A stretch of 64,000 nt of DNA from Oribacterium sp. oral taxon 078 str. F0262 (lineage in GTDB: Bacteria; Bacillota; Clostridia; Lachnospirales; Lachnospiraceae): the NCBI RefSeq assembly GCF_000160135.1, contig NZ_GG729934.1:438499-502498 (forward strand), given 5' to 3'. Shown one piece after another: positions 1 through 64,000 of this stretch; within the stretch, counting starts at the first letter, position 1, and every line of letters begins with the position of its first letter. The notes under the pieces are model-generated. The model searched no databases and was not told the DNA's origin. It saw only the letters and a list, made by a program, of their open reading frames with translations. A program made the position numbers and the translations under genes.

Positions 1-591
1 CTTTCCGTCCTGGAGATATCGAAACGCGATGTCCGGGTGGGCGATGGCCTCCCTTTCGACGATTTCCTGCACCCTCGCCCCTTCTGTCTTCCGGGATTTC
101 AGGAACTTCCGCCTCGCGGGCACATTGTAGAAAAGCTCCCGGACCAGGACCGTCGTTCCGTCCATCGCCCCGATCTCCGAGAGCGAACGCTCGACACCTC
201 CCTCGATCTCGTAGCGGGAGGCGAGAAGCGAGTCCGGAGTCTTCGTGATAAGCTCTGTCTTTGAGACCGCGGCGATGGAGGCAAGTGCCTCTCCCCGAAA
301 GCCGAGCGTCCGGATCCGGCCGAGGTCCGACGCATCCCGAATCTTGCTGGTCGCATGCCGGAGAAAGGCGGTCCGCACCTCCCCCTTCGCGATCCCGGAG
401 CCATTGTCCGTGACCCGGAGAAGGGAAATTCCCCCGTCCCTGATCTCCACAGAGACCGCGGACGCCCCTGCGTCCACCGCGTTTTCCAGAAGCTCCTTCG
501 CGATGCTGGAGGGGCGCTCGATCACTTCCCCCGCTGCGATCTGATTGATCGTCTCCTCGCTAAGAATCCTGATCTTCACCTTCTCTCCCAT
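1..591 (-). CDS. mutL: DNA mismatch repair protein MutL, N-terminal part (cut by window edge)
   Basis: Only the first 197 codons are present; the gene runs off the left edge. They form the GHKL ATPase region of MutL, which couples MutS mismatch recognition to downstream repair. Visible motifs are NQIAAGEVIERP near the N-terminus, the ATP-binding DNGSGI and GFRGEAL motifs, and LFYNVPARRKFLK at about residue 150. The start at 591 (MGEKVKIRILS) matches the family N-terminus and has GGAGG 8 nt upstream. An in-frame ATG at 657 would add 22 residues of no obvious homology and has a weaker AGGA site. The gene follows mutS on the same strand and is probably co-transcribed with miaB-mutS. Sure of identity, fairly sure of the start. 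Confidence 0.93.
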   Translation of the reverse strand, partial: MGEKVKIRILSEETINQIAAGEVIERPSSIAKELLENAVDAGASAVSVEIRDGGISLLRVTDNGSGIAKGEVRTAFLRHATSKIRDASDLGRIRTLGFRGEALASIAAVSKTELITKTPDSLLASRYEIEGGVERSLSEIGAMDGTTVLVRELFYNVPARRKFLKSRKTEGARVQEIVEREAIAHPDIAFRYLQDGK

Positions 592-666
592 CTCCGGGTC
601 CTCCGGAAGCTTCTCCCTGAGGCTGCCTCCGATCCGGCGTTGGACAGCCTCTTCCATTCATCCTGC

Positions 667-3369
667 TCAGTGCTCCAGGGAGAGCTTCTCTCTGAGCTCG
701 TAGAGCGTATTGATCGCATCGAGCGGCGTCATGCGGTTTAAGTCGAGAGAGGCGAGGCAGCGAAGCGCTTCTTTTGCCCCTGCCTCGGCTTCCTCCACGC
801 TCTCCTCTTTTCCGGGGAGGGTCCGAGGCTCTGCCTCTCCCGGGCTTTCCCCCTCTCTCTCCTTCTCTCCCTTCTCCCTTTCTCCCTCTCCGCCCTTTTC
901 TTTGGAGGAGAGAGAGGGCTCCGGGAGCTCATGTGTCCTTCGGAGTATGTCCGCGTCAGAGAGCTCCCGGGAGATCTCCTTTGCCCGCTCGATCACCGGG
1001 GAAGGCACACCCGCGAGCCCCGCCACATCGATGCCGTAGCTTTGGTCCGCGCCGCCCGGGATGATCTTTCGGAGAAAGATGATATCCTCGTCGTGCTTTG
1101 AGACCGCGACGCAGTAATTGTTCACGCCGGGAAGTCTCCCCTCCAGCTCCGTAAGCTCATGATAATGCGTCGCAAAGAGTGTCTTTGCCTTCACCATCTG
1201 GCTCAGGTATTCGACCACGGCCCAGGCGATCGAAAGCCCGTCAAAGGTCGAGGTCCCGCGCCCGATCTCATCCAGGATGAGAAGGGAATCCGCGCTCGCG
1301 TTCCTCAGGATATTCGCGACCTCATTCATCTCTACCATGAAGGTGGACTGACCGGAGGCGAGATCATCGGAGGCACCGACCCTCGTGAAGATCCTGTCGC
1401 AGACCGCAATATCCGCCTCCTCCGCCGGGACAAAGGAGCCGATGGAGGCCATGAGAACAATGAGGGCAACCTGCCGCATATAGGTGGACTTTCCCGCCAT
1501 ATTAGGCCCCGTGATAATGGAAATCCGCTCCTCTCCCTTGTCCAAAAGGGTATCGTTGCTGACAAACATCCCCTCGCGGAGAAGCCGCTCCACCACCGGA
1601 TGCCTCCCCTCGCGGATCCGGATTCTCCCCTCGCTGTTGATCTTCGGCCGGACATAGCCTCTCTCCGCCGCAACCCTGGAGAGAGAGAGCATGCAGTCCA
1701 AAAGCGCGATCTCCCGGGAGCTTTTCTGCACCCTCGGAATATTTTCCGCGATCCTGTCCCGAAGCTGACAGAAGATCCCGTACTCCAGCGCATTCAGCTT
1801 CTCCTCCGCGCCAAGGATCTCATTCTGGAGCTCCTCCAGCCGATCCGTGGTGTATCTCTCCGCCCCGGTCAAGGTCTGCTTTCGGATAAAGTAATCCGGA
1901 ACCAGATTTTTAAAGCTGTTGCTCACCTCGATGCAATAGCCGAAGATTCTGTTGTAGCGGATCCGAAGACTCTTGATCCCCGTCTTCTCTCTCTCGGAGC
2001 TCTCCAGCTCCGCAAGCCACTCCTTCCCCTTTTTCCGGGCAAGCCGGAAGTGGTCGGCCTCCTCATGATAGCCCTCCCGGATCAGTCCGCCGTCTCTTGC
2101 GGAGAGAGGCGGATCCTCCACAAGGGCCTCGTCTATGAGCTGATAAAGATCCGAAAGCTCATCCATCTCCTCATAGATCTCCCGGATCAGCTCGGAGTGA
2201 AAGCCGGAGATCTGCTGCCGGATATCCGGCAGCAGGCGAAGAGACTGCTTAAAGGCAAGGAGATCCCTCGGGTTTGCGGACTGATAGCTGATCCTCCCGA
2301 GAAGTCTCTCGAGATCATAGATCGTGTTGAGATACTCCGAAAGCTCCTCTCTCTCGATATAATGCGAGCAGAGCTCCTCCACCGCGTCCTGTCTCCGTCG
2401 GATTTCCCCCACATCTATGAGCGGCTGCTCCAGAAAGCGCCGGAGGAGACGGGCCCCCATCGCGGTCCTCGTCCTGTCGAGAACCCAGAGCAGGGAGCCC
2501 CGCTTCTTTTTCTCCCGAAGCGTCTCCGTGAGCTCGAGATTCCGCTGCGAAGCGCTGTCCAATATCATGAACTGTGAACTCTGATAGCGGCGTATATTTG
2601 CAATATGGGAGACAGAGCCCTTCTGGGTCTCATAGATATAGGAGAGAGCCCCCGCCGCGGAAAGCTTCTCCAGCTCCCTGTCGGAGAGGCCGATCCCGGA
2701 CAGTGTCGCGTGAAAATGCCTCTCCAGAAGGCGGTCCGCATTTTCCTCCTGAAAGACACTGTCCGAAAGCTCCGTCACAAGGAGAGAGAAGCGCTCCCTG
2801 AGCTCCTCGATCTCCATCCCGGAGATCATGAAGCTGTGATTGCACACGATCTCCCGGGGGGAGAAACGGGAGATCTCATCCAGAAGCTCTCCCCGCTCTC
2901 CGCAGTCCGTGCACAGAAACTCCCCGGTCGAGATGTCTGCCGTCGAAACGCCGAAGCGCGCCCCGTCGTAGAAGATGCTCATCAGAAAATTGTTCTTCCG
3001 CTCATCGAGCACGCTTTCGCTTGTGAGGGTCCCCGGGGTGACGACCCGGATCACCTCCCTCTTTACAAGGCCCTTCGCCAGCTTCGGATCCTCCATCTGC
3101 TCCGCGATCGCAACCTTGTAGCCGCGGGAGACAAGCCTTGCAATATAGCTGTCTGCCGCGTGGTAGGGGATGCCGCACATCGGCGCCCTCTCTCCGCCTC
3201 CGCAGTCCTTCCCGGTCAGAACGAGGTCCAGCGCCTCGGAGGCCTTCTTCGCATCCTCGAAGAACATCTCATAGAAGTCGCCGATCCGGTAGAATAAAAG
3301 CGCGTCCGGATACTCCTTTTTACTATCCAGATACTGCTGCATCATCGGTGAGAACTTTTTCTCCGCCAT
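667..3369 (-). CDS. mutS: DNA mismatch repair protein MutS
   Basis: 900-residue MutS, the ATP-dependent mismatch-binding protein. The N-terminal mismatch-reading motif GDFYEMFFEDA sits at about residues 30-40. The ATPase has Walker A GPNMAGKSTYMRQ, then LLILDEIGRGTSTFDG and the ATHYHEL motif. Between ATPase and C-terminus is a Lys/Glu/Gly-rich linker (about residues 805-860) of low complexity, which makes the protein slightly longer than the usual 850-880. The last 30 residues resemble the short C-terminal helical segment. It lies 25 bp downstream of miaB and just upstream of mutL, the common clostridial order, so one operon is likely. Confidence 0.97.
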   Translation of the reverse strand: MAEKKFSPMMQQYLDSKKEYPDALLFYRIGDFYEMFFEDAKKASEALDLVLTGKDCGGGERAPMCGIPYHAADSYIARLVSRGYKVAIAEQMEDPKLAKGLVKREVIRVVTPGTLTSESVLDERKNNFLMSIFYDGARFGVSTADISTGEFLCTDCGERGELLDEISRFSPREIVCNHSFMISGMEIEELRERFSLLVTELSDSVFQEENADRLLERHFHATLSGIGLSDRELEKLSAAGALSYIYETQKGSVSHIANIRRYQSSQFMILDSASQRNLELTETLREKKKRGSLLWVLDRTRTAMGARLLRRFLEQPLIDVGEIRRRQDAVEELCSHYIEREELSEYLNTIYDLERLLGRISYQSANPRDLLAFKQSLRLLPDIRQQISGFHSELIREIYEEMDELSDLYQLIDEALVEDPPLSARDGGLIREGYHEEADHFRLARKKGKEWLAELESSEREKTGIKSLRIRYNRIFGYCIEVSNSFKNLVPDYFIRKQTLTGAERYTTDRLEELQNEILGAEEKLNALEYGIFCQLRDRIAENIPRVQKSSREIALLDCMLSLSRVAAERGYVRPKINSEGRIRIREGRHPVVERLLREGMFVSNDTLLDKGEERISIITGPNMAGKSTYMRQVALIVLMASIGSFVPAEEADIAVCDRIFTRVGASDDLASGQSTFMVEMNEVANILRNASADSLLILDEIGRGTSTFDGLSIAWAVVEYLSQMVKAKTLFATHYHELTELEGRLPGVNNYCVAVSKHDEDIIFLRKIIPGGADQSYGIDVAGLAGVPSPVIERAKEISRELSDADILRRTHELPEPSLSSKEKGGEGEREKGEKEREGESPGEAEPRTLPGKEESVEEAEAGAKEALRCLASLDLNRMTPLDAINTLYELREKLSLEH

Positions 3370-3394
3370 GCATCTCCCCTCTTTCCCGCAGCCC

Positions 3395-4834
3395 TCAAAG
3401 CAGCCTTCCCATATAATAAAAGCCCCTGCTCTCCAAAAGCTCTACGGACACAAGCTCCCCGATGAGCCGCTCTCCTCCCCGGAAATGGACGAGGATATTG
3501 TTGGAGAGGCGGCCCGTGAGAAAGCCCGGCTTCTCCCTGTCCCTTTCCTCCACCAGAACCTCCATGACCTTTCCGATATCCCGCCCTTCATTCTCCGCGG
3601 AGCTCTCCCGCACGGCATCGAGGAGGCGGTGAAAGCGATCCTTCACAAGCTCCTCCGAAACTCCCTCCCATTTTGCGGCGGGCGTCCCGGATCTTTTGGA
3701 ATAGACGAAGGTAAAGGCGGAATCAAATCCCACACGCCGGACGACATCCATCGTATCCTGAAAGTCTCTCTCGCTCTCCCCCGGAAATCCCACGATGATA
3801 TCGGTCGTGAGGCTCACATCCGGCAATTTCTCCCGGATCCTTCGGACGAGGGCGAGATAGGATTCCTTCGTATAATGCCGGTTCATCCTCCGAAGGACCT
3901 CCGTGGAACCGGACTGCAGCGGAAGATGAATATGCCTGCAGATATTTTCCCTCTCCCCGATGAGATCGATGAGCTCCTCCGAAAAATCCTTCGGATTCGG
4001 CGTCATAAAACGAATCCTTCGAAGCCCCGGAATCTCCGATACCCTTCGGAGGAGCTCCGGAAAACGGAGCTCCTCTCTGTCCAGTCCATAGGAATTTACA
4101 TTCTGTCCGAGGAGCATGATCTCCTTCACCCCGTCTCTGACCAGATCTCGGCACTCTCTCAGAATCTCCTCCGAGCTCCTGGACTTCTCCCTCCCCCGGA
4201 CATAGGGGACGATGCAATAGGTGCAGAAATTATTGCAGCCATAGCTGATGTTCACAGAAGCCCGAAAGTCCGTCTTTCTCAGAGAGGGGAGATTTTCCAC
4301 GATGAGACTCGTGTCATCGATGATCTCCACTGTCCGCTCATCCCTTCGGAGCGTCCGGTAGAGAAGCTCCGCAAGCTTATAGACATTATGCGTTCCGAAG
4401 ATGAGCTTCACATAGGGATAGCGCTTCCGGATCGTCTCGACCTCGTCCTTCTCCTGCATCATGCAGCCGGTGATGCCGAGGATCATCCCTTTCCGTCTCT
4501 CGCATTGATGCTTCAGACGGCCGATCCTGCCGTAGAGCTTCTGATTCGCGTTCTCACGGACGGTGCAGGTCGTAAAAAGGATGACGTCCGCGTCATCCTC
4601 CCTCTCCGCCTCCCGGTAGCCGCAGCCCTTCAGGATGCCTCTCAGCTTCTCTGCGTCCTTTGCGGACATCTGGCAGCCGATCACATTGACGAGACAGCTC
4701 GCCCCGTAGCCCTCCCTCTTCTTCCGTTCCACGAGCTCTCTCACCCTGTCCATGAAATAGTACTGCCGCCCCGGCTCCCCGGAAGGAGCCTCCGGCCCCC
4801 ATTCCGAGCCGCTGTAATCCAGATTATTCTCCAT
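3395..4834 (-). CDS. miaB: tRNA-2-methylthio-N6-dimethylallyladenosine synthase MiaB
   Basis: 479-residue radical-SAM methylthiotransferase that modifies A37 of tRNAs reading U-starting codons. The N-terminal UPF0004 domain shows its three cluster cysteines in NVIGCQMSAKDAE, FTTCTVREN and TGCMMQ. The radical-SAM core has YGCNNFCTYCIVPYVRGREKS (CxxxCxxC), and a C-terminal TRAM-like region follows. The longest frame begins at 4954, but that codon lies inside the -35 hexamer of a consensus promoter. The start at 4834 (MENNLDY) has AAAGGA a few bases upstream and gives a normal family length. First gene of the miaB-mutS-mutL unit. Confidence 0.95.
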   Translation of the reverse strand: MENNLDYSGSEWGPEAPSGEPGRQYYFMDRVRELVERKKREGYGASCLVNVIGCQMSAKDAEKLRGILKGCGYREAEREDDADVILFTTCTVRENANQKLYGRIGRLKHQCERRKGMILGITGCMMQEKDEVETIRKRYPYVKLIFGTHNVYKLAELLYRTLRRDERTVEIIDDTSLIVENLPSLRKTDFRASVNISYGCNNFCTYCIVPYVRGREKSRSSEEILRECRDLVRDGVKEIMLLGQNVNSYGLDREELRFPELLRRVSEIPGLRRIRFMTPNPKDFSEELIDLIGERENICRHIHLPLQSGSTEVLRRMNRHYTKESYLALVRRIREKLPDVSLTTDIIVGFPGESERDFQDTMDVVRRVGFDSAFTFVYSKRSGTPAAKWEGVSEELVKDRFHRLLDAVRESSAENEGRDIGKVMEVLVEERDREKPGFLTGRLSNNILVHFRGGERLIGELVSVELLESRGFYYMGRLL

Positions 4835-4925
4835 CCTGTCCTTTCGCCCCGCTCTCTCCTCCGCCGTATTCCTTGTCCGGACGCAGGAAATCCCCACACC
4901 GCGGCCCCCCGCGGCATGAGGATTT

Positions 4926-4954
4926 ATTATAGCAAAATGCTGTCTCTGTGTCAA
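4926..4954 (-). promoter_or_regulatory. Consensus sigma-A promoter of miaB-mutS-mutL
   Basis: On the minus strand TTGACA (4954-4949) and TATAAT (4931-4926) are separated by exactly 17 bp, a perfect match to the housekeeping consensus. Transcription should begin near 4919. That gives a leader of about 85 nt containing a GC-rich hairpin (CCGCGG..CCGCGG) before the miaB ribosome site. Confidence 0.9.
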
Positions 4955-4975
4955 AATAGGACTCTCTCCCCCGCC

Positions 4976-6172
4976 CTAGCTGTCCTCCAGAAAGCCCGCA
5001 AGGGCATTTTTATACTTCGGGAGACTGATCTTTTTCAGTGCCTTCGCCTCAATCTGCCGGACCCTCTCTCTCGTGACTCCGAACATCTGCCCGACCTCCT
5101 CCAGCGTGTGGGACTCCTCCCCGTGGAGCCCGAAGCGGTGGATCAGGACATCCCTCTCCCGGTCCTTCAGATTCTCCAAAAGCTTATCGATCTCCTCCCG
5201 GAGCATGACGTTTGCGGCGTTTTGCTCCGGAGAAATCATCTTTTCATCCGCGACAAAATCGGAGAGATTGGAATCCTCCTCGTCTCCGACCGGAGTCTCC
5301 AGAGAGGTCGGCTGCTTCGAGACATCCAAAATCTCCTTCAGCTTCTCCTCCGTCATATTAAGAGACGCAGCGAGTTCCTTCGGGGAGGGCTCGTAGCCGA
5401 GCTCCAGAGTGAGTCTCCTCTGCGTCCTCGTCACCTTGTTGATGCTCTCCACCATATGAACCGGGACGCGGATCGTCCTGGACTGATCCGCAAGTGCCCT
5501 TGTGATGCCCTGGCGGATCCACCAGGTCGCATAGGTGGAGAGCTTAAAGCCCTTGTCCGGTTCAAACTTCTCCACGCCCTTCATCAGTCCGAGATTTCCC
5601 TCCTGGATGAGGTCCAGTATGCTCATCCCTCTCCCGGTATAGCGCTTCGCTATGGACACCACCAGTCGGAGATTCGCCTCCACAAGCCTCTGCCTTGCGA
5701 GAGGATCCCCCTCCTTGCTCCGCCTGGCGAGCTCCTTCTCCTCCTCCGGGCTTAGGAGCGGAATCGTGCCGATCTCCTTCAGGTAAAAGCGCACCGGATC
5801 ATCCGTCTCGATGCCGGTTAAGAGGCTCAGAGACTCCAGATCCAGGCGCTCCTCTTCCTCATCCGGAAATTCCTCCTCACTGGAAAGCGCCTCCATTTCC
5901 CCGTCTTCCTCCCCGGATTCGATCTGGGAGAGCATGCTGTCGCTCAGCACCGGATTGATTTCGACGCCGCTCTCTTCGATATATTTTCGAATATGCTCAA
6001 ACTGCTCCTCCGGGATATCATAGCCTCGAAATGCATCGGCAAGCTCAGTCTCATCGATGGAGTCCTTATTTTCCTTTCCCTCCTGAATCAGCTCACTCAC
6101 GATTTCAAGAAGCTCGGTCTTCCCCAGTTGTCTCTTTTCTTCCGCTTCCTTATCCGTCTTTTTCTTCTGCAT
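4976..6172 (-). CDS. rpoD: RNA polymerase primary sigma factor SigA/RpoD
   Basis: 398-residue housekeeping sigma factor. An acidic N-terminal section (residues about 1-110, Glu-rich) corresponds to region 1. Region 1.2/2 begins with [17 protein letters not shown]. The core RpoD signature [19 protein letters not shown] marks regions 2.3/2.4. Region 3 is [10 protein letters not shown], and region 4 has the helix-turn-helix [21 protein letters not shown]. Length and motifs fit Firmicutes SigA. The classic neighbour dnaG is absent; the upstream gene is a HAD phosphatase about 180 bp away. The ribosome site before the ATG is weak (GGATAAGAG). Its promoter appears to be embedded in an inverted repeat. 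Confidence 0.96.
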
Positions 6173-6211
6173 CTCTTATCCGTTTCTTAAGCGCTTCAAT
6201 CCTCGACACAA

Positions 6212-6247
6212 ATTCATATTTTAGAACATTTTCCGTAAAATATGAAT
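6212..6247. repeat. Perfect 12-bp inverted repeat spanning the rpoD promoter
   Basis: Arms ATTCATATTTTA (6212-6223) and TAAAATATGAAT (6236-6247) are exact reverse complements with a 12-nt spacer. The AT-rich arms would make a weak RNA stem, and the repeat coincides with promoter hexamers, so a DNA operator is the more natural reading. No regulator can be assigned. Confidence 0.75.
6218..6246 (-). promoter_or_regulatory. Probable rpoD promoter
   Basis: On the minus strand TTCATA (6246-6241) and TAAAAT (6223-6218) are separated by 17 bp. Each hexamer lies inside one arm of the inverted repeat. The predicted start near 6211 leaves a leader of about 40 nt before rpoD. The -35 matches consensus at 4 of 6 positions and the -10 at 5 of 6. 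Confidence 0.55.
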
Positions 6248-6308
6248 AGCGATTTTGTAAAATTGTAAGAGCAAATTTTCGTTTTCTTCGATAAAACAGT
6301 ATTTTCTT

Positions 6309-6326
6309 CCCTGCGAAAAGGCAGGG
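6309..6326. terminator. Weak hairpin after the HAD gene
   Basis: CCCTGC and GCAGGG pair around a 6-nt loop about 30 bp after the HAD stop codon. No strong T-run follows, so it is at best a weak terminator between the pst-HAD unit and rpoD. Confidence 0.3.
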
Positions 6327-6355
6327 GACCGAAATAGGAGCGTGAAAAGGTCTTC

Positions 6356-6823
6356 TCAGCTTCGAAGCGTCGCCCTCAGGCGGTCCGGCTTTAGGAGAAG
6401 ATCCAGACCGTCTGCGGCGGAGAGCACCAGCACATCCGCGTGGGAGAGAAGGGAGGCGCAGAGTCCCTCGCGATCCAGCACCGCGATGGAGAGAAGGGAG
6501 GCGTCGAACATCGGGATATCGTTGAATCCATTTCCGAGACTGACGACTCCCCCGCCGCAGGAGCTCGCGATCTCGGCCTTGCAGCCCGCCGCCCCCTCCC
6601 TCGGAAAGGTCGAGATTTCGATCCCGAGCGCATCGCACTGGCTCCGCACGCTTCCATAGGTATCCGCCGTCAAAAGCTTCACGGAAAGTCTCCTCTGAAG
6701 CTCCTTAATCCGCTCCGAGAGGGCGGGGAGCAGGATGCCGTCCGCCGCGATGGTTCCGTTGTAATCTAAAAGCAGGGTCTTAAGCAGCAGCTTCTCCCTT
6801 CCGGGAATCTCGATCTCTATCAT
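6356..6823 (-). CDS. Small HAD-family phosphatase (soluble P-type-ATPase-like)
   Basis: 155-residue HAD-superfamily protein. Motif I is LLDYNGTIA at about residue 20, with Asn at the position where classical phosphatases have the second Asp. Motif II is the Thr of LLTADTYG, and motif IV is LGNGFNDIPMF. This arrangement resembles the small stand-alone proteins annotated as soluble P-type ATPases, and the substrate is unknown. It starts 45 bp after pstB with GGGGGCGG before the ATG, so it may be the last gene of the pst transcript. That pairing hints at, but does not prove, a role in phosphate release. Confidence 0.8.
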   Translation of the reverse strand: MIEIEIPGREKLLLKTLLLDYNGTIAADGILLPALSERIKELQRRLSVKLLTADTYGSVRSQCDALGIEISTFPREGAAGCKAEIASSCGGGVVSLGNGFNDIPMFDASLLSIAVLDREGLCASLLSHADVLVLSAADGLDLLLKPDRLRATLRS

Positions 6824-6868
6824 TTCCGCCCCCTATCCTATTATCCTTTCCTGTCCATCCTGTATGCC

Positions 6869-7684
6869 TTATATGCCCTGGAGAAAGGCCCTCGTCTCCT
6901 CCCTCTTTGCTCCCGCAAAAAAGCTCTCCCTCTCCCCTCTTTCTAAAAGCCGCCCCTGATGCAGAAATACGACCTCATCCGCGATGCGCTTCGCCTGGGA
7001 GATATTGTGTGTCACAAGTATAATGCTGTACCTCTCCCGGCACCTTTTCAGCATTTCCTCGATCTGCCCCATAGAGACGATGTCCAGCGAGGAGCAGGGC
7101 TCATCCAAAAGGAGAACCTCCGGCTCCACCGTAAGAGCGCGCGCGATGCAAAGCCTCTGCTGCTGCCCTCCGGAAAGCTTCAGGGCGCTGTGATCGAGCT
7201 CCCCCTTCACCTCCTCCCAAAGCCCCGCCATCCTAAGCTTCTCCTCCGTGATCCGCATAAGCTCCGAGCGATCCCTCTTCCCGTAGTAGCGAAGACCATA
7301 GCACATATTTTTCCGGATGGACATGGGAAAGGGCGTCGGTGTCTGGAAGACCAGCCCGACCCTTCTGCAAAGCTCCTCCGTCCGAAGAGCCGAAGCGGAC
7401 TCCCCGTTTAAGAGGATCTCTCCGCTCAGCCTGGCCTCCCTCAGATTCCGTATCATGCCGTTTAAGCATTTTAGGAGAGTCGTCTTCCCGCAGCCAGACG
7501 CCCCCAGTATCGCGGTGATCTTATGTTTCGGAACCGAAAAAGAGATCCTGTCCAGCACGGTTTTCCTGCCGTAGGAAAGGCTCAGCTCCCTGAGTTCCAT
7601 CGCGGCTGTGCTCTCCTCTCCGCTGTCCTCCCCTTTTCTTTCAAGCTCCTCCATCTTTCCTCCATCCCCGATGACTTCCCTCAT
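6869..7684 (-). CDS. pstB: Phosphate ABC transporter ATP-binding protein
   Basis: 271-residue ATPase of the phosphate importer. Walker A is GASGCGKTTLL, the Q-loop segment is GLVFQTPTPFPMS (typical of PstB), the signature is KLSGGQQQRLC, Walker B is VLLLDEPCSSLD, and the switch His is in LVTHN. The longest frame would reach 7966 inside pstA. The start at 7684 forms an ATGA overlap with the pstA stop and has GGAGAGG upstream. An alternative ATG at 7654 has a strong GGAGG site. About 30 residues precede the first strand of the ATPase fold. Last transporter gene of the pst set; no phoU follows. Confidence 0.93.
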   Translation of the reverse strand: MREVIGDGGKMEELERKGEDSGEESTAAMELRELSLSYGRKTVLDRISFSVPKHKITAILGASGCGKTTLLKCLNGMIRNLREARLSGEILLNGESASALRTEELCRRVGLVFQTPTPFPMSIRKNMCYGLRYYGKRDRSELMRITEEKLRMAGLWEEVKGELDHSALKLSGGQQQRLCIARALTVEPEVLLLDEPCSSLDIVSMGQIEEMLKRCRERYSIILVTHNISQAKRIADEVVFLHQGRLLERGERESFFAGAKREETRAFLQGI

Positions 7685-8616
7685 CCTCTCCACCGCCTTT
7701 CCCGGTATCGGGCATATGCTGCTGCGGCGAGCCTGCACAAAAGCAGAACAGCGATCATGACAAATGCCGTCCCGTAGGCCGTCCTCAAAGAGCCCGCGCC
7801 CTGCGCGATCAGGAGGTAAAGGTGCAGGGGAAGAGCCATCGCCGGCTCCAGGAGGCTTTTCGGATGGGCGGAGAATGCGACAGCGCCGGTAAAAAGAATC
7901 GGAGCGGTCGCCCCCATCGCGAAGCATCCGCCGAGAAGCAGGGCGGAAATCAACTCCCCAAGACAATAGGGAAGCACCATTTTCTTTACCGTCCAGGCCG
8001 GAGAGCAGCCCATAGCCGTGGAGGCATCCAGCAGCTCCTGCGGAAGCTCCAAAAACGCCTTCTCCGCCCGCATCTCAATAAAGGGGAGGATCATGATCGA
8101 AAGCGCCGCTCCGCCGGACAGGACGCATCTCCCAAGCCCCAGAGAACGGACCAAAAAGCTGTAGGCGAAAAGCCCGAGCACAATGGACGGAATCCCGGAT
8201 ATGCATTGGATCACCAGCCGAATCGAGGCGCGCATCCATCTGCTCCTGCAAAAAAAGACCAGATAAAGCGCTGCGGCGATCGCGGGGATCCCGGCGAGAA
8301 GCACCGCGGTCCCTGAAAAAAGCAGGCTTCCCGTAATGGCAGGGGCGATACCGCCCTCCTCCCCGAGGACCAGGCCCGCCGGAGCCCTGGTCAAAAAGCC
8401 GGGGGAGATCACGGAGCTTCCGCGGCCGAGAATATAAAGGATCAAAAAAAGGACCGAAAAGACCGAAGCTCCCAGAGAAAGCGCCGAAAAGAGGCGAAGC
8501 AGAAGGCCGAAAAAATATTCCCTCCTTAAAGGAGAAAGGCCCCGCTTTCCGTCTTCCGCAGTAAAGGAGGATCTTATCCCCCGGATATGCCCTCTCTCCC
8601 TTTTCTTCCGACTCAA
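7681..8616 (-). CDS. pstA: Phosphate ABC transporter permease PstA
   Basis: 311-residue inner-membrane permease with about six hydrophobic segments starting near residue 38 and the usual binding-protein-dependent transport region around residues 100-290. It is preceded by a basic N-terminal stretch rich in Arg and Lys. Translation appears to start at TTG (8616), whose TTGA overlaps the pstC stop, with GGAGGAGAG about 7 nt upstream. No ATG near the N-terminus offers an alternative. It forms the membrane channel with PstC. Spacing and overlap imply translational coupling with both neighbours. Confidence 0.92.
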   Translation of the reverse strand: MSRKKRERGHIRGIRSSFTAEDGKRGLSPLRREYFFGLLLRLFSALSLGASVFSVLFLILYILGRGSSVISPGFLTRAPAGLVLGEEGGIAPAITGSLLFSGTAVLLAGIPAIAAALYLVFFCRSRWMRASIRLVIQCISGIPSIVLGLFAYSFLVRSLGLGRCVLSGGAALSIMILPFIEMRAEKAFLELPQELLDASTAMGCSPAWTVKKMVLPYCLGELISALLLGGCFAMGATAPILFTGAVAFSAHPKSLLEPAMALPLHLYLLIAQGAGSLRTAYGTAFVMIAVLLLCRLAAAAYARYRERRWRG

Positions 8617-9500
8617 AGATATCTCTCCTCCTCGATATCCGGAAGCCTGCTCCGGATCAGCCCGATTGTGAAATTGATCAAAAACAGAAAGAGGAGAAGC
8701 ACAAAGCCCGCCGCAAAGAGCGCATGGTAATGCGTGCTTCCCGCCTCCGCGCTCCCCATCTCCAGAGCGATCAGCGAGGCGATGGTCTCAGCCTTTCCCA
8801 GGATCCTCGGGAAGAGATTGGCATTCCCGACGAGCATCATAACCGCCATCGTCTCCCCCATCGCTCTCCCGAGCGCAAGGATCAGGGCGATGAGGATGCT
8901 GCCCGCGGCCTGCGGCAAAATCAGGCTGCGAACGGTATAGCTCAGGCTGATCCCCATGGCCTCCGCCCCCGGATAATACCGTTCCTTCAGCTTCCGGAAG
9001 GATTCGCTGAGCGAAGCGATCATAAACGGAAGCAGCATGACGGAGAGGACCAGCGAGGCCGCGAGCACGCAGCTTCCGGTATGTACCCCGGCCCGGATAA
9101 AAAGAGGTGTCACCAGCTCGATTCCGATAAAGCCATAGATGACCGAGGGAATTCCGGCCAGAATATCGATCACAGAGCAGAGGAAGTCTCTCAGCTCCTC
9201 CCTCAAAAAGCAGGAGAGACAGAGCGCGGCACCGATGGAGAGAAGCGCTGCGAAAATCAATGCAAGAAAGGAGACCGCAGCCGTCGCCGCGATAAAGTTA
9301 AAGATTCCGAACGCCTTTTCGCCCCCAAGATCGACGGGCATCCACCTCTCTCCGAAAAGAAAAGAAAAAAGCGAAAGCTCGCGAAAGGTCGGAAGAGCCT
9401 CTCTCGCGATAAAATACATCACAAAGAGAAGCAAAAACACGGTCAGGGAGAGGAGAAGGAGGAGGCAGCCGATAAAAAGCCTGTTTTCCATTTTTCTCAT
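8613..9500 (-). CDS. pstC: Phosphate ABC transporter permease PstC
   Basis: 295-residue permease. A first transmembrane helix at residues 8-30 is followed by a periplasm-facing loop with the family-typical sequence LFGERWMPV, then five further helices. The EAA-like loop reads YPGAEAMGISLSYTVRSLILPQAA, and GRAMGETMAVMMLVGN is characteristic of PstC. The ATG at 9500 has GGGGAGG upstream. It partners PstA and is separated from pstS by an unusually long gap of about 250 bp. Confidence 0.94.
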   Translation of the reverse strand: MRKMENRLFIGCLLLLLSLTVFLLLFVMYFIAREALPTFRELSLFSFLFGERWMPVDLGGEKAFGIFNFIAATAAVSFLALIFAALLSIGAALCLSCFLREELRDFLCSVIDILAGIPSVIYGFIGIELVTPLFIRAGVHTGSCVLAASLVLSVMLLPFMIASLSESFRKLKERYYPGAEAMGISLSYTVRSLILPQAAGSILIALILALGRAMGETMAVMMLVGNANLFPRILGKAETIASLIALEMGSAEAGSTHYHALFAAGFVLLLFLFLINFTIGLIRSRLPDIEEERYL

Positions 9501-9747
9501 TTTCGCCTCCCCACATCCACAACGGCAATTTCCTGCGCCCGCCTGAATTCAGCCGGCTTCTTTGAGAGGCGCTTCCCTGTCTCTCTGCCTCTCCGCCTCT
9601 CCAGCTCCTCCGTCTCTCTGCCTCTTTGCGCACAGTTCGTCCGCCTCCTCGCCTTCACTATAGCTGCAAGCATCAGCCTACGCCTCTCCCCTTCGATGGC
9701 GCTGTGAATGCAGCGTCCTTCCCGGAGCCCGATAAAAGCCTGGGCGC
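9501..9747. other. Purine-rich spacer between pstS and pstC
   Basis: No gene seen. On the minus strand the middle (about 9555-9635) is a nearly pure purine run. It has two imperfect copies of GGCAGAGAGACGG and several GGAGAGGCGG-like blocks. I see no convincing promoter or terminator. A processing or stability signal that raises pstS over pstCAB would be a reasonable but untested idea. Confidence 0.4.
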
Positions 9748-10707
9748 TTATACCGTAAAGGCCGGAATATATCCGTTTGCCTCTATGACATCATAGCCCG
9801 TCTGTGAAAAGATATAGTCGATGAAAGCCTCCTCATTCTTTGCGGGCTTCTCTCCCGTCACAAACATGACCGGTCTTTGGATCTTGTAGCTTCCGCTCAG
9901 AATATTCTCCTTTGTCGCCTCGATCCCATCCACCTTAAAGGCCTTGAGCGAAACGGCCTCCTTGTTCGCCTTATTAAATGCGCCGTAGCCAACGTAGCCT
10001 ATCCCCCAGGGATCATTCGAAACATTGGTCGCAAGCTCCGTCATGGAAGCGGACTGCGTCGCGGAGGGAGTGATCTCCTTATCCCCCATGATCGCCTTCT
10101 GAAATACCTCATAGGCGCCGCCCGAGAGATCGCGGATGTATACATTGATCGGCTCATCCGGGAGGCTGTCGTCTACCTGCTTCCATGTGCCGATCTCCCC
10201 GTCGAAAATCTTTTGTATCATCTCCGTATCCAGATTATCCAGCTTCTCCGCTGCAGGATTCTTCGCATTGACGGAGACCGTCAGCGCATCCCTTGCCACA
10301 ACCCAGCTCTGATAATCCGCCCCGAGCTTCTCTACCTCGGAGTCCTTGATGTCGCGGGCGAGCATCCCGAAATCCGCGGTCTTATCGATAGCCGCCTGCA
10401 CGCCGACCCCTGAGCCGCCCGGCGCAACATAGATGGAGATATTCTCCTTCGGAAAGGAGGGGTCCACCTTATCCCAGCTCTCATATTTTTCCGTAAAAGA
10501 CGAAGCCAGGGAAGACAGGATCGGATAGAGCGAGGTAGAGCCGCAAAACAGAATCTGTGCCTTAAAGCCGGACGCATCCGACGAGGCTTTGCTCTCCTCC
10601 GCTGTGCCGGACGCGCTTTGATCCTTAGAAGAAGGAGCGGAGCCGCAGGCTGCGACGGAGAAAAGCAGCATGAGAACGGCAAGTAATAAGCTGATTTTTT
10701 TCTTCAT
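9748..10707 (-). CDS. pstS: Phosphate-binding lipoprotein PstS
   Basis: 319-residue substrate-binding protein. The N-terminus MKKKISLLLAVLMLLFSVAAC is a lipoprotein signal with its lipobox Cys at about residue 21, followed by a Ser/Ala-rich linker. The mature part carries PstS-like phosphate-contact segments such as GSTSLYPILSSLA and APGGSGVGVQAA, and SGGAYEVFQ later. The longest frame starts at 10842, but the lipoprotein signal fixes the start at 10707, with GAGGG upstream. The first gene of pstSCAB-HAD, driven from the promoter at 10848-10876. Confidence 0.94.
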   Translation of the reverse strand: MKKKISLLLAVLMLLFSVAACGSAPSSKDQSASGTAEESKASSDASGFKAQILFCGSTSLYPILSSLASSFTEKYESWDKVDPSFPKENISIYVAPGGSGVGVQAAIDKTADFGMLARDIKDSEVEKLGADYQSWVVARDALTVSVNAKNPAAEKLDNLDTEMIQKIFDGEIGTWKQVDDSLPDEPINVYIRDLSGGAYEVFQKAIMGDKEITPSATQSASMTELATNVSNDPWGIGYVGYGAFNKANKEAVSLKAFKVDGIEATKENILSGSYKIQRPVMFVTGEKPAKNEEAFIDYIFSQTGYDVIEANGYIPAFTV

Positions 10708-10847
10708 TTTTCCCTCTTTTCTTTTCCTCTTTTCTTTCGACAAACGGAGACTTTTGCGGTATTTCCCCCTGCCGCCATTTCCTTTGACCGTCCCAAAGGA
10801 CAAAGCAAAAAGGCGCCGCAGAGCTCCCACTGGCGCATTCACCTTGG

Positions 10848-10876
10848 ATACTAGACATAGACTGTGCTTCGGTCAA
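10848..10876 (-). promoter_or_regulatory. pstS promoter
   Basis: Minus-strand TTGACC (10876-10871) and TAGTAT (10853-10848) are 17 bp apart. Arms ACATAG (10855-10860) and CTATGT (10880-10885) flank the -35. A 10-bp palindrome, ATTCATGAAT (10896-10905), lies 20 bp upstream. Phosphate-responsive control is expected for this operon, but these repeats are not a clear match to a known Pho box. Confidence 0.65.
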
Positions 10877-11010
10877 GTCCTATGTTTTTATAGATATTCA
10901 TGAATGTATAGCGTTTTTTTATATCAAAACCGCGAAAAATCCCGCCCTTTCATCGGCCGGAAAAAGCAGAAAAAGAGGTCGCTTGAAATCCGAGCTTCCG
11001 GTTTAAAAAA

Positions 11011-11209
11011 TTAAGGAAATACTGATTTATTCATGACTCATGTGCCATGGCTTGTGCCTCAAAAGGCACTCTCGTTCGGGGCTCCACGCAGCGGTACTAA
11101 ATTCACGCCTCGTTACACTCCTGTTCATCAAGTACCGGTGTTCCGCACGCTTTTTCGGCATCACGCCCGTTGGCATGTAATTTTTCTGATTGAATCGGTG
11201 TTTCCTTAA
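11011..11209. mobile_element. MITE-like element with 23-bp terminal inverted repeats
   Basis: The left end TTAAGGAAATACTGATTTAT (from 11011) is repeated in inverse orientation at 11187-11209 with 19 of 23 positions matching. Both ends carry TTAA outermost, which could be a duplicated TTAA target or part of the repeat. The interior has nested inverted repeats: GTGCCT/AGGCAC at 11054-11069, and CGGTACT/AGTACCG at 11092-11137. No frame resembles a transposase, so the element would be non-autonomous. Its base composition differs from the flanking genes. Confidence 0.6.
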
Positions 11210-11428
11210 GCTCCCCCTTTCCGATTTTCAGGCGGAACTTCGAACGGCAATTAACACGAGGTCGAAAAAGACCTGCATAAGGGGAATGGATCTGTTCAGC
11301 CCGCCTCATCTATGATAAAATGAGGAAAAGAGCGGACATTTATGCTGAAATCACCGGCAGTACAGTCTGCGCAGCTCTTCTCAGAGCTGCATTCCGTCCC
11401 ACTGGCAGGAAAAAGGAAGGAGTCCATT

Positions 11429-11842
11429 ATGAAATGCCCGAATTGCGGAAATGAGAACCCGGACGGTCAGCGCTTTTGCGATCACTGCGGAACGGAGCTT
11501 CCCAGGCAGCAAGGCAGTGCTTCCGGGGCAAGCTTTAATCAATATTACCAGTCGCAGCAGCAGAATGCTCCGCTGCAAAACTATGGAGAACCGGCAATCC
11601 CGCCGGAGTATAGACCGATCACTATGTGGGGCTATGTCGGCTACTTCCTCCTCTTTTCGATTCCGCTTGTCGGGCTCATCCTCATCCTGATCTTCAGCTT
11701 CGGAGGAACGACGAACATCAATCTGAGAAACTATTCGAGGTCCCTCCTCTGCCTTATGCTGATTTTCCTGGTGATCTTCCTCCTCGTCTTCTCCTGCAGC
11801 GCACTGGTATTCAGAGCGATTATACCTGATTATTACTATTAA
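11429..11842 (+). CDS. Zinc-ribbon membrane protein of unknown function
   Basis: 137 residues. The N-terminus is a zinc ribbon, MKCPNCGNENPDGQRFCDHC (CPxCG...FCxxCG), followed by a Ser/Gln-rich linker (about residues 27-60). Two strongly hydrophobic segments follow at about residues 66-90 and 100-125, and the C-terminus is Tyr-rich. Such proteins are common in Lachnospiraceae and none of this architecture is functionally defined. The start at 11429 is preferred over 11342 because GGAAGGAG lies 6 nt upstream and the ribbon begins there. It stands alone between the MITE-like element and the terminator shared with scfB. Confidence 0.8.
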   Translation: MKCPNCGNENPDGQRFCDHCGTELPRQQGSASGASFNQYYQSQQQNAPLQNYGEPAIPPEYRPITMWGYVGYFLLFSIPLVGLILILIFSFGGTTNINLRNYSRSLLCLMLIFLVIFLLVFSCSALVFRAIIPDYYY

Positions 11843-11901
11843 AAGCTATATGCCGTCTCACAGGATTACGGAAGACCAAGACATATTAGATGAGTAAGAT
11901 C

Positions 11902-11934
11902 ATGAGCCCGGATTCCCACGGAATCCGGGCTCAT
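11902..11934. terminator. Bidirectional terminator between zinc-ribbon gene and scfB
   Basis: A perfect 15-bp stem, ATGAGCCCGGATTCC paired with its complement around the loop CAC, lies between two convergent genes. T-runs on either side are short, so it may work mainly through stem strength. Confidence 0.75.
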
Positions 11935-11952
11935 TTACGCTATCCTTCCCTC

Positions 11953-13338
11953 TCAGGAGACAGGACAGGGCTGCTGCGCTTCCGCCGCCTTCATCATAAG
12001 CGCGCACTCGATCCGCTTTCGGAAGAGCCTGCAGCCGTATTCATAGCAGCCGTGGATATCGCCGACAGCATGGAGCGCGTTGGCGGCACAGCCCCCGGCA
12101 CAGTAGAGCTGTGCCCAGCATTTTCTGCAGTCGGGCCGGGCGTAAATATTGCAGGAGCGAAATGCATCCCGGATCTTTTCCTCCGTGACTCCCTTCCATA
12201 TATCGCCCAGCCGGTATTCCGGATCGGAGACAAACTGATGGCAGGGATAGAGCTCCCCCCAGGCCGTAACCGCCATATATTCCGTGCCGCTTCCGCAGCC
12301 GGAGATCCGCTTGTAGATACAGGGGCCACGGTCAAGGTCCAGCATGTAGTGATAGAAGGTGATGGGCTTTCCCTCCCTCCTTCGGCGAATCATATCCTTT
12401 GCCAAAAGCTCGTATTGCTCATAGAGCTTCGGGAGATCCTCCTCCGTCAGATGACAGGGATCCTCCGGAGAAGTCACAACCGGCTCCATGGAAAGCTCCG
12501 TAAAGCCGAGCGCGTCCGCCATATGAAAGATGTCCTCCGTGAAATCCGTATTATAATGCGTAAAGGTCCCCCGCATATAGTAGCCCCTGTCTCCTCTGGC
12601 CTTCACGAATTTCCGGAAGTTCGGCACGATTCTCTCGTAGCTCCCCCTTCCCCCGCTGTCCACGCGGAAGCGGTCGTTGACCTCCCGCCTTCCGTCCAGA
12701 CTCAGGACCACATTGTAGCACTCCCGGTTCGCCCATTCGATCACCTCGTCCGTCACAGAGACTCCGTTTGTCGTCAGAGTAAAACGGAAATTCTTCCCGT
12801 GCTCCTTTTCGATGGACCTGGCATAGGAGACGAGCTTCCGGCAGACCTCGAAGTTTACCAGCGGCTCTCCCCCGAAGAAGTCCACCTCCAGATTTCTCCG
12901 GCTCCCGGAATTCTCAATCAGAAAGTCGAGCGCCCTCTTCCCGGTCTCAAAGCTCATAAGTCCCTGCTTCCCGCAGAAGCTTCCCTGAGAGGCGAAGCAA
13001 TAGGAGCAGTTCAGATTGCAGCGGTGCGAGACGAGAAGGCAGAGCGCCTTTATGACATTGGAGCTTTGCTTCAGCCTCCCCGCGATATTTTCATAGATAT
13101 CCCTGGAGAAAAGCTTCCTCTCGGAGACAAGCTCCCGTATATCGGAGAAGCAGTCTCGAAGCTCCTCCTCACTGTATTCCGGCTTCTCCTTCAAAAGCTC
13201 CTCCCGGGCCTCCTCCTCGCTTTTCCCGAGATCCAGAAGGCGGATCGCGTCGTAGGCGAGAGCGTCCACGAGATGGACACTTCCGCTGAAGACATCGATC
13301 ACGATATTATAGCCATTCATTTTATATTGATGAATCAT
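11953..13338 (-). CDS. scfB: SCIFF (ranthipeptide) radical-SAM maturase ScfB
   Basis: 461-residue radical-SAM/SPASM enzyme that installs thioether cross-links in the six-cysteine SCIFF peptide. The N-terminus MIHQYKMNGYNIVIDVFSGS is the typical peptide-recognition start. The SAM cluster cysteines are in SHRCNLNCSYCFASQG (Cys107, 111 and 114). The SPASM region holds auxiliary-cluster cysteines in SGCGSGTEYMAV, LYPCHQF, CRKCWAQLYCAGGC and GCYEYGC. The longest frame begins at 13689 over the scfA gene; the start at 13338 fits the family and has AGGAC upstream. It follows scfA by 161 bp. Confidence 0.95.
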   Translation of the reverse strand: MIHQYKMNGYNIVIDVFSGSVHLVDALAYDAIRLLDLGKSEEEAREELLKEKPEYSEEELRDCFSDIRELVSERKLFSRDIYENIAGRLKQSSNVIKALCLLVSHRCNLNCSYCFASQGSFCGKQGLMSFETGKRALDFLIENSGSRRNLEVDFFGGEPLVNFEVCRKLVSYARSIEKEHGKNFRFTLTTNGVSVTDEVIEWANRECYNVVLSLDGRREVNDRFRVDSGGRGSYERIVPNFRKFVKARGDRGYYMRGTFTHYNTDFTEDIFHMADALGFTELSMEPVVTSPEDPCHLTEEDLPKLYEQYELLAKDMIRRRREGKPITFYHYMLDLDRGPCIYKRISGCGSGTEYMAVTAWGELYPCHQFVSDPEYRLGDIWKGVTEEKIRDAFRSCNIYARPDCRKCWAQLYCAGGCAANALHAVGDIHGCYEYGCRLFRKRIECALMMKAAEAQQPCPVS

Positions 13339-13446
13339 GCTCTGTCCTGTCGGTCTCCTTCGGGCGAAAGCCGCTCCGCAGAAAGACCCGAAAAGCCGGA
13401 CTCCGCGGCCGCATGGGACAGCGGCGCGAAACTTCGGCATGAGAAA

Positions 13447-13468
13447 GCCGGGACATTCCCGCCCCGGC
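13447..13468 (-). terminator. Attenuator-like hairpin between scfA and scfB
   Basis: On the minus strand GCCGGG and CCCGGC pair around 10 nt and are followed by TTTCTC. It lies just after the peptide gene, where partial termination would let the short scfA message exceed scfB. Confidence 0.45.
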
Positions 13469-13499
13469 CGAGAGACAAAAACGAAGCGCCGATTGGAGC

Positions 13500-13646
13500 T
13501 TACTTTCCTTCCTTCTCGCACTGCTGGTTCGCGATGCCGCAGCTTGTCTTGCAGGCGGACTGGCAGGAGGTCTGGCATTCGCCGCAGCCTCCGTTCTCCA
13601 TGCTCTTCTCCATGTCTCTTGTGTTCAAGGTGATGATATGCTTCAT
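13500..13646 (-). CDS. scfA: SCIFF six-cysteine precursor peptide
   Basis: A 48-residue peptide gene translated directly from the minus strand. It begins MKHIITLNTRDMEK and carries the six-cysteine block GGCGECQTSCQSACKTSC, with a sixth Cys near the end (NQQCEKEGK). This is the SCIFF family (six Cys in forty-five), the conserved clostridial ranthipeptide precursor. GAGGA lies 5-6 nt before the ATG. It is immediately upstream of its maturase scfB. The Thr residues between cysteines are the expected cross-link partners. Confidence 0.95.
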   Translation of the reverse strand: MKHIITLNTRDMEKSMENGGCGECQTSCQSACKTSCGIANQQCEKEGK

Positions 13647-13670
13647 AGCCGTCCTCTTTCTCTGAAAACT

Positions 13671-13703
13671 GCGCCGAATCGGCGCGCAATCGGGATGATC
13701 CCG
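13671..13703 (-). promoter_or_regulatory. Twin palindromes in the scfA leader
   Basis: GCGCCGAATCGGCGC (13671-13685) and CGGGATGATCCCG (13691-13703) are two near-perfect palindromes 5 bp apart, between the predicted scfA transcription start and its ribosome site. They could fold as two small RNA hairpins or be bound as DNA. The role is unknown. Confidence 0.5.
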
Positions 13704-13710
13704 CTTTTTT

Positions 13711-13740
13711 ATTCTACACAGGATACGGAAGGCTTGTCAA
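13711..13740 (-). promoter_or_regulatory. scfA promoter
   Basis: Minus-strand TTGACA (13740-13735) and TAGAAT (13716-13711) are 18 bp apart, a good sigma-A match. It lies about 65 bp upstream of scfA and separates the SCIFF unit from fumC. Confidence 0.8.
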
Positions 13741-13789
13741 GGAGCGTAGAGCCCGCATTCTCTCCGACGTCTTTCGCTCCCTCAAAATC

Positions 13790-15157
13790 TCACAGCATCC
13801 TCTCCGGGCGGACCGCCTCCTCATATTCCGAGGCGTCGAGAAAGCCCAGCACCGTGACCGCCTCCTTCAGACTAATCCCCTCCTCCAGGGCCTTGTGCGC
13901 GCATTTTGCGGCATTTTCATAGCCGATCCGGGGGCTGAGGCAGGTGACGAGCATGAGAGAACGCTGGAGCTTTTCCTCCATATTCTCTCTTTTTGCCCGG
14001 ATGCCGCTCACGCAGTGCCTGTCAAAGGAGAGCATCCCATCGCTTAGGAGACGGATCGACTGCATCATATTATAGGCCAGGACCGGCATAAAGACATTGA
14101 GCTCAAAGTTTCCCTGGCTCGCCCCCATACCGATCGTCACATCGTTTCCCATCACCTGAATCGCGATCATCGTAATGGCCTCGCACTGCGTCGGATTGAC
14201 CTTCCCCGGCATGATGGAGCTCCCCGGCTCATTTTCCGGGATGCTGATCTCGCAAAGTCCGCAGCGCGGCCCGCTGGAGAGCCAGCGCACATCATTCGCG
14301 ATCTTCATGAGATTCGCCGCCAGCGTCCTCAGGGCGCCGCTGAGATACGAATAGCTGTCCTTTGCGCTAAGAGCATGAAACTTGTTCGGCTCCGGCGAGA
14401 AGCTTTCTCCCGTGAGTCTTGACAGGCTCTCACAGCAGAGTCTGTCAAAGCCCTCCGGGCAGTTCAGCCCGGTTCCCACCGCGGTACCGCCGACGGCAAG
14501 CCTCCGTAGTCGCTCCGAGGACTCCAGGATCTGCTCCCGGGACTCCTCCAGCATCCCTCTCCAGCCGGAGATCTCCTGACTGAAGCGAAGCGGCACAGCG
14601 TCCTGCAAATGCGTGCGGCCGATCTTTATGAGCTCGCGATTTTCCTCCTCCAGCCGCTTCATGCTTTCGATCAGACCATCCGCCGCGGGCAAAAGGCTCT
14701 CCCGGATCCCCAAAAGCGCCGCTACATGCATGGCGCTCGGAAAGATATCATTGGAGGACTGGGATCGGTTGACATGGTCGTTCGGATGCATCTCTATCCC
14801 CGGATCCGCCCTCATGGCAATATGCGAAATCACCTCGTTCATATTCATATTGCTCTGCGTCCCGGAGCCTGTCTGCCAGACCTTAAGCGGAAACTCCTTC
14901 GAATACTTCCCGTCGATAATGTCCTTGCACGCATCCCGAATGCATTTTGCTCTCGGCTGATCGAGCATTCCGAGCTCCTCATTCGCCTCTGCCGCCGCAT
15001 ACTTTAAAAGCGCGAGCGCCCGGATCAGCTCCCGCGGAATTTCCTCTGTCCCGATCCGAAAATTCTCGAGGGAGCGCTCTGTCTGCGCCCCCCAGAGACG
15101 CTCCGCCGGGACCCTGAGCTCTCCCATCGTATCATGCTCTATCCTGTACTCATACAT
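13790..15157 (-). CDS. fumC: Class II fumarate hydratase
   Basis: 455-residue homotetrameric, iron-independent fumarase (fumarate to malate), a lyase of the aspartase/fumarase superfamily. The substrate loop GSSIMPGKVNPTQCE and the catalytic-site motif IGRTHLQDAVPLRFSQEIS are present, as is TGSGTQSNMNMNEV. Length and motifs fit FumC; aspartate ammonia-lyase is less likely but related. The longest frame starts at 15229; the start at 15157 (MYEYRIEHDTMGE) fits the family. Apparently a single-gene unit between the divergent small gene at 15359 and scfA. Confidence 0.93.
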   Translation of the reverse strand: MYEYRIEHDTMGELRVPAERLWGAQTERSLENFRIGTEEIPRELIRALALLKYAAAEANEELGMLDQPRAKCIRDACKDIIDGKYSKEFPLKVWQTGSGTQSNMNMNEVISHIAMRADPGIEMHPNDHVNRSQSSNDIFPSAMHVAALLGIRESLLPAADGLIESMKRLEEENRELIKIGRTHLQDAVPLRFSQEISGWRGMLEESREQILESSERLRRLAVGGTAVGTGLNCPEGFDRLCCESLSRLTGESFSPEPNKFHALSAKDSYSYLSGALRTLAANLMKIANDVRWLSSGPRCGLCEISIPENEPGSSIMPGKVNPTQCEAITMIAIQVMGNDVTIGMGASQGNFELNVFMPVLAYNMMQSIRLLSDGMLSFDRHCVSGIRAKRENMEEKLQRSLMLVTCLSPRIGYENAAKCAHKALEEGISLKEAVTVLGFLDASEYEEAVRPERML

Positions 15158-15285
15158 CCTCGCGCTCTCCTCTCTCCATAGACATTTATCGAAATTTCCC
15201 TTATTATGGATCAAACTCTTCCTGCTCATTGTAACATCAAAAACAGATGCAAAACAGAAATTTTCCCGCGCCTCTCCGTCCGGGA

Positions 15286-15313
15286 TTGCGGATTCAGGAA
15301 AAAGGGATATAAT
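15286..15313 (+). promoter_or_regulatory. Promoter of the small gene at 15359
   Basis: TTGCGG (15286-15291) and TATAAT (15308-15313) are 16 bp apart. The -10 is perfect and the -35 moderate. It points away from fumC. Confidence 0.6.
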
Positions 15314-15358
15314 AATTTTAGTGCAGGAAATCTTTCATTGACAGAAGGGAGAGTGCAT

Positions 15359-15712
15359 ATGGACAAAAAAGCAATCCTGGAAGAGCTAAAAAAGCTCATC
15401 GCAGCGGGTTCTGTCTGTCCTGAGGCCAAAAAGGCCGGGGAGGATTACCTCGCCTCCATCGGCACGGCAGAGGAGAAAAAAGCCGCAGAAGCCCTCATCA
15501 AGGAGCTGAAGGAGGATGTCACAAGCATCGATGGTCTGATTGCCTTTGCGTCCTCTCCGGACGGAGAGAAAGCCTTCGGAAAAGATACGGCGGAGGCAGT
15601 CCGGAAGCAGGCGGAAGAGGCAAAGGCAAAGGGAGAGAAAATCTGTATTTGCGAGGCCTGCCGGGCCGCAGCTCTCCTTTTGGAGAATCAGGATCTTCTC
15701 CTCAAAGTATAG
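15359..15712 (+). CDS. Small acidic conserved protein of unknown function
   Basis: 117 residues, soluble, helical and rich in Glu, Lys and Ala. The N-terminal half reads MDKKAILEELKKLIAAGSV, a segment reading IKELKEDVTSIDGLIAFAS follows, and the C-terminus carries CICEACRAAALLLEN. Three cysteines in a CxCxxC pattern late in the protein plus one near residue 20 could bind a metal. Similar small proteins in Lachnospiraceae are sometimes annotated as Hsp90-like chaperones, but no GHKL ATPase motif is present and I do not adopt that name. GGGAG precedes the ATG. Single-gene unit ending at the terminator at 15794. Confidence 0.75.
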   Translation: MDKKAILEELKKLIAAGSVCPEAKKAGEDYLASIGTAEEKKAAEALIKELKEDVTSIDGLIAFASSPDGEKAFGKDTAEAVRKQAEEAKAKGEKICICEACRAAALLLENQDLLLKV

Positions 15713-15793
15713 TCCCGGCCCTGTCTTCTCACCGATGGGCGGAGTCCGGACCGGGAAGGTAAGATTCAGGAACATGCGCCGCTGGGCGCACGG

Positions 15794-15839
15794 AAAAAGA
15801 GAAGCAGGCAGGATGAATCTCCCTCCTGCTTCTCTTTTT
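15794..15839. terminator. Bidirectional terminator
   Basis: A perfect 15-bp stem, AAAAAGAGAAGCAGG with its complement ending CTTTTT, has T-runs in both directions. It serves the small gene on the plus strand and the EamA transporter on the minus strand. Confidence 0.9.
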
Positions 15840-15921
15840 AATGTAAATCCCGGGATGATCCCAGGAAACGGCAGGCCGCTGTTTTAAAAAAGCTTTGATG
15901 ATATTCTTTTCCCTATCTCTC

Positions 15922-16791
15922 TCATCCGCTCCTTTCGCTTCCTGCAGACCTTGCTGCCCTCCAGCGATACAGAGCGGTTCCGATGATGAGGAAATAGCCG
16001 AGAAGGCTCACGGCATCCGGCAGCTCCCCGAAGAGGAAAAAGCCGAATATCGCGGCGAAAACCACCTGCGAATAATCAAAGACAGAGATCTCCTTTGCCG
16101 GGGCGAAGCGATAGGCCGCCGTGATTCCGAGCTGCCCCAGCGTCGCCGCCGCCCCTGCGAGGAGCAAAAAGAGCAGCTGCCTTCCCGTCATCGGATGAAA
16201 GTCCATAATCAAAAAGGGAAGACAGGCCGCACAGGAGAAAACGGAAAAGGCCAGGACGATGATCGGTCCCTTCACTCCGCTCTTTCCGAGCTTTCTCACA
16301 TAGGTATAGGCCGTTCCCGCGAAAAAGCCCCCGAGGAGGCCGACGAGGGCGGGAAGCTGCGCGAGTCCGACTCCCGGCTTGATCACGAGCGCCGCCCCGA
16401 AAAGCGCTGTAATGAGGCAGAGGATATCCCTCCTGCCCGGCGTCTCCTTTAGGATAAAAAGAGACATCAATATCGCAAAAAAGGGGGACATCTTATTGAG
16501 CATCGCAGCATCCGCGATTCCCAGCCGGTCGATCGCCCAGAAATTTGCGATGAGCCCGATCGTCCCAAAGAGGGAACGGAGGAAAAGCGGAAGCCATTCT
16601 CTCTTTTCCAGATGAAAGCGCTCCCCGGAGCGCTTTAAAATGATCCACGCGGCCAGTGCCGCAACGATATTTCGGAAAAAGGCCTTTTCCATCACGGGAA
16701 GCTTTCCCGAAAGCCGCACGAAAACGGCCATCAGAGAAAAGCCCGCCGCAGCCAGCACAATAAAAAGGATTCCTCTCTTTTGATCTGTCAT
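15922..16791 (-). CDS. EamA/DMT-family membrane transporter
   Basis: 289 residues with about ten hydrophobic segments in two EamA repeats. The first starts at residue 7 (GILFIVLAAAGFSLMAVFVR). A charged break near residues 50-65 (KRSGERFHLEKRE) and the KETPGRRD loop after helix 4 are typical. The family exports or imports small metabolites such as amino acids, nucleosides or drugs, and the substrate cannot be read from sequence. It is isolated: the next minus-strand gene upstream ends at 17107. Confidence 0.85.
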   Translation of the reverse strand: MTDQKRGILFIVLAAAGFSLMAVFVRLSGKLPVMEKAFFRNIVAALAAWIILKRSGERFHLEKREWLPLFLRSLFGTIGLIANFWAIDRLGIADAAMLNKMSPFFAILMSLFILKETPGRRDILCLITALFGAALVIKPGVGLAQLPALVGLLGGFFAGTAYTYVRKLGKSGVKGPIIVLAFSVFSCAACLPFLIMDFHPMTGRQLLFLLLAGAAATLGQLGITAAYRFAPAKEISVFDYSQVVFAAIFGFFLFGELPDAVSLLGYFLIIGTALYRWRAARSAGSERSG

Positions 16792-17106
16792 CTCATCTTG
16801 CCCCGCTTCTGCTCTGCCGCATCTTCATCCCCACAGCACTGCGGCATTCCCTGTCCGACCGGTCCATGAATACCCCGTCACTTTGCCCGCATATTCTCTC
16901 AAGCATTCAGCGATTTGGTATTTGAAACGCCGCACAGCTGACTCTAGCACATTTTCCGAAAATCATAAAGAGCCTTGGCCTCCCTATTTGGAGACCTCGG
17001 CTCTTCTCTCCTTTTTCCTTTTCCCTTTTTCTCTTTTCTTCTTCCGTCCAGACAATGCCGCGGCTTCGGATCCCTTTATCCCATAACTTATAGTTCCGGG
17101 CTCTTA
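16792..17106. other. Intergenic stretch upstream of the EamA gene
   Basis: No gene seen. It contains the terminator of the ABC importer at 16968-17005 and presumably the promoter of the EamA gene, which I could not locate with confidence. Confidence 0.5.
16968..17005 (-). terminator. Terminator of the SsuACB-like operon
   Basis: Outer arms AAGAGCC and GGCTCTT enclose an inner GGCCTCC/GGAGACC stem with a 6-nt loop (three mismatches in 16 pairs). It lies about 100 bp past the stop codon of the binding-protein gene. Confidence 0.6.
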
Positions 17107-18267
17107 TCAGGACTGATCCAGCACCGGATCCCAAATCTTATTCAGGACCGTCCCTGTATCACTGTCCTTATCCACCAGACCGAAGCCCTTATAGTCGTCT
17201 ATGATGCTTTCCAGCGTCTTCTCCGTGTTCTCATCCGGGATATCGAAGTCCAGGCTGTCCGCAAAATCCAGGACCTTGTCCCGCTCCCCGGAGGCCCAGT
17301 TCATCTTGAGCATGATATCCACAAACTCTTCCTTATGCGACTGAATCCACTTGCTCGCCTCCTCGTGCGCATGGGTCAGCTTCTTTACCGTGATCGGATT
17401 CTCCCTCAGGAAATCTCCGTTTACCGCATGGATGCAGCAGGGCTCCGTCTTAAAATCCTCATCTGTCGTCAGGGAACGGATCATGCGAAGCGTTCCGTCA
17501 TCCACAAACTTCCGGGCAAACTGATCGCTCAATGTGGCCCCCTGTACTTCGCCGTTTTGCAGAGCGAGGATGACCGCGTCATAAGAGACGACCTTGAACT
17601 GTACCTCGGAGGGATCAATATGGTCCTTACTCAGAAAGCGAAGACTGATATTGTGATCGGATCCCCCGATCCCGTCCGCGATCGCGATCGTCTTTCCCTT
17701 CAGATCCGCCGTAGACTGAATCTCAGAGCTTCCCAGTACATAGAGGGATTTGCATCCGCTGTGGCAGCCCCTCGTAAAGACCATATTCACGCCCTTTGTC
17801 GCGGGGACAAGGAGGGCGGCGATGTGATCTCCCGTGACATCGACCTTTCCGGTCCCAATCGCATCCGACTGCACCGTCATCTTCGTGATCTCCGTCTTCA
17901 GCCCCTCCGCCTCATAGAAGCCCTCCTCCTGCGCGATGCCGAAGGCGCCGAGACAGAGGCCTCCATTATAGCCGATCCGGATCGTCTTTCCATAGGCCGG
18001 CTCCTTCTTCCAGGCCTCTTCCTCCTCCGCTGTGAGCTCAAGCGGATGATGCTCAATCTCTGCAGAGGAGAGCGCCGATGCTTTGCTCTCCTTCTCCTCA
18101 GCGGCTCCGGAAGAGGCTTTCGCGTCCTCCTTCATTGCCTCTGTCTCCTTCTTTGTCCCTTCTCCGCTCTCCGATCCGGTCGTCTTTCCCACTTGAGTAC
18201 TGCATCCCGCAAAAAATATCGACGCAGAAAGCGCCAGTGCCAGCACAACAGAAAAGTTCTTTTTCAT
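17107..18267 (-). CDS. ABC transporter substrate-binding lipoprotein (nitrate/sulfonate/taurine or NMT1-like)
   Basis: 386 residues. The lipoprotein signal MKKNFSVVLALALSASIFFAGC has its lipobox Cys at residue 22, followed by an acidic Ser/Lys/Glu linker to about residue 75. The mature domain begins IRIGYNGGLCLGAFGIAQEE and has DLKGKTIAIADGIGGS, as in NMT1/SsuA-type binding proteins. The ligand is uncertain: the family covers alkanesulfonates, taurine, nitrate, thiamine precursors and riboflavin. The start was moved from 18360 to 18267 because the signal peptide begins there with GGGAGG upstream. It is the last gene of the permease-ATPase-binding protein unit. Confidence 0.88.
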   Translation of the reverse strand: MKKNFSVVLALALSASIFFAGCSTQVGKTTGSESGEGTKKETEAMKEDAKASSGAAEEKESKASALSSAEIEHHPLELTAEEEEAWKKEPAYGKTIRIGYNGGLCLGAFGIAQEEGFYEAEGLKTEITKMTVQSDAIGTGKVDVTGDHIAALLVPATKGVNMVFTRGCHSGCKSLYVLGSSEIQSTADLKGKTIAIADGIGGSDHNISLRFLSKDHIDPSEVQFKVVSYDAVILALQNGEVQGATLSDQFARKFVDDGTLRMIRSLTTDEDFKTEPCCIHAVNGDFLRENPITVKKLTHAHEEASKWIQSHKEEFVDIMLKMNWASGERDKVLDFADSLDFDIPDENTEKTLESIIDDYKGFGLVDKDSDTGTVLNKIWDPVLDQS

Positions 18268-18356
18268 CTGAATCCTCCCTGAACCCTGATTCCTGTGCGG
18301 CGTTCGGACTTCATCCCCGCCGCATCCCAAAAGTCTCTCTTTCCGCTCATCCGCCC

Positions 18357-19109
18357 TCACGATGTTTTCTCGCTGCCGATTCCGAGAAGCCGCATGATCT
18401 CATCCCGATACCGGAGAAAGGTATCCGCCAGCCGGTCTCTGGGATAGGGGAGAGCAATCGGGATATCCTTCAGGATCCGCCCGGGGCTCGGCGCCATCAC
18501 GATCACTCGGCTTCCCATGTAGATGGCCTCATCCACATCATGCGTCACCATCATCATCATATTTTTCTTCTCCCGCCACATCTCGAGGAGCTCGTCCTGC
18601 ATCTTCATCCTTGTAAAGGCATCCAGAGCGCCGAGCGGCTCATCGAGGAGGAAGATCTCCGGCTCATTGACCATGGTCCTCGCAAGCGCTGCCCGCTGTG
18701 CCATACCACCTGAAAGCTGGTGGGGATACGCATTCCGGAAGGCCTCAAGCTTTGTGATCCGGAGCATTTTCTCCACCATCTCCGGCTTCCGCTTCTTCTG
18801 CATCCTCGGTCCAAAGGCGATATTCTTCTCCACTGTCATCCAGGGAAAGAGCGTCGGCTTCTGAAAGGCCATCCCCCGCATCGGATCCGTCCCGCGGATT
18901 GGCTTCCCGTTCAGACTGAGTGTCCCCGTCGTAGGCTCGATCAAACCCGCAATCAGGCGGAGGATCGTGGACTTTCCACAGCCGCTCGGCCCTACGATGC
19001 ACAGAAACTCCCCCGCCTCCGCACAGAGATCGATCTTATCGAGGGCATTTGTGACATCATCCCCGCTCCCGGCAAAGCTCTTGGAAACCCCCTCCAGCAA
19101 AAGACTCAT
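18357..19109 (-). CDS. ABC transporter ATP-binding protein, SsuB/TauB-type
   Basis: 250-residue ATPase. Walker A is GPSGCGKSTILRL, the Q-loop is AFQKPTLFPWMTV, the signature is QLSGGMAQRAALART, Walker B is IFLLDEPLGALD, and the switch is VTHDVDEA. The FQxPxLFPW pattern and the D-x-D-E-A switch are typical of the nitrate/sulfonate/taurine group. The start at 19109 forms an ATGA overlap with the permease stop, so translation is coupled. The longer frame to 19259 lies inside the permease gene. Confidence 0.92.
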   Translation of the reverse strand: MSLLLEGVSKSFAGSGDDVTNALDKIDLCAEAGEFLCIVGPSGCGKSTILRLIAGLIEPTTGTLSLNGKPIRGTDPMRGMAFQKPTLFPWMTVEKNIAFGPRMQKKRKPEMVEKMLRITKLEAFRNAYPHQLSGGMAQRAALARTMVNEPEIFLLDEPLGALDAFTRMKMQDELLEMWREKKNMMMMVTHDVDEAIYMGSRVIVMAPSPGRILKDIPIALPYPRDRLADTFLRYRDEIMRLLGIGSEKTS

Positions 19110-20164
19110 TCCTTCACCATCCCCTCCTGCCAGCGGAGCACACGGCTCCTGATGCAGCCCAGAATAAAGTTGACGCCGACAAAGATCAGGCAGATCAGGA
19201 TGATCGCCCCGTACATCTTGCCGTATTCCGCCCAGCTTTTCTGCCAGGTGATATACCATCCAAGTCCCGATTCCACACCGATCATCTCCGCGACAAGAAG
19301 AGCCGTGCAGGCGGAGCTCATCGCCTGTATCATTCCCTGGAATATGCTGGGGACCGCCGATGGGATCGCGACATTTTTTATCAGCTGCACTCCGGAGGCC
19401 CCGAGAGTCCGCGCCGCCTCATAATAGGATTTATCAATATTTCGGATACCGGTGATCGTGGAGAGTGTGATGGAAAACCACACGCCGAGCGCAATGATGA
19501 AGACACTGCCGCGGAAAAGAGAGGCCGAAAGCACCAGGACGATCGGGATCCATGTGGTGCTCGGGATCGCCCCCAGAAGCTTCATAAAGGGCTCAATCCA
19601 GTAGTTGATCCTCTGATTGTATCCGCAGGCGATCCCGCTGACGAGGCCGGCCAGAAGCCCCGAGAAGTAGCCGCAGAAAAGGAGGTAGAGAGAGCTCAGC
19701 GTGCACTGAAGGAGATAGCCCCGATCGGAAATCATGGCATTTAAGATGCGGTCCACCCAGGGAAAATACGGCATGAGCAAAATCCCGCTCTTTAAAGTCA
19801 AAACATCATAAAAAAGAAGAAGAAGGAATACCAGCGCGCGGAAGGGCGCGTGGTAGAGGTAACGATAATAGGAGAGCCTGGAGCGGAGAGAGAAGAGGAG
19901 AAAAACGAGATTTCCGAAAAGCAAAATCCCCAGAAAAACCGCATAGGTATAGCTCGCCTCATTGCCCGGGTGATTCGGCAGATACAGATATTCCAGTAAG
20001 GCGAGTGAAGCCGCAAGAATCGGAGAAAGAGCCTTGAGCAGATCGAAGGTTTTCTGCATGCCGGTTCTCGGCTTTTGCTCCATCTCAAGGAGCGTCTCCC
20101 GTGTGATCGCGCTCTGTACAGAATCCTCCGTTTCTCTTCGTGTTTTTCTTTGAATAGAAGTCAT
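19106..20164 (-). CDS. ABC transporter permease, SsuC/TauC-type, with extended N-terminus
   Basis: 352 residues. The C-terminal 240 residues carry the binding-protein-dependent permease fold, with the EAA loop YYEAARTLGASGVQLIKNVAIP. This is longer than the usual 250-270. An added N-terminal portion holds a charged cytoplasmic stretch of about 45 residues and apparently two to three extra hydrophobic segments (about residues 48-125). The start at 20164 (MTSIQRK) has GGGAG 5 nt upstream; a GTG at 20185 is possible. First gene of the importer operon. Confidence 0.88.
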   Translation of the reverse strand: MTSIQRKTRRETEDSVQSAITRETLLEMEQKPRTGMQKTFDLLKALSPILAASLALLEYLYLPNHPGNEASYTYAVFLGILLFGNLVFLLFSLRSRLSYYRYLYHAPFRALVFLLLLFYDVLTLKSGILLMPYFPWVDRILNAMISDRGYLLQCTLSSLYLLFCGYFSGLLAGLVSGIACGYNQRINYWIEPFMKLLGAIPSTTWIPIVLVLSASLFRGSVFIIALGVWFSITLSTITGIRNIDKSYYEAARTLGASGVQLIKNVAIPSAVPSIFQGMIQAMSSACTALLVAEMIGVESGLGWYITWQKSWAEYGKMYGAIILICLIFVGVNFILGCIRSRVLRWQEGMVKE

Positions 20165-20206
20165 TCCCACTCCCCATCTTCTCACTGAGCATCTGGAACC
20201 TCCTCT

Positions 20207-20235
20207 ATTCTATCTGTCCCTCCCTCAAAAAACAA
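20207..20235 (-). promoter_or_regulatory. Possible promoter of the SsuCBA-like operon
   Basis: Minus-strand TTGTTT (20235-20230) and TAGAAT (20212-20207) are 17 bp apart. The -10 matches at 5 of 6 positions, the -35 only at 3. The position, about 40 bp upstream of the permease start, is sensible. Confidence 0.4.
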
Positions 20236-20262
20236 ATCAAGGCTTTTTATGAAATTCTTCTC

Positions 20263-21963
20263 TTATAGGATTTCGCGATAGCTTTTCCAGGGAATCCTCC
20301 CCGCGCAATAATCCGCAGAAAGCGCCTCCGCTGTCTTCATGCCGTCCATCGCGGCACTCATGATCCCTCCGGCATATCCGGCCCCCTCTCCGCAGGGATA
20401 GAGGAAGCGGAGATTAGAATGAAAGTCTTCATCCCGGGGGATGCGGATCGGGGAGGAGGTCCTGCTCTCCGGCGCGCAGAGGACCGCGTCCTCCCGGTTA
20501 AAGCCGGGGATGCGGCGGGAAAAGCTCTCCATTCCCTCGATGAAAAGCGCATTAAAGCAGTTGAGACTCCGATAGGGGGAATCCTCCCCGAAGCGGAAAA
20601 TCGTGCTGAGATCCGCCTCCGAAAAGAGGCCGCGGAAGGACGGAGACATCGGCTCTCTCTCCCCATCCCGCAGTCTCTCAGGGAGAGCATCCCTCTCCCC
20701 TCTCTCTTCCGATACCGCATCCCGGAAGGCCCCGTAGCGCTGCATCGGGATCCTTCCCCCGCATAGACGAAAGCATCTCTCCTCCAGCTCCCTTTGGAGT
20801 AAGATCCCGGACATGGGATCCCTTCCGTCCCCGTAGTCCTCCTTCCGAATCGCCATAACGATCGCGGAGTTCGCAGTTCCGCTGTCCCGGCCGTGGCAGC
20901 TCATCCCGTTCACGCAAAGCCTCCCCTCCTCCGAGGAAGCATTGATGACATAGCCTCCGGGACACATGCAAAAGCTGTAGAGCGCCCGGCCGGACGAATT
21001 CGTAAAGCTCAGCTTATACGCGCCCGGCCCAAGAGCTCCCCGCATCTCCTCCGAGATCTCCCCGTAGAGCGCGCGGTCAATGAGGGCCTGAGGATGCTGA
21101 ATGCGAAAGCCCATCGCGAAGTCCTTCGGCCGCATCGAAAGACCGAGCTCCAAAAGCTCCCTGTAGCTGTCCCTTGCGCTGTGCCCGATCGCAAGAATCA
21201 GAGGAGAGCTCTCCTCCTCTCTGAAATGATATTGGCTGTGGAAGCGGATCTCTCCTCCGAGAGAGAGGATCTCCTCCCGGATCTTCCGCACAATGTCAAG
21301 GAGGAGATCCGTTCCAATGTGAGGCTTTCCGTCGATTAAAATCTCCTCCGGAGCGCCCGCGCGGACGAACTCGGAGAGCACAAAGCGGGAGCGACCGTCC
21401 GGATCCTTCACGAGAGTATTCAGCTTTCCGTCGGAAAATGTCCCCGCCCCGCCCTCCCCGAACTGGGGATTGGAGGAGGGATCCGGTCTCCCGTCCTTCC
21501 AGAGCGAAAGCACGGCCTTCTCCCTCTCTTCAACGGGCCCTCCCCTCTCATAGATCACGGGACAAGCCCCCATCCTCGCAAGAAGGAGCCCCGCAAACAT
21601 CCCTGCCGGGCCGAAGCCGACGATTCGGGGCCGATTCCCATATTCTGAAAAATACTCCTCCCGGCTCTTCCCGGAAATCCTCTCCGGAAGAGCCGGAATC
21701 CGGTAGCTCTTTTGCTCCGAGAGCGAGAGCCTGGGATTTCCAAGCCGCTTTAAAAGCCTCTCCTCCCCTCCATCCTTTAGGGAAAGAAGAACGGTGTAGG
21801 AGAAACGGATCTCCATCCCCCTCTTTCTCGCGTCGATGGAACGCCGTAAAATCGTGAAATCCCTGATCTTATCCTCCCGGACGCGGAGGAGAGAGGCCGC
21901 CTTTCTTCGGATTTCTCCCTCTCCCGCGAGGACCGGAAGTCTGAGCTCACTGATCCGTATCAT
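20263..21963 (-). CDS. FAD-dependent oxidoreductase (YtfP/COG2509-like)
   Basis: 566-residue flavoprotein. A basic N-terminal domain (residues 1-100) precedes the dinucleotide-binding motif RIVGFGPAGMFAGLLLARMG. The family block SNPQFGEGGAGTFSDGKL follows, and the C-terminal FAD segment is YPCGEGAGYAGGIMSAAMDG. These are features of the uncharacterised NAD(FAD)-utilising dehydrogenase group; substrate unknown. The ATG at 21963 overlaps the end of the upstream flavoprotein gene by 17 bp, so the two are coupled. Confidence 0.88.
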   Translation of the reverse strand: MIRISELRLPVLAGEGEIRRKAASLLRVREDKIRDFTILRRSIDARKRGMEIRFSYTVLLSLKDGGEERLLKRLGNPRLSLSEQKSYRIPALPERISGKSREEYFSEYGNRPRIVGFGPAGMFAGLLLARMGACPVIYERGGPVEEREKAVLSLWKDGRPDPSSNPQFGEGGAGTFSDGKLNTLVKDPDGRSRFVLSEFVRAGAPEEILIDGKPHIGTDLLLDIVRKIREEILSLGGEIRFHSQYHFREEESSPLILAIGHSARDSYRELLELGLSMRPKDFAMGFRIQHPQALIDRALYGEISEEMRGALGPGAYKLSFTNSSGRALYSFCMCPGGYVINASSEEGRLCVNGMSCHGRDSGTANSAIVMAIRKEDYGDGRDPMSGILLQRELEERCFRLCGGRIPMQRYGAFRDAVSEERGERDALPERLRDGEREPMSPSFRGLFSEADLSTIFRFGEDSPYRSLNCFNALFIEGMESFSRRIPGFNREDAVLCAPESRTSSPIRIPRDEDFHSNLRFLYPCGEGAGYAGGIMSAAMDGMKTAEALSADYCAGRIPWKSYREIL

Positions 21964-23356
21964 ATCTCCTCCCCTTCTCTTTCTCTCCCTTCCTTCCCCG
22001 CGAGGAGGACTTCCTCGCCCAGGGAGAAATCTCCCCCGCCCGCGGAGAGGGCTTCCCCGCCTGAAGAGAAATCTTCTCCTCCCAAGAAGTGGGCTTCCCC
22101 GCCGCAGCTCTCCCCGCCTTAAGACCGCTCGCAAAGGCAAAATGCAGATTATAGCCTCCGCAGATCCCGTCCACATCCAAAAGCTCTCCCGCAAAATACA
22201 GTCCCGGGCAGATTCTGCTCTCCATGCTCTCAGGCTCGATCTCCCGGCAGCTTACCCCTCCCGCCGCGCACTGCGCCTGAGAAAATGGATTTGCAGAGAG
22301 GATTCTGCTCCGAAAGCTCTTGATCCGGGAGGAAAGCGCATGAAGCTCCCTCCCGCTTAAGTCACGGGCTCTTCTTCCCCTCCCGATTCCCGAGACCAAG
22401 AGGAGCGTCCCGGCGAGCTTTCCGTTCATAAGCCCAAGGAGAAGACTGTGCGCGCTCCTTTCGGGGAAGCTCTGTCTCAGCCGGAAGAGCTCCGAAAGGA
22501 GGGCGTCTTCGGAGACAGCGGGGAGGAAGTCGAGCTCCGCAAAAACCTCCTCTCCCCTCAAAATGCCATAGGATGCATAGCGGCTCAGCTGAAAGACCGG
22601 GATGCCGGAGATCCCGTAATCCGTGAGCTGAAGCTCCCCTCTCTCCCTTCCCTTCTCCCTTCCGGAGACGAGGAGCCGAAGGGCGGCATCGCAGCGGACA
22701 CCGGAGAGTTCACGGTAAAAGCTTTCCTCGCAGCGAAGCGCACAGAGGGCGGGAACCAGCGGTACGATGCTATGCCCAAAGCTCTCCGCGATCGGATATC
22801 CGTCCCCCTCGGAGCCGGTCCTCGGCGCCGCCGCTGAGCCAAGGGCGAGGATCAGCGCATCGCAGCGCTGCTCCTCTCTTTCTCCCTCCCCGGAAGAGGA
22901 TAAAAGCAGAAAGGATCCTCCCTCGTCCCTTTGGATCTTTTCTATCCTGTGCCCCGTCAATATTTTGACGCCAAGCTGCCGGAGCTCCTCCTCCATGAGC
23001 TCCGAGACCGACGAAGCCTGATCCGAGGCCGGATAGACGTAATTTCCACGAAACCTCGGGAAAATCCCCACGCTTTTCATAAAAGAGAGCACGCTTTTCA
23101 TAAAAGAGAGCATCTCCTCCGGACCGAAGCCCTGAAGGGCCCGCTCCGGAAAATCCGCTGTCTCCGAGCGGTAGATTCCCTCTCGAAAGGAAAAGTCCCG
23201 GTTGGTAAAATTGCAGCGCCCGTTTCCGGTCTGAGAGAGCTTCTTTCCGAGCCTTTGGTTTCTTTCCAAAAGAAGCACCCCCGCTCCGCAGCGCGCACTT
23301 GCTATGGCGGCGGCCATCCCGGCCGCGCCTCCCCCGGCGACAATCACTCTCCTCAT
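21947..23356 (-). CDS. BaiN/HI0933-family flavoprotein (putative NAD(P)/FAD-dependent oxidoreductase)
   Basis: 469 residues. The N-terminal FAD-binding motif VIVAGGGAAGMAAAIAS is followed by the family hallmark LGKKLSQTGNGRCNFTN. The C-terminal motif is GLYFAGELLDVDGICGGYNL. Some relatives reduce bile-acid intermediates, but most have no known substrate, so I do not infer one. Two oddities occur. A 7-residue segment is duplicated in tandem (SFMKSVLSFMKSV) near residue 85-97. The last 55 residues after the FAD motif are a low-complexity repeat-rich tail. Its end overlaps the next flavoprotein gene. Confidence 0.9.
   Translation of the reverse strand: MRRVIVAGGGAAGMAAAIASARCGAGVLLLERNQRLGKKLSQTGNGRCNFTNRDFSFREGIYRSETADFPERALQGFGPEEMLSFMKSVLSFMKSVGIFPRFRGNYVYPASDQASSVSELMEEELRQLGVKILTGHRIEKIQRDEGGSFLLLSSSGEGEREEQRCDALILALGSAAAPRTGSEGDGYPIAESFGHSIVPLVPALCALRCEESFYRELSGVRCDAALRLLVSGREKGRERGELQLTDYGISGIPVFQLSRYASYGILRGEEVFAELDFLPAVSEDALLSELFRLRQSFPERSAHSLLLGLMNGKLAGTLLLVSGIGRGRRARDLSGRELHALSSRIKSFRSRILSANPFSQAQCAAGGVSCREIEPESMESRICPGLYFAGELLDVDGICGGYNLHFAFASGLKAGRAAAGKPTSWEEKISLQAGKPSPRAGEISPWARKSSSRGRKGEKEKGRRYDTDQ
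21985..22105. repeat. Degenerate GC-rich repeats in the BaiN-like C-terminal tail
   Basis: Several imperfect copies of blocks like GGCTTCCCCGCC and GAAATCT alternate, encoding AGKP-like and EISP-like segments. They fall outside the conserved flavoprotein fold and overlap upstream sequence of the next gene. Confidence 0.55.
23069..23110. repeat. In-frame 21-bp tandem duplication inside the BaiN-like gene
   Basis: Two identical 21-bp copies (23069-23089 and 23090-23110) lie head to tail and start CACGCTTTTCATAAAAGAGA. They add exactly seven residues to the protein, so the frame is kept. Perfect identity suggests a recent slippage event. Confidence 0.95.
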
Positions 23357-23397
23357 AAAATCCTCCCCCCTCCCGGCTCCAAAGGAAAAGCTCCGAA

Positions 23398-23429
23398 AGA
23401 ACGCGGCAGGGCGAAGAAAGCCGCGTTCT
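23398..23429 (-). terminator. Terminator after the flippase gene
   Basis: A 10-bp stem, AGAACGCGGC paired with GCCGCGTTCT around 12 nt, follows the flippase stop codon and is trailed by TTTCGG on the minus strand. Confidence 0.65.
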
Positions 23430-23452
23430 CCCTCCGATGAAAAGGGCAGAGC

Positions 23453-25108
23453 CTAGCGCAGAAACCTTCTCAGCTTTCTCCCCATCGGCATATTGTCGAG
23501 ATCCTCCTTCGTGAAGGCGCGCATCCGAAGCAGAAAGAAAAAATACACCAGTACGGCGAGAAAAAGCGATGGCAGAAGCTCCAGCATAGAACCGACCCGG
23601 CCAAAGCGGATCGAGGCGGGCAGCATGAGGGCGGCCCCGCGGTAGCTCCCATAGGCCGCGCCCCCCATGAAAGCGCTCGCGATGATCGGATAGAGATAGG
23701 TCTTTCTAAGGTACTGCCGGTAGCGGACATGTCTCTGAATTGCGCGCTGGTTCAGAATGCACATGACAAAAGCGAAAAAGATATTCGAGAGCACGACTCC
23801 ATAGATCCCAAATCCCAGAAAAAGGAGGAGCACCAGGGCGATAAGATGAAGTATGAGCGCATAAACCGCATTTCGAAGCGGAATGTTCAGATGCCCAAGT
23901 CCCTGGAGGATCGCATTGCTGATCGTTGAGAGAGAGTAGAATACCACCGCCAGAGATCCGATTCTCGTCAGATTGATGAGAAGCTGTACATTCTTTCCCG
24001 GGAAGAGCATGCGGCAGATCGGCTCTGCGAGAACAGAGAGGCCCACCGCCGCCGGAATGGCGATCAGCATGGTAAAGCGAATGCTGTAGCGCACGCGGGA
24101 TACGATATCCTTCCTCTCATGCTCCTCTACGGCCCTGGTCAGACTGGGAATCAGAGAGGAGGAAAGCGCATTCGCCAGCGCGACCGGGATATTAAAGAGA
24201 ATATGATACTCCCCGAAAATTCCCCATTCGCGGATGATATGCTCCGCTCTCCCGATCTTCGTCATGATATTTCCGAAAAGATAGTCATCGAGGACCGAGG
24301 AAATATTGTACACGGTGCTGGAGAGCAGAATCGGGAGCATCGTCCCCGCAAGAATGACTATGATTCTCCGGTAGCTGTCCCGCCTCCCCTTGTCCCGGAC
24401 CACCCGGCATCTCATGAGATAGCGCTGGGAGAGATAGAGCAGCACAAAGAAAATCAGGGCGGCGAAGGCTCCGGCACCGGTGCCGATACAGCCTCCGGCG
24501 GCACCGTACGCGTAAGGATACTCCTCCTTCCCGTAGATGAGGCTGGCTCTCTCCCCCACGCCGAAAAGCAGCCCCGCGGCGAGAACGGAGACAATCGCAT
24601 TTAAAACCTGCTCCAGAATCTGGGAGACCGCTGTCGGAACCATATTTCCCGTCCCCTGAAAATAGCCCCGCAGTATCCCAAGATAGGCCATGACCCATAC
24701 CGTCGGGGCCAGCGCCCGGAGAGAAAAGGAGCAGTCCGGCTTTTTCAATAAAACGGCGATCGGCTCCGCCCCGAACCAAAGCAGCGAAAACATGATAAAG
24801 CCGATTCCGCTCGCGTAGAGAAAGGCCGCCCGGAGCACCCTCTCCGTATTTCGATAGCGCTTCTTTGCGAGATTTCCGGACACAATACGGGAAATCGCAG
24901 TCGGCATGGAATAGCTGGAGAGAATCAGAAGCAGCGAATAGATGCCGAAGGCACTGGTATAGTATCCATTTCCCTCTTCCCCGATGATGGCGGCGAGCGG
25001 AACTCGGTATACCATACCGATGATGCGGACCAGAATTCCGGCCGCGGCGAGGAGAGAGCCCTGGACGACGAAATTCCCTCTCCTTCCCTTCCGTAGCTTT
25101 GTGCTCAT
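23453..25108 (-). CDS. MOP-superfamily flippase (SpoVB/YtgP-like)
   Basis: 551 residues with about fourteen hydrophobic segments. It opens with a short basic stretch and QGSLLAAAGILVRIIGMVYR, typical of the polysaccharide-flippase branch that includes SpoVB, YtgP/MurJ-like and stage V proteins. Motifs IGEEGNGYYTSAF and RGYFQGTGNMVPTA fit that group. A role in moving lipid-linked cell-wall or polysaccharide precursors is likely but unproven. The start at 25108 makes an ATGA overlap with ybeY; an in-frame TTG two codons earlier is less likely. No murJ candidate is seen elsewhere in the window. Confidence 0.88.
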   Translation of the reverse strand: MSTKLRKGRRGNFVVQGSLLAAAGILVRIIGMVYRVPLAAIIGEEGNGYYTSAFGIYSLLLILSSYSMPTAISRIVSGNLAKKRYRNTERVLRAAFLYASGIGFIMFSLLWFGAEPIAVLLKKPDCSFSLRALAPTVWVMAYLGILRGYFQGTGNMVPTAVSQILEQVLNAIVSVLAAGLLFGVGERASLIYGKEEYPYAYGAAGGCIGTGAGAFAALIFFVLLYLSQRYLMRCRVVRDKGRRDSYRRIIVILAGTMLPILLSSTVYNISSVLDDYLFGNIMTKIGRAEHIIREWGIFGEYHILFNIPVALANALSSSLIPSLTRAVEEHERKDIVSRVRYSIRFTMLIAIPAAVGLSVLAEPICRMLFPGKNVQLLINLTRIGSLAVVFYSLSTISNAILQGLGHLNIPLRNAVYALILHLIALVLLLFLGFGIYGVVLSNIFFAFVMCILNQRAIQRHVRYRQYLRKTYLYPIIASAFMGGAAYGSYRGAALMLPASIRFGRVGSMLELLPSLFLAVLVYFFFLLRMRAFTKEDLDNMPMGRKLRRFLR

Positions 25109-25602
25109 CGGCAATAGCCCTTTCCTTCCAGAATCTCCCGCTGCCGCCTCTCCATCTCACTCCGCTCCCCCTCCGCCATATGGTCATAGCCAAAAAGATG
25201 CAGCATGGAATGCGCAGTCAGAAAGGCCAGCTCCCTCCGCTCGCTGTGTCCGTATTCCCTCGCCTGAGACTCAATCCGGTCCAGATTCAGAACGATATCC
25301 CCCAGAAAGAAATCCCCCGTATCCGGGTTGAAGAGCTCCGGATCCCCCTCCCGGAAGATAGAAAAATCCCCCGGCCTCTTATATTCCGCCATCGGAAAGG
25401 AGAGCACATCCGTCGGAGCGTCGATCCCCCGGCTGTCCCGGTTTATTGCGCGGATCCCCTCATTGTCTGTGAAGAGCACACTGATTTCACAGGAAAACGG
25501 ACAGTGCTCATAGGCGATCACTGCTCCGCAGATTTCCGTGATGATCTCCTCCAGGGGAAGCTCCAGTCTCTTCTCCGTCTCAAAATCAAGATTGATCGTC
25601 AT
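25105..25602 (-). CDS. ybeY: Endoribonuclease YbeY (16S rRNA maturation)
   Basis: 165-residue zinc-dependent endoribonuclease involved in 16S rRNA processing and ribosome quality control. The metal site HSMLHLFGYDH is at about residues 130-140, and TDVLSFPM and LGDIVLNLDR are present, all family hallmarks. It overlaps phoH (upstream) and the flippase (downstream) by ATGA junctions, so the three are coupled. Confidence 0.96.
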   Translation of the reverse strand: MTINLDFETEKRLELPLEEIITEICGAVIAYEHCPFSCEISVLFTDNEGIRAINRDSRGIDAPTDVLSFPMAEYKRPGDFSIFREGDPELFNPDTGDFFLGDIVLNLDRIESQAREYGHSERRELAFLTAHSMLHLFGYDHMAEGERSEMERRQREILEGKGYCR

Positions 25603-26642
25603 GCCTTCCGCGTTCTCCGTCCCCCGTCTGCTCTTCTCTCCCGGCTTCCTCCCCTGCCGCCGCGTGTCTTCTCTTTTCCCAGACGCCTCTTTTCATCCTG
25701 CTCATAGGCGTTTACGATCCTCTGCACCAGAGGGTGGCGGACGACGTCGGCACTTGTGAGCTCCGCGAAGGCGATCCCCTCCACATCCCGGAGGACCCGC
25801 ATCGCATCCTCCAGCCCGGATCTCTTCCCCTCCTCCAGATCCTTCTGCGTCAGATCTCCCGTCACGATCACCTTGGAGCCGAAGCCGATCCTCGTAAGAA
25901 ACATCTTCATCTGCGCGGGGGTCGTGTTCTGCGCCTCATCCAAAATGATATAGGCGTTGTCCAGAGTGCGGCCGCGCATATAGGCGAGCGGCGCGACCTC
26001 AATCAGACCTCTCTCCACATTGGAAAGATACTGCTCCGCCCCCATGATCTGGTAGAGCGCATCGTAGAGCGGTCTCAGATAGGGATCCACCTTGGACTGG
26101 AGATCCCCGGGCAGGAAGCCAAGCTTCTCCCCCGCCTCAATGGCGGGCCTTGTGAGGATAATGCGGGAGACCTCCTGTCTTCGAAAGGCGGTGATCGCCA
26201 TTGCCATCGCAAGATAGGTCTTTCCGGTCCCGGCGGGGCCGATGCCGAAGGTAAGCATATTATCCCGGATCCGATCGACATAGTCTTTCTGCCCCAGTGT
26301 CTTCGGCTTCACCGGCTTCCCAAGCGCAGTCCTCGCGAGGATATCCTTGTCGATCTCCACGAGACTGTCACTGGATTTCTCGGAGACCGTGAGAGCGATC
26401 GCATAGTCTACATTTTGCTCCGTAATCTGATTCCCCCGCTCCGAGAGCCGCATCAGACTCTCAAAGACCTTTTTAGCGCGTTCCGCTTCAGTCTGCTCTC
26501 CGATGATCTTAAGAGCGCCTCCCCGATCCACAAGCGTGATATGAAAGGCCCTCTCGATCTTCTTCAAATGGCTGTCCAGCTGACCGAGCACATTCCTCTC
26601 ATGCTCTATCGGGATTTCCAGGATGATTTCCGTTGTCGCCAT
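25599..26642 (-). CDS. phoH: PhoH-like ATPase (YbeZ)
   Basis: 347-residue P-loop protein: Walker A FGIGPAGTGKTYLAMAMA, then LTRPAIEAGEKLGFLPGD and the DEAQNTTPAQMKMFLTR Walker B region. The N-terminal 100 residues form the KH-like segment of the YbeZ group. The C-terminus is a basic Arg/Gly-rich tail (RGGRGGSRERR). It is normally linked with ybeY, as here. RNA metabolism is implied by this partnership; the biochemical role remains poorly defined. Confidence 0.93.
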   Translation of the reverse strand: MATTEIILEIPIEHERNVLGQLDSHLKKIERAFHITLVDRGGALKIIGEQTEAERAKKVFESLMRLSERGNQITEQNVDYAIALTVSEKSSDSLVEIDKDILARTALGKPVKPKTLGQKDYVDRIRDNMLTFGIGPAGTGKTYLAMAMAITAFRRQEVSRIILTRPAIEAGEKLGFLPGDLQSKVDPYLRPLYDALYQIMGAEQYLSNVERGLIEVAPLAYMRGRTLDNAYIILDEAQNTTPAQMKMFLTRIGFGSKVIVTGDLTQKDLEEGKRSGLEDAMRVLRDVEGIAFAELTSADVVRHPLVQRIVNAYEQDEKRRLGKEKTRGGRGGSRERRADGGRRTRKA

Positions 26643-26742
26643 ACCCCTCCGTTATATCTGTCTCTCACAGCGCCGCTAAGTCCGGCATGGATCCTTCCAC
26701 TGACATTCTAATTATTCTATACTATTTTCTTCCGAGAAGAAA

Positions 26743-26770
26743 GGCCCCAATTCATCTCTGAATCGGGGCC
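26743..26770 (-). terminator. rpsU terminator
   Basis: GGCCCCAATTCA pairs with TGAATCGGGGCC (one G:U) around a 4-nt loop. On the minus strand it is followed by TTTCTTCTC. It lies between rpsU and phoH. Confidence 0.85.
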
Positions 26771-26835
26771 CCTCTCTCAAGGTGCTGACTTCTGTATTGG
26801 CCGCTATACCGGCTTCGTCACTTCGCAGCGAGCTC

Positions 26836-27012
26836 TTAGTTGAACTTACGCTTTCTCGCCGCTTCAGACTTCTTCTTTCGTCTGACAGACGGCTTCTCGT
26901 AATGCTCTCTCTTCCGGATTTCCTGCTGGATTCCGGCCTTGGCGCAGTTTCTCTTAAATCTGCGTAAAGCGCTGTCCAGAGACTCATTTTCCTTTACGAT
27001 TACACTTGACAT
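26836..27012 (-). CDS. rpsU: 30S ribosomal protein S21 (bS21)
   Basis: 58 residues, highly basic: [20 protein letters not shown] then [21 protein letters not shown] normal length and sequence for bS21, which helps start-site recognition on the 30S subunit. The longest frame starts at 27171, upstream of the promoter, so the start is 27012. Its GGGAGG lies somewhat far (about 14 nt) from the ATG. Confidence 0.97.
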
Positions 27013-27052
27013 GAAAAGCCCCAAACCTCCCTTCGGGTATAAACTGGGTTTC

Positions 27053-27080
27053 ATTATAGCAAATTCCCCGCCGAAGTCAA
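27053..27080 (-). promoter_or_regulatory. rpsU promoter
   Basis: Minus-strand TTGACT (27080-27075) and TATAAT (27058-27053) are 16 bp apart. It gives a short leader containing CCCGAAGGGAGG. Confidence 0.8.
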
Positions 27081-27385
27081 GAAGAAGCGAAATCCTTCCT
27101 GTGATTTTACGGGCCGCAGGATGCGCCCGGACCGCCCGGACCGTAAAAGGATAGGATTTCCATCGATCCAAAGCGAAAAGAAGGCTGAAAGCTAAAGGCG
27201 CTTCCGTCTTAGATCCCGGCGAAAAAGTCCGGCTTTTTCCTCAGAAAGAAAGGCGGGATGGTATCCGCAGGCATCCGAAGGCAAGTGAGGGTGCATTTCC
27301 GTGAAAACTATGCTATATCTCTATTAGCACATATCCGCGTTAGTTTCAGAATGTCAGAATACCCGCACAGGGGAAAGGAGGCACT

Positions 27386-27931
27386 ATGGAAGAAAATCTG
27401 AGAGAGAGAGCGTATCGGCTGAGCTCTGAGCTTTTTGAAAAGGCCCGGCTGAAAAAGGGACAGATTCTCGTCGTAGGCTGCTCCAGCTCCGAGATCTGCG
27501 GAGAACGGATCGGCACAAATTCGAGGCCGGAGATCGCAGAAGCGGTCTTCTCCGGCATCTACCGTCTCTGCCGGGAAAAGGGAATCTATCTCGCCGCGCA
27601 GTGCTGCGAGCACTTAAACCGTGCGATCATCACAGAGGAGGAGGCCGTCCCGCAGCTGGACATCGTAAATGTCGTCCCTCAGCCAAAGGCCGGAGGTTCC
27701 TTCGCCACTGCGGCATGGCAGAGCTTCCAAAATCCCGTTGCCGTGGAAGAGATCCGGGCGGATGCCGGTCTCGATATCGGGGATACTCTGATCGGCATGC
27801 ATCTTAAGCGAGTCGCCGTCCCCGTCCGTCTGGCATATCGAGAGCTCGGGAAAGCCCACGTCAGCGCGGCGAGAGTCCGTCCGAAATTCATCGGCGGAGA
27901 ACGCGCCCACTATAACGATGCCCTGAAATAA
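27386..27931 (+). CDS. UPF0340 family protein (YwlG-like)
   Basis: 181-residue conserved protein of unknown function. The family patterns VVGCSSSEICGERIGTNSR at about residue 30, LAAQCCEHLNRA at about 70, and RPKFIGGERAHYN at the C-terminus are all present. AAAGGAGG precedes the ATG. It is a single gene read convergently with ferritin and ends at the hairpin at 27940. Confidence 0.93.
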   Translation: MEENLRERAYRLSSELFEKARLKKGQILVVGCSSSEICGERIGTNSRPEIAEAVFSGIYRLCREKGIYLAAQCCEHLNRAIITEEEAVPQLDIVNVVPQPKAGGSFATAAWQSFQNPVAVEEIRADAGLDIGDTLIGMHLKRVAVPVRLAYRELGKAHVSAARVRPKFIGGERAHYNDALK

Positions 27932-27939
27932 GGGAAGCA

Positions 27940-27979
27940 GGGCTCTCAAAAGGGGAGGAATCCGTCCCCTTGAGAGCCC
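27940..27979. terminator. Bidirectional terminator between UPF0340 gene and ferritin
   Basis: GGGCTCTCAA/TTGAGAGCCC closes an inner GGGGA/TCCCC stem, forming a long hairpin between convergent genes. T-runs are lacking. Confidence 0.7.
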
Positions 27980-27988
27980 CGCCGCATC

Positions 27989-28498
27989 CTAGAGAACGAG
28001 CGTCGGAGCCGCGTAAGCCCTTCCCAGAAGCTCCTGATTCAGAGCATAGAGGCCCTTCGGATCGGCGCCGTAGAGCTCATACTTTTTGATGAGATCCTCG
28101 GCGTTTTTCTCCTCCTCCCCCTGCTCCTTCACAAACCAGTCGAAGCACTGCATCGTCCTGTAGTCGTGCACCGCATCGGCCGCCGCATAGATCGCATTGA
28201 TCAACCCGGTCACATACTTCTCGTGCTCGAGAGCGAAGCGAAGCGGATCCTCCGCTGTCTTGTATTCCTTGTCCGGCTTTTCGATCGGAAGAAGCGTGAC
28301 ATGCTCTCCGTTATTATAGAGGTATTGGCGCATCAGCATAGCGTGATCCCTCTCCTCCTGCGCCTGGACCTCGTACCAGTTCGCGAAGCCGTCGAGCCCC
28401 AGATCATTGTAGTAGCCGGAAAAATCCAGATACAGATAGGCGGAGTAGAACTCCTTATTGATCTGCGTGTTGATCAGTTCCTTTACCTTTTTATCCAT
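27989..28498 (-). CDS. ftn: Ferritin
   Basis: 169-residue non-haem ferritin forming an iron-storage cage. Ferroxidase residues are visible in KEFYSAYLYLDFSGYY (Glu17, Tyr24), QAQEERDHAMLM (ExxH) and later EQGEEEKNAEDL. The start at 28498 (MDKKVKELINTQINKEFYSA) has AAAGGAG upstream; the longer frame to 28549 is not family-like. It lies 60 bp after the aldolase gene on the same strand and may be read with it. Confidence 0.95.
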   Translation of the reverse strand: MDKKVKELINTQINKEFYSAYLYLDFSGYYNDLGLDGFANWYEVQAQEERDHAMLMRQYLYNNGEHVTLLPIEKPDKEYKTAEDPLRFALEHEKYVTGLINAIYAAADAVHDYRTMQCFDWFVKEQGEEEKNAEDLIKKYELYGADPKGLYALNQELLGRAYAAPTLVL

Positions 28499-28558
28499 AT
28501 ACTCTCTCCTTTCCCAAGCCCCGCAAAGAGCGGCGCTCCTTCCCGACATTCTTCCCTT

Positions 28559-29449
28559 TCAGCTAATGGAGGCCTCATAGATCGCATCGACCGCAGTCCG
28601 AAGGGAGGCGCTGAATTCCTCCTCCGTCTGCTGCTTCCTAAGGCCCTCGGAGAGCGCCCTGGAGAAGCTCGCAATCAGACCGCGGTTCCCTGCGAGAAGT
28701 TCATCGGCCTTCTCCCTTGAATAGCCTCCGGACAGCGCGACAATGCGGACCACATGGGGATCCGCCATCAACTCCTCATAGAGATTATCCTCCGTGGGGA
28801 TGGTCAGCTTAAGCATGAGCCTGACAGAGGGTTCCAGCTTCTTGAGCCTCTCTTGGATACATTCCTTTAAAAATCTCTCCGACTCCGCCTTTTTCGGGCT
28901 GTGGATATCCACCTCCGGCTCCAGGATCGGGACAAGGCCATGGGAAAAGACGCGAAGCCCGAGCTCAAACTGCTGCTCTACGATATCCCGGATCCCCTGC
29001 TCATCATAATCGAGGATGACAGAGCGCTCCTTGGTGCCGAAGATATGCCGCTCCCCTATGGCATGCTCCAGCGTCTCATCCAAAGCGGGAATCGGCTTCA
29101 TCAGCCGCACATGCCTCTTCTCCTCCTCCAGTCCCCTGTCGATCTTCAGGAATGGGACGATATGCTTTTTCTCCCAGAGATAATCCGCTGTGTATTCCCC
29201 GTCGATCTTTCGATCCATCGTATTCTCGAAAAGGATCGCCGCCAGAATCCGATCTGCGGAAAACGCGGGATTTTTGATGATCCGCGTCCGCATCTCATGG
29301 ACCAGATCAAACATCTCCTTATCCCCGTGGTACTCTGTCTCATCGATTCCATAGGCCTTCAGTGCCTTCGGGGTAGAGCCTCCGCTCTGATCGAGAGCGG
29401 CGATAAATCCCTTGCCCTTCTGCATCCTCTCGAGCTGTTCCGTATTCAT
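28559..29449 (-). CDS. fda: Class I fructose-1,6-bisphosphate aldolase
   Basis: 296 residues. It follows the short bacterial class I aldolase pattern: [19 protein letters not shown] at the N-terminus, [12 protein letters not shown], and [11 protein letters not shown]. The Schiff-base lysine is probably in [10 protein letters not shown]. This enzyme cleaves or forms fructose-1,6-bisphosphate without a metal. A very strong GAGGAGGTGA site precedes the ATG. Confidence 0.95.
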
Positions 29450-29531
29450 ACTATCACCTCCTCATTCCGAAGGAGCAGCGGAGCGGCAGAGCTCAGCGCC
29501 CCTTTTGGTTATTTAAAACTAACTCTATTCA

Positions 29532-29560
29532 ACTATATACCCCTGCTCCCCCTTCGTCAA
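29532..29560 (-). promoter_or_regulatory. Aldolase promoter
   Basis: Minus-strand TTGACG (29560-29555) and TATAGT (29537-29532) are 17 bp apart. It leaves a leader of about 75 nt before the aldolase ATG. Confidence 0.8.
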
Positions 29561-29757
29561 TACAGACTCCTTCTTCCCAAATCTCGTCTTTCTTTCCGAA
29601 GGTCAAAGTTCTCCCGGGACGGTTCCCCTCCCTTCTCCTCCGGATTCCCGGGACCGGGATATAAAATCCCGAAGGAAAGCCCGGGCCTTTCGAAAGGGGA
29701 GCGGATTCCCCCGCAAAACAGCCGGGGGAAACCGTATTCGACAATGAAACAAGAGAA

Positions 29758-29779
29758 AAGGCCGCAGAGCGGCGGCCTT
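29758..29779 (-). terminator. Terminator downstream of metNIQ
   Basis: AAGGCCGC and GCGGCCTT form an 8-bp stem with a 6-nt loop, followed on the minus strand by TTTTCTC and preceded by T6, so it could act both ways. It is about 200 bp past metQ. Confidence 0.75.
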
Positions 29780-29984
29780 AAAAAATCTGTCTTCTCTAAT
29801 CTCTGTCTCCGGGCCAAGCCCCGGTCTTCCCGTCCTCCTGCCGCTTCCCCTTCGGCTCAGCCTTTTTCGATTTGGAATTCCGTTTTTAAATCTTTGCAGC
29901 TTATTTTACGTTATAAGGAGAGCTTTGAAATGAGAAAAGCCCGAGGCTGTCCGGATTACGATTCCGTTTCGAAGATCCCGCAGC

Positions 29985-30941
29985 TTAATCCAGCGGTACA
30001 ACTCCGCCCTCGAAGTTTTGATTGATATAATCCTTGATTTCCTTGGATTTCAGAACCTCAACGAGAGTCTTCGCCCATGCGGCATCCTTGTTTTTCTCAG
30101 CGACTGCGATGATATTTCCATAGGTCTTAGCGGCCTCGGAGTCGGAGGCCTCCTGTGCGAGCGCATCCGATGGCTTGAACTTTGCTTCGATCGCGTAATT
30201 TCCGTTCATCGCGGCGAAGTCCACGGAATCGATGGATCTCGGAATCTGCGCGGCCTCTACCTCCAGGATTTTCACATTGTGCGGATTATCGACGATATCC
30301 TGCTTCGTCGCCGTCAGCCCCACTCCCTCCTTTAGACGGATGATGCCGTTGTCCTGGAGAAGGAGGAGAGCCCTGGCCTCGTTTGTCGTGTCGTTCGGAA
30401 CCGCGATTTCCGCTCCCTCCGGGATATTCTTCAGATCCTTGGACTTTCCGGCATAGATTCCAAAGGGCTCATAGTGGATCTTTCCGACGGAGACGACATG
30501 GGTCCCCTTCTCCTTATTGAAGTCGTCCAGATAGGGCTCGTGCTGGAAGTAGTTCGCATCCACCTCCCCCTGATCCGTCGAAAGATTCGGCTGTACATAA
30601 TCATTGTATTCCTTGATCTCCAGCTTGATTCCCCTTTTCTCAAGCTCCGGCTTCGCGGCCTCGAGAATCTTCGCGTGGGGACTGGGGGATGCGGCGATCT
30701 TGATCGTCACTTCCTCTCCCTCCGCCTTACTCTCCTTTCCGTCGGCATTATCCTTCGAAGAGCCCGCCTCTTTGCTTTCCCCGCTCTCCTTCTCCGCCTT
30801 ATCGCTTCCGCTCTCCGCCTCCGACTCCGCGGCCTTCGTGCTTCCCTCCTTTGCGCTGTCGCTTCCCGAAGCAGCGCAGCCTGCCAGTAAAGACACAGCA
30901 AGCACTGCCGCAGCAAATAATGCAATTCTCTTCTTTTTCAT
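29985..30941 (-). CDS. metQ: Methionine-binding lipoprotein MetQ
   Basis: 318 residues. The lipoprotein signal MKKKRIALFAAAVLAVSLLAGC has its Cys at residue 22. A highly charged Ser/Glu/Lys linker of about 55 residues follows, longer than usual. The NlpA/MetQ domain starts VTIKIAASPSPHAKIL and has DANYFQHEPYLD and AVPNDTTNEARALLLLQ. It delivers D/L-methionine to MetNI. Third gene of metN-metI-metQ, 137 bp after metI. Confidence 0.94.
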   Translation of the reverse strand: MKKKRIALFAAAVLAVSLLAGCAASGSDSAKEGSTKAAESEAESGSDKAEKESGESKEAGSSKDNADGKESKAEGEEVTIKIAASPSPHAKILEAAKPELEKRGIKLEIKEYNDYVQPNLSTDQGEVDANYFQHEPYLDDFNKEKGTHVVSVGKIHYEPFGIYAGKSKDLKNIPEGAEIAVPNDTTNEARALLLLQDNGIIRLKEGVGLTATKQDIVDNPHNVKILEVEAAQIPRSIDSVDFAAMNGNYAIEAKFKPSDALAQEASDSEAAKTYGNIIAVAEKNKDAAWAKTLVEVLKSKEIKDYINQNFEGGVVPLD

Positions 30942-31078
30942 TCTACTTTCCTCCCTCTTTCTCTCTATCTCTCTATCATTTTCAGTAAAGCGAAGTTCCT
31001 TTTAAATCAAGACTGCCGGATCCCCCGCAATGTAAGACTGCGATGCCGACCGCGCTCTGCAGCTTCCCGTTTTTAAGC

Positions 31079-31741
31079 TCAGCTCACTCTTTTATCGGTC
31101 TCCTTCGCGAGCCGCATCCAAAATTCCTGGATGAGCTGCACGATGAGGATGAGCACTGCCACCGCAATCAGCATGACATCCGTCTGATAGCGGTAATATC
31201 CATAGTTCAAGGCGATCGCCCCGAGTCCTCCTCCGCCGACAAAGCCCGCCATCGCGGAATAGCTGAGGATCGTAGTGATGCAGATCGCCGCGCCGACATA
31301 GAGGCTCGGTCTCGCCTCCGGGAGCAGGACCATGCGGATGATCTGCCAGTTGCTGGCTCCCATCGACTTCGCGGCCTCGATCACGCCGGCGTCGACCTCC
31401 TTCAGGGAGGACTCTACCATTCTCGCGATATAAGGGGCGGAAGCGATGATGAGGGGGGGGATGATCGCCCTCGGGCCGAGCGTCGTGCCCACCAGGAGCT
31501 TCGTCAGCGGGAGCACCATGACCAGCAGGATCAGGAACGGAATCGTGCGGAAGATATTGGTGATAAAGCCGAGAATCCCATGCACGATCCGGCAGGGCGC
31601 GATGCCCCCCTGCTCTGTCGCGACGAGGATCACGCCGAGCGGAATCCCGATCGCATAGGAAATCGTGCTGGAGATCAGGACCATATAGAGCGTTGCCCAG
31701 CTTTCCGCAAGATACATCCCCACAAACTGCGAAAGCTGCAT
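31079..31741 (-). CDS. metI: Methionine ABC transporter permease MetI
   Basis: 220-residue permease with five to six hydrophobic segments. The EAA loop reads GVIEAAKSMGASNWQIIRMVLLPEA, and typical MetI segments include NIFRTIPFLILLV and LVGTTLGPRAIIPPL. The ATG directly follows the metN stop codon and its GAGGAGG site lies within the end of metN, so expression is coupled. Confidence 0.95.
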   Translation of the reverse strand: MQLSQFVGMYLAESWATLYMVLISSTISYAIGIPLGVILVATEQGGIAPCRIVHGILGFITNIFRTIPFLILLVMVLPLTKLLVGTTLGPRAIIPPLIIASAPYIARMVESSLKEVDAGVIEAAKSMGASNWQIIRMVLLPEARPSLYVGAAICITTILSYSAMAGFVGGGGLGAIALNYGYYRYQTDVMLIAVAVLILIVQLIQEFWMRLAKETDKRVS

Positions 31742-32746
31742 TTACTTCACCTCCTCAAACGTAATTCCCTTGGATCGGAGATAGGCGCAGACCTTCTCCG
31801 CCTCCTCCCCGGAATCCGGAAGCTCCACAATCATCTGTCCGACTGCCTCGTCCTCCACCTGCCTTGTGTTCGCAAAGAGGATATTCACCGGGATCTTACA
31901 GCTCAGCACGAGATCCGAGATCACCGGTTCTCTGGCCTTTCGTCCGTCAAAGACGATGCGGAGCTTCCTGCCGTTCGCAAAGTCCAGATTCCTGTTTCCC
32001 TCTCCGAGGATCAGCCTCCGGCCGATCTCCGTCCGCGGCGCATGGAAGATCTCAGAGACGGGACCGGACTCCGCGATATGGCTGTGGTCAATGATCGCCA
32101 CCTCGTCGCAGATTGCCTCAATCACGGACATCTGATGTGTGATGACAATGATCGTCACCTTGAGCTCCTCATTGATCCTCCGGAGGAGGCTTAAGATCTG
32201 CTCCGTCGTCTTCGGATCGAGGGCCGAGGTCGCCTCGTCGCAGAGAAGGACCTTCGGGCGGGTTGCGAGGGCCCTCGCAATCGCCACTCTCTGCTTCTGT
32301 CCCCCGGAGAGCTGGGAGGGATAGTTTCCCGATCGCTCGGAAAGTCCGACGAGCTGCAGGAGCTCCTCCGCCCTCTCCTTCGCCTCCCTCTTCGGGACGC
32401 CGGCGATCTCCAGGGGGAAGGTGACATTCCGAAGGAGGTTTCTCTGTTCGAGAAGATTGAACTGCTGAAAGATCATCCCCATCCTTCTCCGCGCCTCCCT
32501 AACCTCCTTCCGGCTCATCTCGCCAAGGCTTCTGCCCTCAAAGAGGACCTTTCCACTGGTCGGAATCTCGAGATAGTTGATGCAGCGGACGAGGGTCGAC
32601 TTTCCGGCCCCCGAGAGGCCGATGATGCCCTGCACCGCGCCCTCCCGGATATCGAGATTGATATCATCCAGTGCGACAAGCTCTCCGGAATCCGTCCGGA
32701 AGGTTTTTCCCATATTGATGAGTCGGATAATATAGCCTTCCTCCAC
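31742..32746 (-). CDS. metN: Methionine ABC transporter ATPase MetN
   Basis: 334 residues: Walker A GLSGAGKSTLVRC, signature QLSGGQKQRVAIARAL, Walker B VLLCDEATSALD, switch VITHQMSV, and a C-terminal NIL ligand-sensing domain (about residues 260-334). The longest frame begins at 32863 with a TTG that is part of the -35 hexamer, so it cannot be the start. I choose GTG at 32746, with AGGGGAG 7 nt upstream. The next ATG (NMGKTF) would trim the first strand of the fold. First gene of metNIQ. Confidence 0.92.
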   Translation of the reverse strand: MEEGYIIRLINMGKTFRTDSGELVALDDINLDIREGAVQGIIGLSGAGKSTLVRCINYLEIPTSGKVLFEGRSLGEMSRKEVREARRRMGMIFQQFNLLEQRNLLRNVTFPLEIAGVPKREAKERAEELLQLVGLSERSGNYPSQLSGGQKQRVAIARALATRPKVLLCDEATSALDPKTTEQILSLLRRINEELKVTIIVITHQMSVIEAICDEVAIIDHSHIAESGPVSEIFHAPRTEIGRRLILGEGNRNLDFANGRKLRIVFDGRKAREPVISDLVLSCKIPVNILFANTRQVEDEAVGQMIVELPDSGEEAEKVCAYLRSKGITFEEVK

Positions 32747-32834
32747 CGATTTTCTCCCCTCTGCCACTCTTCTCCGCGGCCATAACCGGGCGATTTTCTC
32801 TGCCTCTCCCGGTCCCTCCGGAAAGACCTGTATC

Positions 32835-32863
32835 AGTTTAAAATGGGAGGACTTTTCCGTCAA
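32835..32863 (-). promoter_or_regulatory. metNIQ promoter
   Basis: Minus-strand TTGACG (32863-32858) and TAAACT (32840-32835) are 17 bp apart. The leader of about 80 nt is too short for, and does not resemble, a SAM-I riboswitch. Confidence 0.6.
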
Positions 32864-32950
32864 GCCCTCCCAGGATAGTGTTTTTCGATGTTTGGTTATA
32901 GCCTGAAATTATAGCTTTCCTATTTCATGCGGATAAAAACAGGATTCCCA

Positions 32951-34345
32951 TCAGCGACAGAGCAGAAGGATGGATTCCGCATAGACCTCCGACGCAAGCA
33001 AAAGGTTCTCGACATCCATGAACTCGTCCGCACCGTGCATTCTCGTATCCACATCCGGCAGCACCGCTCCGAAGGCGACGCCGTTCTTCAGATGATGGAC
33101 ATAGGTTCCTCCTCCGATCGCAAGGCACTCGCCCTTTAGACCGGTGACATCCTCATAGGCCCGGAGAAGCTTCTGCACGAAGTCGGAGTCCGCCGCCACC
33201 TTATGCGGCGGCACGATGCTCTTCGCCTCATAGTCCAGTCCCTCCGCCTCGACGAAGGCCTTCGCCCTGGCATAGCAGTTCTCCTCGTTCGCCGTGACCG
33301 GAGTCCTGCAGTCATAGATAAACTCGATATGCTTCGGATCCACGTGGAAGATATCGAGAGTGCAGCTCAGATCCCCGGATTCCGGATCCCTGAGGCGGAT
33401 GCCGAGACCGGAGCCATCGGTCACACCGTAGGGGAAGAGCTTCGAGACCTTTTTCAGGGCAGCGAGGAGCTCGGAAGGATGCAGGGGGAGCTTCTCCACG
33501 AGAAGAAGTGCCGAAAGCCCGGCATTTCTCCCGCTTTCCGGCTTCGCCGCATGGGCGGAGCTTCCGATGACGGTGATCTCCGAAGGCCCGCTGATCTCAC
33601 ACTTTACGCCGCATTCCTTCTCGATCTCGCGCATCGCGCTCTCCGCCTTCTCCATCTCCAGTCCCTCAAAGCGAAGCACCGCCTTCTGCGGGACAGCATT
33701 TACCGCGATGCCCGCCTCCAGGGACAGAAGGCGCGGGAGCGCACTGTCCTCCTTGAAATCCTTCGAGAGCATGGCCCTGAACTGCCCCTTTTCGATGTTG
33801 ATCAGAGGAAACTCCGCATCCGGTGAGAAGGTCATCTCTCCCTCCGGATACTTCTCGTAATATTTCTCGATATCGGAGGAGCCGCACTCCTCGTCCGCGC
33901 CGACGATCATCCGGACGCCCTTCTTCAGCGGAATACCGCACTCCTTGATCGCCCGCATCGCATAGAGCGCCGCCAGCAGCGGCCCCTTGTCATCACTTGT
34001 GCCCCTGCCGTAGAGCCTCCCGTCCTTCTCAATGACGCGGAAGGGCTCCGTGACCGTCCAGCCCTCTCCCGCCGGCACGACATCGGTGTGAGCGAGGATA
34101 TCGAGGCTCGGGGGCAGAGAGGGATCAAAGTCCGCAAAGCCCACATAATTTTCGAGATTCTGTGCGGGAAAGCCGTACTTCTCACAGAGATTCAGCGTGA
34201 AATTAAGGGACTCAAAGGGACCCTGACCATAGGGCTTCCCCTCCTCATAGGCCCCCTTCACGGATGGGATGGCGCAGAGCTCCTTCACATCCTTCAAAAG
34301 CTCATCTTTGTGGGAACGAATCCATTCCTTTACCTTGGCATCCAT
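32951..34345 (-). CDS. pepV: M20 dipeptidase PepV
   Basis: 464-residue zinc dipeptidase acting on dipeptides in the cytoplasm. Metal and catalytic residues are visible in LDILAHTDVVPAGEGW (His, Asp), GRGTSDDKGP (bridging Asp), MIVGADEECGSSD (catalytic Glu and Glu ligand), FSPDAEFPL, and GGTYVHHLKNGVAFG (last His). Length fits the PepV/dipeptidase A group, with the dimerisation lid inserted in the middle. GGAAGGAG precedes the ATG. It lies 38 bp after prfC. Confidence 0.93.
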   Translation of the reverse strand: MDAKVKEWIRSHKDELLKDVKELCAIPSVKGAYEEGKPYGQGPFESLNFTLNLCEKYGFPAQNLENYVGFADFDPSLPPSLDILAHTDVVPAGEGWTVTEPFRVIEKDGRLYGRGTSDDKGPLLAALYAMRAIKECGIPLKKGVRMIVGADEECGSSDIEKYYEKYPEGEMTFSPDAEFPLINIEKGQFRAMLSKDFKEDSALPRLLSLEAGIAVNAVPQKAVLRFEGLEMEKAESAMREIEKECGVKCEISGPSEITVIGSSAHAAKPESGRNAGLSALLLVEKLPLHPSELLAALKKVSKLFPYGVTDGSGLGIRLRDPESGDLSCTLDIFHVDPKHIEFIYDCRTPVTANEENCYARAKAFVEAEGLDYEAKSIVPPHKVAADSDFVQKLLRAYEDVTGLKGECLAIGGGTYVHHLKNGVAFGAVLPDVDTRMHGADEFMDVENLLLASEVYAESILLLCR

Positions 34346-34383
34346 ACTCTCTCCTTCCTTCCCGGATCCCCTCCGGGTCCCTC

Positions 34384-35976
34384 TCAGTTCCTCGAAAATT
34401 CCGAAAGCTTCAGCGTCTTATTCCGGTCGAGCACCATTCCGATGGACCATTCATGGACGAAGAGGAGGAGCGGTCTGTCCCTCAGATCCTTCACCAGCTT
34501 CATATCCGAGGTTCCCTCGATATGCTCAATATCGAGCTCCGTCCGATTCTCGATCCAGCGGATATATTCATAGGGCAATGTTTCCAGACGCACATCCACA
34601 TTGTACTCATTTTTTAGGCGATAAGTCAATACTTCAAATTGCAGGACGCCGACGACACCGACGATGATCTCCTCCATGCCGGTATTGTATTCCTGAAAGA
34701 TCTGTATCGCCCCTTCCTGCGCGATCTGGGAGATCCCCTTCAAAAACTGCTTCCGCTTCATGGTATCGATCTGCCGGACTCTCGCGAAATGCTCCGGCGC
34801 GAATGTCGGAATCCCCTCGAAGCGGAATTTCTTTCCCGAGAGCTCCAGCGTATCCCCGATAGAAAAGATACCGGGATCGAAGATCCCGATGATGTCTCCG
34901 GCATAGGCCTTGTCCACGATCTTTCTTTCATCCGCCATCAGCTGTGTCGGCTGGGAGAGCTTCACCCTTCTCCCGCTCTGTACATGGTTTACCTCCATTC
35001 CCGCGTCGAACTCTCCGGAGCAGATCCTGAGGAAGGCCACCCTGTCCCTGTGCCTCGGGTCCATATTGGCCTGGATCTTAAAGACAAAGGCGGAGAAGCC
35101 CTCCTTCACCGGGTCAATGAGCCCCTGATCGGATTTTCTGGGGAGCGGGGCCTCCGTCATGGAGAGAAAATGGGAGAGAAAGGTCTCCACGCCGAAATTG
35201 GTCAGCGCGGAGCCGAAAAATACCGGCGTCAGATCTCCGCGGTCGATCCTCTCCCTGCTGAAATTATCGGAAGCTCCGTCCAAAAGCTCCCTGTCCTCCC
35301 GGAGCTTCTCATAATATTCCGCAGAAAGAAGCTCCGGGAGCTCCGGATCCTCCATGGAGAGCGTCCTGGTCTCCACCTCCCTGGAACCGCCCGCATTGGC
35401 GTGAAAAAGATCCACACAGTCCCTCTCCCTGTCGTAGACCCCACGGAAGGCGCGTCCGCAGCCGATCGGCCAGTTGATCGGGCAGGTGTGAATCCCGAGT
35501 ACATCTTCGATCTCATCCAGGAGCTCGTAGGGATCTCTCGCCTCCCGGTCAAACTTGTTGATAAAGGTAAAGATCGGGATATGCCGAAGGACACAGACCT
35601 TAAAAAGCTTTATGGTCTGCGGCTCCACTCCCTTTGCCCCGTCAATCACCATCACCGCACTGTCCGCCGCCATCAGTGTCCGGTAGGTGTCCTCCGAAAA
35701 GTCCTGATGCCCCGGCGTATCCAGGATATTGATGCATTTCCCGTCATAATTGAACTGGAGGGCGGAGGAGGTCACGGAGATCCCTCTCTCCTTCTCGATC
35801 TCCATCCAGTCGGAAACCGCGTGCTTTGTCGCCTTCCGTCCCTTGACGGTTCCGGCGAGCTGTATCGCTCCCCCATAGAGAAGGAACTTCTCCGTCAATG
35901 TCGTCTTCCCGGCATCCGGATGCGAAATAATCGCGAATGTCCTTCTCTTTTCAATCTCTTCCCGTAAACTGCCCAT
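34384..35976 (-). CDS. prfC: Peptide chain release factor 3
   Basis: 530-residue translational GTPase that removes RF1/RF2 from the ribosome after termination. G1 is SHPDAGKTTLTEKF, G3 is DTPGHQDFSEDTYR, G4 is NKFDREARDP, and GWEGISVTSSALQF-like switch I appears as ERGISVTSSALQF. The start at 35976 (MGSLREEIEKRR) replaces the longest frame at 36027, which begins in the ftsZ terminator. GGGAGG lies close to the ATG. Confidence 0.95.
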   Translation of the reverse strand: MGSLREEIEKRRTFAIISHPDAGKTTLTEKFLLYGGAIQLAGTVKGRKATKHAVSDWMEIEKERGISVTSSALQFNYDGKCINILDTPGHQDFSEDTYRTLMAADSAVMVIDGAKGVEPQTIKLFKVCVLRHIPIFTFINKFDREARDPYELLDEIEDVLGIHTCPINWPIGCGRAFRGVYDRERDCVDLFHANAGGSREVETRTLSMEDPELPELLSAEYYEKLREDRELLDGASDNFSRERIDRGDLTPVFFGSALTNFGVETFLSHFLSMTEAPLPRKSDQGLIDPVKEGFSAFVFKIQANMDPRHRDRVAFLRICSGEFDAGMEVNHVQSGRRVKLSQPTQLMADERKIVDKAYAGDIIGIFDPGIFSIGDTLELSGKKFRFEGIPTFAPEHFARVRQIDTMKRKQFLKGISQIAQEGAIQIFQEYNTGMEEIIVGVVGVLQFEVLTYRLKNEYNVDVRLETLPYEYIRWIENRTELDIEHIEGTSDMKLVKDLRDRPLLLFVHEWSIGMVLDRNKTLKLSEFSRN

Positions 35977-36004
35977 AGTCCTCCCGCTGTCAATGCCGTA
36001 CAAA

Positions 36005-36036
36005 GAAAGGACTATGCCGTTTGACATAGTCCCTTC
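36005..36036 (-). terminator. ftsZ terminator
   Basis: GAAGGGACTATG pairs with CATAGTCCTTTC (12 bp, one G:U) around an 8-nt loop and is followed by TTTG on the minus strand, between ftsZ and prfC. Confidence 0.75.
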
Positions 36037-36048
36037 TTCCCGGCAGCT

Positions 36049-37410
36049 TTACCTGCTGTTTCTGTTTCGCAGGAATTCCGGAATATTGATCGACATCTCC
36101 TTGTTGGACTGCTGTCTGCTCGCTCCGGTCTGTTCCTTTGGCATCTGTGTCGTCTGCTGGGCGGACTGAGAGGGAGGAGCCCCGATACGCGTGTTCACAT
36201 TCAGAGTCGGCGCCGATGTGGGATTGATCGGAACAGTGGGACGGCTCTGGAAGGCTCCACCATGTCCGAAAAGATTCGGGATGATCGGAGAGCCCTGGCT
36301 TACCGGCCTCTGCGCGGCCGGAGCCGGAGCAGGGGCGGGAGAGGGAGCCGCAGGAGCGGGGGCGGGAGAAGGAGCCGCAACCGGCTGCTGCTGCACCGGC
36401 GGAATCGGTTTAAATACCTTCTTCCCCATCACGGAGGCAGCGGATTTTGTCTTCTGCTCCATCTCCTGGATCCCGGTCGCAATCACCGTGATCGTCGCTT
36501 CGTCCTGGGCACTCTCGTCATACATCGCACCGAAGATGATATTCGCATTTTCCCCGGCGAGCTCCTCCACATAAGAAGCAGCCTCGTTCGCTTCCACCAG
36601 GCTGATATCTCCGGAGATATTGATAATCACATCCGAAGCGCCCTCGATCGTCGTCTCCAGAAGCGGGGAGGAGATCGCGGCCTTGACCGCCTCGATCGCC
36701 TTCTCGTCTCCCTTCGCCTTTCCGATTCCGACGTGCGCTATCCCCTTATCCTTCATAATAGAAGAGACATCGGCAAAGTCGAGATTGATGAGCCCCGGGA
36801 CATTGATGAGGTCCGTAATGCCCTGCACAGCCTGCTGCAGGACCTCGTCCGCCTTCTTCAGCGCATCCGGCATCGTGGTCCTTCTGTCTACGATCTCCAA
36901 AAGTCTGTCGTTCGGGATGACAATCAGGGTATCGACGGCCTCCTTGAGCGCATCGATCCCCTTCAGGGCATTATTCATCCTCTGCTTTGCCTCAAAGCGG
37001 AAGGGCTTTGTGACGACGCCGACCGTGAGAATTCCCATGTCCTTCGCGATCTTTGCGATAATAGGGGCCGCTCCGGTTCCCGTGCCGCCCCCCATGCCGC
37101 AGGTGACGAAAACCATATCCGCTCCCTGCAAGGCGGAGGTGATATCCTCGGAACTTTCCTCTGCGGCCTTCATGCCGATCTCCGGCTTTCCGCCGCAGCC
37201 AAGCCCCTTGGTGAGCTTCTCGCCGATCGTCATGGATGTGGAAGCCTTGCTGAACTGGAGGGCCTGCTTATCGGTGTTCACCCCGATAAAGTCCACTCCC
37301 ACAATTCCCTCATCCACCATTCGGTTCACTGCGTTATTGCCTGCGCCACCAACACCAACGACAATGATCTTCGCAGCTGCCTCTGACTCAGGAAGTTTAA
37401 TCTCCAGCAT
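36049..37410 (-). CDS. ftsZ: Cell division GTPase FtsZ
   Basis: 453-residue tubulin homologue that forms the division ring. The nucleotide motif [13 protein letters not shown] lies near residue 20, the tubulin signature [10 protein letters not shown] near 108, and the T7-loop region NLDFADV near 210. After the GTPase core (about residue 315) comes a Pro/Ala/Gln-rich linker with repeated PAPAP and PSPAP units. The conserved C-terminal peptide [10 protein letters not shown] follows, for anchoring partners. No ftsA or sepF is seen next to it. GAAGGAGG precedes the ATG. Confidence 0.97.
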
Positions 37411-37449
37411 ATCTTCCTCCTTCGCTGATAAAACGTTCCTTTCCGGAAT

Positions 37450-37478
37450 AATATACTAAGATTTCCGATAAATAGCAA
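37450..37478 (-). promoter_or_regulatory. ftsZ promoter overlapping the ftsQ terminator
   Basis: Minus-strand TTGCTA (37478-37473) and TATATT (37455-37450) are 17 bp apart. The first bases of the -35 are the last bases of the terminator stem. This would give ftsZ its own transcript besides any read-through. Confidence 0.6.
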
Positions 37479-37500
37479 GCCCCGGGATTGATCGGGGCTT
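37477..37500. terminator. Terminator after ftsQ
   Basis: AAGCCCCG and CGGGGCTT form an 8-bp stem with an 8-nt loop directly after the ftsQ stop codon. On the plus strand it is followed by TTTTCT. Confidence 0.7.
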
Positions 37501-37502
37501 TT

Positions 37503-39047
37503 CTACTTGCTCTCTGTAAAGATAAAACTGTCCCTTCCTCCCCGGTCCAGATAGGTGGAGAGGTCGAGTTCTCCCCTCCTTCCGGAGAGCTTCGGGAGGA
37601 TCTCCCTGAGGCAGGAAATCTTCTCCTCCATGTCCTGATCCGCCCCGAGCTTCACCCTGATGTCTCCGAGATTCAAGATCGCATTTAAGGAGTCATCATA
37701 GCGGATGCTCTCGCAGGAAATCTGTAATTCCGACAGGGCATTGGTCAGATTCATGATATCGTGAAAGACCCTGTCATTTTTTACGGAAATCCTTTTATGG
37801 AGAGAAATCGATCCGAAGTCGAGGCCTTCTATCCTCGGCACGCCCTCAAGAGGCTCCTGCGTGGATTCCACTACCATTCCATCCCGGTCAAAGTAAAACC
37901 TGCTGGACATAAAGCCCACATAGGCGACGACATTCTTTTCCCGGACTCTGACCTTCAGCTTAAGAGGCCCCTTCCAGTGAAGCTCATAGCTTTCAATGAA
38001 GGGATACTCCGCGTGCTCCCTCGTGTGTTCCTTCAGAAACTGATAAAAGGAATCCGTATCCCAGCTGCCCGGAAAGAGCATGGCCCGGATCTCCTCCTCG
38101 GAATAGCGCCGGTTTCCCGTGATTTCGATGCTCTGAAACCTCGCTGTCACAAGCACCAAAAGGATGCCCAGGATCAAAAGCAGGATCTCCATCCGGCGGA
38201 TCCGGATCCCCTGCTTCCTCCTCTCCTCTCTCTCCTGGGGGCTTAGTTCCCCGGCCGGGGAAAAGCGAAGCAAAACGGGAAGTCTCCACCGCGATGCGCG
38301 TTCTGCCTTCTCCAAAGGGGCAGCTTCCGTCGGCTCCTCCGTCCTTCTCCTTCTGCTCCTCCCCCGGGCTATCCCCTCCCTCTCCTCCGAAAAAGCGTCC
38401 TCCTTCGCCCCGGGATCGATCGCTTTTCCCTCTTCCTCCGCCGCTTCTTCGCTTTCTATTGCATTCCCTTCCGCTTCTTCTCCCGCCATAGACAGGGAAG
38501 GCTCTCTCTCCTTCTTTCTCCTCGAGAGAAGCTCCTCTACCGCCTTTTGAAGCGCTGCGTCGGAACGGCTCTCCTCCGGCTTCTCCGCCTCCTTTAATCG
38601 CTTCCTCGCACTCGCAAGCTGGCGCATCCTGGCTTCCCCCTCCAGGAACTGGCGGTTTCTCTCCGAGCGAAGCGAAAGGGACGCTCCCTTCTCCGCATCC
38701 TCCTCCGGGGACATAAATCCCCTTCCATAAAGCGGCACGATCTTCCTTCCGCTCTGCCCATGGAGCCTCCGCTTCCTCATCTCCTCCGTTTCCAGATCAG
38801 AAAGCGCGGCGGCCCTTCGGAGCTCTCTCCGGATTCCGCCTCCGCCTGTCCTCTTCTCATCTGCTCCTTCCCGCTTCCCCTCCGCCTTTTCCCGATGCGG
38901 AAAAACGGGCGCGATCTCCGGAAGCCCGGCACTCTCGTCCCGCAGCAGCTCCCCGCCCTTCTTCTCCTCCGGAGCATTCTGCTCCCTCCGATTCCGCCCG
39001 GAGCTAAGGCCGCGGGGCCTTCTGATTTTCCCCGTGGGCCCGTTCAT
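37503..39047 (-). CDS. ftsQ: Cell division protein FtsQ/DivIB with a very long cytoplasmic N-terminus
   Basis: 514 residues. The N-terminal 285 residues are hydrophilic and strongly charged (Arg/Glu-rich, several SRRRR-like runs). A single transmembrane helix (EILLLILGILLVLVTARF) follows at about 288-305. The POTRA segment begins FQSIEITGNRRYSEEEIR, then the FtsQ beta domain. Typical DivIB proteins have 260-300 residues in total with a much shorter cytoplasmic part. It stabilises the FtsL-FtsB-type complex in the divisome. Its ATGA start overlaps the ftsW stop. Confidence 0.9.
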   Translation of the reverse strand: MNGPTGKIRRPRGLSSGRNRREQNAPEEKKGGELLRDESAGLPEIAPVFPHREKAEGKREGADEKRTGGGGIRRELRRAAALSDLETEEMRKRRLHGQSGRKIVPLYGRGFMSPEEDAEKGASLSLRSERNRQFLEGEARMRQLASARKRLKEAEKPEESRSDAALQKAVEELLSRRKKEREPSLSMAGEEAEGNAIESEEAAEEEGKAIDPGAKEDAFSEEREGIARGRSRRRRTEEPTEAAPLEKAERASRWRLPVLLRFSPAGELSPQEREERRKQGIRIRRMEILLLILGILLVLVTARFQSIEITGNRRYSEEEIRAMLFPGSWDTDSFYQFLKEHTREHAEYPFIESYELHWKGPLKLKVRVREKNVVAYVGFMSSRFYFDRDGMVVESTQEPLEGVPRIEGLDFGSISLHKRISVKNDRVFHDIMNLTNALSELQISCESIRYDDSLNAILNLGDIRVKLGADQDMEEKISCLREILPKLSGRRGELDLSTYLDRGGRDSFIFTESK

Positions 39048-40186
39048 CGAAGCTCCAGCTTCGTCTGCTTCGAGACCGAGAGACAGATCCCTATCTCCAG
39101 AAGAAGCAAAACGAGTGCTGTCCCCCCATAGCTCACAAAGGGCAGCGTGACCCCTGTATTGGGGATCTGATTGCAGGCCACCGCGATGTTGAGGACCGCC
39201 TGCAGACCGATGTGCGACATCACACCGATCACGAGAAAGGAGCCGAAGAGATCCGGGGCATTCCTTGCGATGTCATAGAGGCGGTAGAGGATAAAGAGGT
39301 AGATGAGGATCAGGGAAACCGCACCGAAAAGGCCGAGCTCCTCGCAGAGTATCGTGAAGATCATGTCGTTCTGCGCCTCCGGCATCATGAACTTCTGAAG
39401 GGATTCCCCGAGCCCTCTCCCAAAGATCCCCCCGGAGCCGATCGCATAGAGCCCCTGCACGGTCTGATAGGTTTTACTCACGTATCTCGGGTCAAGGGGG
39501 CGCTTCCAGGCATAGATTCTCATCAGCTGATATCCATGCATGATATGGCACTTCTCCATCAGCACCGCAAAGGGATAGGCCGCGAGATAGAGAAGAAGGA
39601 GCAGCAGAAAGAGATAGAAGAAGGGCTTATACTCTTTTCTTGCTACAAAGAGCATCAGAGAAAAGATCCCAAGGATAATGATCCCCGTGGAGAGATTGGA
39701 AAACGCAATGAAAATCGCGGGGAAAAAGGCCAGCAAAAGCGGCTGGCGGAGACTCTTCTTACTGTTGACCTGACTTCCCAGACGGGAGAATTCTCTCGCC
39801 TCCATGATAATGAGAGTAAACTTCACAAGCTCAGAGGGCTGAAAGCGCACACCGAAAATCGTGAACCAGCGGGTGGAGCCATGAGAGGCCGCGCCATATG
39901 CCGCGGTTAAAAGAACCAGGCCGCAGGCCGCGGCAAAGCCGGGGAGAGCCAGAACGCGGAGAAAACGATAATCCAATAGATGGGAGAGCCCAAACATGAG
40001 GACGAGTCCGCCGACGGCAAAAAATCCCTGCTTTCGCAGATAGGACATGGCGCTCTCCTCCATGTCTCCTCTTCCGGAGGACGCGGAATAAAGGATGAGC
40101 AGGCCGAAGCCCAGGATAAAGAGCACCGCAAAAAGCAGGCTGTAATCGTAAAAGCTCACTATTTTCTTCGTCCTCGTCAATCCCAT
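39044..40186 (-). CDS. ftsW: FtsW-type SEDS peptidoglycan polymerase
   Basis: 380 residues with about ten transmembrane segments. SEDS signatures include GSTRWFTIFGVRFQPSELVK, QGLYAIGSGGIFGRGLGES, NDMIFTILCEELG and the C-terminal LPFVSYGGTALV. The position between murD and ftsQ supports FtsW rather than RodA. A GGGGAG touches the ATG at 40186, so the real start may be the TTG at 40180, which has better spacing. Confidence 0.94.
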   Translation of the reverse strand: MGLTRTKKIVSFYDYSLLFAVLFILGFGLLILYSASSGRGDMEESAMSYLRKQGFFAVGGLVLMFGLSHLLDYRFLRVLALPGFAAACGLVLLTAAYGAASHGSTRWFTIFGVRFQPSELVKFTLIIMEAREFSRLGSQVNSKKSLRQPLLLAFFPAIFIAFSNLSTGIIILGIFSLMLFVARKEYKPFFYLFLLLLLLYLAAYPFAVLMEKCHIMHGYQLMRIYAWKRPLDPRYVSKTYQTVQGLYAIGSGGIFGRGLGESLQKFMMPEAQNDMIFTILCEELGLFGAVSLILIYLFILYRLYDIARNAPDLFGSFLVIGVMSHIGLQAVLNIAVACNQIPNTGVTLPFVSYGGTALVLLLLEIGICLSVSKQTKLELR

Positions 40187-40196
40187 CTCCCCAAAG

Positions 40197-41555
40197 CTAC
40201 AGATTCTTCACACAGTCCTTGAAGATCTGTCCCCTTTCCTCATAGTCCTTGAACATTCCCCAGCTCGCGCAGGCGGGGCTCAGAAGCACGAAGTCCCCGC
40301 TGTCCGCATAGGCCGCGCAGTCCCTGACCGCCTCGTCCATATCCTCTGCGAACATGATATTCTTAAAGCCGTATTTCTTCGCACAGTTTGCGATCTGGCT
40401 CCTGGTCTGTCCGATCAGCACAAGATACTTCACCCTGCCCTTGAATTCCTTCACCCAGTCATCAAAGTCCACATGCTTGTCATAGCCGCCGCCGATCAGG
40501 ATCACCGGCCCCGGCATCGCTCGGAGCGCCTGAATCGCGGCATCCACATTGGTCCCCTTGGAATCATTATAATAGCTGACGCCGCTCCTCTTCCGCACGA
40601 ACTCGATCCTGTGCTCGACCGGCCGGAAACTTTTGCACACCGAAATGATCTTTCTCATCGGAACTCCCATCCTGTAAGAAACCGCCATGGCGCACATGAC
40701 ATTCTCATAATTATGCTTCCCGAGAAGCTTGAGCTCCCGCACCTTGAGAAGCTCCTCCGCCTCCTTCCCCGCCTCCCGGAAGAAAAGCGCATCCTTCCTC
40801 AGGAAAAATCCCTCCTTGAGCTCCCGCTCACTGGAGAACCAGAGCACCTTCGGCTTAAGCTCCTTCCCTTTCCCGAAGCTCCGAAGCTCCGGATCCTCAT
40901 GGTTCAAAACCACGCAGTCCTCTTCCGTCTGGTTCATCGCGATGGATTCCTTGATGCGGATATAATTTTTCATACTCTTATGGCGGTCCAGATGATCCGG
41001 CGTGATATTCGTAATCGCACTGACATCCGGCCGGAAATCCATGATGGTCTCCAGCTGAAAGGAGCTGACCTCGATCACGGTGGCGGAGCTGTCCTCCGTC
41101 TCCAGTGCTTCCGCGGTAAAGGGATTTCCGATATTTCCCACCACATGGGTATCACTGAAATGGGAGCGAAGAATCTCTCCCACCAGGGAGACCGTCGTCG
41201 TCTTCCCATTGGTCCCGGTGATCGCGGCGAGCTTCCCCCGGCTGGACTGATAGGCGAGCTCAAGCTCTCCCCAGATCGGAATTTTCGCGCCGCGGATCCT
41301 TTTTACCAGCGGAAGATCCAGCGGAATCCCCGGGCTTATGACCGCAAGATCCACATTGACGAGATCCGTCGGCGAGAGCTTTCCCTTCAAAATGCGGATC
41401 TTGTCCTTTTTTTCAAAATTTTTGAGGAGCTCAGCCACATTGAGCTTCTCATTGGAATCAAAGAGGACGACCTGTCCTCCGAGCCCCAATATCTGTTTTG
41501 CGGCGGCGATTCCGCTCCGCCCCGCACCGAGCACCAGCACCTTCTCCCTGTCCAT
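40197..41555 (-). CDS. murD: UDP-N-acetylmuramoyl-L-alanine:D-glutamate ligase
   Basis: 452-residue cytoplasmic Mur ligase adding D-Glu to UDP-MurNAc-Ala. The N-terminal nucleotide fold starts VLVLGAGRSGIAAAKQI. The ATP loop is ITGTNGKTTTVSLVGE, NITPDHLDRHKSM follows, and the C-terminal domain has YYNDSKGTNVDA and GGYDKHVDFDD. GAGAGGAAG precedes the ATG. It lies between mraY and ftsW; murE, murF and murG are not in this cluster. Confidence 0.97.
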   Translation of the reverse strand: MDREKVLVLGAGRSGIAAAKQILGLGGQVVLFDSNEKLNVAELLKNFEKKDKIRILKGKLSPTDLVNVDLAVISPGIPLDLPLVKRIRGAKIPIWGELELAYQSSRGKLAAITGTNGKTTTVSLVGEILRSHFSDTHVVGNIGNPFTAEALETEDSSATVIEVSSFQLETIMDFRPDVSAITNITPDHLDRHKSMKNYIRIKESIAMNQTEEDCVVLNHEDPELRSFGKGKELKPKVLWFSSERELKEGFFLRKDALFFREAGKEAEELLKVRELKLLGKHNYENVMCAMAVSYRMGVPMRKIISVCKSFRPVEHRIEFVRKRSGVSYYNDSKGTNVDAAIQALRAMPGPVILIGGGYDKHVDFDDWVKEFKGRVKYLVLIGQTRSQIANCAKKYGFKNIMFAEDMDEAVRDCAAYADSGDFVLLSPACASWGMFKDYEERGQIFKDCVKNL

Positions 41556-41622
41556 GGTCTTCCTCTCTTCTATCCTCTTTTCCTGGTTCTTCCGCCCCTC
41601 TGTATTTCCTCTTCTCTGATGA

Positions 41623-42585
41623 TCACAGGATCAAAAGAGTAAAGGAAAGCAGTGAGAGCAGCAGACTGATAATGGTAAACACTGTCACCACGCGGGTCTC
41701 CGACCACCCCAGAAGTTCAAAATGGTGATGGATCGGCGCCATGCGGAAAATCCGCCTGCCGTGGCTTAGCTTAAAATAGGAAACCTGAATGATGACAGAT
41801 AATACCTCCAAAAGATAGATAAAAGCGAAAAGAGGGATATAAAGAGGAATCCCAAGCTCAATGGCAAGTGCGGAGACGAAACCGCCCAGCGCGAGAGAGC
41901 CGGTATCTCCCATAAATACCCTGGCCGGATAAGCATTGAAGCAGAGAAAACCGAGAAGAGCGCCGAGCATGGCACCGCACAGCGGCACAAGCTCTCTCTC
42001 CCCGATAAAAATGGCATAAATCCCCAAAAAGAGCGAGATCACCGCTGTGACGGAGGAGCAGAGCCCATCGAGGCCGTCCGTAAAGTTCGCACCGTTGTCC
42101 GTAGCCGTCACGATGAAAAGAAGCGCCGGGATATAGAAGGGGCCGAGCTTCAGCATAGAGCGGGTAAAGGGGATGCGAAGGGCGCTCTCATGATCCGGCA
42201 AAAGGCAGATCCAGAGGGAAAAAAGAAGCGTGATCAGAAGCTGCAGGAAAAACTTCTGCTTCGGATTCAAGCCCTCCGAATGATGCTTTAAGACCTTGAT
42301 GGAATCATCCAGGAAGCCGACTGCCGCAAAGCCGAGCGTGAGGAAAAGCGCCGGCCGGATCTTCGGAAAGCGAAGCGCATAGAAGACAGAGGGCACGAGA
42401 AGCGAAAGGAGGAAGATGATCCCGCCCATAGTGGGAGTTCCCTTTTTCTTAAGATGTGTCTCAGGCCCGTCCTCCCTCACCTCCTGCCCGAACTTGAGCT
42501 TATGAAGCTCCGGTATCAGGGGAATCGCGAGTAAAACGGCGAGGACAAAGGACAGGACTGTGGATAAGGTGAAATCGAGGTACAT
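41623..42585 (-). CDS. mraY: Phospho-N-acetylmuramoyl-pentapeptide transferase
   Basis: 320-residue integral membrane enzyme making lipid I from UDP-MurNAc-pentapeptide and undecaprenyl phosphate. Motifs: KKKGTPTMGGIIFLL, the acidic site FLDDSIKV, NFTDGLDGLCS, and PIHHHFELLGWSETRVV. The start at 42585 (MYLDFTLS) matches the family; in-frame ATGs at 42597 and 42684 are possible but add unrelated residues. GGAG lies 6 nt upstream. Confidence 0.95.
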   Translation of the reverse strand: MYLDFTLSTVLSFVLAVLLAIPLIPELHKLKFGQEVREDGPETHLKKKGTPTMGGIIFLLSLLVPSVFYALRFPKIRPALFLTLGFAAVGFLDDSIKVLKHHSEGLNPKQKFFLQLLITLLFSLWICLLPDHESALRIPFTRSMLKLGPFYIPALLFIVTATDNGANFTDGLDGLCSSVTAVISLFLGIYAIFIGERELVPLCGAMLGALLGFLCFNAYPARVFMGDTGSLALGGFVSALAIELGIPLYIPLFAFIYLLEVLSVIIQVSYFKLSHGRRIFRMAPIHHHFELLGWSETRVVTVFTIISLLLSLLSFTLLIL

Positions 42586-42680
42586 GCTTCTCTCCATGAA
42601 TTGCTCCGCTGCAAGGCGGCTGATCGGTGTTTTTCTTTCGAATCGGATCGATCTTCTGCTTCTGATCCGTTTCTGCGTCT

Positions 42681-45014
42681 TCATCGGGCCGATGCCGCGC
42701 TCTCCGCTGCCTTCGTCCCGGAGGAGCTCTCCTCCCGGCTCCGGCCGGATTCCGTCTCCGCGCGGCTGCTTTCCGCATTCTCCGAGGAACTCGGGAGCTC
42801 TGCCGGGACATCCGCTCCCCCCTCTCCCGAGAGACTCTCGTCCCCGGGGCCTTCCTTTTTGCTTTCCTCCTCGCTGCTGCTCTCCGCGGCGCTCCCGCTC
42901 TCTTCTCCCGCTCCCAGCCCTTCCCGGTTGATCCCCTCCGGCTGAGCGGAGAGACTCTCATTCAAAGAGTTCTTCGGGTCGGTCTTCCCCTCCGGCGGGA
43001 TATCGAGATACTGCAGGGAATCATTCATGATTTTCTGCTCGATCTTCGTCGCGAAGGAGGCGCTGGCCTGATCCTCTCCCTCCTTGTTCGGCGTGTCCAC
43101 GATGACATAGACGAGGATCTGCGGATCATCAACGGGGGCAAAGCCGCAGAAGGAGACCAGATAGTTTTTCTCGGAGCGGGGAAGCTTCTGCGCAGTCCCG
43201 GTCTTTCCCCCGACCTTGTAGCCCTGGATCTTTGCCGGCTGTCCGGTCCCGTGCTCCACCGTCTGATAGAGCGCCTGCCGGAGAAAGTCGCAGCTCTTTA
43301 CGGAGCTTGTGACCCGGAGAAGCTCCGGCTTTACATCCTGAAGCACAGTTCCATTGGAGTTTCGGATCTGCTTTACAATATGGGGCTTATAGTAGCTTCC
43401 GCCGTTTAGGATACTGCAGTAGGCCGCGGCCATCTGAATCATGGACACATTGAAATTCTGCCCGAAGGAGTTTGTCGCGAGAGTGGTCTTTCCGAGTGCA
43501 TCGGCGCTGTAGACAAGGCCCGAGGTGTCCACCTCTGCAGGGAGGTCAATGCCGGTCTTCTCCCCGAAGCCGAAGAGGTGCTGATATTTCGCGAATTTCT
43601 CCTTTCCCTCCGCAAAGGCAGCATCCAGCATGTAAATATTGCAGGACTCCATCAGCGCCTGTTCCGCATTCAGCTGTCCGTGGCCATCCCGGTTGTGGCA
43701 CTGGATCTTCCAGCTGTGTGTGCCGTCGCTCAGCTGGATAAAGCCCTTGCACTCATAGACGGTGTTCGGCGTGATTGCCCCCTCATCGAGCGCTCCCGCA
43801 AGGGTAAAGGGCTTCACCGTGGAGCCGGGTTCATAGCTGTCCGTGACCACGGGGTTTCTCCAAAGCTGATCCCAGACCGCCTTCTGCCCCGCCGTCTTCA
43901 GCTCGTCCTCGGTATATTGACTTAAAACCTGCGCGTCCGTCACGCTGCCCTGATCCGGATAGTTTTTCCGGAAGCCCTCGACCAGCTTTTTCCGGCCGAT
44001 CTCCCTGAGCTTCTGATCGGTATAGACGGTCGGGTCCAGATTCCTGGGATTATTGAGATCATAGCGGTTCGTGCTCGCCATCGCGAGCACCTCCCCATTA
44101 TTCGGGTCCATGACGATCGCCGCGGCCATCTTGGAACCGACATCATCGACCTGCCACTCCTGCAGATACTTTTCCGCCGCGCTCTGTATATTATAATTGA
44201 TGGTACTGACGATATTGTTTCCGTCCGTCGCATCCTTTAAAACACTCTGCAGCTTTGTGTCAAAGTCGAGAAAGCCGTATTTCCTGCCGTTGACCCCTGT
44301 CAGCTTGTCATTATAATACTGCTCGATGCCCCCGCTCCCCGAAGTCCCGTCTCCGGAGGAAAAGCCGAGCACGGTGCAGGCGAGAGAGCCGTAGGGATAA
44401 TTCCTCTTATAGCTGAGCTCAAAGCTGACGCCCCCGATCTGCTGCAATTTTTCCTCCTCTCCCTCCTTTTTGCTCTTCTTCTGCTCCCTTCTCTGCTTCG
44501 CCCAGAGCTTCTTCAGTCTTTGGTTCTCCGCCTCCTTGAACTGATCGAAGCGCTCCTTGTCCTCAAAGCTGAGCTGCCTTTGATATCTCGCGTACCTCTT
44601 CCCGGATCTCTCAGAGAGGAACTTCTCCACCTGCTCTGTCTCATCCCCCAGGATCTTCGAGATCGCCGCAACCGTCGCGCTGTGATAGGGCTGCTCCGGA
44701 TCCAGAATCTCCTTCGGATCCAAAATCATGGTATAGACCGCCTGGCTCGTCGCCAGCACCGTTCCGTTTCGATCCGTGATATCTCCCCTCCGGAAGGGGA
44801 TGCTCTCCGAGCGGTAATGCGCCTGCCTCTGCGAGCGGATCATCCTCTGATAGTCCTGCCCGTTTCCGCGAATCGTCTGATAGATCGAAAAGGTGAGGTA
44901 CAGAAAGAGAAGCAGGAAGAAAAGCAATATCAAAAAGAGCTTCTGCTGCATATAGAGCGGCAGAAGCTTTGGCTCCTGCCCGCTGTTCTCCTCAGTGCTT
45001 CGGGATTTCTTCAT
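42681..45014 (-). CDS. Division-type class B penicillin-binding protein (FtsI/SpoVD-like)
   Basis: 777-residue transpeptidase. A single N-terminal membrane anchor spans about residues 26-46, a pedestal domain follows (starting RRGDITDRNGTVLA), then the transpeptidase domain. The catalytic Ser is in EPGSTVKPF (SxxK), the second motif in MESCNIYML (SxN) and the third is GGKTGTAQK (KTG). There is no PASTA domain. Instead the last 90 residues are a Ser/Glu-rich low-complexity tail. A charged insertion of about 40 residues (KLWAKQRREQKKSKK) interrupts the pedestal. It overlaps ftsL by 23 bp. Confidence 0.93.
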   Translation of the reverse strand: MKKSRSTEENSGQEPKLLPLYMQQKLFLILLFFLLLFLYLTFSIYQTIRGNGQDYQRMIRSQRQAHYRSESIPFRRGDITDRNGTVLATSQAVYTMILDPKEILDPEQPYHSATVAAISKILGDETEQVEKFLSERSGKRYARYQRQLSFEDKERFDQFKEAENQRLKKLWAKQRREQKKSKKEGEEEKLQQIGGVSFELSYKRNYPYGSLACTVLGFSSGDGTSGSGGIEQYYNDKLTGVNGRKYGFLDFDTKLQSVLKDATDGNNIVSTINYNIQSAAEKYLQEWQVDDVGSKMAAAIVMDPNNGEVLAMASTNRYDLNNPRNLDPTVYTDQKLREIGRKKLVEGFRKNYPDQGSVTDAQVLSQYTEDELKTAGQKAVWDQLWRNPVVTDSYEPGSTVKPFTLAGALDEGAITPNTVYECKGFIQLSDGTHSWKIQCHNRDGHGQLNAEQALMESCNIYMLDAAFAEGKEKFAKYQHLFGFGEKTGIDLPAEVDTSGLVYSADALGKTTLATNSFGQNFNVSMIQMAAAYCSILNGGSYYKPHIVKQIRNSNGTVLQDVKPELLRVTSSVKSCDFLRQALYQTVEHGTGQPAKIQGYKVGGKTGTAQKLPRSEKNYLVSFCGFAPVDDPQILVYVIVDTPNKEGEDQASASFATKIEQKIMNDSLQYLDIPPEGKTDPKNSLNESLSAQPEGINREGLGAGEESGSAAESSSEEESKKEGPGDESLSGEGGADVPAELPSSSENAESSRAETESGRSREESSSGTKAAESAASAR

Positions 45015-45705
45015 ACTGCCTCACATAACCGTTTTCTGCCCTCTTGTAGTGGATGATCTGCTCCTCCCCGGCATAGATCATCCCGAGCTCCTTTGTCGCA
45101 ACCTGATAGATCTCATCGGGACTGACCGCATTGGAAATATAATTTTGCATGGCATCGTTTTCCGAACGCCTTTTCTCAAGCTTGTCCCTCAGGCGCTCGA
45201 TGCGCTGCTCCCTCGTATTGATCTCGGTATGAAGCTGCACATAATTCAGGCAGATCCCGACAGCGAGAAGAAAGGAGAGAAAGAGCATGAACTGAAAGTA
45301 AAAGCTCCACGCTCCGCTCTTTTTCCGGAGACGGCTGCTCCGCTCCGTCTCACAGCGAAGCTGCATTTTTCGAAGCTCCGCGGCTCCCGGAGTCAAAAAA
45401 CGCGGGCTGTCCCGCTTCACTCCCTCTGTCTCCCCCTTTCGATGCTGCTTTATCGCTCTTAAGCTCCTCCCGGCAGAAGACGCTTCCGCTTTGGCTCTCT
45501 TCGCATCGGAGGACGAAGCCCCGAGTCTCCTCTCTCTCTGAAGCGCCGTTTTTCCCGCGAGAACCCTGTCGCTTTGGCTCCTTCCGACTCTCCGGGACAG
45601 CTCCTGCCTCCCGCCGGCTCTCCTCACTCTCTCCCCTTTTCGACCCATCGAAGCCTCGGCAGCGCCGACAGTCCATCGCATTCTATCCATAGCGCGCCGT
45701 GCCAT
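44992..45705 (-). CDS. ftsL: FtsL-like septum protein with long basic N-terminus
   Basis: 237 residues. The N-terminal 125 residues are very basic and poorly ordered in appearance. One transmembrane helix (about residues 135-155, FQFMLFLSFLLAVGICLNYV) is followed by a coiled coil, TREQRIERLRDKLEKRRSE. This architecture and its place between rsmH and the PBP gene identify it as FtsL, although FtsL is usually near 100-130 residues. GAGGGGAGG precedes the ATG. Confidence 0.8.
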   Translation of the reverse strand: MARRAMDRMRWTVGAAEASMGRKGERVRRAGGRQELSRRVGRSQSDRVLAGKTALQRERRLGASSSDAKRAKAEASSAGRSLRAIKQHRKGETEGVKRDSPRFLTPGAAELRKMQLRCETERSSRLRKKSGAWSFYFQFMLFLSFLLAVGICLNYVQLHTEINTREQRIERLRDKLEKRRSENDAMQNYISNAVSPDEIYQVATKELGMIYAGEEQIIHYKRAENGYVRQYEEIPKH

Positions 45706-45776
45706 AAACCTCCCCTCCTCTCAAAACAGATAGGATTCGGATCCGAAAAACGGCCGATCCATTCCCGCCGTAAAAA

Positions 45777-46724
45777 TCAATTTCCCTCCGTCCTCTTCTC
45801 AAAAATCCGAAGCTTCGCGCTCTGAGATCTCCGATTCTCAAGAAGCTCCTCCTCCGACGGCAGGATCGGCTTCTTCGTGAGAACGATCCCCCTGGATTTC
45901 CTCCCGCAGCTGCATACCGGAAAATCCGGCGGGCAGATACAGGGCTTCTCAGCCGTCCGGAATTTGCTTTTTACGATCCGATCCTCCAGCGAATGGAAGC
46001 TGATCACACAGAGCCTCCCGCCCTCCGAAAGGAGATCTATCATCCGGTCCAGAGTATTCTCCAAAACCTCCAGCTCCCGGTTCAGTTCAATCCGGATCGC
46101 CTGAAAGCTTCGCTTTGCGGGATGTCCGGAGAGAGCGCGGACACGGGCAGGGATCGCCCCCGAGATGATGCCGGAGAGCTCCAATGTCGTTTCAATCCGT
46201 TTCTTCTCCCGATACTGCACGATGTGCTTTGCGATATTTCTGGCAAAGTGGTCCTCGCCGTAGTCCCGGATGATCCGAAAGAGGGCCTCCTCACTGTAGG
46301 AGTTGACGATATCCGCCGCAGTCCTCTCTCCTCTTTGATCCATCCTCATGTCAAGCGCTGCATCCGTCCTGTAGGAAAATCCTCTCTCCCCCTCATCCAG
46401 CTGATAGCTGGATACCCCGAGGTCAAGGCAGATGCCGTCGACCCGCTCGATCTGAAGCCGCATCAGAATTTCGGCGATATCCTCATAATTGCCTCTCACG
46501 ATGACAGCCCGGTCCCGGTAGTCCTTAAGGCGCTCCGAGGCCGCCTCTATCGCTGCTCCGTCCTGGTCGATGCCGATGAGCCTCCCTCTCCCGGAAAGCC
46601 GCTCACAGATGGAAAGCGCGTGTCCTCCGCCCCCGAGCGTGCCGTCCACATAGACCCCGTCCGCGCGAATTGCGAGTCCCTCTATCGTCTCCCGCAGAAG
46701 CACACTGTAATGATGGAATGTCAA
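45777..46724 (-). CDS. rsmH: 16S rRNA (cytosine-1402-N4)-methyltransferase
   Basis: 315-residue SAM-dependent methyltransferase. Family motifs: [14 protein letters not shown], the SAM loop [33 protein letters not shown], and [14 protein letters not shown]. Cysteines [13 protein letters not shown] lie near the C-terminus. The start codon is TTG at 46724, overlapping the mraZ stop (TTGA) with GGAGGG upstream. This gives the normal family length. The longer frame to 46805 lies within mraZ. Confidence 0.95.
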
Positions 46725-47146
46725 ATTCCGAGTCCCTCCATATCCTCCGCGAGCTCCGCACTGTCCGAAAAATCGTTCTCGCTGATCCACCTCTCGTTGT
46801 CCCAAAGCTCCGCGTGGTCCCCCACGCCGATCAGGCAGACATCCTTTCGAAGCCCCGCCTTCTCCCTCAGAACCTGCGGGATCAGAATCCGGCCCTGTCC
46901 GTCCAGCTCACAGCTGACCGCGCTTCCAAGCAAAAAACGCTTCAGCCTCCGGGCCTTCTCATTGGTCATGGGGAGTGCGGCGAGCTTCTCCTCGAGCAGC
47001 TTCCACTCCGCCGGAGCATACATGGAAAGGCAGCCGTCCAGAGAGCGGGTGAGGACAAACTCCCTGTTCAGATTCTCCCGGAAACGAACAGGGACTATCA
47101 TCCTCCCCTTTCCATCCAGATTATGATGATACTCTCCGGTAAACAT
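46721..47146 (-). CDS. mraZ: Transcriptional regulator MraZ
   Basis: 141-residue DNA-binding protein of the SpoVT/AbrB fold with two repeats. [19 protein letters not shown] opens the first, and [17 protein letters not shown] opens the second. It controls the dcw operon from direct repeats in its own leader. The start at 47146 matches the family and lies below the predicted transcription start near 47183. The frame start at 47236 is upstream of the promoter. The ribosome site GGTGA overlaps the third operator box. Confidence 0.95.
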
Positions 47147-47154
47147 CCAGATGT

Positions 47155-47179
47155 CACCACTTTCCGCCACTTTTCCCCA
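47155..47179 (-). promoter_or_regulatory. MraZ-binding repeats (three TGGNG boxes)
   Basis: On the minus strand TGGGG (47179-47175), TGGCG (47169-47165) and TGGTG (47159-47155) are each separated by 5 bp. This is the spacing known for MraZ operators. They lie between the promoter and the mraZ start codon. Confidence 0.8.
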
Positions 47180-47189
47180 CTTCATTATA

Positions 47190-47218
47190 ATAATGCCTGT
47201 CTCATACTGAATTGTCAA
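47190..47218 (-). promoter_or_regulatory. mraZ/dcw operon promoter
   Basis: Minus-strand TTGACA (47218-47213) and CATTAT (47195-47190) are 17 bp apart. A second TATAAT-like sequence overlaps a few bases downstream but would need a 23-bp spacer. Confidence 0.75.
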
Positions 47219-47288
47219 GGCAAGAGAAAGCGACAAAATATATGGCGTTTCTTACGTTTTGCTGTATAAGTGCATAAGTTCCCACCAT

Positions 47289-47321
47289 AAAAAAAGGGCG
47301 GGACCCCGCGGCGTCCCACCC
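47289..47321 (-). terminator. ychF terminator
   Basis: GGGTGGGAC pairs with GTCCCGCCC (one G:U) around 8 nt and is followed by seven T on the minus strand: a canonical Rho-independent terminator. Confidence 0.92.
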
Positions 47322-47381
47322 CCTTCTGAAAAAACGGGAAGCTCTCCCAGCGCTCAAAAAACGAGGAGAGACCGATCTTTT

Positions 47382-48479
47382 TTAAACATTAAATCGGAAA
47401 AGTACAACATCTCCATCCTGCATAACATAATCCTTCCCCTCCATGCGGACAAGCCCCTTTTCCCGGGCCGCAGAAAGCGATTTAAGATCCAGAAGATCCT
47501 TGTAATTTACGACCTCCGCCTTGATAAAGCCCCGCTCAAAATCAGAATGAATCTTACCCGCTGCCTGCGGCGCCTTTGTCCCCTTTTTAATCGTCCAGGC
47601 CCGGCTTTCCTTTTCTCCGGCCGTGAGGAAGGACATTAAGCCAAGAAGAGAATAGGACGCTCTTACGATCTTATCCAGCCCGGACTCCGAAAGCCCCAGG
47701 GATTCCAGATACTCTGTCCTCTCCTCCTCCGGAAGCTCCGAAATCTCCTGCTCGATCTGAGCACTGATGACAAAGACCCCGGAGCCAGTCTCCTTCGCAT
47801 AGCCCCGGACCTTTTGTACATGGGGATTTCCCGTCCCGTCATCGGAGAGACTGTCCTCCGATACATTGCAGGCGTAGATCACCGGCTTTCTGGTGAGGAG
47901 ATCCAGGCTGTCCACAAAGGCATTCTTATCCTCGTCTCCCGCGTCAAAGCCGATCGCGAGCTTTCCACTCTCCAGATATTGATAAAGCTCGGACAAAAGC
48001 ATAAGCTCCGCCTTCGCCTCCTTATCGTTCTGGGAAAGCTTTTTCAGCTTCTGCATTCTCCTCTCCAAAAGATCCAGATCGGAGAAGATGAGCTCCAGAT
48101 TGATCGTCTCGATGTCCCGAAGCGGATCCACAGAGCCGTCGACATGGATCACATTGGGATCCTCAAAGCAGCGGACGACATGGACGATCGCGTCGGTCTC
48201 CCGGATATTGGAGAGAAACTGATTTCCGAGGCCCTCCCCCTTGGAGGCCCCCTTCACAAGCCCGGCAATATCCACAAATTCTATCACCGCCGGCGTTGTC
48301 TTCTCGGAATGATAGAGCTCCGAGAGCAGATGGAGCCGTTCGTCCGGCACAGCGACAACCCCCACATTGGGATCTATCGTGCAAAAGGGATAGTTTGCGG
48401 CCTCTGCCCCCGCCCGCGTGATAGCATTAAAGAGAGTCGATTTCCCGACATTTGGAAGACCAACGATTCCTAATTTCAT
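47382..48479 (-). CDS. ychF: Redox-regulated/ribosome-binding ATPase YchF
   Basis: 365-residue Obg-family P-loop protein that prefers ATP. G1 is [19 protein letters not shown]3 [14 protein letters not shown], and the G4 position reads CNVSED (NxxE instead of NKxD), as expected for YchF. The C-terminal TGS domain ends [15 protein letters not shown]. The start at 48479 (MKLGIVGLP) has AAGGAG 7 nt upstream, and the longer frame to 48533 is not family-like. Single-gene unit. Confidence 0.97.
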
Positions 48480-48510
48480 AGATAAACTCCTTGATACCCA
48501 TGTGAAAGCC

Positions 48511-48528
48511 CCGACTGACAACAGTCGG
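48511..48528 (-). other. Hairpin in the ychF leader
   Basis: CCGACTG and CAGTCGG pair perfectly around a 4-nt loop about 15 nt before the ychF ribosome site. There is no T-run, so it is not a terminator. It may affect message stability or translation. Confidence 0.4.
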
Positions 48529-48559
48529 AGCAAGAGCGCCCTCTGCCTTTTCCGTACCT

Positions 48560-48588
48560 ATTCTAAACGTCCTCTTGCGGGAAAGCAA
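48560..48588 (-). promoter_or_regulatory. ychF promoter
   Basis: Minus-strand TTGCTT (48588-48583) and TAGAAT (48565-48560) are 17 bp apart, placing the start about 75 bp upstream of ychF. Confidence 0.6.
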
Positions 48589-48636
48589 TAAGCAGCTTCT
48601 ATAAGACATTGTCACCACAGCGGGCGAAGACAATAA

Positions 48637-48676
48637 AAAGGAGCTTTCACTCTTCTCGAAAAGGCCTTCCTCCTTT
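48637..48676 (-). terminator. Terminator at the end of the nucleoside operon
   Basis: Arms AAAGGAG and CTCCTTT enclose an imperfect inner stem, and the minus strand continues TTATTG. It lies between the small gene at 48711 and the ychF promoter. Confidence 0.5.
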
Positions 48677-48710
48677 GGGAAAGGATCGGATTCGGCGGAT
48701 CGGGTGAGCT

Positions 48711-48887
48711 TCAGGCCCTCCTGATCTCTTTCCTATGCTCCACCATCATCCAATATCTCGTTTTCCTCCCATATTCCGGGATATTCTCCTCGATATAATC
48801 CCTTTTAAAATACAAAAAGCGAAGCCCGATGATGCATCTTCTAAGCCCCAGGACCTTCGACAGCCGGTTCACATCCCCTTCCTTCAC
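48711..48887 (-). CDS. Small protein or gene remnant of unknown function
   Basis: About 58 residues if translation starts at GTG (48887, AGGAAG upstream); an ATG at 48929 is also in frame. It overlaps the end of the ribokinase gene. The sequence is basic and aromatic: RLSKVLGLRRCIIGLRFLYF then YGRKTRYWMMVEHRKEIRRA. Codon use resembles the neighbours. It could be a genuine small protein or the C-terminal relic of a longer gene. I do not recognise the family. Confidence 0.35.
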   Translation of the reverse strand: MKEGDVNRLSKVLGLRRCIIGLRFLYFKRDYIEENIPEYGRKTRYWMMVEHRKEIRRA

Positions 48888-48903
48888 ATCTTCCTGTGCG
48901 AGA

Positions 48904-49803
48904 TCAGGGAGAGGGGAAAGCCGCCTCAAGCTCCTCTATCTTCGGTATCGAAGGCTCCGCCCCCGCCGAGGCCACGGCCAGTGACGCCGCCTTCGATGCA
49001 AGATCCATGCTTTCTTTCGCTGAATACCCCTTCCATATTCCCGACACAAAGTATCCCGTGAAGCTGTCTCCCGCCGCGGTGGTATCCATAACCTTAGCCG
49101 GATAGATATCCTGCTGATAGTCCATACCCTCCTCCGCATATAGAGATCCCCTTTTTCCCAGGGTAAGAACGATCTTCGAGCCGGGAAATCTCTTCAGCAT
49201 CTCATGGATCTGCTCCTCCTCCCTCTTTTCATCTCCTCCCAGAAGCTGCGCGATTTCAATTTCATTCAGAATAAAATAATTCACATAGCATAGGGGGCAG
49301 GAGCGCAGAGCTTCATTCATCGGAGAAGGATTCAGGATGATTCTCATTCCTCTTTCATGCGCCTTTTCCATGAGGTAAACCATATTGCTGATTTCATTTT
49401 GGAGCAAAAGGAAGTCCCCTTCCGAAAAATCCGAGAGAACCTCATCGATGTATTCTCTGGAAATCCTTTGATTCGCTCCGCCGTGCAGAATGATGCAGTT
49501 ATTGCCGCTCTGATCTCTCTGAATGACCGCATTCCCGGTTCGGCTCTCCTTTGAGCTCCTGATATAGCGGGTATTCACTCCGGCCTTTTTCATGAGCTCG
49601 ATCAGAAAATCATCTCCCTGTCCGATCATCCCCGCGTGGAAAACCGGGATCCCGGATCTCGCCAGTGCAATGGATTGATTCAGTCCCTTCCCTCCGGGGA
49701 AAATCTGCAGCTCATCCGCCAATATGGTTTCTCCGGGTTGAACAAAATGCTCTACAGAATACACATAATCCAGATTGATCGAACCAAAATTCAATATTCT
49801 CAT
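48904..49803 (-). CDS. rbsK: Ribokinase-type PfkB sugar kinase
   Basis: 299-residue PfkB-family kinase, probably ribose to ribose-5-phosphate. The N-terminal motif NFGSINLDYVY, the substrate glycines FPGGKGLNQSIALARSG, the mid-region NPSPMNEAL and ILNEIEIAQL, and the catalytic anion hole DTTAAGDSFTGYF (AAGD, Asp as base) are all present. It lies in the nucleoside-uptake operon downstream of a nucleoside hydrolase, which fits phosphorylation of released ribose. A second PfkB domain is fused to a LacI regulator at 61196. AAGGA precedes the ATG. Confidence 0.9.
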   Translation of the reverse strand: MRILNFGSINLDYVYSVEHFVQPGETILADELQIFPGGKGLNQSIALARSGIPVFHAGMIGQGDDFLIELMKKAGVNTRYIRSSKESRTGNAVIQRDQSGNNCIILHGGANQRISREYIDEVLSDFSEGDFLLLQNEISNMVYLMEKAHERGMRIILNPSPMNEALRSCPLCYVNYFILNEIEIAQLLGGDEKREEEQIHEMLKRFPGSKIVLTLGKRGSLYAEEGMDYQQDIYPAKVMDTTAAGDSFTGYFVSGIWKGYSAKESMDLASKAASLAVASAGAEPSIPKIEELEAAFPSP

Positions 49804-49839
49804 CTTCTGTCCTTCGAAATTTCATATTCGGCGTTTCCG

Positions 49840-50586
49840 CTATTTTATCAGCCACGCCGCAAGATTCGCAAACAGCCTCTCATAGCCCTCCCATTCACAA
49901 AACTCCGGCGGAGCCCAGTGCGGCGCACAGTCTGTGGTCAATACCGCGCTTCTCCCCTTTCCATAGCTTCCGACCGCAAGAAAAGGATCCCCGCAGACCG
50001 AAGCCAATACCTCTGTCCCGGGCTTTTCCATTGTTTTATTATATCCCAAAATCCGAGGCCATTCTCCCCTGATCCCGTCCAGAATCTCATGCTCCGGCAT
50101 AAGCGTCTCCGGGCGCACCCCTTCGCAGTGCTCCTCCCGATCATCTGTTTTCAGAAGCTCCACCGGGAGGACCTCCTGCACTGCCGTACTCCCCCACTTT
50201 CCCCTGGCGTCAATGCCGGAAAAGGTGAGATATCCGCCCACCATCAGAAGTGCTCCCCCATCAAGGACATAATCTCTGAGAAGATCGCAGCGATTGGGCC
50301 GAAGCTCACTCCTGGAAAAGGTCGCCGTCGGAAGCAAAAGCGTATTGGCTCCGATATCGGAGAGAACAATCAGATCGAAATTTCTTAATTTCTCCAGGCT
50401 GTACGGGAATTCCTCCATGGCCAAATGATTTGGCATAAAGACAAATTCATATCCCGCTTTCTCGAAGGCCGCCTTGATATATCGCTCTCCTGTCTCATAA
50501 ACCGAGCTGTAGAAAGCATCAAAGCCCTTTACATGTGTCGTATAGCTCATCCATGACTCTCCCGCCAGCAGTATTCTCTTTGCCAT
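49840..50586 (-). CDS. Glutamine-amidotransferase-fold protein (COG5426-like), no obvious nucleophile
   Basis: 248 residues, soluble. The pattern ILLAGESWMSYTTHVKGFD at the start, DLIVLSDIGANTLLLP in the middle, GGALLMVGGYLTFSG and a C-terminal GRSAVLTTDCAPHW match the uncharacterised class I glutamine-amidotransferase-like group. The usual GxCxG nucleophile elbow is not seen. It probably is not a glutaminase; a ligand-binding or hydrolytic role is possible. It sits between the M20 hydrolase and ribokinase genes with AAAGGAG upstream, so it is presumably part of the nucleoside pathway. Confidence 0.75.
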   Translation of the reverse strand: MAKRILLAGESWMSYTTHVKGFDAFYSSVYETGERYIKAAFEKAGYEFVFMPNHLAMEEFPYSLEKLRNFDLIVLSDIGANTLLLPTATFSRSELRPNRCDLLRDYVLDGGALLMVGGYLTFSGIDARGKWGSTAVQEVLPVELLKTDDREEHCEGVRPETLMPEHEILDGIRGEWPRILGYNKTMEKPGTEVLASVCGDPFLAVGSYGKGRSAVLTTDCAPHWAPPEFCEWEGYERLFANLAAWLIK

Positions 50587-50602
50587 AAACTCTCCTTTCT
50601 TT

Positions 50603-51877
50603 TCAGGCAGCGCAGAAATCCAGAATCAATTCCGCATAGATCAGGATCGCTTCCAGATAGGAATCGATTTCCACCCACTCATCCGTACTGTGACACTGCG
50701 CAAGATTCCCGGGCCCAAACTGTATCGTCTGGCAGCCTCCTATATTTCTCCAAAGCCTGGAATCGCAGCCCGCCGGTGAGCCTGTGATCTGCACCGGTTT
50801 TTTTCGGACCAGACTGTAGGCTCTTTGAAAGCTTTCCACCAGGCTCTGTCCCTCTCCCATTTCAAATCCGCCGCCGGCCTGATAGACCGTCAGCTTCGGA
50901 GGATGCTTTTCCAGCCAAAGGTCCGAGCGGGAGACTCTCGAGATCAAATCCTCGATCTCCCCGACGAGCCCCTGATAATTCATCTGTCCCGGGATATAGT
51001 GCACGCAGAGCTCAAAGCAGCATTCGGAAGGCACGGTGGATCCCGCGCTTCCTCCCCGAATCACCCCGACATTCAGACTCGGAGAGGGCAGCAGCGGATG
51101 CCGGTATTTCAGGAGCCACTCATGCTCCATCTCGTGCATGGCCTCGATGATTTTTATCGCCTTTTCAATGGCACTGACTCCGGCTTTCTTCTCCCCGGAA
51201 TGGCAGGACTTTCCCTCCACCTCTACCCGGAAGAACACAAAGCCCATATGAGCGAGAATCAGTTCATCTCCTGTTCCCTCACAGACCACCACTCCATCCG
51301 CTCTCAGTCCGGACATAAGAGCCTGAACGGAGCCGTTTCCTCCCCCTTCCTCATCGCATACGGACGCGATAATAAGCTCTCCCGGGATTTCTCTTTCCGC
51401 GTCCTTCAGCAGCTGGACCGCCATCACTGAGGCCATAAGACCCGCTTTCATATCTGCGGTTCCGCGCCCGTACATCCTTCCGCCTTCGATTCTCGCCTCA
51501 AACGGCGGACTTTTCCACTCCTTTTCATTATCCGCGGGCATCACGTCCATATGTCCGTTCAGGATGAGACTTCTCCCCCTGCCCTCTGTCCCAAATCCCG
51601 CGTACAGATTATAGCGCTTCTCCAGCTTATGTCCGAGATTTCCCTCATGCCAGAGCTCATGGCAGCGTTTGATATCCGCTTCCTTCAGGGGATCCAGTCT
51701 CAGCCGTGCCCCCATCTCCCGGAGAAGCCGGGCCAGATAATCCTGCCCCTCCTTCTCCAGTCCTCCGTCAATCCCATGTCCCAGCACATGGGTATCGATC
51801 TCCACCAGCTCCGCGAGTCTCTTGATATAATACTCCTTGTTTTTTTCCAGAATCTCTCTTAAATCAAGCATTCCCAT
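50603..51877 (-). CDS. M20-family metallohydrolase (ArgE/DapE/ACY1 type)
   Basis: 424-residue co-catalytic zinc hydrolase. Ligands appear in LILNGHMDVMPA (His), GRGTADMKAGLM (bridging Asp), SVCDEEGGGNG (catalytic Glu then ligand Glu), VVCEGTGDEL, and QCHSTDEWVEI (last His). The family removes acyl groups or cleaves amides and dipeptides; the substrate is unknown. Its place inside a nucleoside operon suggests an N-acyl, carbamoyl or ring-opened nucleobase derivative, but that is a guess. The start at 51877 (MGMLDLRE) has GGGAGG upstream. Confidence 0.85.
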   Translation of the reverse strand: MGMLDLREILEKNKEYYIKRLAELVEIDTHVLGHGIDGGLEKEGQDYLARLLREMGARLRLDPLKEADIKRCHELWHEGNLGHKLEKRYNLYAGFGTEGRGRSLILNGHMDVMPADNEKEWKSPPFEARIEGGRMYGRGTADMKAGLMASVMAVQLLKDAEREIPGELIIASVCDEEGGGNGSVQALMSGLRADGVVVCEGTGDELILAHMGFVFFRVEVEGKSCHSGEKKAGVSAIEKAIKIIEAMHEMEHEWLLKYRHPLLPSPSLNVGVIRGGSAGSTVPSECCFELCVHYIPGQMNYQGLVGEIEDLISRVSRSDLWLEKHPPKLTVYQAGGGFEMGEGQSLVESFQRAYSLVRKKPVQITGSPAGCDSRLWRNIGGCQTIQFGPGNLAQCHSTDEWVEIDSYLEAILIYAELILDFCAA

Positions 51878-51953
51878 CCTTCCTCCCGCAAAACGTATTC
51901 CATGCGGGAATGCGGGCAGTTTCACCCTTAGTACAGGGGATCCGCATCCCGCC

Positions 51954-52886
51954 TTATCCGTATCTTCTCAGCCCGGACTCAATGCAGTCCCAGAAGCGCT
52001 CCACCTGAATGTCCACTGCCACATCCGCTGTGGCCTCCCTGTGCAGATAGCCAAAGTAATCGCAATTGGTTCGCCCATAGGACTGCTCGCTGCGGATATC
52101 AATCTCGACATTCATCGCCTTGGTTTTCAGAATATCCGGATCAATTAGATAGGCGACAGGCACCGGATCGTGGAGCGGTCCCCCCTCCCAGCCGAAAACC
52201 TCCTTCTGCGTCCTGCAAAAGTGTCCCATCAAGTCCACAAAGAGCTTCGATGCCTTATTGCCGATCCTTCCCATGCGCTCCACAATCTCCGGGAAGCACA
52301 AGGCCTTCCTCGTCACATCCAGTCCCGCCATTGTGATCGGCCGCCCGGAGTTGAAACAGACGTATGCTGCTTCCGCATCTGCCGCAATATTGAACTCGGC
52401 CGCCGGAGTGATATTGCCGTTTCCATAGGAGCCTCCCATCAGGACGATCCTCTCGATTTTATCGAGAATTCCGGGATTCATCCGCATCGCCATGGCAAGG
52501 TTTGTCATGGGACCGGTCGTCACCATGGTTACGGCTTCCTCAGAGGATAAAAGCGAACGGATGATGAACGTAACCGCATGCTCCTCTTCCACGGTCCTTT
52601 TGAGCTCCGGAAACACAGGTCCGTCCAGGCCGCTGCTTCCATGAATGTCAGCCGCGTGAATCCTTTTCCTGACCATCGGCTGGCCGCATCCCGCGTAAAC
52701 CGGGATATCCAGCTCCAGATACTGAAGGACATTGAGGGCATTTGGGGAAGTTTTTTCTATCGTCTGATTCCCCGAAACCACCGTGATCCCCAAAATCTCC
52801 AGCTCCGGCGCTCTTCCGGCCAGCATAATGGCTACCGCATCATCATGTCCCGGATCACAGTCCAGAATGATTTTTCTCCTCTTCAT
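51954..52886 (-). CDS. Inosine-uridine-preferring nucleoside hydrolase
   Basis: 310-residue N-ribohydrolase splitting ribonucleosides into base and ribose. The calcium-binding motif ILDCDPGHDDAVAIMLA is at the N-terminus. Further family blocks are VTTGPMTNLAMAM, VLMGGSYGNGNITPAAEFNI and LHDPVPVAYL (last Asp ligand). Base specificity cannot be read safely. It follows the transporter genes and precedes M20, amidotransferase-like and ribokinase genes. That order makes it the enzymatic core of the operon. Confidence 0.93.
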   Translation of the reverse strand: MKRRKIILDCDPGHDDAVAIMLAGRAPELEILGITVVSGNQTIEKTSPNALNVLQYLELDIPVYAGCGQPMVRKRIHAADIHGSSGLDGPVFPELKRTVEEEHAVTFIIRSLLSSEEAVTMVTTGPMTNLAMAMRMNPGILDKIERIVLMGGSYGNGNITPAAEFNIAADAEAAYVCFNSGRPITMAGLDVTRKALCFPEIVERMGRIGNKASKLFVDLMGHFCRTQKEVFGWEGGPLHDPVPVAYLIDPDILKTKAMNVEIDIRSEQSYGRTNCDYFGYLHREATADVAVDIQVERFWDCIESGLRRYG

Positions 52887-53016
52887 AAATCTCTCCGATC
52901 TTTTCGCTTGTTTTCTGTACTGCGTAAAATATTCTCCGGCTGATCTCTGTCCTTAAAGCCGGAGTCTCTGCCGAAAATTCATACATCCCTCCTCCGCCTG
53001 AGCTCTAATGACGATC

Positions 53017-53976
53017 CTATGCCTTCCCGGCATCTGTTCTCATGGCAGGGAGCAGGGCGGATTCTCTCCTCCTTATCGTTTTTCTCTTTACGATAAGGGA
53101 AAGCGACAAAATGAGAATCGTGACCAGATACGGCATCATCAGCACAAACTGCGCGGGAAAGCCATAGGCCTGCAGTCTGGCCCCGACGGAATCCGAAAAG
53201 CCGAATAAGAGACAGCCTACGGAGGTCAGAATCGGATTCGCCCCGCCGAAATACATCGCGGCGACTCCCATGAATCCTCGATTATTCGTCATATTTTCGA
53301 CAAACTGCGAGCTGTAGCCAAGGGAAAGATGTGCTCCCGCCAGTCCTCCGATGAGGCCGGAAATCAGCATCGCCTGGTAGCGGACCGTATCGACGGGAAT
53401 TCCGGCGGTCCGGGCGGCATCCGGAAATTTCCCGACGGCCCGGAGGCGCAGTCCCCAAACCGTCTTATAAAACAGAAATTCCAGAAAAAGCACGAGAAAA
53501 AGCACCAGCCATTCCGTGAGGCAGCAGTCATTCCATAAGTCCCCCAGGATCGGCACATGCTCGAGAAAAGCAAAATGCAGCCTTGGAATGACGGAAAGAC
53601 CCGGATCGGAAAAGCTTCCGCTCGTCTTGAAAATTGCCTGCAGCAGAAATTTACTGATTGCAATGGCAAAAAGATTCACCCCCATCCCGATTGCGCAGAT
53701 TTCCGAGTGATACTTGATGTGTCCTACAGCCATGATCAGCGAGATCAGAGCCCCGCTCAGCATTGCCGCGAATACCCCAAGAATCCATGTTCCCGTGAAA
53801 AAGCTGACTGTCACTGCCGTAAACGCGCCGACGAGCATGATTCCCTCTGTGCCGATATTCAGGATATTGGCCTGCTGCGTGATTGCCGCACATAAGGCCG
53901 CGTAGATGATCGGCGCGGAGGCCCGGAATGTAGCATAGATCAGCGACAGATTAAATATTTTCCCTGAATTTCCCAT
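53017..53976 (-). CDS. Nucleoside ABC transporter permease (NupQ-like)
   Basis: 319 residues with about eight to nine hydrophobic segments. The block TQQANILNIGTEGIMLVGAF is the signature of the BmpC/YufQ branch of the BPD-transport-2 permeases. GVAAMYFGGANPILTSVG and the preceding NNRGFMGVA loop occur near the C-terminal part. It forms the membrane channel with the upstream permease; their stop and start codons overlap by one base. Confidence 0.88.
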   Translation of the reverse strand: MGNSGKIFNLSLIYATFRASAPIIYAALCAAITQQANILNIGTEGIMLVGAFTAVTVSFFTGTWILGVFAAMLSGALISLIMAVGHIKYHSEICAIGMGVNLFAIAISKFLLQAIFKTSGSFSDPGLSVIPRLHFAFLEHVPILGDLWNDCCLTEWLVLFLVLFLEFLFYKTVWGLRLRAVGKFPDAARTAGIPVDTVRYQAMLISGLIGGLAGAHLSLGYSSQFVENMTNNRGFMGVAAMYFGGANPILTSVGCLLFGFSDSVGARLQAYGFPAQFVLMMPYLVTILILSLSLIVKRKTIRRRESALLPAMRTDAGKA

Positions 53977-55034
53977 TAGCTTCCTCCCTCTTCCTCCGCC
54001 CCGGAAGGAAGACTGAGCGCCTCCCTCTTTTTTCCTTTGCGCCGTTCCAGGACAAAATCCATTGTGGCGACAATGATGAATACCGCAGATACCGTATCCA
54101 CTATGGACTTCGGAACATTCGTGGCCTGCTGCATCGCCATGGCTCCGGCTTTTAAAACGGAGAGAAAAAAGGCGATAAATGGCGTGAAGAAAACATTGGA
54201 TTTCACAATTAAGGCGGCGAGCATGCCGTTGATTCCCAGGTCCTTTGCGAAATTATCCAGATAATAGCCATGTACCCCCAGGACCTCGATGCAGCCCGCG
54301 ATCCCGCCGAGCATCCCCGAGAGAAGCATGCAGGATATGAATACGCGTTTGGAAGAGGTCCCTGTGTAATCCGCATTCATTGGATTTGTCCCCACCATTT
54401 TGATTTTATACCCCCATTTGCTTTTACAGAGCATAAGGATAATCAGAATGACCAGAAAAATTGCGATAAAGATTCCCGCATTGGCTGAAGACGGCTTTAT
54501 GATTTTGGGCAGGGTCACCAGTACGGGCGCTGACTGAGGAATCGCGGATCCCGCGCTCATCGGTCCACTCACGAGATACGAAGCGATATAGACTGCCACC
54601 GTATTCATCAAAATCGTCACACAGACCTCCGATACATTGTAGTACACCTTTAATACCGCCGGAATCAGCGCCCATAGTCCCGATACGATCACAGCCCCCA
54701 AAAAGCATGCGGCATAGAGAAGAGACACCGGGAGAAAGCCCCAGTTAATTCCGATATACGCCGCGGTAATTCCCCCGAGAATTACCTCTCCCTCCACTCC
54801 GACATTGAACGCCCCCGCCTTCGCCGCAAGCGCAAAGGCCGTAGAGGTCAGAAGAAGCGGCGTAAAGCCCGCTATCACGGTCCCAAGCCCCAGCCTCGTC
54901 CCGAAGGCGCCTCTCAGCAAAGCGGCATAGGCCAGTATCGGATTTTCTCCAATAAGAAGGATGAATAATGCGCCGATTCCCAGGGCCATCGCGAGAATGA
55001 GCAAAATCCTGAATACAGCCCTATATGCGTTCAT
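53976..55034 (-). CDS. Nucleoside ABC transporter permease (NupP-like)
   Basis: 352 residues, about nine hydrophobic segments. The block LAAKAGAFNVGVEGEVILGG corresponds to the conserved region of the BPD-transport-2 family. GLWALIPAVLKVYYNVSEV and TNPMNADYTGTSSKRV follow. Its first 14 bp overlap the end of the ATPase gene. It partners the NupQ-like permease. Confidence 0.88.
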   Translation of the reverse strand: MNAYRAVFRILLILAMALGIGALFILLIGENPILAYAALLRGAFGTRLGLGTVIAGFTPLLLTSTAFALAAKAGAFNVGVEGEVILGGITAAYIGINWGFLPVSLLYAACFLGAVIVSGLWALIPAVLKVYYNVSEVCVTILMNTVAVYIASYLVSGPMSAGSAIPQSAPVLVTLPKIIKPSSANAGIFIAIFLVILIILMLCKSKWGYKIKMVGTNPMNADYTGTSSKRVFISCMLLSGMLGGIAGCIEVLGVHGYYLDNFAKDLGINGMLAALIVKSNVFFTPFIAFFLSVLKAGAMAMQQATNVPKSIVDTVSAVFIIVATMDFVLERRKGKKREALSLPSGAEEEGGS

Positions 55035-56562
55035 ATTTTCTTTCCTCTTTCCCGCCTCCCATCATAAGGAGCCCCAGATTATTTTCGTTCGCATCCGATA
55101 CCGGCATTTCCCCGGTGATTCTGCCCTCATGGATCACGATAATACGGTCGGAAAGAGAGAGAATTTCCTCCAGCTCCGCCGAGACCAGCAGGATCCCGCT
55201 CCCCTCTCTTCTGGCTTTCTCCAAAGCGGCCCTTATGGATTCTATCGCCCCGATATCCACTCCTCTTGTGGGCTGTGCCGCTATCAAAACCTTCTTTTTC
55301 AGAGACAGCTCTCTCGCGACCACCAGCTTCTGCGCATTCCCGCCGGAAAGCGCTGCGCTTGGCCCCTTGCAGTTGTTCGGGCGGATGTCAAAGCTTCTGA
55401 TCAGCTCTTCACCATGGCGTTCCATCGCCCTTTGGTTCAGATAAGGCCCCTTCGAATACGGCGCCTGATCGATTTCTACGGAAAGCAGATTTTCCAGGAC
55501 GTTCATGCTGCGGTTTAATCCTCTGACATTTCTGTCTTCCGGAATGTGAGAAAGCCCCAGCTTTCTGATCCTCTTCGGCGTCTGATTCGCGATATCAATG
55601 CCGTCTAAAAGGATCCTTCCCCTCTCAACCCTCCTTAAGCCCGTAATTGCCTCAATCAGCTCCGACTGTCCGTTTCCGTCGATCCCCGCGAGGCCGAGGA
55701 TCTCGCCCTCCCGGAGGGAAAATGACATTCCGCGAATCTTCGAGCTCTCCTTTGCGCTGGGAACCCAGACATCGCAAAGCTCCAGCACCACCTCTCCAGG
55801 CACGCCTCTTTTCCCTCCTCCGCTCAAAAAGACCTCTCTCCCGATCATATGCTTCGTGAGCTCCAGCGGGGAGGTCTCCTCCTTATTCATGCTTCCGCGG
55901 AATACCCCCTGCCGCATGACAGAAATTCTGTCGGAAATATCCATGACCTCATTCAGCTTATGGGAGATAAAGACCAGAGACTTCCCCTCTTTTTTGAGAT
56001 TTCTCATAATCTCGAAAAGCTTCTGCGTCTCCTGTGGCGTAAGGACCGCCGTGGGCTCATCCAATATGATAATCTCCGCTCCCCTCATCAGAGTCTTTAT
56101 GATCTCAACGCGCTGTGCCTCCCCTACGGAAATCTGTCCCACCTTTTTGTCCAGCGGAAGCTCCAGATGGTAGAGCTCAATGTACTTCCGGATCTCCTTC
56201 TCTGCCTTTGCGAAGTCGATCTTCAGACCTTTTTTAGGCTCAAAGCCAAGAATAATGTTTTCCAAAACGCTAAGCTCATTGACCAGCATGAATTCCTGGT
56301 GCACCATGCCGATTCCATGCTCGATCGCGATGCCGGGATTTAATCTCAGCATCCTTTCGCCCTTGATGAAGATTTCCCCTTTGTCGATCGGATACATCCC
56401 ATAGAGGAGCTTCATCATGGTAGATTTTCCGGCGCCATTTTCTCCGATTAAAGAATGGATCTCTCCCTTTTTCAGATTGAAGCTACCATCTTTGACCGCG
56501 CAGACCTCAGCGAATGATTTGGACACCGAAAGCATCTCAACGACATATTCTTCCTTCACCAT
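55021..56562 (-). CDS. Nucleoside ABC transporter ATPase with two ABC domains (NupO-like)
   Basis: 513 residues. The first ABC domain has Walker A GENGAGKSTMMKLLYG, signature ISVGEAQRVEIIK and Walker B IIILDEPTAVLTP. The second has the relaxed Walker A GIDGNGQSELIEA and signature ALSGGNAQKLVVARE. This tandem layout, with a degenerate second P-loop, is typical of ribose/nucleoside (Mgl/Nup) ATPases. It follows the BMP lipoprotein gene by 83 bp. Confidence 0.93.
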   Translation of the reverse strand: MVKEEYVVEMLSVSKSFAEVCAVKDGSFNLKKGEIHSLIGENGAGKSTMMKLLYGMYPIDKGEIFIKGERMLRLNPGIAIEHGIGMVHQEFMLVNELSVLENIILGFEPKKGLKIDFAKAEKEIRKYIELYHLELPLDKKVGQISVGEAQRVEIIKTLMRGAEIIILDEPTAVLTPQETQKLFEIMRNLKKEGKSLVFISHKLNEVMDISDRISVMRQGVFRGSMNKEETSPLELTKHMIGREVFLSGGGKRGVPGEVVLELCDVWVPSAKESSKIRGMSFSLREGEILGLAGIDGNGQSELIEAITGLRRVERGRILLDGIDIANQTPKRIRKLGLSHIPEDRNVRGLNRSMNVLENLLSVEIDQAPYSKGPYLNQRAMERHGEELIRSFDIRPNNCKGPSAALSGGNAQKLVVARELSLKKKVLIAAQPTRGVDIGAIESIRAALEKARREGSGILLVSAELEEILSLSDRIIVIHEGRITGEMPVSDANENNLGLLMMGGGKEERKYERI

Positions 56563-56594
56563 CGCCTCCCAAAACCCGATTTTGGATCGAAGGA

Positions 56595-56623
56595 ATGTGA
56601 AGTCCTCTTTCCGGGCTTCACAT
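56595..56623 (-). other. Intercistronic hairpin between BMP and ATPase genes
   Basis: ATGTGAAG and CTTCACAT form an 8-bp stem around 13 nt. No T-run follows. Such stems after binding-protein genes often protect the upstream message and lower downstream expression. Confidence 0.45.
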
Positions 56624-56645
56624 CCTCTCTTCTTTACTGCAGGCT

Positions 56646-57752
56646 TTAGGCTTCCGGCCCGAAGCCCTCGTAATTTTTAACCTCTATTTCTCCAGAGGCA
56701 ATCTTCTTCTCCAGCTCTTCACACTTGTCCACGATATCCTGGGGGAATTTCTCCCCAAGCGCTTTCTTCATCACGGAAAAATCCGTCAGACTGACTCCTC
56801 CCTCTGCAAGCGTCAGATACTGTGTCGTCCCTCCGCGGAAGCTTCCGTCTGCGGCCGCCTGAATGATAAGATAGCAGGCATTGTCCACCCTCTTTACCAT
56901 AGAGGTCAGTACAGAGCCCGGCTGATCCGCGTCCTGATTCAGATCCACGCCGATGGCATATTCCCCGGCCTCCTTCGCCGCTTCCAGGACTCCGGTTCCC
57001 GTTCCGGACGCGACATTCATGACAATGTCAGCCCCCTGCTCATATTGGGCCAGCGTCAGCTCCTTTCCCTTCAGAGGGTCCGACCAAGACCCCGCAAAAG
57101 ACTGAAGGATGGAGATATCGGGGGCAATATACTTTGCGCCCTGTTCATAGCCGACATAAAAATCATGCAGGACAGGGATATCCATCCCTCCTACCCAGCC
57201 TATGATATGCTCCGGGTTTACTCCCTTGATCTCTGTCTTCTGGGTGAACATCGCCGCAGCCGCCCCCGCCAGAAAGGATCCCTGATTCTGTGCGAAGCTG
57301 ATAGATTCCACATTGGGGAGATCCACCTTTGTATCGATGATCGCGAATTTGATCTTCGGATAATCAGGAGCATGCTTTGCAATATAATCCGCCATATTGG
57401 AGGAGCTTCCGATCACCAGATCATAGCCCCCTTCACAAGCGGAAAGCAGATTCGCCTCCCATTCCTGCGCGCTAGTCCCCTCCAGAGACTTTAATTCAAT
57501 GCCAAAATCCGAAACGGCCTTCTGCGCTCCGGCATTGCAGGAATCATTGTAGGATTTATCTCCCAGATTCCCCGTATAAACAATGCAGACTCTGAGCTTT
57601 TCCTTTTTTTCGTCCCCTTCCGGCTCCGCACTTTTTGCAGAGCTTCCCTTTTCCTCCGCCTTTTGAGATGCCGCCTCATTGGCCGAAGGGCCGCAGGCTC
57701 CGAGCATCAGGATGACGGCCATGGCAAGCAAGATACCGATCGCTCTCTTCAT
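56646..57752 (-). CDS. BMP-family nucleoside-binding lipoprotein
   Basis: 368 residues. The signal MKRAIGILLAMAVILMLGAC has its lipobox Cys at residue 20, followed by a Lys/Glu/Ser linker. The BMP domain starts VCIVYTGNLGDKSYNDSCNA and includes DLVIGSSSNMADYIA, IGWVGGMDIPVLHDF and AIGVDLNQDADQPGSVLTSM, the purine-nucleoside-binding family pattern. It delivers nucleosides to the NupOPQ-like importer. AAGGAGG precedes the ATG. First gene of the leftward operon. Confidence 0.93.
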   Translation of the reverse strand: MKRAIGILLAMAVILMLGACGPSANEAASQKAEEKGSSAKSAEPEGDEKKEKLRVCIVYTGNLGDKSYNDSCNAGAQKAVSDFGIELKSLEGTSAQEWEANLLSACEGGYDLVIGSSSNMADYIAKHAPDYPKIKFAIIDTKVDLPNVESISFAQNQGSFLAGAAAAMFTQKTEIKGVNPEHIIGWVGGMDIPVLHDFYVGYEQGAKYIAPDISILQSFAGSWSDPLKGKELTLAQYEQGADIVMNVASGTGTGVLEAAKEAGEYAIGVDLNQDADQPGSVLTSMVKRVDNACYLIIQAAADGSFRGGTTQYLTLAEGGVSLTDFSVMKKALGEKFPQDIVDKCEELEKKIASGEIEVKNYEGFGPEA

Positions 57753-57782
57753 TTTTCCTCCTTTTCTTTTTCATTTCACACG

Positions 57783-57800
57783 TAGGAAAATAGTTTCCTA
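57783..57800. promoter_or_regulatory. Palindromic operator in the leader of the nucleoside operon
   Basis: TAGGAAA-ATAG-TTTCCTA has perfect 7-bp arms. It lies about 13-30 bp past the predicted transcription start, a usual place for a repressor roadblock. The LacI-ribokinase fusion at 61196 is the nearest candidate binder. Confidence 0.6.
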
Positions 57801-57819
57801 TATCATTTTCTTAATCTCT

Positions 57820-57848
57820 AAGATAGACGATAAGTCCTCCTCTGTCAA
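57820..57848 (-). promoter_or_regulatory. Promoter of the BMP/nucleoside operon
   Basis: Minus-strand TTGACA (57848-57843) and TATCTT (57825-57820) are 17 bp apart. The -35 is perfect. Confidence 0.75.
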
Positions 57849-58123
57849 GAGCGAATTTTGTGAATAATACCCTGTAAGCGCGATATATCTCCCTATTCTT
57901 ATGAGCATAATTATGAATATATGTTTTATTATAAGCTCACAACTATCTTATAATTCATTCTTGCAAGTTTATGCTTGTTTGTTTTAGTCGCTAATGCTAT
58001 GTTAATTATATTAGTCTCCGTCAGACGCCGGAAGGGCCGCCGTAATTCTACGCGCAGCATCCCGGCGGGGATATTTCAGTAAAATGATTCAGATCTTGGG
58101 AACTATTCTTCGGGAGGCATAGC

Positions 58124-58834
58124 ATGAAAGATGTAAGCGAAGTCCAATCGGTCTCCAATCTGCCGATCATATGGGTTTTATGTGCCGCCACGGTTCTGAT
58201 TTCCGTACTTCAGACCACGCTTTATGTCAGGAAATGTCTTTCAATATCGAAAAAATCGCAGCTGGACCCTTCCCTCTCCAGGCAGGCCTTCCGAATCGGC
58301 ATGATTTCGGCCATCGGACCTGCGCTCGGAGTCTTTATCGTCATGGTAGGACTGATGGCTTCCATCGGAGGTCCCATGGCCTGGCTCAGACTTTCCATTA
58401 TCGGCGCTGCCCCGACGGAGCTCTCCGCCGCAAGGATCGGAGCGGAGGCCTATGGCGCGGAGCTCGGTTCCGACAAATATACTCTCACAGCTCTTGCGGT
58501 TTCCTGGTTCACCATGGCCCTCAACGGAGCGGGCTGGCTTCTTTTCACGGGCATTGCGACCCCTTCCCTTGAAATCCTGCGAAACAAGGTCTCCGGAGGG
58601 GACGCAAAGTGGCTTGTCATTTTGAGCGGGGCCTGTTCTCTGGGGATCTTCGGCTATCTGAATTCCGGCGATATCCTTAAGGGCTGGGGAAACAGAACCG
58701 CGGTTATCGTCGGTGCTCTCGCCATGATTTTCCTCGTAAAAACCGTATGCAAAAAGTTCCCGAAGCTGATGGAGTATTCCCTCGGAATCGCGATGCTCAT
58801 CGGAATCGCCGCCGCGATATTGGTGGAGCCCTGA
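58124..58834 (+). CDS. Multi-spanning membrane protein (DUF5058-like), possible transporter subunit
   Basis: 236 residues, about six hydrophobic segments. The first starts near residue 13. A long conserved-looking block, SAIGPALGVFIVMVGLMASI, is followed by GGPMAWLRLSIIGAAPTELS. The overall pattern resembles the DUF5058 family, assigned here from memory, so with reserve. No known transporter motif is seen. CGGGAGG precedes the ATG. It is followed 88 bp later by a second membrane protein and then an M20D amidohydrolase, suggesting import of that enzyme's substrate. Confidence 0.7.
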   Translation: MKDVSEVQSVSNLPIIWVLCAATVLISVLQTTLYVRKCLSISKKSQLDPSLSRQAFRIGMISAIGPALGVFIVMVGLMASIGGPMAWLRLSIIGAAPTELSAARIGAEAYGAELGSDKYTLTALAVSWFTMALNGAGWLLFTGIATPSLEILRNKVSGGDAKWLVILSGACSLGIFGYLNSGDILKGWGNRTAVIVGALAMIFLVKTVCKKFPKLMEYSLGIAMLIGIAAAILVEP

Positions 58835-58922
58835 GGGATAAGCGGAGTTCCGAAATCCCGCAGTTTCATATGCAGCAGCTGTCATGGAAATTTTCCGCGC
58901 TTTTCGGAGAAAGGAGAAGACT

Positions 58923-59591
58923 GTGAAGGAAGAGGAGCTGATGAAGGAATGGAAAAGCTCTTCCATTCGCATAGGCAGTCCCACAAATATCATGGCTGCC
59001 TTGACTGCCTTTATCCCCGTAATCTGGCTGTGCAGCAGCCATAATTGCTGGCCTCCGCTGCAGACCGTCCTGACCGCATGGGGAATGGTGGCCGCATCCT
59101 TCGGTGCCTTTTATTTCGTGGAGCCGATATCCTACTACGCCGCGCTGGGGATGACCGGAACCTATCTGAGCTTTTTATCGGGAAACATCGGAAATATGCG
59201 TGTCCCCTGTGCCGCCTTGGCCCTGGACACAACGGGTTCCAAGCCGGGGACTCTGCAGGCGGAGCTCGTTTCCACCATGGCTATCTGCGGCTCCATCATC
59301 ACCAATCTGATCGCCACCAGCTCGGCGGTACTGATCGGCTCCGCCGTCTTATCCGTGCTCCCGGCGATCGTCGTAGACGGACTCACAAAATATGCGAGCT
59401 CCGCAATCTTTGGGGCAACCTTCGGAAACTTCGCCATAAAGTATCCAAAGCTTGCCGTCTTTGCTCTGCTGATCCCGGTCCTGCTCAAACGCTTCACATC
59501 CTTCCCTCCTGCCTTTGTCATCGCATTTTCAGTCTTTGGCACTCTCCTGATCGCGAGAATCTTTTATAAAAACAAGTGGATAAGCTCATAA
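58923..59591 (+). CDS. Multi-spanning membrane protein of unknown function
   Basis: 222 residues, about six to seven hydrophobic segments, with a short charged N-terminus. Segments include MVAASFGAFYFVEPISYYAA, LSFLSGNIGNMRVPCAA and SAIFGATFGNFAIKYPKLAV; small residues and Asn within helices are frequent. I do not recognise the family. GTG at 58923 is chosen as start because AAAGGAGA lies 7 nt upstream; an ATG at 58941 is possible. It probably acts with the DUF5058-like neighbour as a two-part membrane complex. Confidence 0.7.
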   Translation: MKEEELMKEWKSSSIRIGSPTNIMAALTAFIPVIWLCSSHNCWPPLQTVLTAWGMVAASFGAFYFVEPISYYAALGMTGTYLSFLSGNIGNMRVPCAALALDTTGSKPGTLQAELVSTMAICGSIITNLIATSSAVLIGSAVLSVLPAIVVDGLTKYASSAIFGATFGNFAIKYPKLAVFALLIPVLLKRFTSFPPAFVIAFSVFGTLLIARIFYKNKWISS

Positions 59592-59617
59592 CGCCATGCC
59601 GATAAGGAGGATTTATC

Positions 59618-60799
59618 ATGTGGGAAAAATGTAAAGAACTGCAGGACAAGCTGCTTCGCATGCGGCGGGATCTCCACCAGATTCCGGAGCTTGGCGGAGA
59701 TCTCCCGAAGACCCGCGCTTATCTGGAAGAGCGGCTTCAGGAGATGGGGATTCCCTTCGAGGAAAACAGCTTTGACAGCGGTCTGATCGCGACGATACAG
59801 GGTTTTAAGGATGGTCCTGTCCTCGCTCTCCGCGCGGATATGGATGCTCTTCCGATCACGGAAGAAAATGAGGTGGATTACATCTCCAGGCATAAGGGCT
59901 GCATGCATGCCTGCGGCCATGATACCCATATGGCGATGCTGCTGGGAGCCGCGGAGCTCCTTTTCAAAAACAGGGATCGGATCCCCGGCAGTATCCGCCT
60001 TTTGTTTCAGACGGATGAGGAGGGCGCTCAAGGGGCCAGAAGGATGGTCGATCATGGCTGCATGGACGGCGTGAGCGCAGTCTTCGGGACCCATATCGGG
60101 ACCATTCTTTCGAAGGAAATCCCCGCCGGGACGGTGATATGTACGCCCGGCTGCTGCATGGCCTCCTTTGACAAGTTTATAGTGCGGATCCATGGCTCCG
60201 GCTGCCACGGTTCAACCCCGGAAAAGGGAGTCGATCCCATCAATATAGGAGCACATCTCATCCTCTCCCTGCAGGAGATCCTTGCGAGAGAAATCCCCGC
60301 GGTAAAGCCTGCGGTCCTGACCGTCGGACATGTGGAGGCCGGGAAGACCTATAATGTCATACCAACGGAATTTCTTCTGGAGGGCACGATCCGGACCCTG
60401 GACAAGGAAACCCGCGATTTCCTCGCAAAAAGGATTCAGGAGATCTCTTCTCAGACCGCGGCGCTCTTCCGCGGAAGCGCAGAAGTGCAGATGATCTGGG
60501 GAGCGCCCCCTGTGGTCAACGATCCCGCCATGGCAATGCTGGTCGCCGACTGCGCGCGGGAAGTCGTCGGAGCGGAGAAGACGATAGACCATGTGGATGC
60601 GCCGAACATGGGGGGAGAGGACTTCGCCTATTATCTGGAGAAGGCTCCCGGAGCCTTTATCTTCCTAAGCTCCTCCAATAAAGAAAAAGGAAGCGATGTC
60701 TCCCATCATAACCCCAGGTTTAACGTCGACGAGGATGTCCTCTGGATCGGATCCGCTCTCTTTGTGAAAATTGTCGAGAAATACTTTCACATAGAATAG
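59618..60799 (+). CDS. M20D amidohydrolase (HipO/AbgB-like)
   Basis: 393-residue zinc/manganese amidohydrolase. Motifs: RRDLHQIPELGG, ALRADMDALPI, CMHACGHDTHMAMLLGAA (Cys and His ligands typical of M20D), LLFQTDEEGAQGARRM (catalytic Glu), and SHHNPRFNVDED (last His). The family cleaves N-acyl or aminoacyl amides; the substrate is unknown. AAGGAGG precedes the ATG. It lies 26 bp after the membrane protein gene and is clearly in the same unit. Confidence 0.9.
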   Translation: MWEKCKELQDKLLRMRRDLHQIPELGGDLPKTRAYLEERLQEMGIPFEENSFDSGLIATIQGFKDGPVLALRADMDALPITEENEVDYISRHKGCMHACGHDTHMAMLLGAAELLFKNRDRIPGSIRLLFQTDEEGAQGARRMVDHGCMDGVSAVFGTHIGTILSKEIPAGTVICTPGCCMASFDKFIVRIHGSGCHGSTPEKGVDPINIGAHLILSLQEILAREIPAVKPAVLTVGHVEAGKTYNVIPTEFLLEGTIRTLDKETRDFLAKRIQEISSQTAALFRGSAEVQMIWGAPPVVNDPAMAMLVADCAREVVGAEKTIDHVDAPNMGGEDFAYYLEKAPGAFIFLSSSNKEKGSDVSHHNPRFNVDEDVLWIGSALFVKIVEKYFHIE

Positions 60800-60828
60800 C
60801 GGCGCAGCAGGCAGAAAGGCAGGCTCCT

Positions 60829-61116
60829 ATGATTCCGCAGATTCCGCAGCTAAGTCTTTTTCTGTCCTATGCCCTCCTTCTTCTGCTTGCGATGTATATT
60901 TTTGTATACATCCCGAACAAAAAGAGGCATTCCGCTCAAAAGCATATGCTCGCTTCTCTCAAGGAAGGGGATGAGGTGATCACCATAGGGGGAATCGTCG
61001 GAATCGTTTCCGAGCGGGACGGCGACTATGTCACGCTTCTCATCGACAAAGAAAAAGAGGTCCATATCAGAGTAGTTCTCTATGCAATACGGCAGATAAA
61101 AGCGGCGAAACCTTAG
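60829..61116 (+). CDS. yajC: YajC, Sec translocase accessory protein
   Basis: 95 residues with one N-terminal membrane helix (YALLLLLAMYIFVYIPNKKR) and a small soluble domain with the hallmark LKEGDEVITIGGIVGIV. YajC associates with SecDF during protein export. It is usually near tgt or secDF; here it ends a transporter-M20 operon, 29 bp after the amidohydrolase gene. GGCAGGC precedes the ATG. Confidence 0.9.
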   Translation: MIPQIPQLSLFLSYALLLLLAMYIFVYIPNKKRHSAQKHMLASLKEGDEVITIGGIVGIVSERDGDYVTLLIDKEKEVHIRVVLYAIRQIKAAKP

Positions 61117-61118
61117 AG

Positions 61119-61156
61119 GAGAGGGGAGCATGGTTTCCCCTCTCTCTTTTCTTTCC
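61119..61156 (+). terminator. Terminator after yajC
   Basis: GAGAGGGGA and TCCCCTCTC form a 9-bp stem with an 8-nt loop, followed by TCTTTTCTTTC. It separates the membrane/M20/yajC unit from the regulator gene. Confidence 0.85.
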
Positions 61157-61195
61157 CATGATATCTGCTGAAGATCGGGGACTTTGGAGGAATTT

Positions 61196-63130
61196 ATGAC
61201 GATAAAGGATATCGCGAAGCTGGCAGGAGTATCTGTATCCACAGTCTCCAAGGTCATGAACCAAAAGGACAGCAGCATCAGCCAGAAAACCAGAGAACGG
61301 GTCCTTCAGGTTGCCCGCTCATGCAACTACTCTCCCTATGCGGCATTTATCTCCCAGCATCTCAAGTATTTCCATGCAAAGCTTCTGATCCGGGAAAATT
61401 CACTGCTCTTTGGCTCGGTCATGAAGGGCCTTCTTTCAGAAGCGCAAAGCAAAGGATACACCGTATCCCTCTCCATGATACCGAAAAGTGATCCCGAAAT
61501 CGAATTGCTCTTTTCGGAATTGGAGAAATCCAGGATCGATCTGATTCTGTGGGAGCAGTCCGCGAAGGCGGATGAAAAAGCCGAGACTTCCTTTCAGAGA
61601 AAGCTCAGCGCCCTGCAGCTCCCCTCCGTTCCCCTTTTTTCTGGTGACGAGCGCTCCTTTCACATGGACCTGTCTCATATCTCCTATGGTCTTACCGAGA
61701 GCTATCATCGGAATCATTTCGAGAAAACAGCCTGCGTCCTGGATCCGGAAAAAAATTATCCCGGCTTCATAGAGGGCTACCGGGAATATTTATTCGATCA
61801 CCGGCTGCCGATTCCTAAGGACCTGATCTATGATAAAAATCGTCCGGAGCTTCTGGATGAGCTGATCGAAAAATCCGTGAGCGCCGTACTCTGCCCGGAC
61901 TTCAGCACTGCCATCCGGATCTATCAAAGAGCAGCCGCGTTGCATTATCAGATCCCCTCCGAGCTCTCGATCTGTACTCTGAACCATGGCTCCGAGCTCC
62001 CCTCCCTCTTCCCCGATATCAATTTTTATGAACTGCCGTCGGAGGAATTCGGGCGATTTATCTTCCGGGGGGCGCTGCAGCAGCTGGAAGACGGGGACAT
62101 GATCCTCCACAGCTTTTCTCCGTCCTTCGTGAAGAACCGTCAAAGCAGAAGGCCTGTCTCCGCGGCGAAGAGAGAGTGTGAAATATGCATCGTAGGAAGC
62201 ATCAATATCGATAATTATCTGAATGTCTCCACACTCCCTGTGTCCGGAAAGACCGTCTCCAGCAGCTCTCAGAATATCTATCCCGGAGGGAAGGGCACCA
62301 ACGAGGCGATTGGGGCCGCAAAGCTTGGGCACCGGGTCTCCCTCATCGGAAACGTGGGAAGAGACAGAGAATCTCATCTGATCTACGATACCCTGAGGAA
62401 ATATCATGTCCAGCTCCGCGGTGTTTCCCGATGTCCCGAAAAGCAGACGGGAAGAGCGCATATCATTGTAGATCCCCGCGGCGAATCTCTGATCTCCATC
62501 CTTTCCGGCGCAAACAGCTCCCTAAGTGCCGCTCTCGTCCGGGAGAAGGAAGAGCTGTTTCGGCGGAGCTCCTTCTCCCTGGTCTGCACGGAGATCCCCA
62601 TGGATGCCGTTCTGGAGGCCTGCCGCCTGAGCCAAAAATACGGCGGAAAAACCATACTAAAGCCCTCCTCCTGCGGAGAGCTCCCGGCAGAGCTCCTTCG
62701 ATATATCGATATCCTGATTCCCAATCTGAATGAATTAAATGAGATCTGTCCCGGCTTTGGCAGCATGCAGGAAAAAGCCCAATATTTTTTGGATAAAAAT
62801 ATTCCCATTGTCATCGTGACTCTCGGAAGCAGGGGCTGTTTTCTAAAAACAAAAGACTGTGAGAAATCCTATCCCGCGATCAATATCCCATCGGTAGACA
62901 GCACCGGGGCCGGGGACGCGTTCATCTCCGCTCTGGCTTCCTACCTGCTGTACGGCTATGACCTGGACCGCTCCATCCGCATCGCGGGCTTCGCGGCGGG
63001 CATCAGCACAAGCAGATCCGGCTGCGTCCCATCGCTTGCGGACAGGAATACCCTGGAGACCTATATTTCACAAAGAGAGCCTTCCCTCCTTTCCCTGGAG
63101 GAAAGCCGCCCGGAAAAGCCGAAGCCATGA
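61196..63130 (+). CDS. LacI-type regulator fused to a ribokinase (PfkB) domain
   Basis: 644 residues in one frame. Residues 1-50 form a LacI helix-turn-helix (TIKDIAKLAGVSVSTVSKVM). Residues about 55-318 form a periplasmic-binding-like effector domain. Residues about 327-630 form a complete PfkB kinase with CIVGSINIDNYL, NIYPGGKGTNEAIGAAKLG, LIPNLNELNEI and the catalytic VDSTGAGDAFISAL (Asp574 as base). The hinge after the DNA-binding part lacks the usual ARxL pattern. The start at 61196 has GGAGG 5 nt upstream; a TTG at 61184 is part of that site. It may be a regulator whose kinase domain senses or consumes ribose or a nucleoside. Probable targets are the flanking nucleoside genes. Confidence 0.92.
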   Translation: MTIKDIAKLAGVSVSTVSKVMNQKDSSISQKTRERVLQVARSCNYSPYAAFISQHLKYFHAKLLIRENSLLFGSVMKGLLSEAQSKGYTVSLSMIPKSDPEIELLFSELEKSRIDLILWEQSAKADEKAETSFQRKLSALQLPSVPLFSGDERSFHMDLSHISYGLTESYHRNHFEKTACVLDPEKNYPGFIEGYREYLFDHRLPIPKDLIYDKNRPELLDELIEKSVSAVLCPDFSTAIRIYQRAAALHYQIPSELSICTLNHGSELPSLFPDINFYELPSEEFGRFIFRGALQQLEDGDMILHSFSPSFVKNRQSRRPVSAAKRECEICIVGSINIDNYLNVSTLPVSGKTVSSSSQNIYPGGKGTNEAIGAAKLGHRVSLIGNVGRDRESHLIYDTLRKYHVQLRGVSRCPEKQTGRAHIIVDPRGESLISILSGANSSLSAALVREKEELFRRSSFSLVCTEIPMDAVLEACRLSQKYGGKTILKPSSCGELPAELLRYIDILIPNLNELNEICPGFGSMQEKAQYFLDKNIPIVIVTLGSRGCFLKTKDCEKSYPAINIPSVDSTGAGDAFISALASYLLYGYDLDRSIRIAGFAAGISTSRSGCVPSLADRNTLETYISQREPSLLSLEESRPEKPKP

Positions 63131-63206
63131 AAGCCCGGCCGATGCGCAAACTGATCTCGAATGCTTTCTCCCGCCTGTGAGAGTCTGCGAGATCCCATGC
63201 ATGAAA

Positions 63207-63231
63207 AAGCCCGCGGGCTTCTCCCGGGCTT
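63207..63231. terminator. Terminator after the LacI-ribokinase gene
   Basis: AAGCCCG and CGGGCTT pair around an 11-nt loop containing its own CGGGCTT copy. The minus-strand reading ends in TTTTTC, so it may work in both directions. Confidence 0.6.
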
Positions 63232-63301
63232 AAAAAACGGAGTCCTCCGCTTCCCAACCTCCCCGCAGAAAACGCGGCGCGTAAGGCAGCGGAGGACTCC
63301 G
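63232..63301 (-). terminator. Long terminator of the transaldolase gene
   Basis: A perfect 14-bp stem, CGGAGTCCTCCGCT with its complement, encloses a 36-nt loop holding an inner CCGC/GCGG stem. It is followed by six T on the minus strand. It ends 18 bp from the transaldolase stop. Confidence 0.9.
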
Positions 63302-63319
63302 CATTCCGAGAGAGCTCCC

Positions 63320-63976
63320 CTATTTTCCAAAGACCGCCTCATAATCCTTCCGGAATTTTTCGATGCCGATCTCCGTGAGCGGGTGCTTCATCATCTGGAC
63401 GAGAACCTTATAGGGAACGGTCGCGATATCGGCGCCCGTCTTCGCACACTCTACGACATGCATCGGATGGCGCACAGAGGCGCAGATCACCTCCGTCCGG
63501 ATCTCCGGGTATCCTTCAAAAATCGCCATGATATCCTCCACCAAAAGGATGCCGTCCGTTGCAATATCGTCGAGCCTTCCGAGGAAGGGAGAGACATAGC
63601 TCGCACCGGCTCTCGCCGCAAGAAGGGCCTGCGCCGCGCTGAAGATCAGTGTCACATTGGTCCGGATTCCCTCGGAGGAAAGCCGCTTCACCGCCTTCAG
63701 TCCCTCCGCGGTCATCGGAATCTTCACGACCATATTCTCATGGAGCTCTGCGATCTCCCGGCCCTCCGAGATCATATCCTCGGCCTTTATGCTGCTCGCT
63801 CTGACCTCACCGGAGATCGGCCCATCGACAATCCCCGCGATCTCCTTCAGGGTCTGTCTGTAATCCCGCCCCTCCTTCGCGATCAATGAGGGATTGGTCG
63901 TCACGCCGGCGATGATCCCCATCTCCCAGCACTCCCGGATCTCGTCCACATTCGCCGTATCAATAAAGAACTTCAT
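63320..63976 (-). CDS. Transaldolase-family protein (TalC/fructose-6-phosphate aldolase-like)
   Basis: 218-residue TIM-barrel enzyme of the short transaldolase group. [25 protein letters not shown], the Schiff-base lysine in [28 protein letters not shown] and [10 protein letters not shown] are all present. It either transfers dihydroxyacetone units in the non-oxidative pentose phosphate pathway or acts as a fructose-6-phosphate aldolase. The two cannot be separated by eye. Next to ribose-handling genes, a pentose-phosphate role is plausible. AAGGAAGG lies upstream of the ATG. Confidence 0.93.
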
Positions 63977-64000
63977 CTTCGATTTCCTTCCTTTAAAAGA

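Follow-up and report, generated by a model that had tools for sequence, protein, structure and literature searches.

A LacI-family repressor fused to a ribokinase-like domain in Lachnospiraceae: a candidate switch of nucleoside/ribose salvage that may sense through its kinase

The gene at positions 61196-63130 of the window (the whole 64,000-nucleotide stretch of Oribacterium sp. oral taxon 078 str. F0262 analysed here) encodes a LacI-type repressor and a ribokinase-like PfkB kinase in one chain. On balance, we lean towards the view, drawn from comparison with its relatives, that this protein locally represses nucleoside/ribose salvage genes and does its sensing with the kinase domain. The search for such chains proposed in the initial annotation of this DNA, with comparison of their neighbourhoods, yielded 50 distinct same-chain LacI-PfkB fusion proteins, which were used for counting. 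Two of them have mis-called starts (L067 and L127), one is a very distant member (L073), one lacks the kinase end (L128; hence n = 49 for loop counts) and one comes without flanks (L042; hence 49 loci for neighbourhood counts); two fusions found later, L170 (GADD) and L171 (GAAD), stand outside all counts. In the titles and abstract openings of openly licensed papers, we found no description of a LacI-kinase fusion or its regulon, and the word "fused" is absent from a paper on LacI-family regulators (PMC4052901).

Results

The fusion gene (+ strand) is a single uninterrupted frame of 644 codons from ATG, with a possible alternative start at a TTG at 61184. A helix-turn-helix (residues 1-47, 61196..61336) is followed by a hinge (residues 48-60, 61337..61375), a periplasmic-binding-protein-like core (about residues 61-322, 61376..62161) and a ribokinase-like PfkB domain (about residues 329-625, 62180..63070) that contains GGK at 364-366, E466 and DSTGAGD at 568-574. 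Pfam finds LacI (PF00356) at residues 2-47 with 68.2 bits against a cutoff of 27, Peripla_BP_3 (PF13377) at 193-316 with a marginal 27.1 bits against 26.5, and PfkB at 330-614 with 165.3 bits. The frame and the complete kinase with its GAGD loop, read here as DSTGAGDAF, are thus as first annotated. By phmmer, residues 2-289 align to RbsR (9ny7), and the kinase half has E. coli ribokinase (1gqt, 9.3e-44) as its closest solved structure by sequence. Ribokinase is also its nearest family by profile, with 249.3 bits to the equivalog model TIGR02152, under the cutoff of 299.65. A structure model of the fusion from seven sequences was poor (mean pLDDT 63); its closest fold was 1rk2_B (7.1e-20), and since all 50 Foldseek matches listed were ribokinase-type kinases, the model is uninformative on the LacI half. 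Just before the gene, between yajC and the fusion, lies a terminator-like stem (61118..61145, + strand), one of 4 found in 60790-63330 as compared with 3.5 from shuffles.

Among three parts compared, conservation is highest in the helix-turn-helix and lowest in the core, with mean pairwise identities over the 50 fusions of 64% for the helix-turn-helix, 45% for the kinase and 28% for the core. The hinge helix of ordinary LacI proteins wedges into a central CpG of the operator. The hinge of the window protein (YSPYAAFISQHL) is without the N..ARxL pattern, and the absence of ARxL, already noticed in the initial annotation, holds family-wide: none of the 50 fusions has the hinge Asn and 4 have the hinge Leu, while of 26 stand-alone LacI proteins from related genomes (18 from fetched loci and 8 from locus contexts) 23 have the Asn and 22 the Leu. 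In the core, the Arg/Lys of RLxGF is kept in 1/50 fusions vs 26/26 stand-alone LacIs and the Asp of ND in 1/50 vs 25/26. We take this Arg and Asp to be effector contacts, presumably equivalent to Arg197/Asp274 in LacI and Arg190/Asp275 in PurR, and the core-pocket argument rests on these LacI and PurR contacts. In the window protein, F191 and F236 occupy the corresponding ligand positions. The sensor described as complete in the initial annotation is therefore complete only as a core recognisable by sequence; its ligand-contact positions are unlike those of LacI regulators.

The sugar pocket of the kinase is near-invariant, and the residues of the ribose and ATP pocket are retained. In what we take to be E. 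coli ribokinase numbering, the Asn14-type residue is kept in 47/50 fusions, the Asp16-type in 50/50, the Asn46-type in 49/50 and the Glu143-type in 50/50, and GGK is kept in all 50. Since the inherited ligand residues of the core are lost and this second pocket is retained, sensing most probably takes place via the second pocket. The catalytic Asp is present in 47/49 fusions and is Asn in the other two. At the third position of the GAGD loop, the anion-hole residue, 10 of 49 fusions have Gly, 31 Ala, 4 Ser, 3 Cys and 1 Ile; the stand-alone PfkB kinases of the fetched loci, 59 distinct ones, all have Gly. These controls derive from 62 scored rows, 61 with Gly and one with Ala; the Ala row is a broken-fusion fragment (L115), and removing the kinase half of a split fusion (G894) and one duplicate gene from the 61 leaves 59. 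Fisher's exact test for 10/49 vs 61/61 gives 9e-21, a value too optimistic given the relatedness of the sequences. In ketohexokinase, the amide of this Gly contacts the phosphate-transfer site, according to PMC2651755; the family-wide loop motif is written G/AXGD in PMC5405513. The fusions span active-looking GAGD copies, altered copies (GAAD, GGAD, GACD and GASD) and copies without the catalytic Asp (GAAN). On a quickly computed tree with long branches, at least six changes between Gly and non-Gly are needed, while the supported branches alone force fewer, three for the non-Gly fusion group; because the tree is unrooted, loss and regain of Gly are indistinguishable on it. From these comparisons, the kinase domain in most relatives is probably catalytically weakened, with a drift towards a sensor that is slow or without catalysis.

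The window protein is among the few with Gly: its GAGD loop, its catalytic Asp and all the sugar-pocket residues looked at are intact, so that a plainly dead kinase is rejected for this copy and the pseudokinase arguments from relatives apply to it only indirectly. Another ribokinase-like gene exists in 45/47 fusion genomes searched. In the two exceptions, G379 and G150, the search at 1e-45 gave no further ribokinase-like gene, and yet the fusions of both are without the Gly; altered copies may therefore still work there, or another kinase does. As both exceptions carry non-Gly copies, the idea that GAGD copies are the sole ribokinase of their genome is not supported; six Gly fusions fall within the 47-genome search (G000, G057, G191, G998, G1095 and G1097), the genomes of L033-L036 lying outside it. 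The two related fusions L122 and L123 carry GAAN, their catalytic Asp being replaced by Asn. Their flanks yielded no gene for a nucleoside hydrolase, a BMP lipoprotein or a ribokinase, and they are candidates for pure sensors with another ligand.

These data bear on two other accounts of the protein. One is a classical trigger enzyme, close to the initial annotation's proposal of a regulator that phosphorylates its own inducer and so resets its signal: the inducer, ribose or a nucleoside, would bind to the LacI core and be removed by the fused kinase, which would be active. For the window copy phosphorylation is possible, given its intact loop and pocket and its 249 bits to the ribokinase model. 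As a general explanation it is disfavoured, for the anion-hole residue is altered in 39/49 fusions, a second ribokinase-like gene is almost always at hand, and the inducer residues, Arg/Lys and Asp, are each absent in 49/50 cores, the part that is conserved at 28% vs 45% for the kinase. We therefore regard the trigger enzyme as unlikely, and the family trend is for the kinase domain to be retained for sensing, not for resetting the signal as an enzyme. The other account is a product or flux sensor, in which an active kinase signals through bound ribose-5-phosphate/ADP or its turnover state. The catalytic Asp of 47/49 fusions would suit it, and Cra-FruK of E. coli (PMC11157272) offers a precedent; against it stand the widespread change at the residue whose amide, in the homologous ketohexokinase, contacts the phosphate being transferred (PMC2651755) and the replacement of the catalytic Asp by Asn in two fusions, and we consider it quite improbable. 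Sensing by the kinase pocket is the reading we carry forward.

The neighbourhood connects the fusion with nucleosides. The window operon, 48904-57752 on the - strand, begins with a BMP-type (PnrA-like) substrate-binding lipoprotein gene (56646..57752; PF02608, 223.9 bits), the first gene of the presumed target operon, which is followed by an ABC ATPase and two permease genes (53017..56562; PF00005, 170.3 bits; PF02653, 100.9 and 126.2 bits) and an inosine-uridine type nucleoside hydrolase (51954..52886; PF01156, 330 bits; NF007417, 403 bits, missing the cutoff of 459) that would release ribose. After genes for an M20 protein and a GATase1-like protein, the operon ends with the stand-alone ribokinase-like gene (48904..49803) already seen in the initial annotation; it has a DTTAAGD loop, and besides its Pfam match it scores 236.9 bits with TIGR02152, under the cutoff of 299.65. 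In the 49 flanked loci, a nucleoside hydrolase occurs 32 times, a stand-alone ribokinase-like gene 29 times and a BMP lipoprotein gene 21 times, with at least one of the three in 38/49 and the ABC ATPase of the window's cluster in 24/49; several of the locus contigs are truncated, and gene clusters that mix kinases with fusions were separated by length. From this gene content, the fusion belongs to nucleoside/ribose salvage. The upstream neighbour is divergent in 28/49 loci, and in L031, L065 and L105 the fusion directly faces the BMP gene. In the window, the interval 58124-61116 separates the operator described below from the fusion; it encodes a DUF5058 protein, a partner protein with no Pfam match, an M20 amidohydrolase and YajC. 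This block looks inserted, since operator and fusion are directly divergent in several relatives. As a side observation, the block 48904-52886 groups the ribokinase, GATase1-like (PF07090), M20 deacylase and nucleoside hydrolase genes, and members of the GATase1-like and M20 clusters are present in 7 loci, the window among them; two of these seven cover one and the same stretch of genome.

Palindromes recur upstream of fusion genes. A matrix from ten such palindromes, with no window sequence among the seeds, gives 57783-57800 (TAGGAAAATAGTTTCCTA), 30 bp from the BMP start codon, as the best site in 45000-64000 (26.4 bits), and the core pattern TAGGAAANNNNTTTCCTA is found exactly once in the 2.68-Mb genome, at this very site. 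It had been singled out before for DNA-binding assays and is likely the target. A promoter-like TTGACA-17-TATCTT (57820..57848, - strand) lies just upstream, a weak sign alone with one match vs 1.2 in shuffles. Among the 38 non-seed loci, 22 have a site scoring 15 bits or more in the 400 bp before the fusion gene, as do 6 of the 353 upstream regions taken as controls. Genes of the ABC ATPase, BMP, permease, nucleoside hydrolase and kinase/fusion clusters were excluded from the controls; the six control regions with a site all lie between a fusion, or fragment of one, and its divergent neighbour. Against dinucleotide shuffles, 27/38 non-seed loci reach p 0.05, many of the test loci being close kin of seed loci and hence not independent. 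The 400 bp upstream of the window fusion itself contain no operator (p 0.37), and 10 more of the 38 loci miss p 0.05.

When each whole locus is considered, the best site reaches at least 15 bits in 37/49 loci, and 36 of these 37 lie at most 450 bp upstream of a fusion (32) or of a kinase (10), BMP (6) or nucleoside-hydrolase (6) gene, some counting twice. The consensus of the 37 aligned sites, oriented with the better +13 neighbour rightward, is TAGGAAAATATTTTCCTAAAnTnTTTTCYTA. The right half-site repeats at +13 bp in 20/37 sites and at any of 39 other offsets in at most 5/37, in an offset test that treated both sides alike; the operator therefore has three half-sites, which in the window are the inverted pair 57783-57800 and TTTTCTTA at 57806-57813, together a candidate extended operator (57783..57813, unstranded). 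The central dinucleotide of the 37 palindromes (18 bp) is TA in 18, TG in 8, CA in 5, another in 6 and CG in none. A central CG is typical, not universal, of LacI-family operators, with 1173/1251 even-palindrome regulators having it according to PMC4052901, and the absence of the hinge helix in the fusions fits an operator without the central CpG.

A large regulon is not supported, as with up to two mismatches the pattern is found at 8 places in the own genome vs 38 for a backwards control. The looser pattern TARGAAANNNNTTTCYTA, searched in 80 genomes, occurs in 14/47 with a detected fusion, at 19 places of which 7 are inside the fusion locus, and in 6/33 without one; the pattern alone is therefore not diagnostic. 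In L112, a strong operator-like site of 19.4 bits at 14541, away from the intergenic region of the fusion itself, precedes a gene that is a possible second target.

Among the first 61 genomes, full-length single-frame homologues were found in five others (25-44% identity), and six named GTDB contigs also carry the fusion, mostly from Lachnoclostridium and other Lachnospiraceae, in line with the occurrence in other Clostridia suggested in the initial annotation. The order sample has it in 17/392 genomes (cutoff 1e-60) and the family sample has matches in 33/397 (1e-58), two of which are partial or split (G894, the kinase half only of a split copy, and G969, residues 1-546). At strict E-values, the class sample gave 5/391 genomes, three with intact fusions including our own and two with adjoining but separate lacI and rbsK genes, and the phylum sample 8/398, with the own fusion as the only intact one at that cutoff; such cutoffs could miss distant fusions, the G054 fusion scoring only 2.8e-39. 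Genomes of the same genus contain other long LacI proteins (L167 1036-3015 and L168 807-2828), in which, judged by eye, a LacI regulator appears to continue into a second binding-protein-like domain of the same chain.

Unfused lacI-rbsK neighbours also exist in other lineages (L052, L050/L075, L172 and L173), so fusion by stop loss would be easy, and side-by-side genes of this kind are the likely source of the fusion. They also lend some weight to a simple tether, in which a repressor and a kinase, both of the ordinary sort, would be joined for co-expression and otherwise uncoupled. The losses of core ligand residues, hinge and catalytic Gly, which co-occur in the fusions and are absent from the stand-alone control sets, make an uncoupled pair very improbable. 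As for two genes joined by an assembly or sequencing error, the objection foreseen in the initial annotation, its probability is practically nil: broken copies occur in two relatives (G894 and G920) and nothing of the kind supports it for the window, and intact single frames in dozens of separate genomes, named GTDB records included, refute it. The copy in G894 is interrupted close to an A-rich stretch, leaving two frames that overlap (L118 8448-9524 and 9407-10483), either a broken gene or a frameshift site, and in G920 (L115 4616-6554) a second, broken copy lies beside an intact one.

Discussion

Based on these comparisons, we propose the following mechanism for the fusion as a kinase-sensing repressor. 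The LacI helix-turn-helix would bind 57783-57813 at the start of the BMP-ABC/nucleoside hydrolase/ribokinase operon, and ribose freed from nucleosides, probably together with ATP, would bind the fused ribokinase-type domain, which may have replaced the LacI core as effector site. Closure of the lid or re-dimerisation of the kinase domain could then free the DNA, while the old LacI core may serve as a spacer and dimer interface. The window copy, with its GAGD, may still convert ribose to ribose-5-phosphate and so end the signal while reading it. The comparative evidence for the DNA target is good, and that for the pathway is good as well, while the sensor role of the kinase domain and the allosteric route are inferred. 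A bolder version, which we offer tentatively, is a branch of the LacI family in which sensing would have moved wholly to the fused kinase and a three-half-site operator would be bound without a hinge; the sensor of the window's clade would be a working ribokinase, and sister clades would have gone repeatedly from an enzyme towards a pure sensor.

Several known systems recall parts of this scheme. In E. coli, the LacI/GalR-family repressor Cra is bound by the ribokinase-family kinase FruK, dimer to dimer and with nanomolar affinity, according to PMC11157272; there too, the repressor is of the LacI family and is in physical contact with a PfkB-type kinase from its own pathway, but the two are separate proteins, the kinase is active and fructose-1-phosphate binds to the Cra core. 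The fusion, in contrast, is one chain, has a core without the usual ligand residues and belongs to the nucleoside/ribose pathway. MocR regulators, in which a GntR helix-turn-helix is joined to an aminotransferase-like sensor (PMC5320631), likewise have an enzyme-like sensory domain; they differ in families and in ligand. BzdR joins a helix-turn-helix to a shikimate-kinase-like domain, an enzyme fold recruited as the effector-binding domain of a regulator, and loss of enzyme activity is judged essential there (PMC3602430). Its helix-turn-helix and kinase are of other families, whereas our fusions retain the sugar pocket and mostly the catalytic Asp. To our knowledge, BzdR has no LacI core between its helix-turn-helix and its kinase-like domain. 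The LacI-family ribose repressor RbsR shares homology in the helix-turn-helix and core (the 9ny7 alignment) and the ribose pathway, but has no kinase and, in that alignment, an ordinary core and hinge. RbsK (TIGR02152) resembles the fusion over the whole kinase domain, in the pocket residues and, for the window copy, in GAGD; the fusion kinase differs in being joined to a repressor, in scoring under the equivalog cutoff and in the altered Gly of 39/49 copies.

If the proposed reading is true, the family would offer a natural series in which a single architecture is seen at stages between enzyme and regulator. Such a series would allow testing of whether a metabolic enzyme can replace a repressor's sensor step by step, and of whether the central-CpG habit of LacI operators stems from the hinge helix. 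The fusion would be the covalent equivalent of Cra-FruK and, for bacteria of the Lachnospiraceae type, a concrete switch of nucleoside salvage. Should the more tentative reading of the window's clade also hold, reading the signal and destroying it would be one chemical act.
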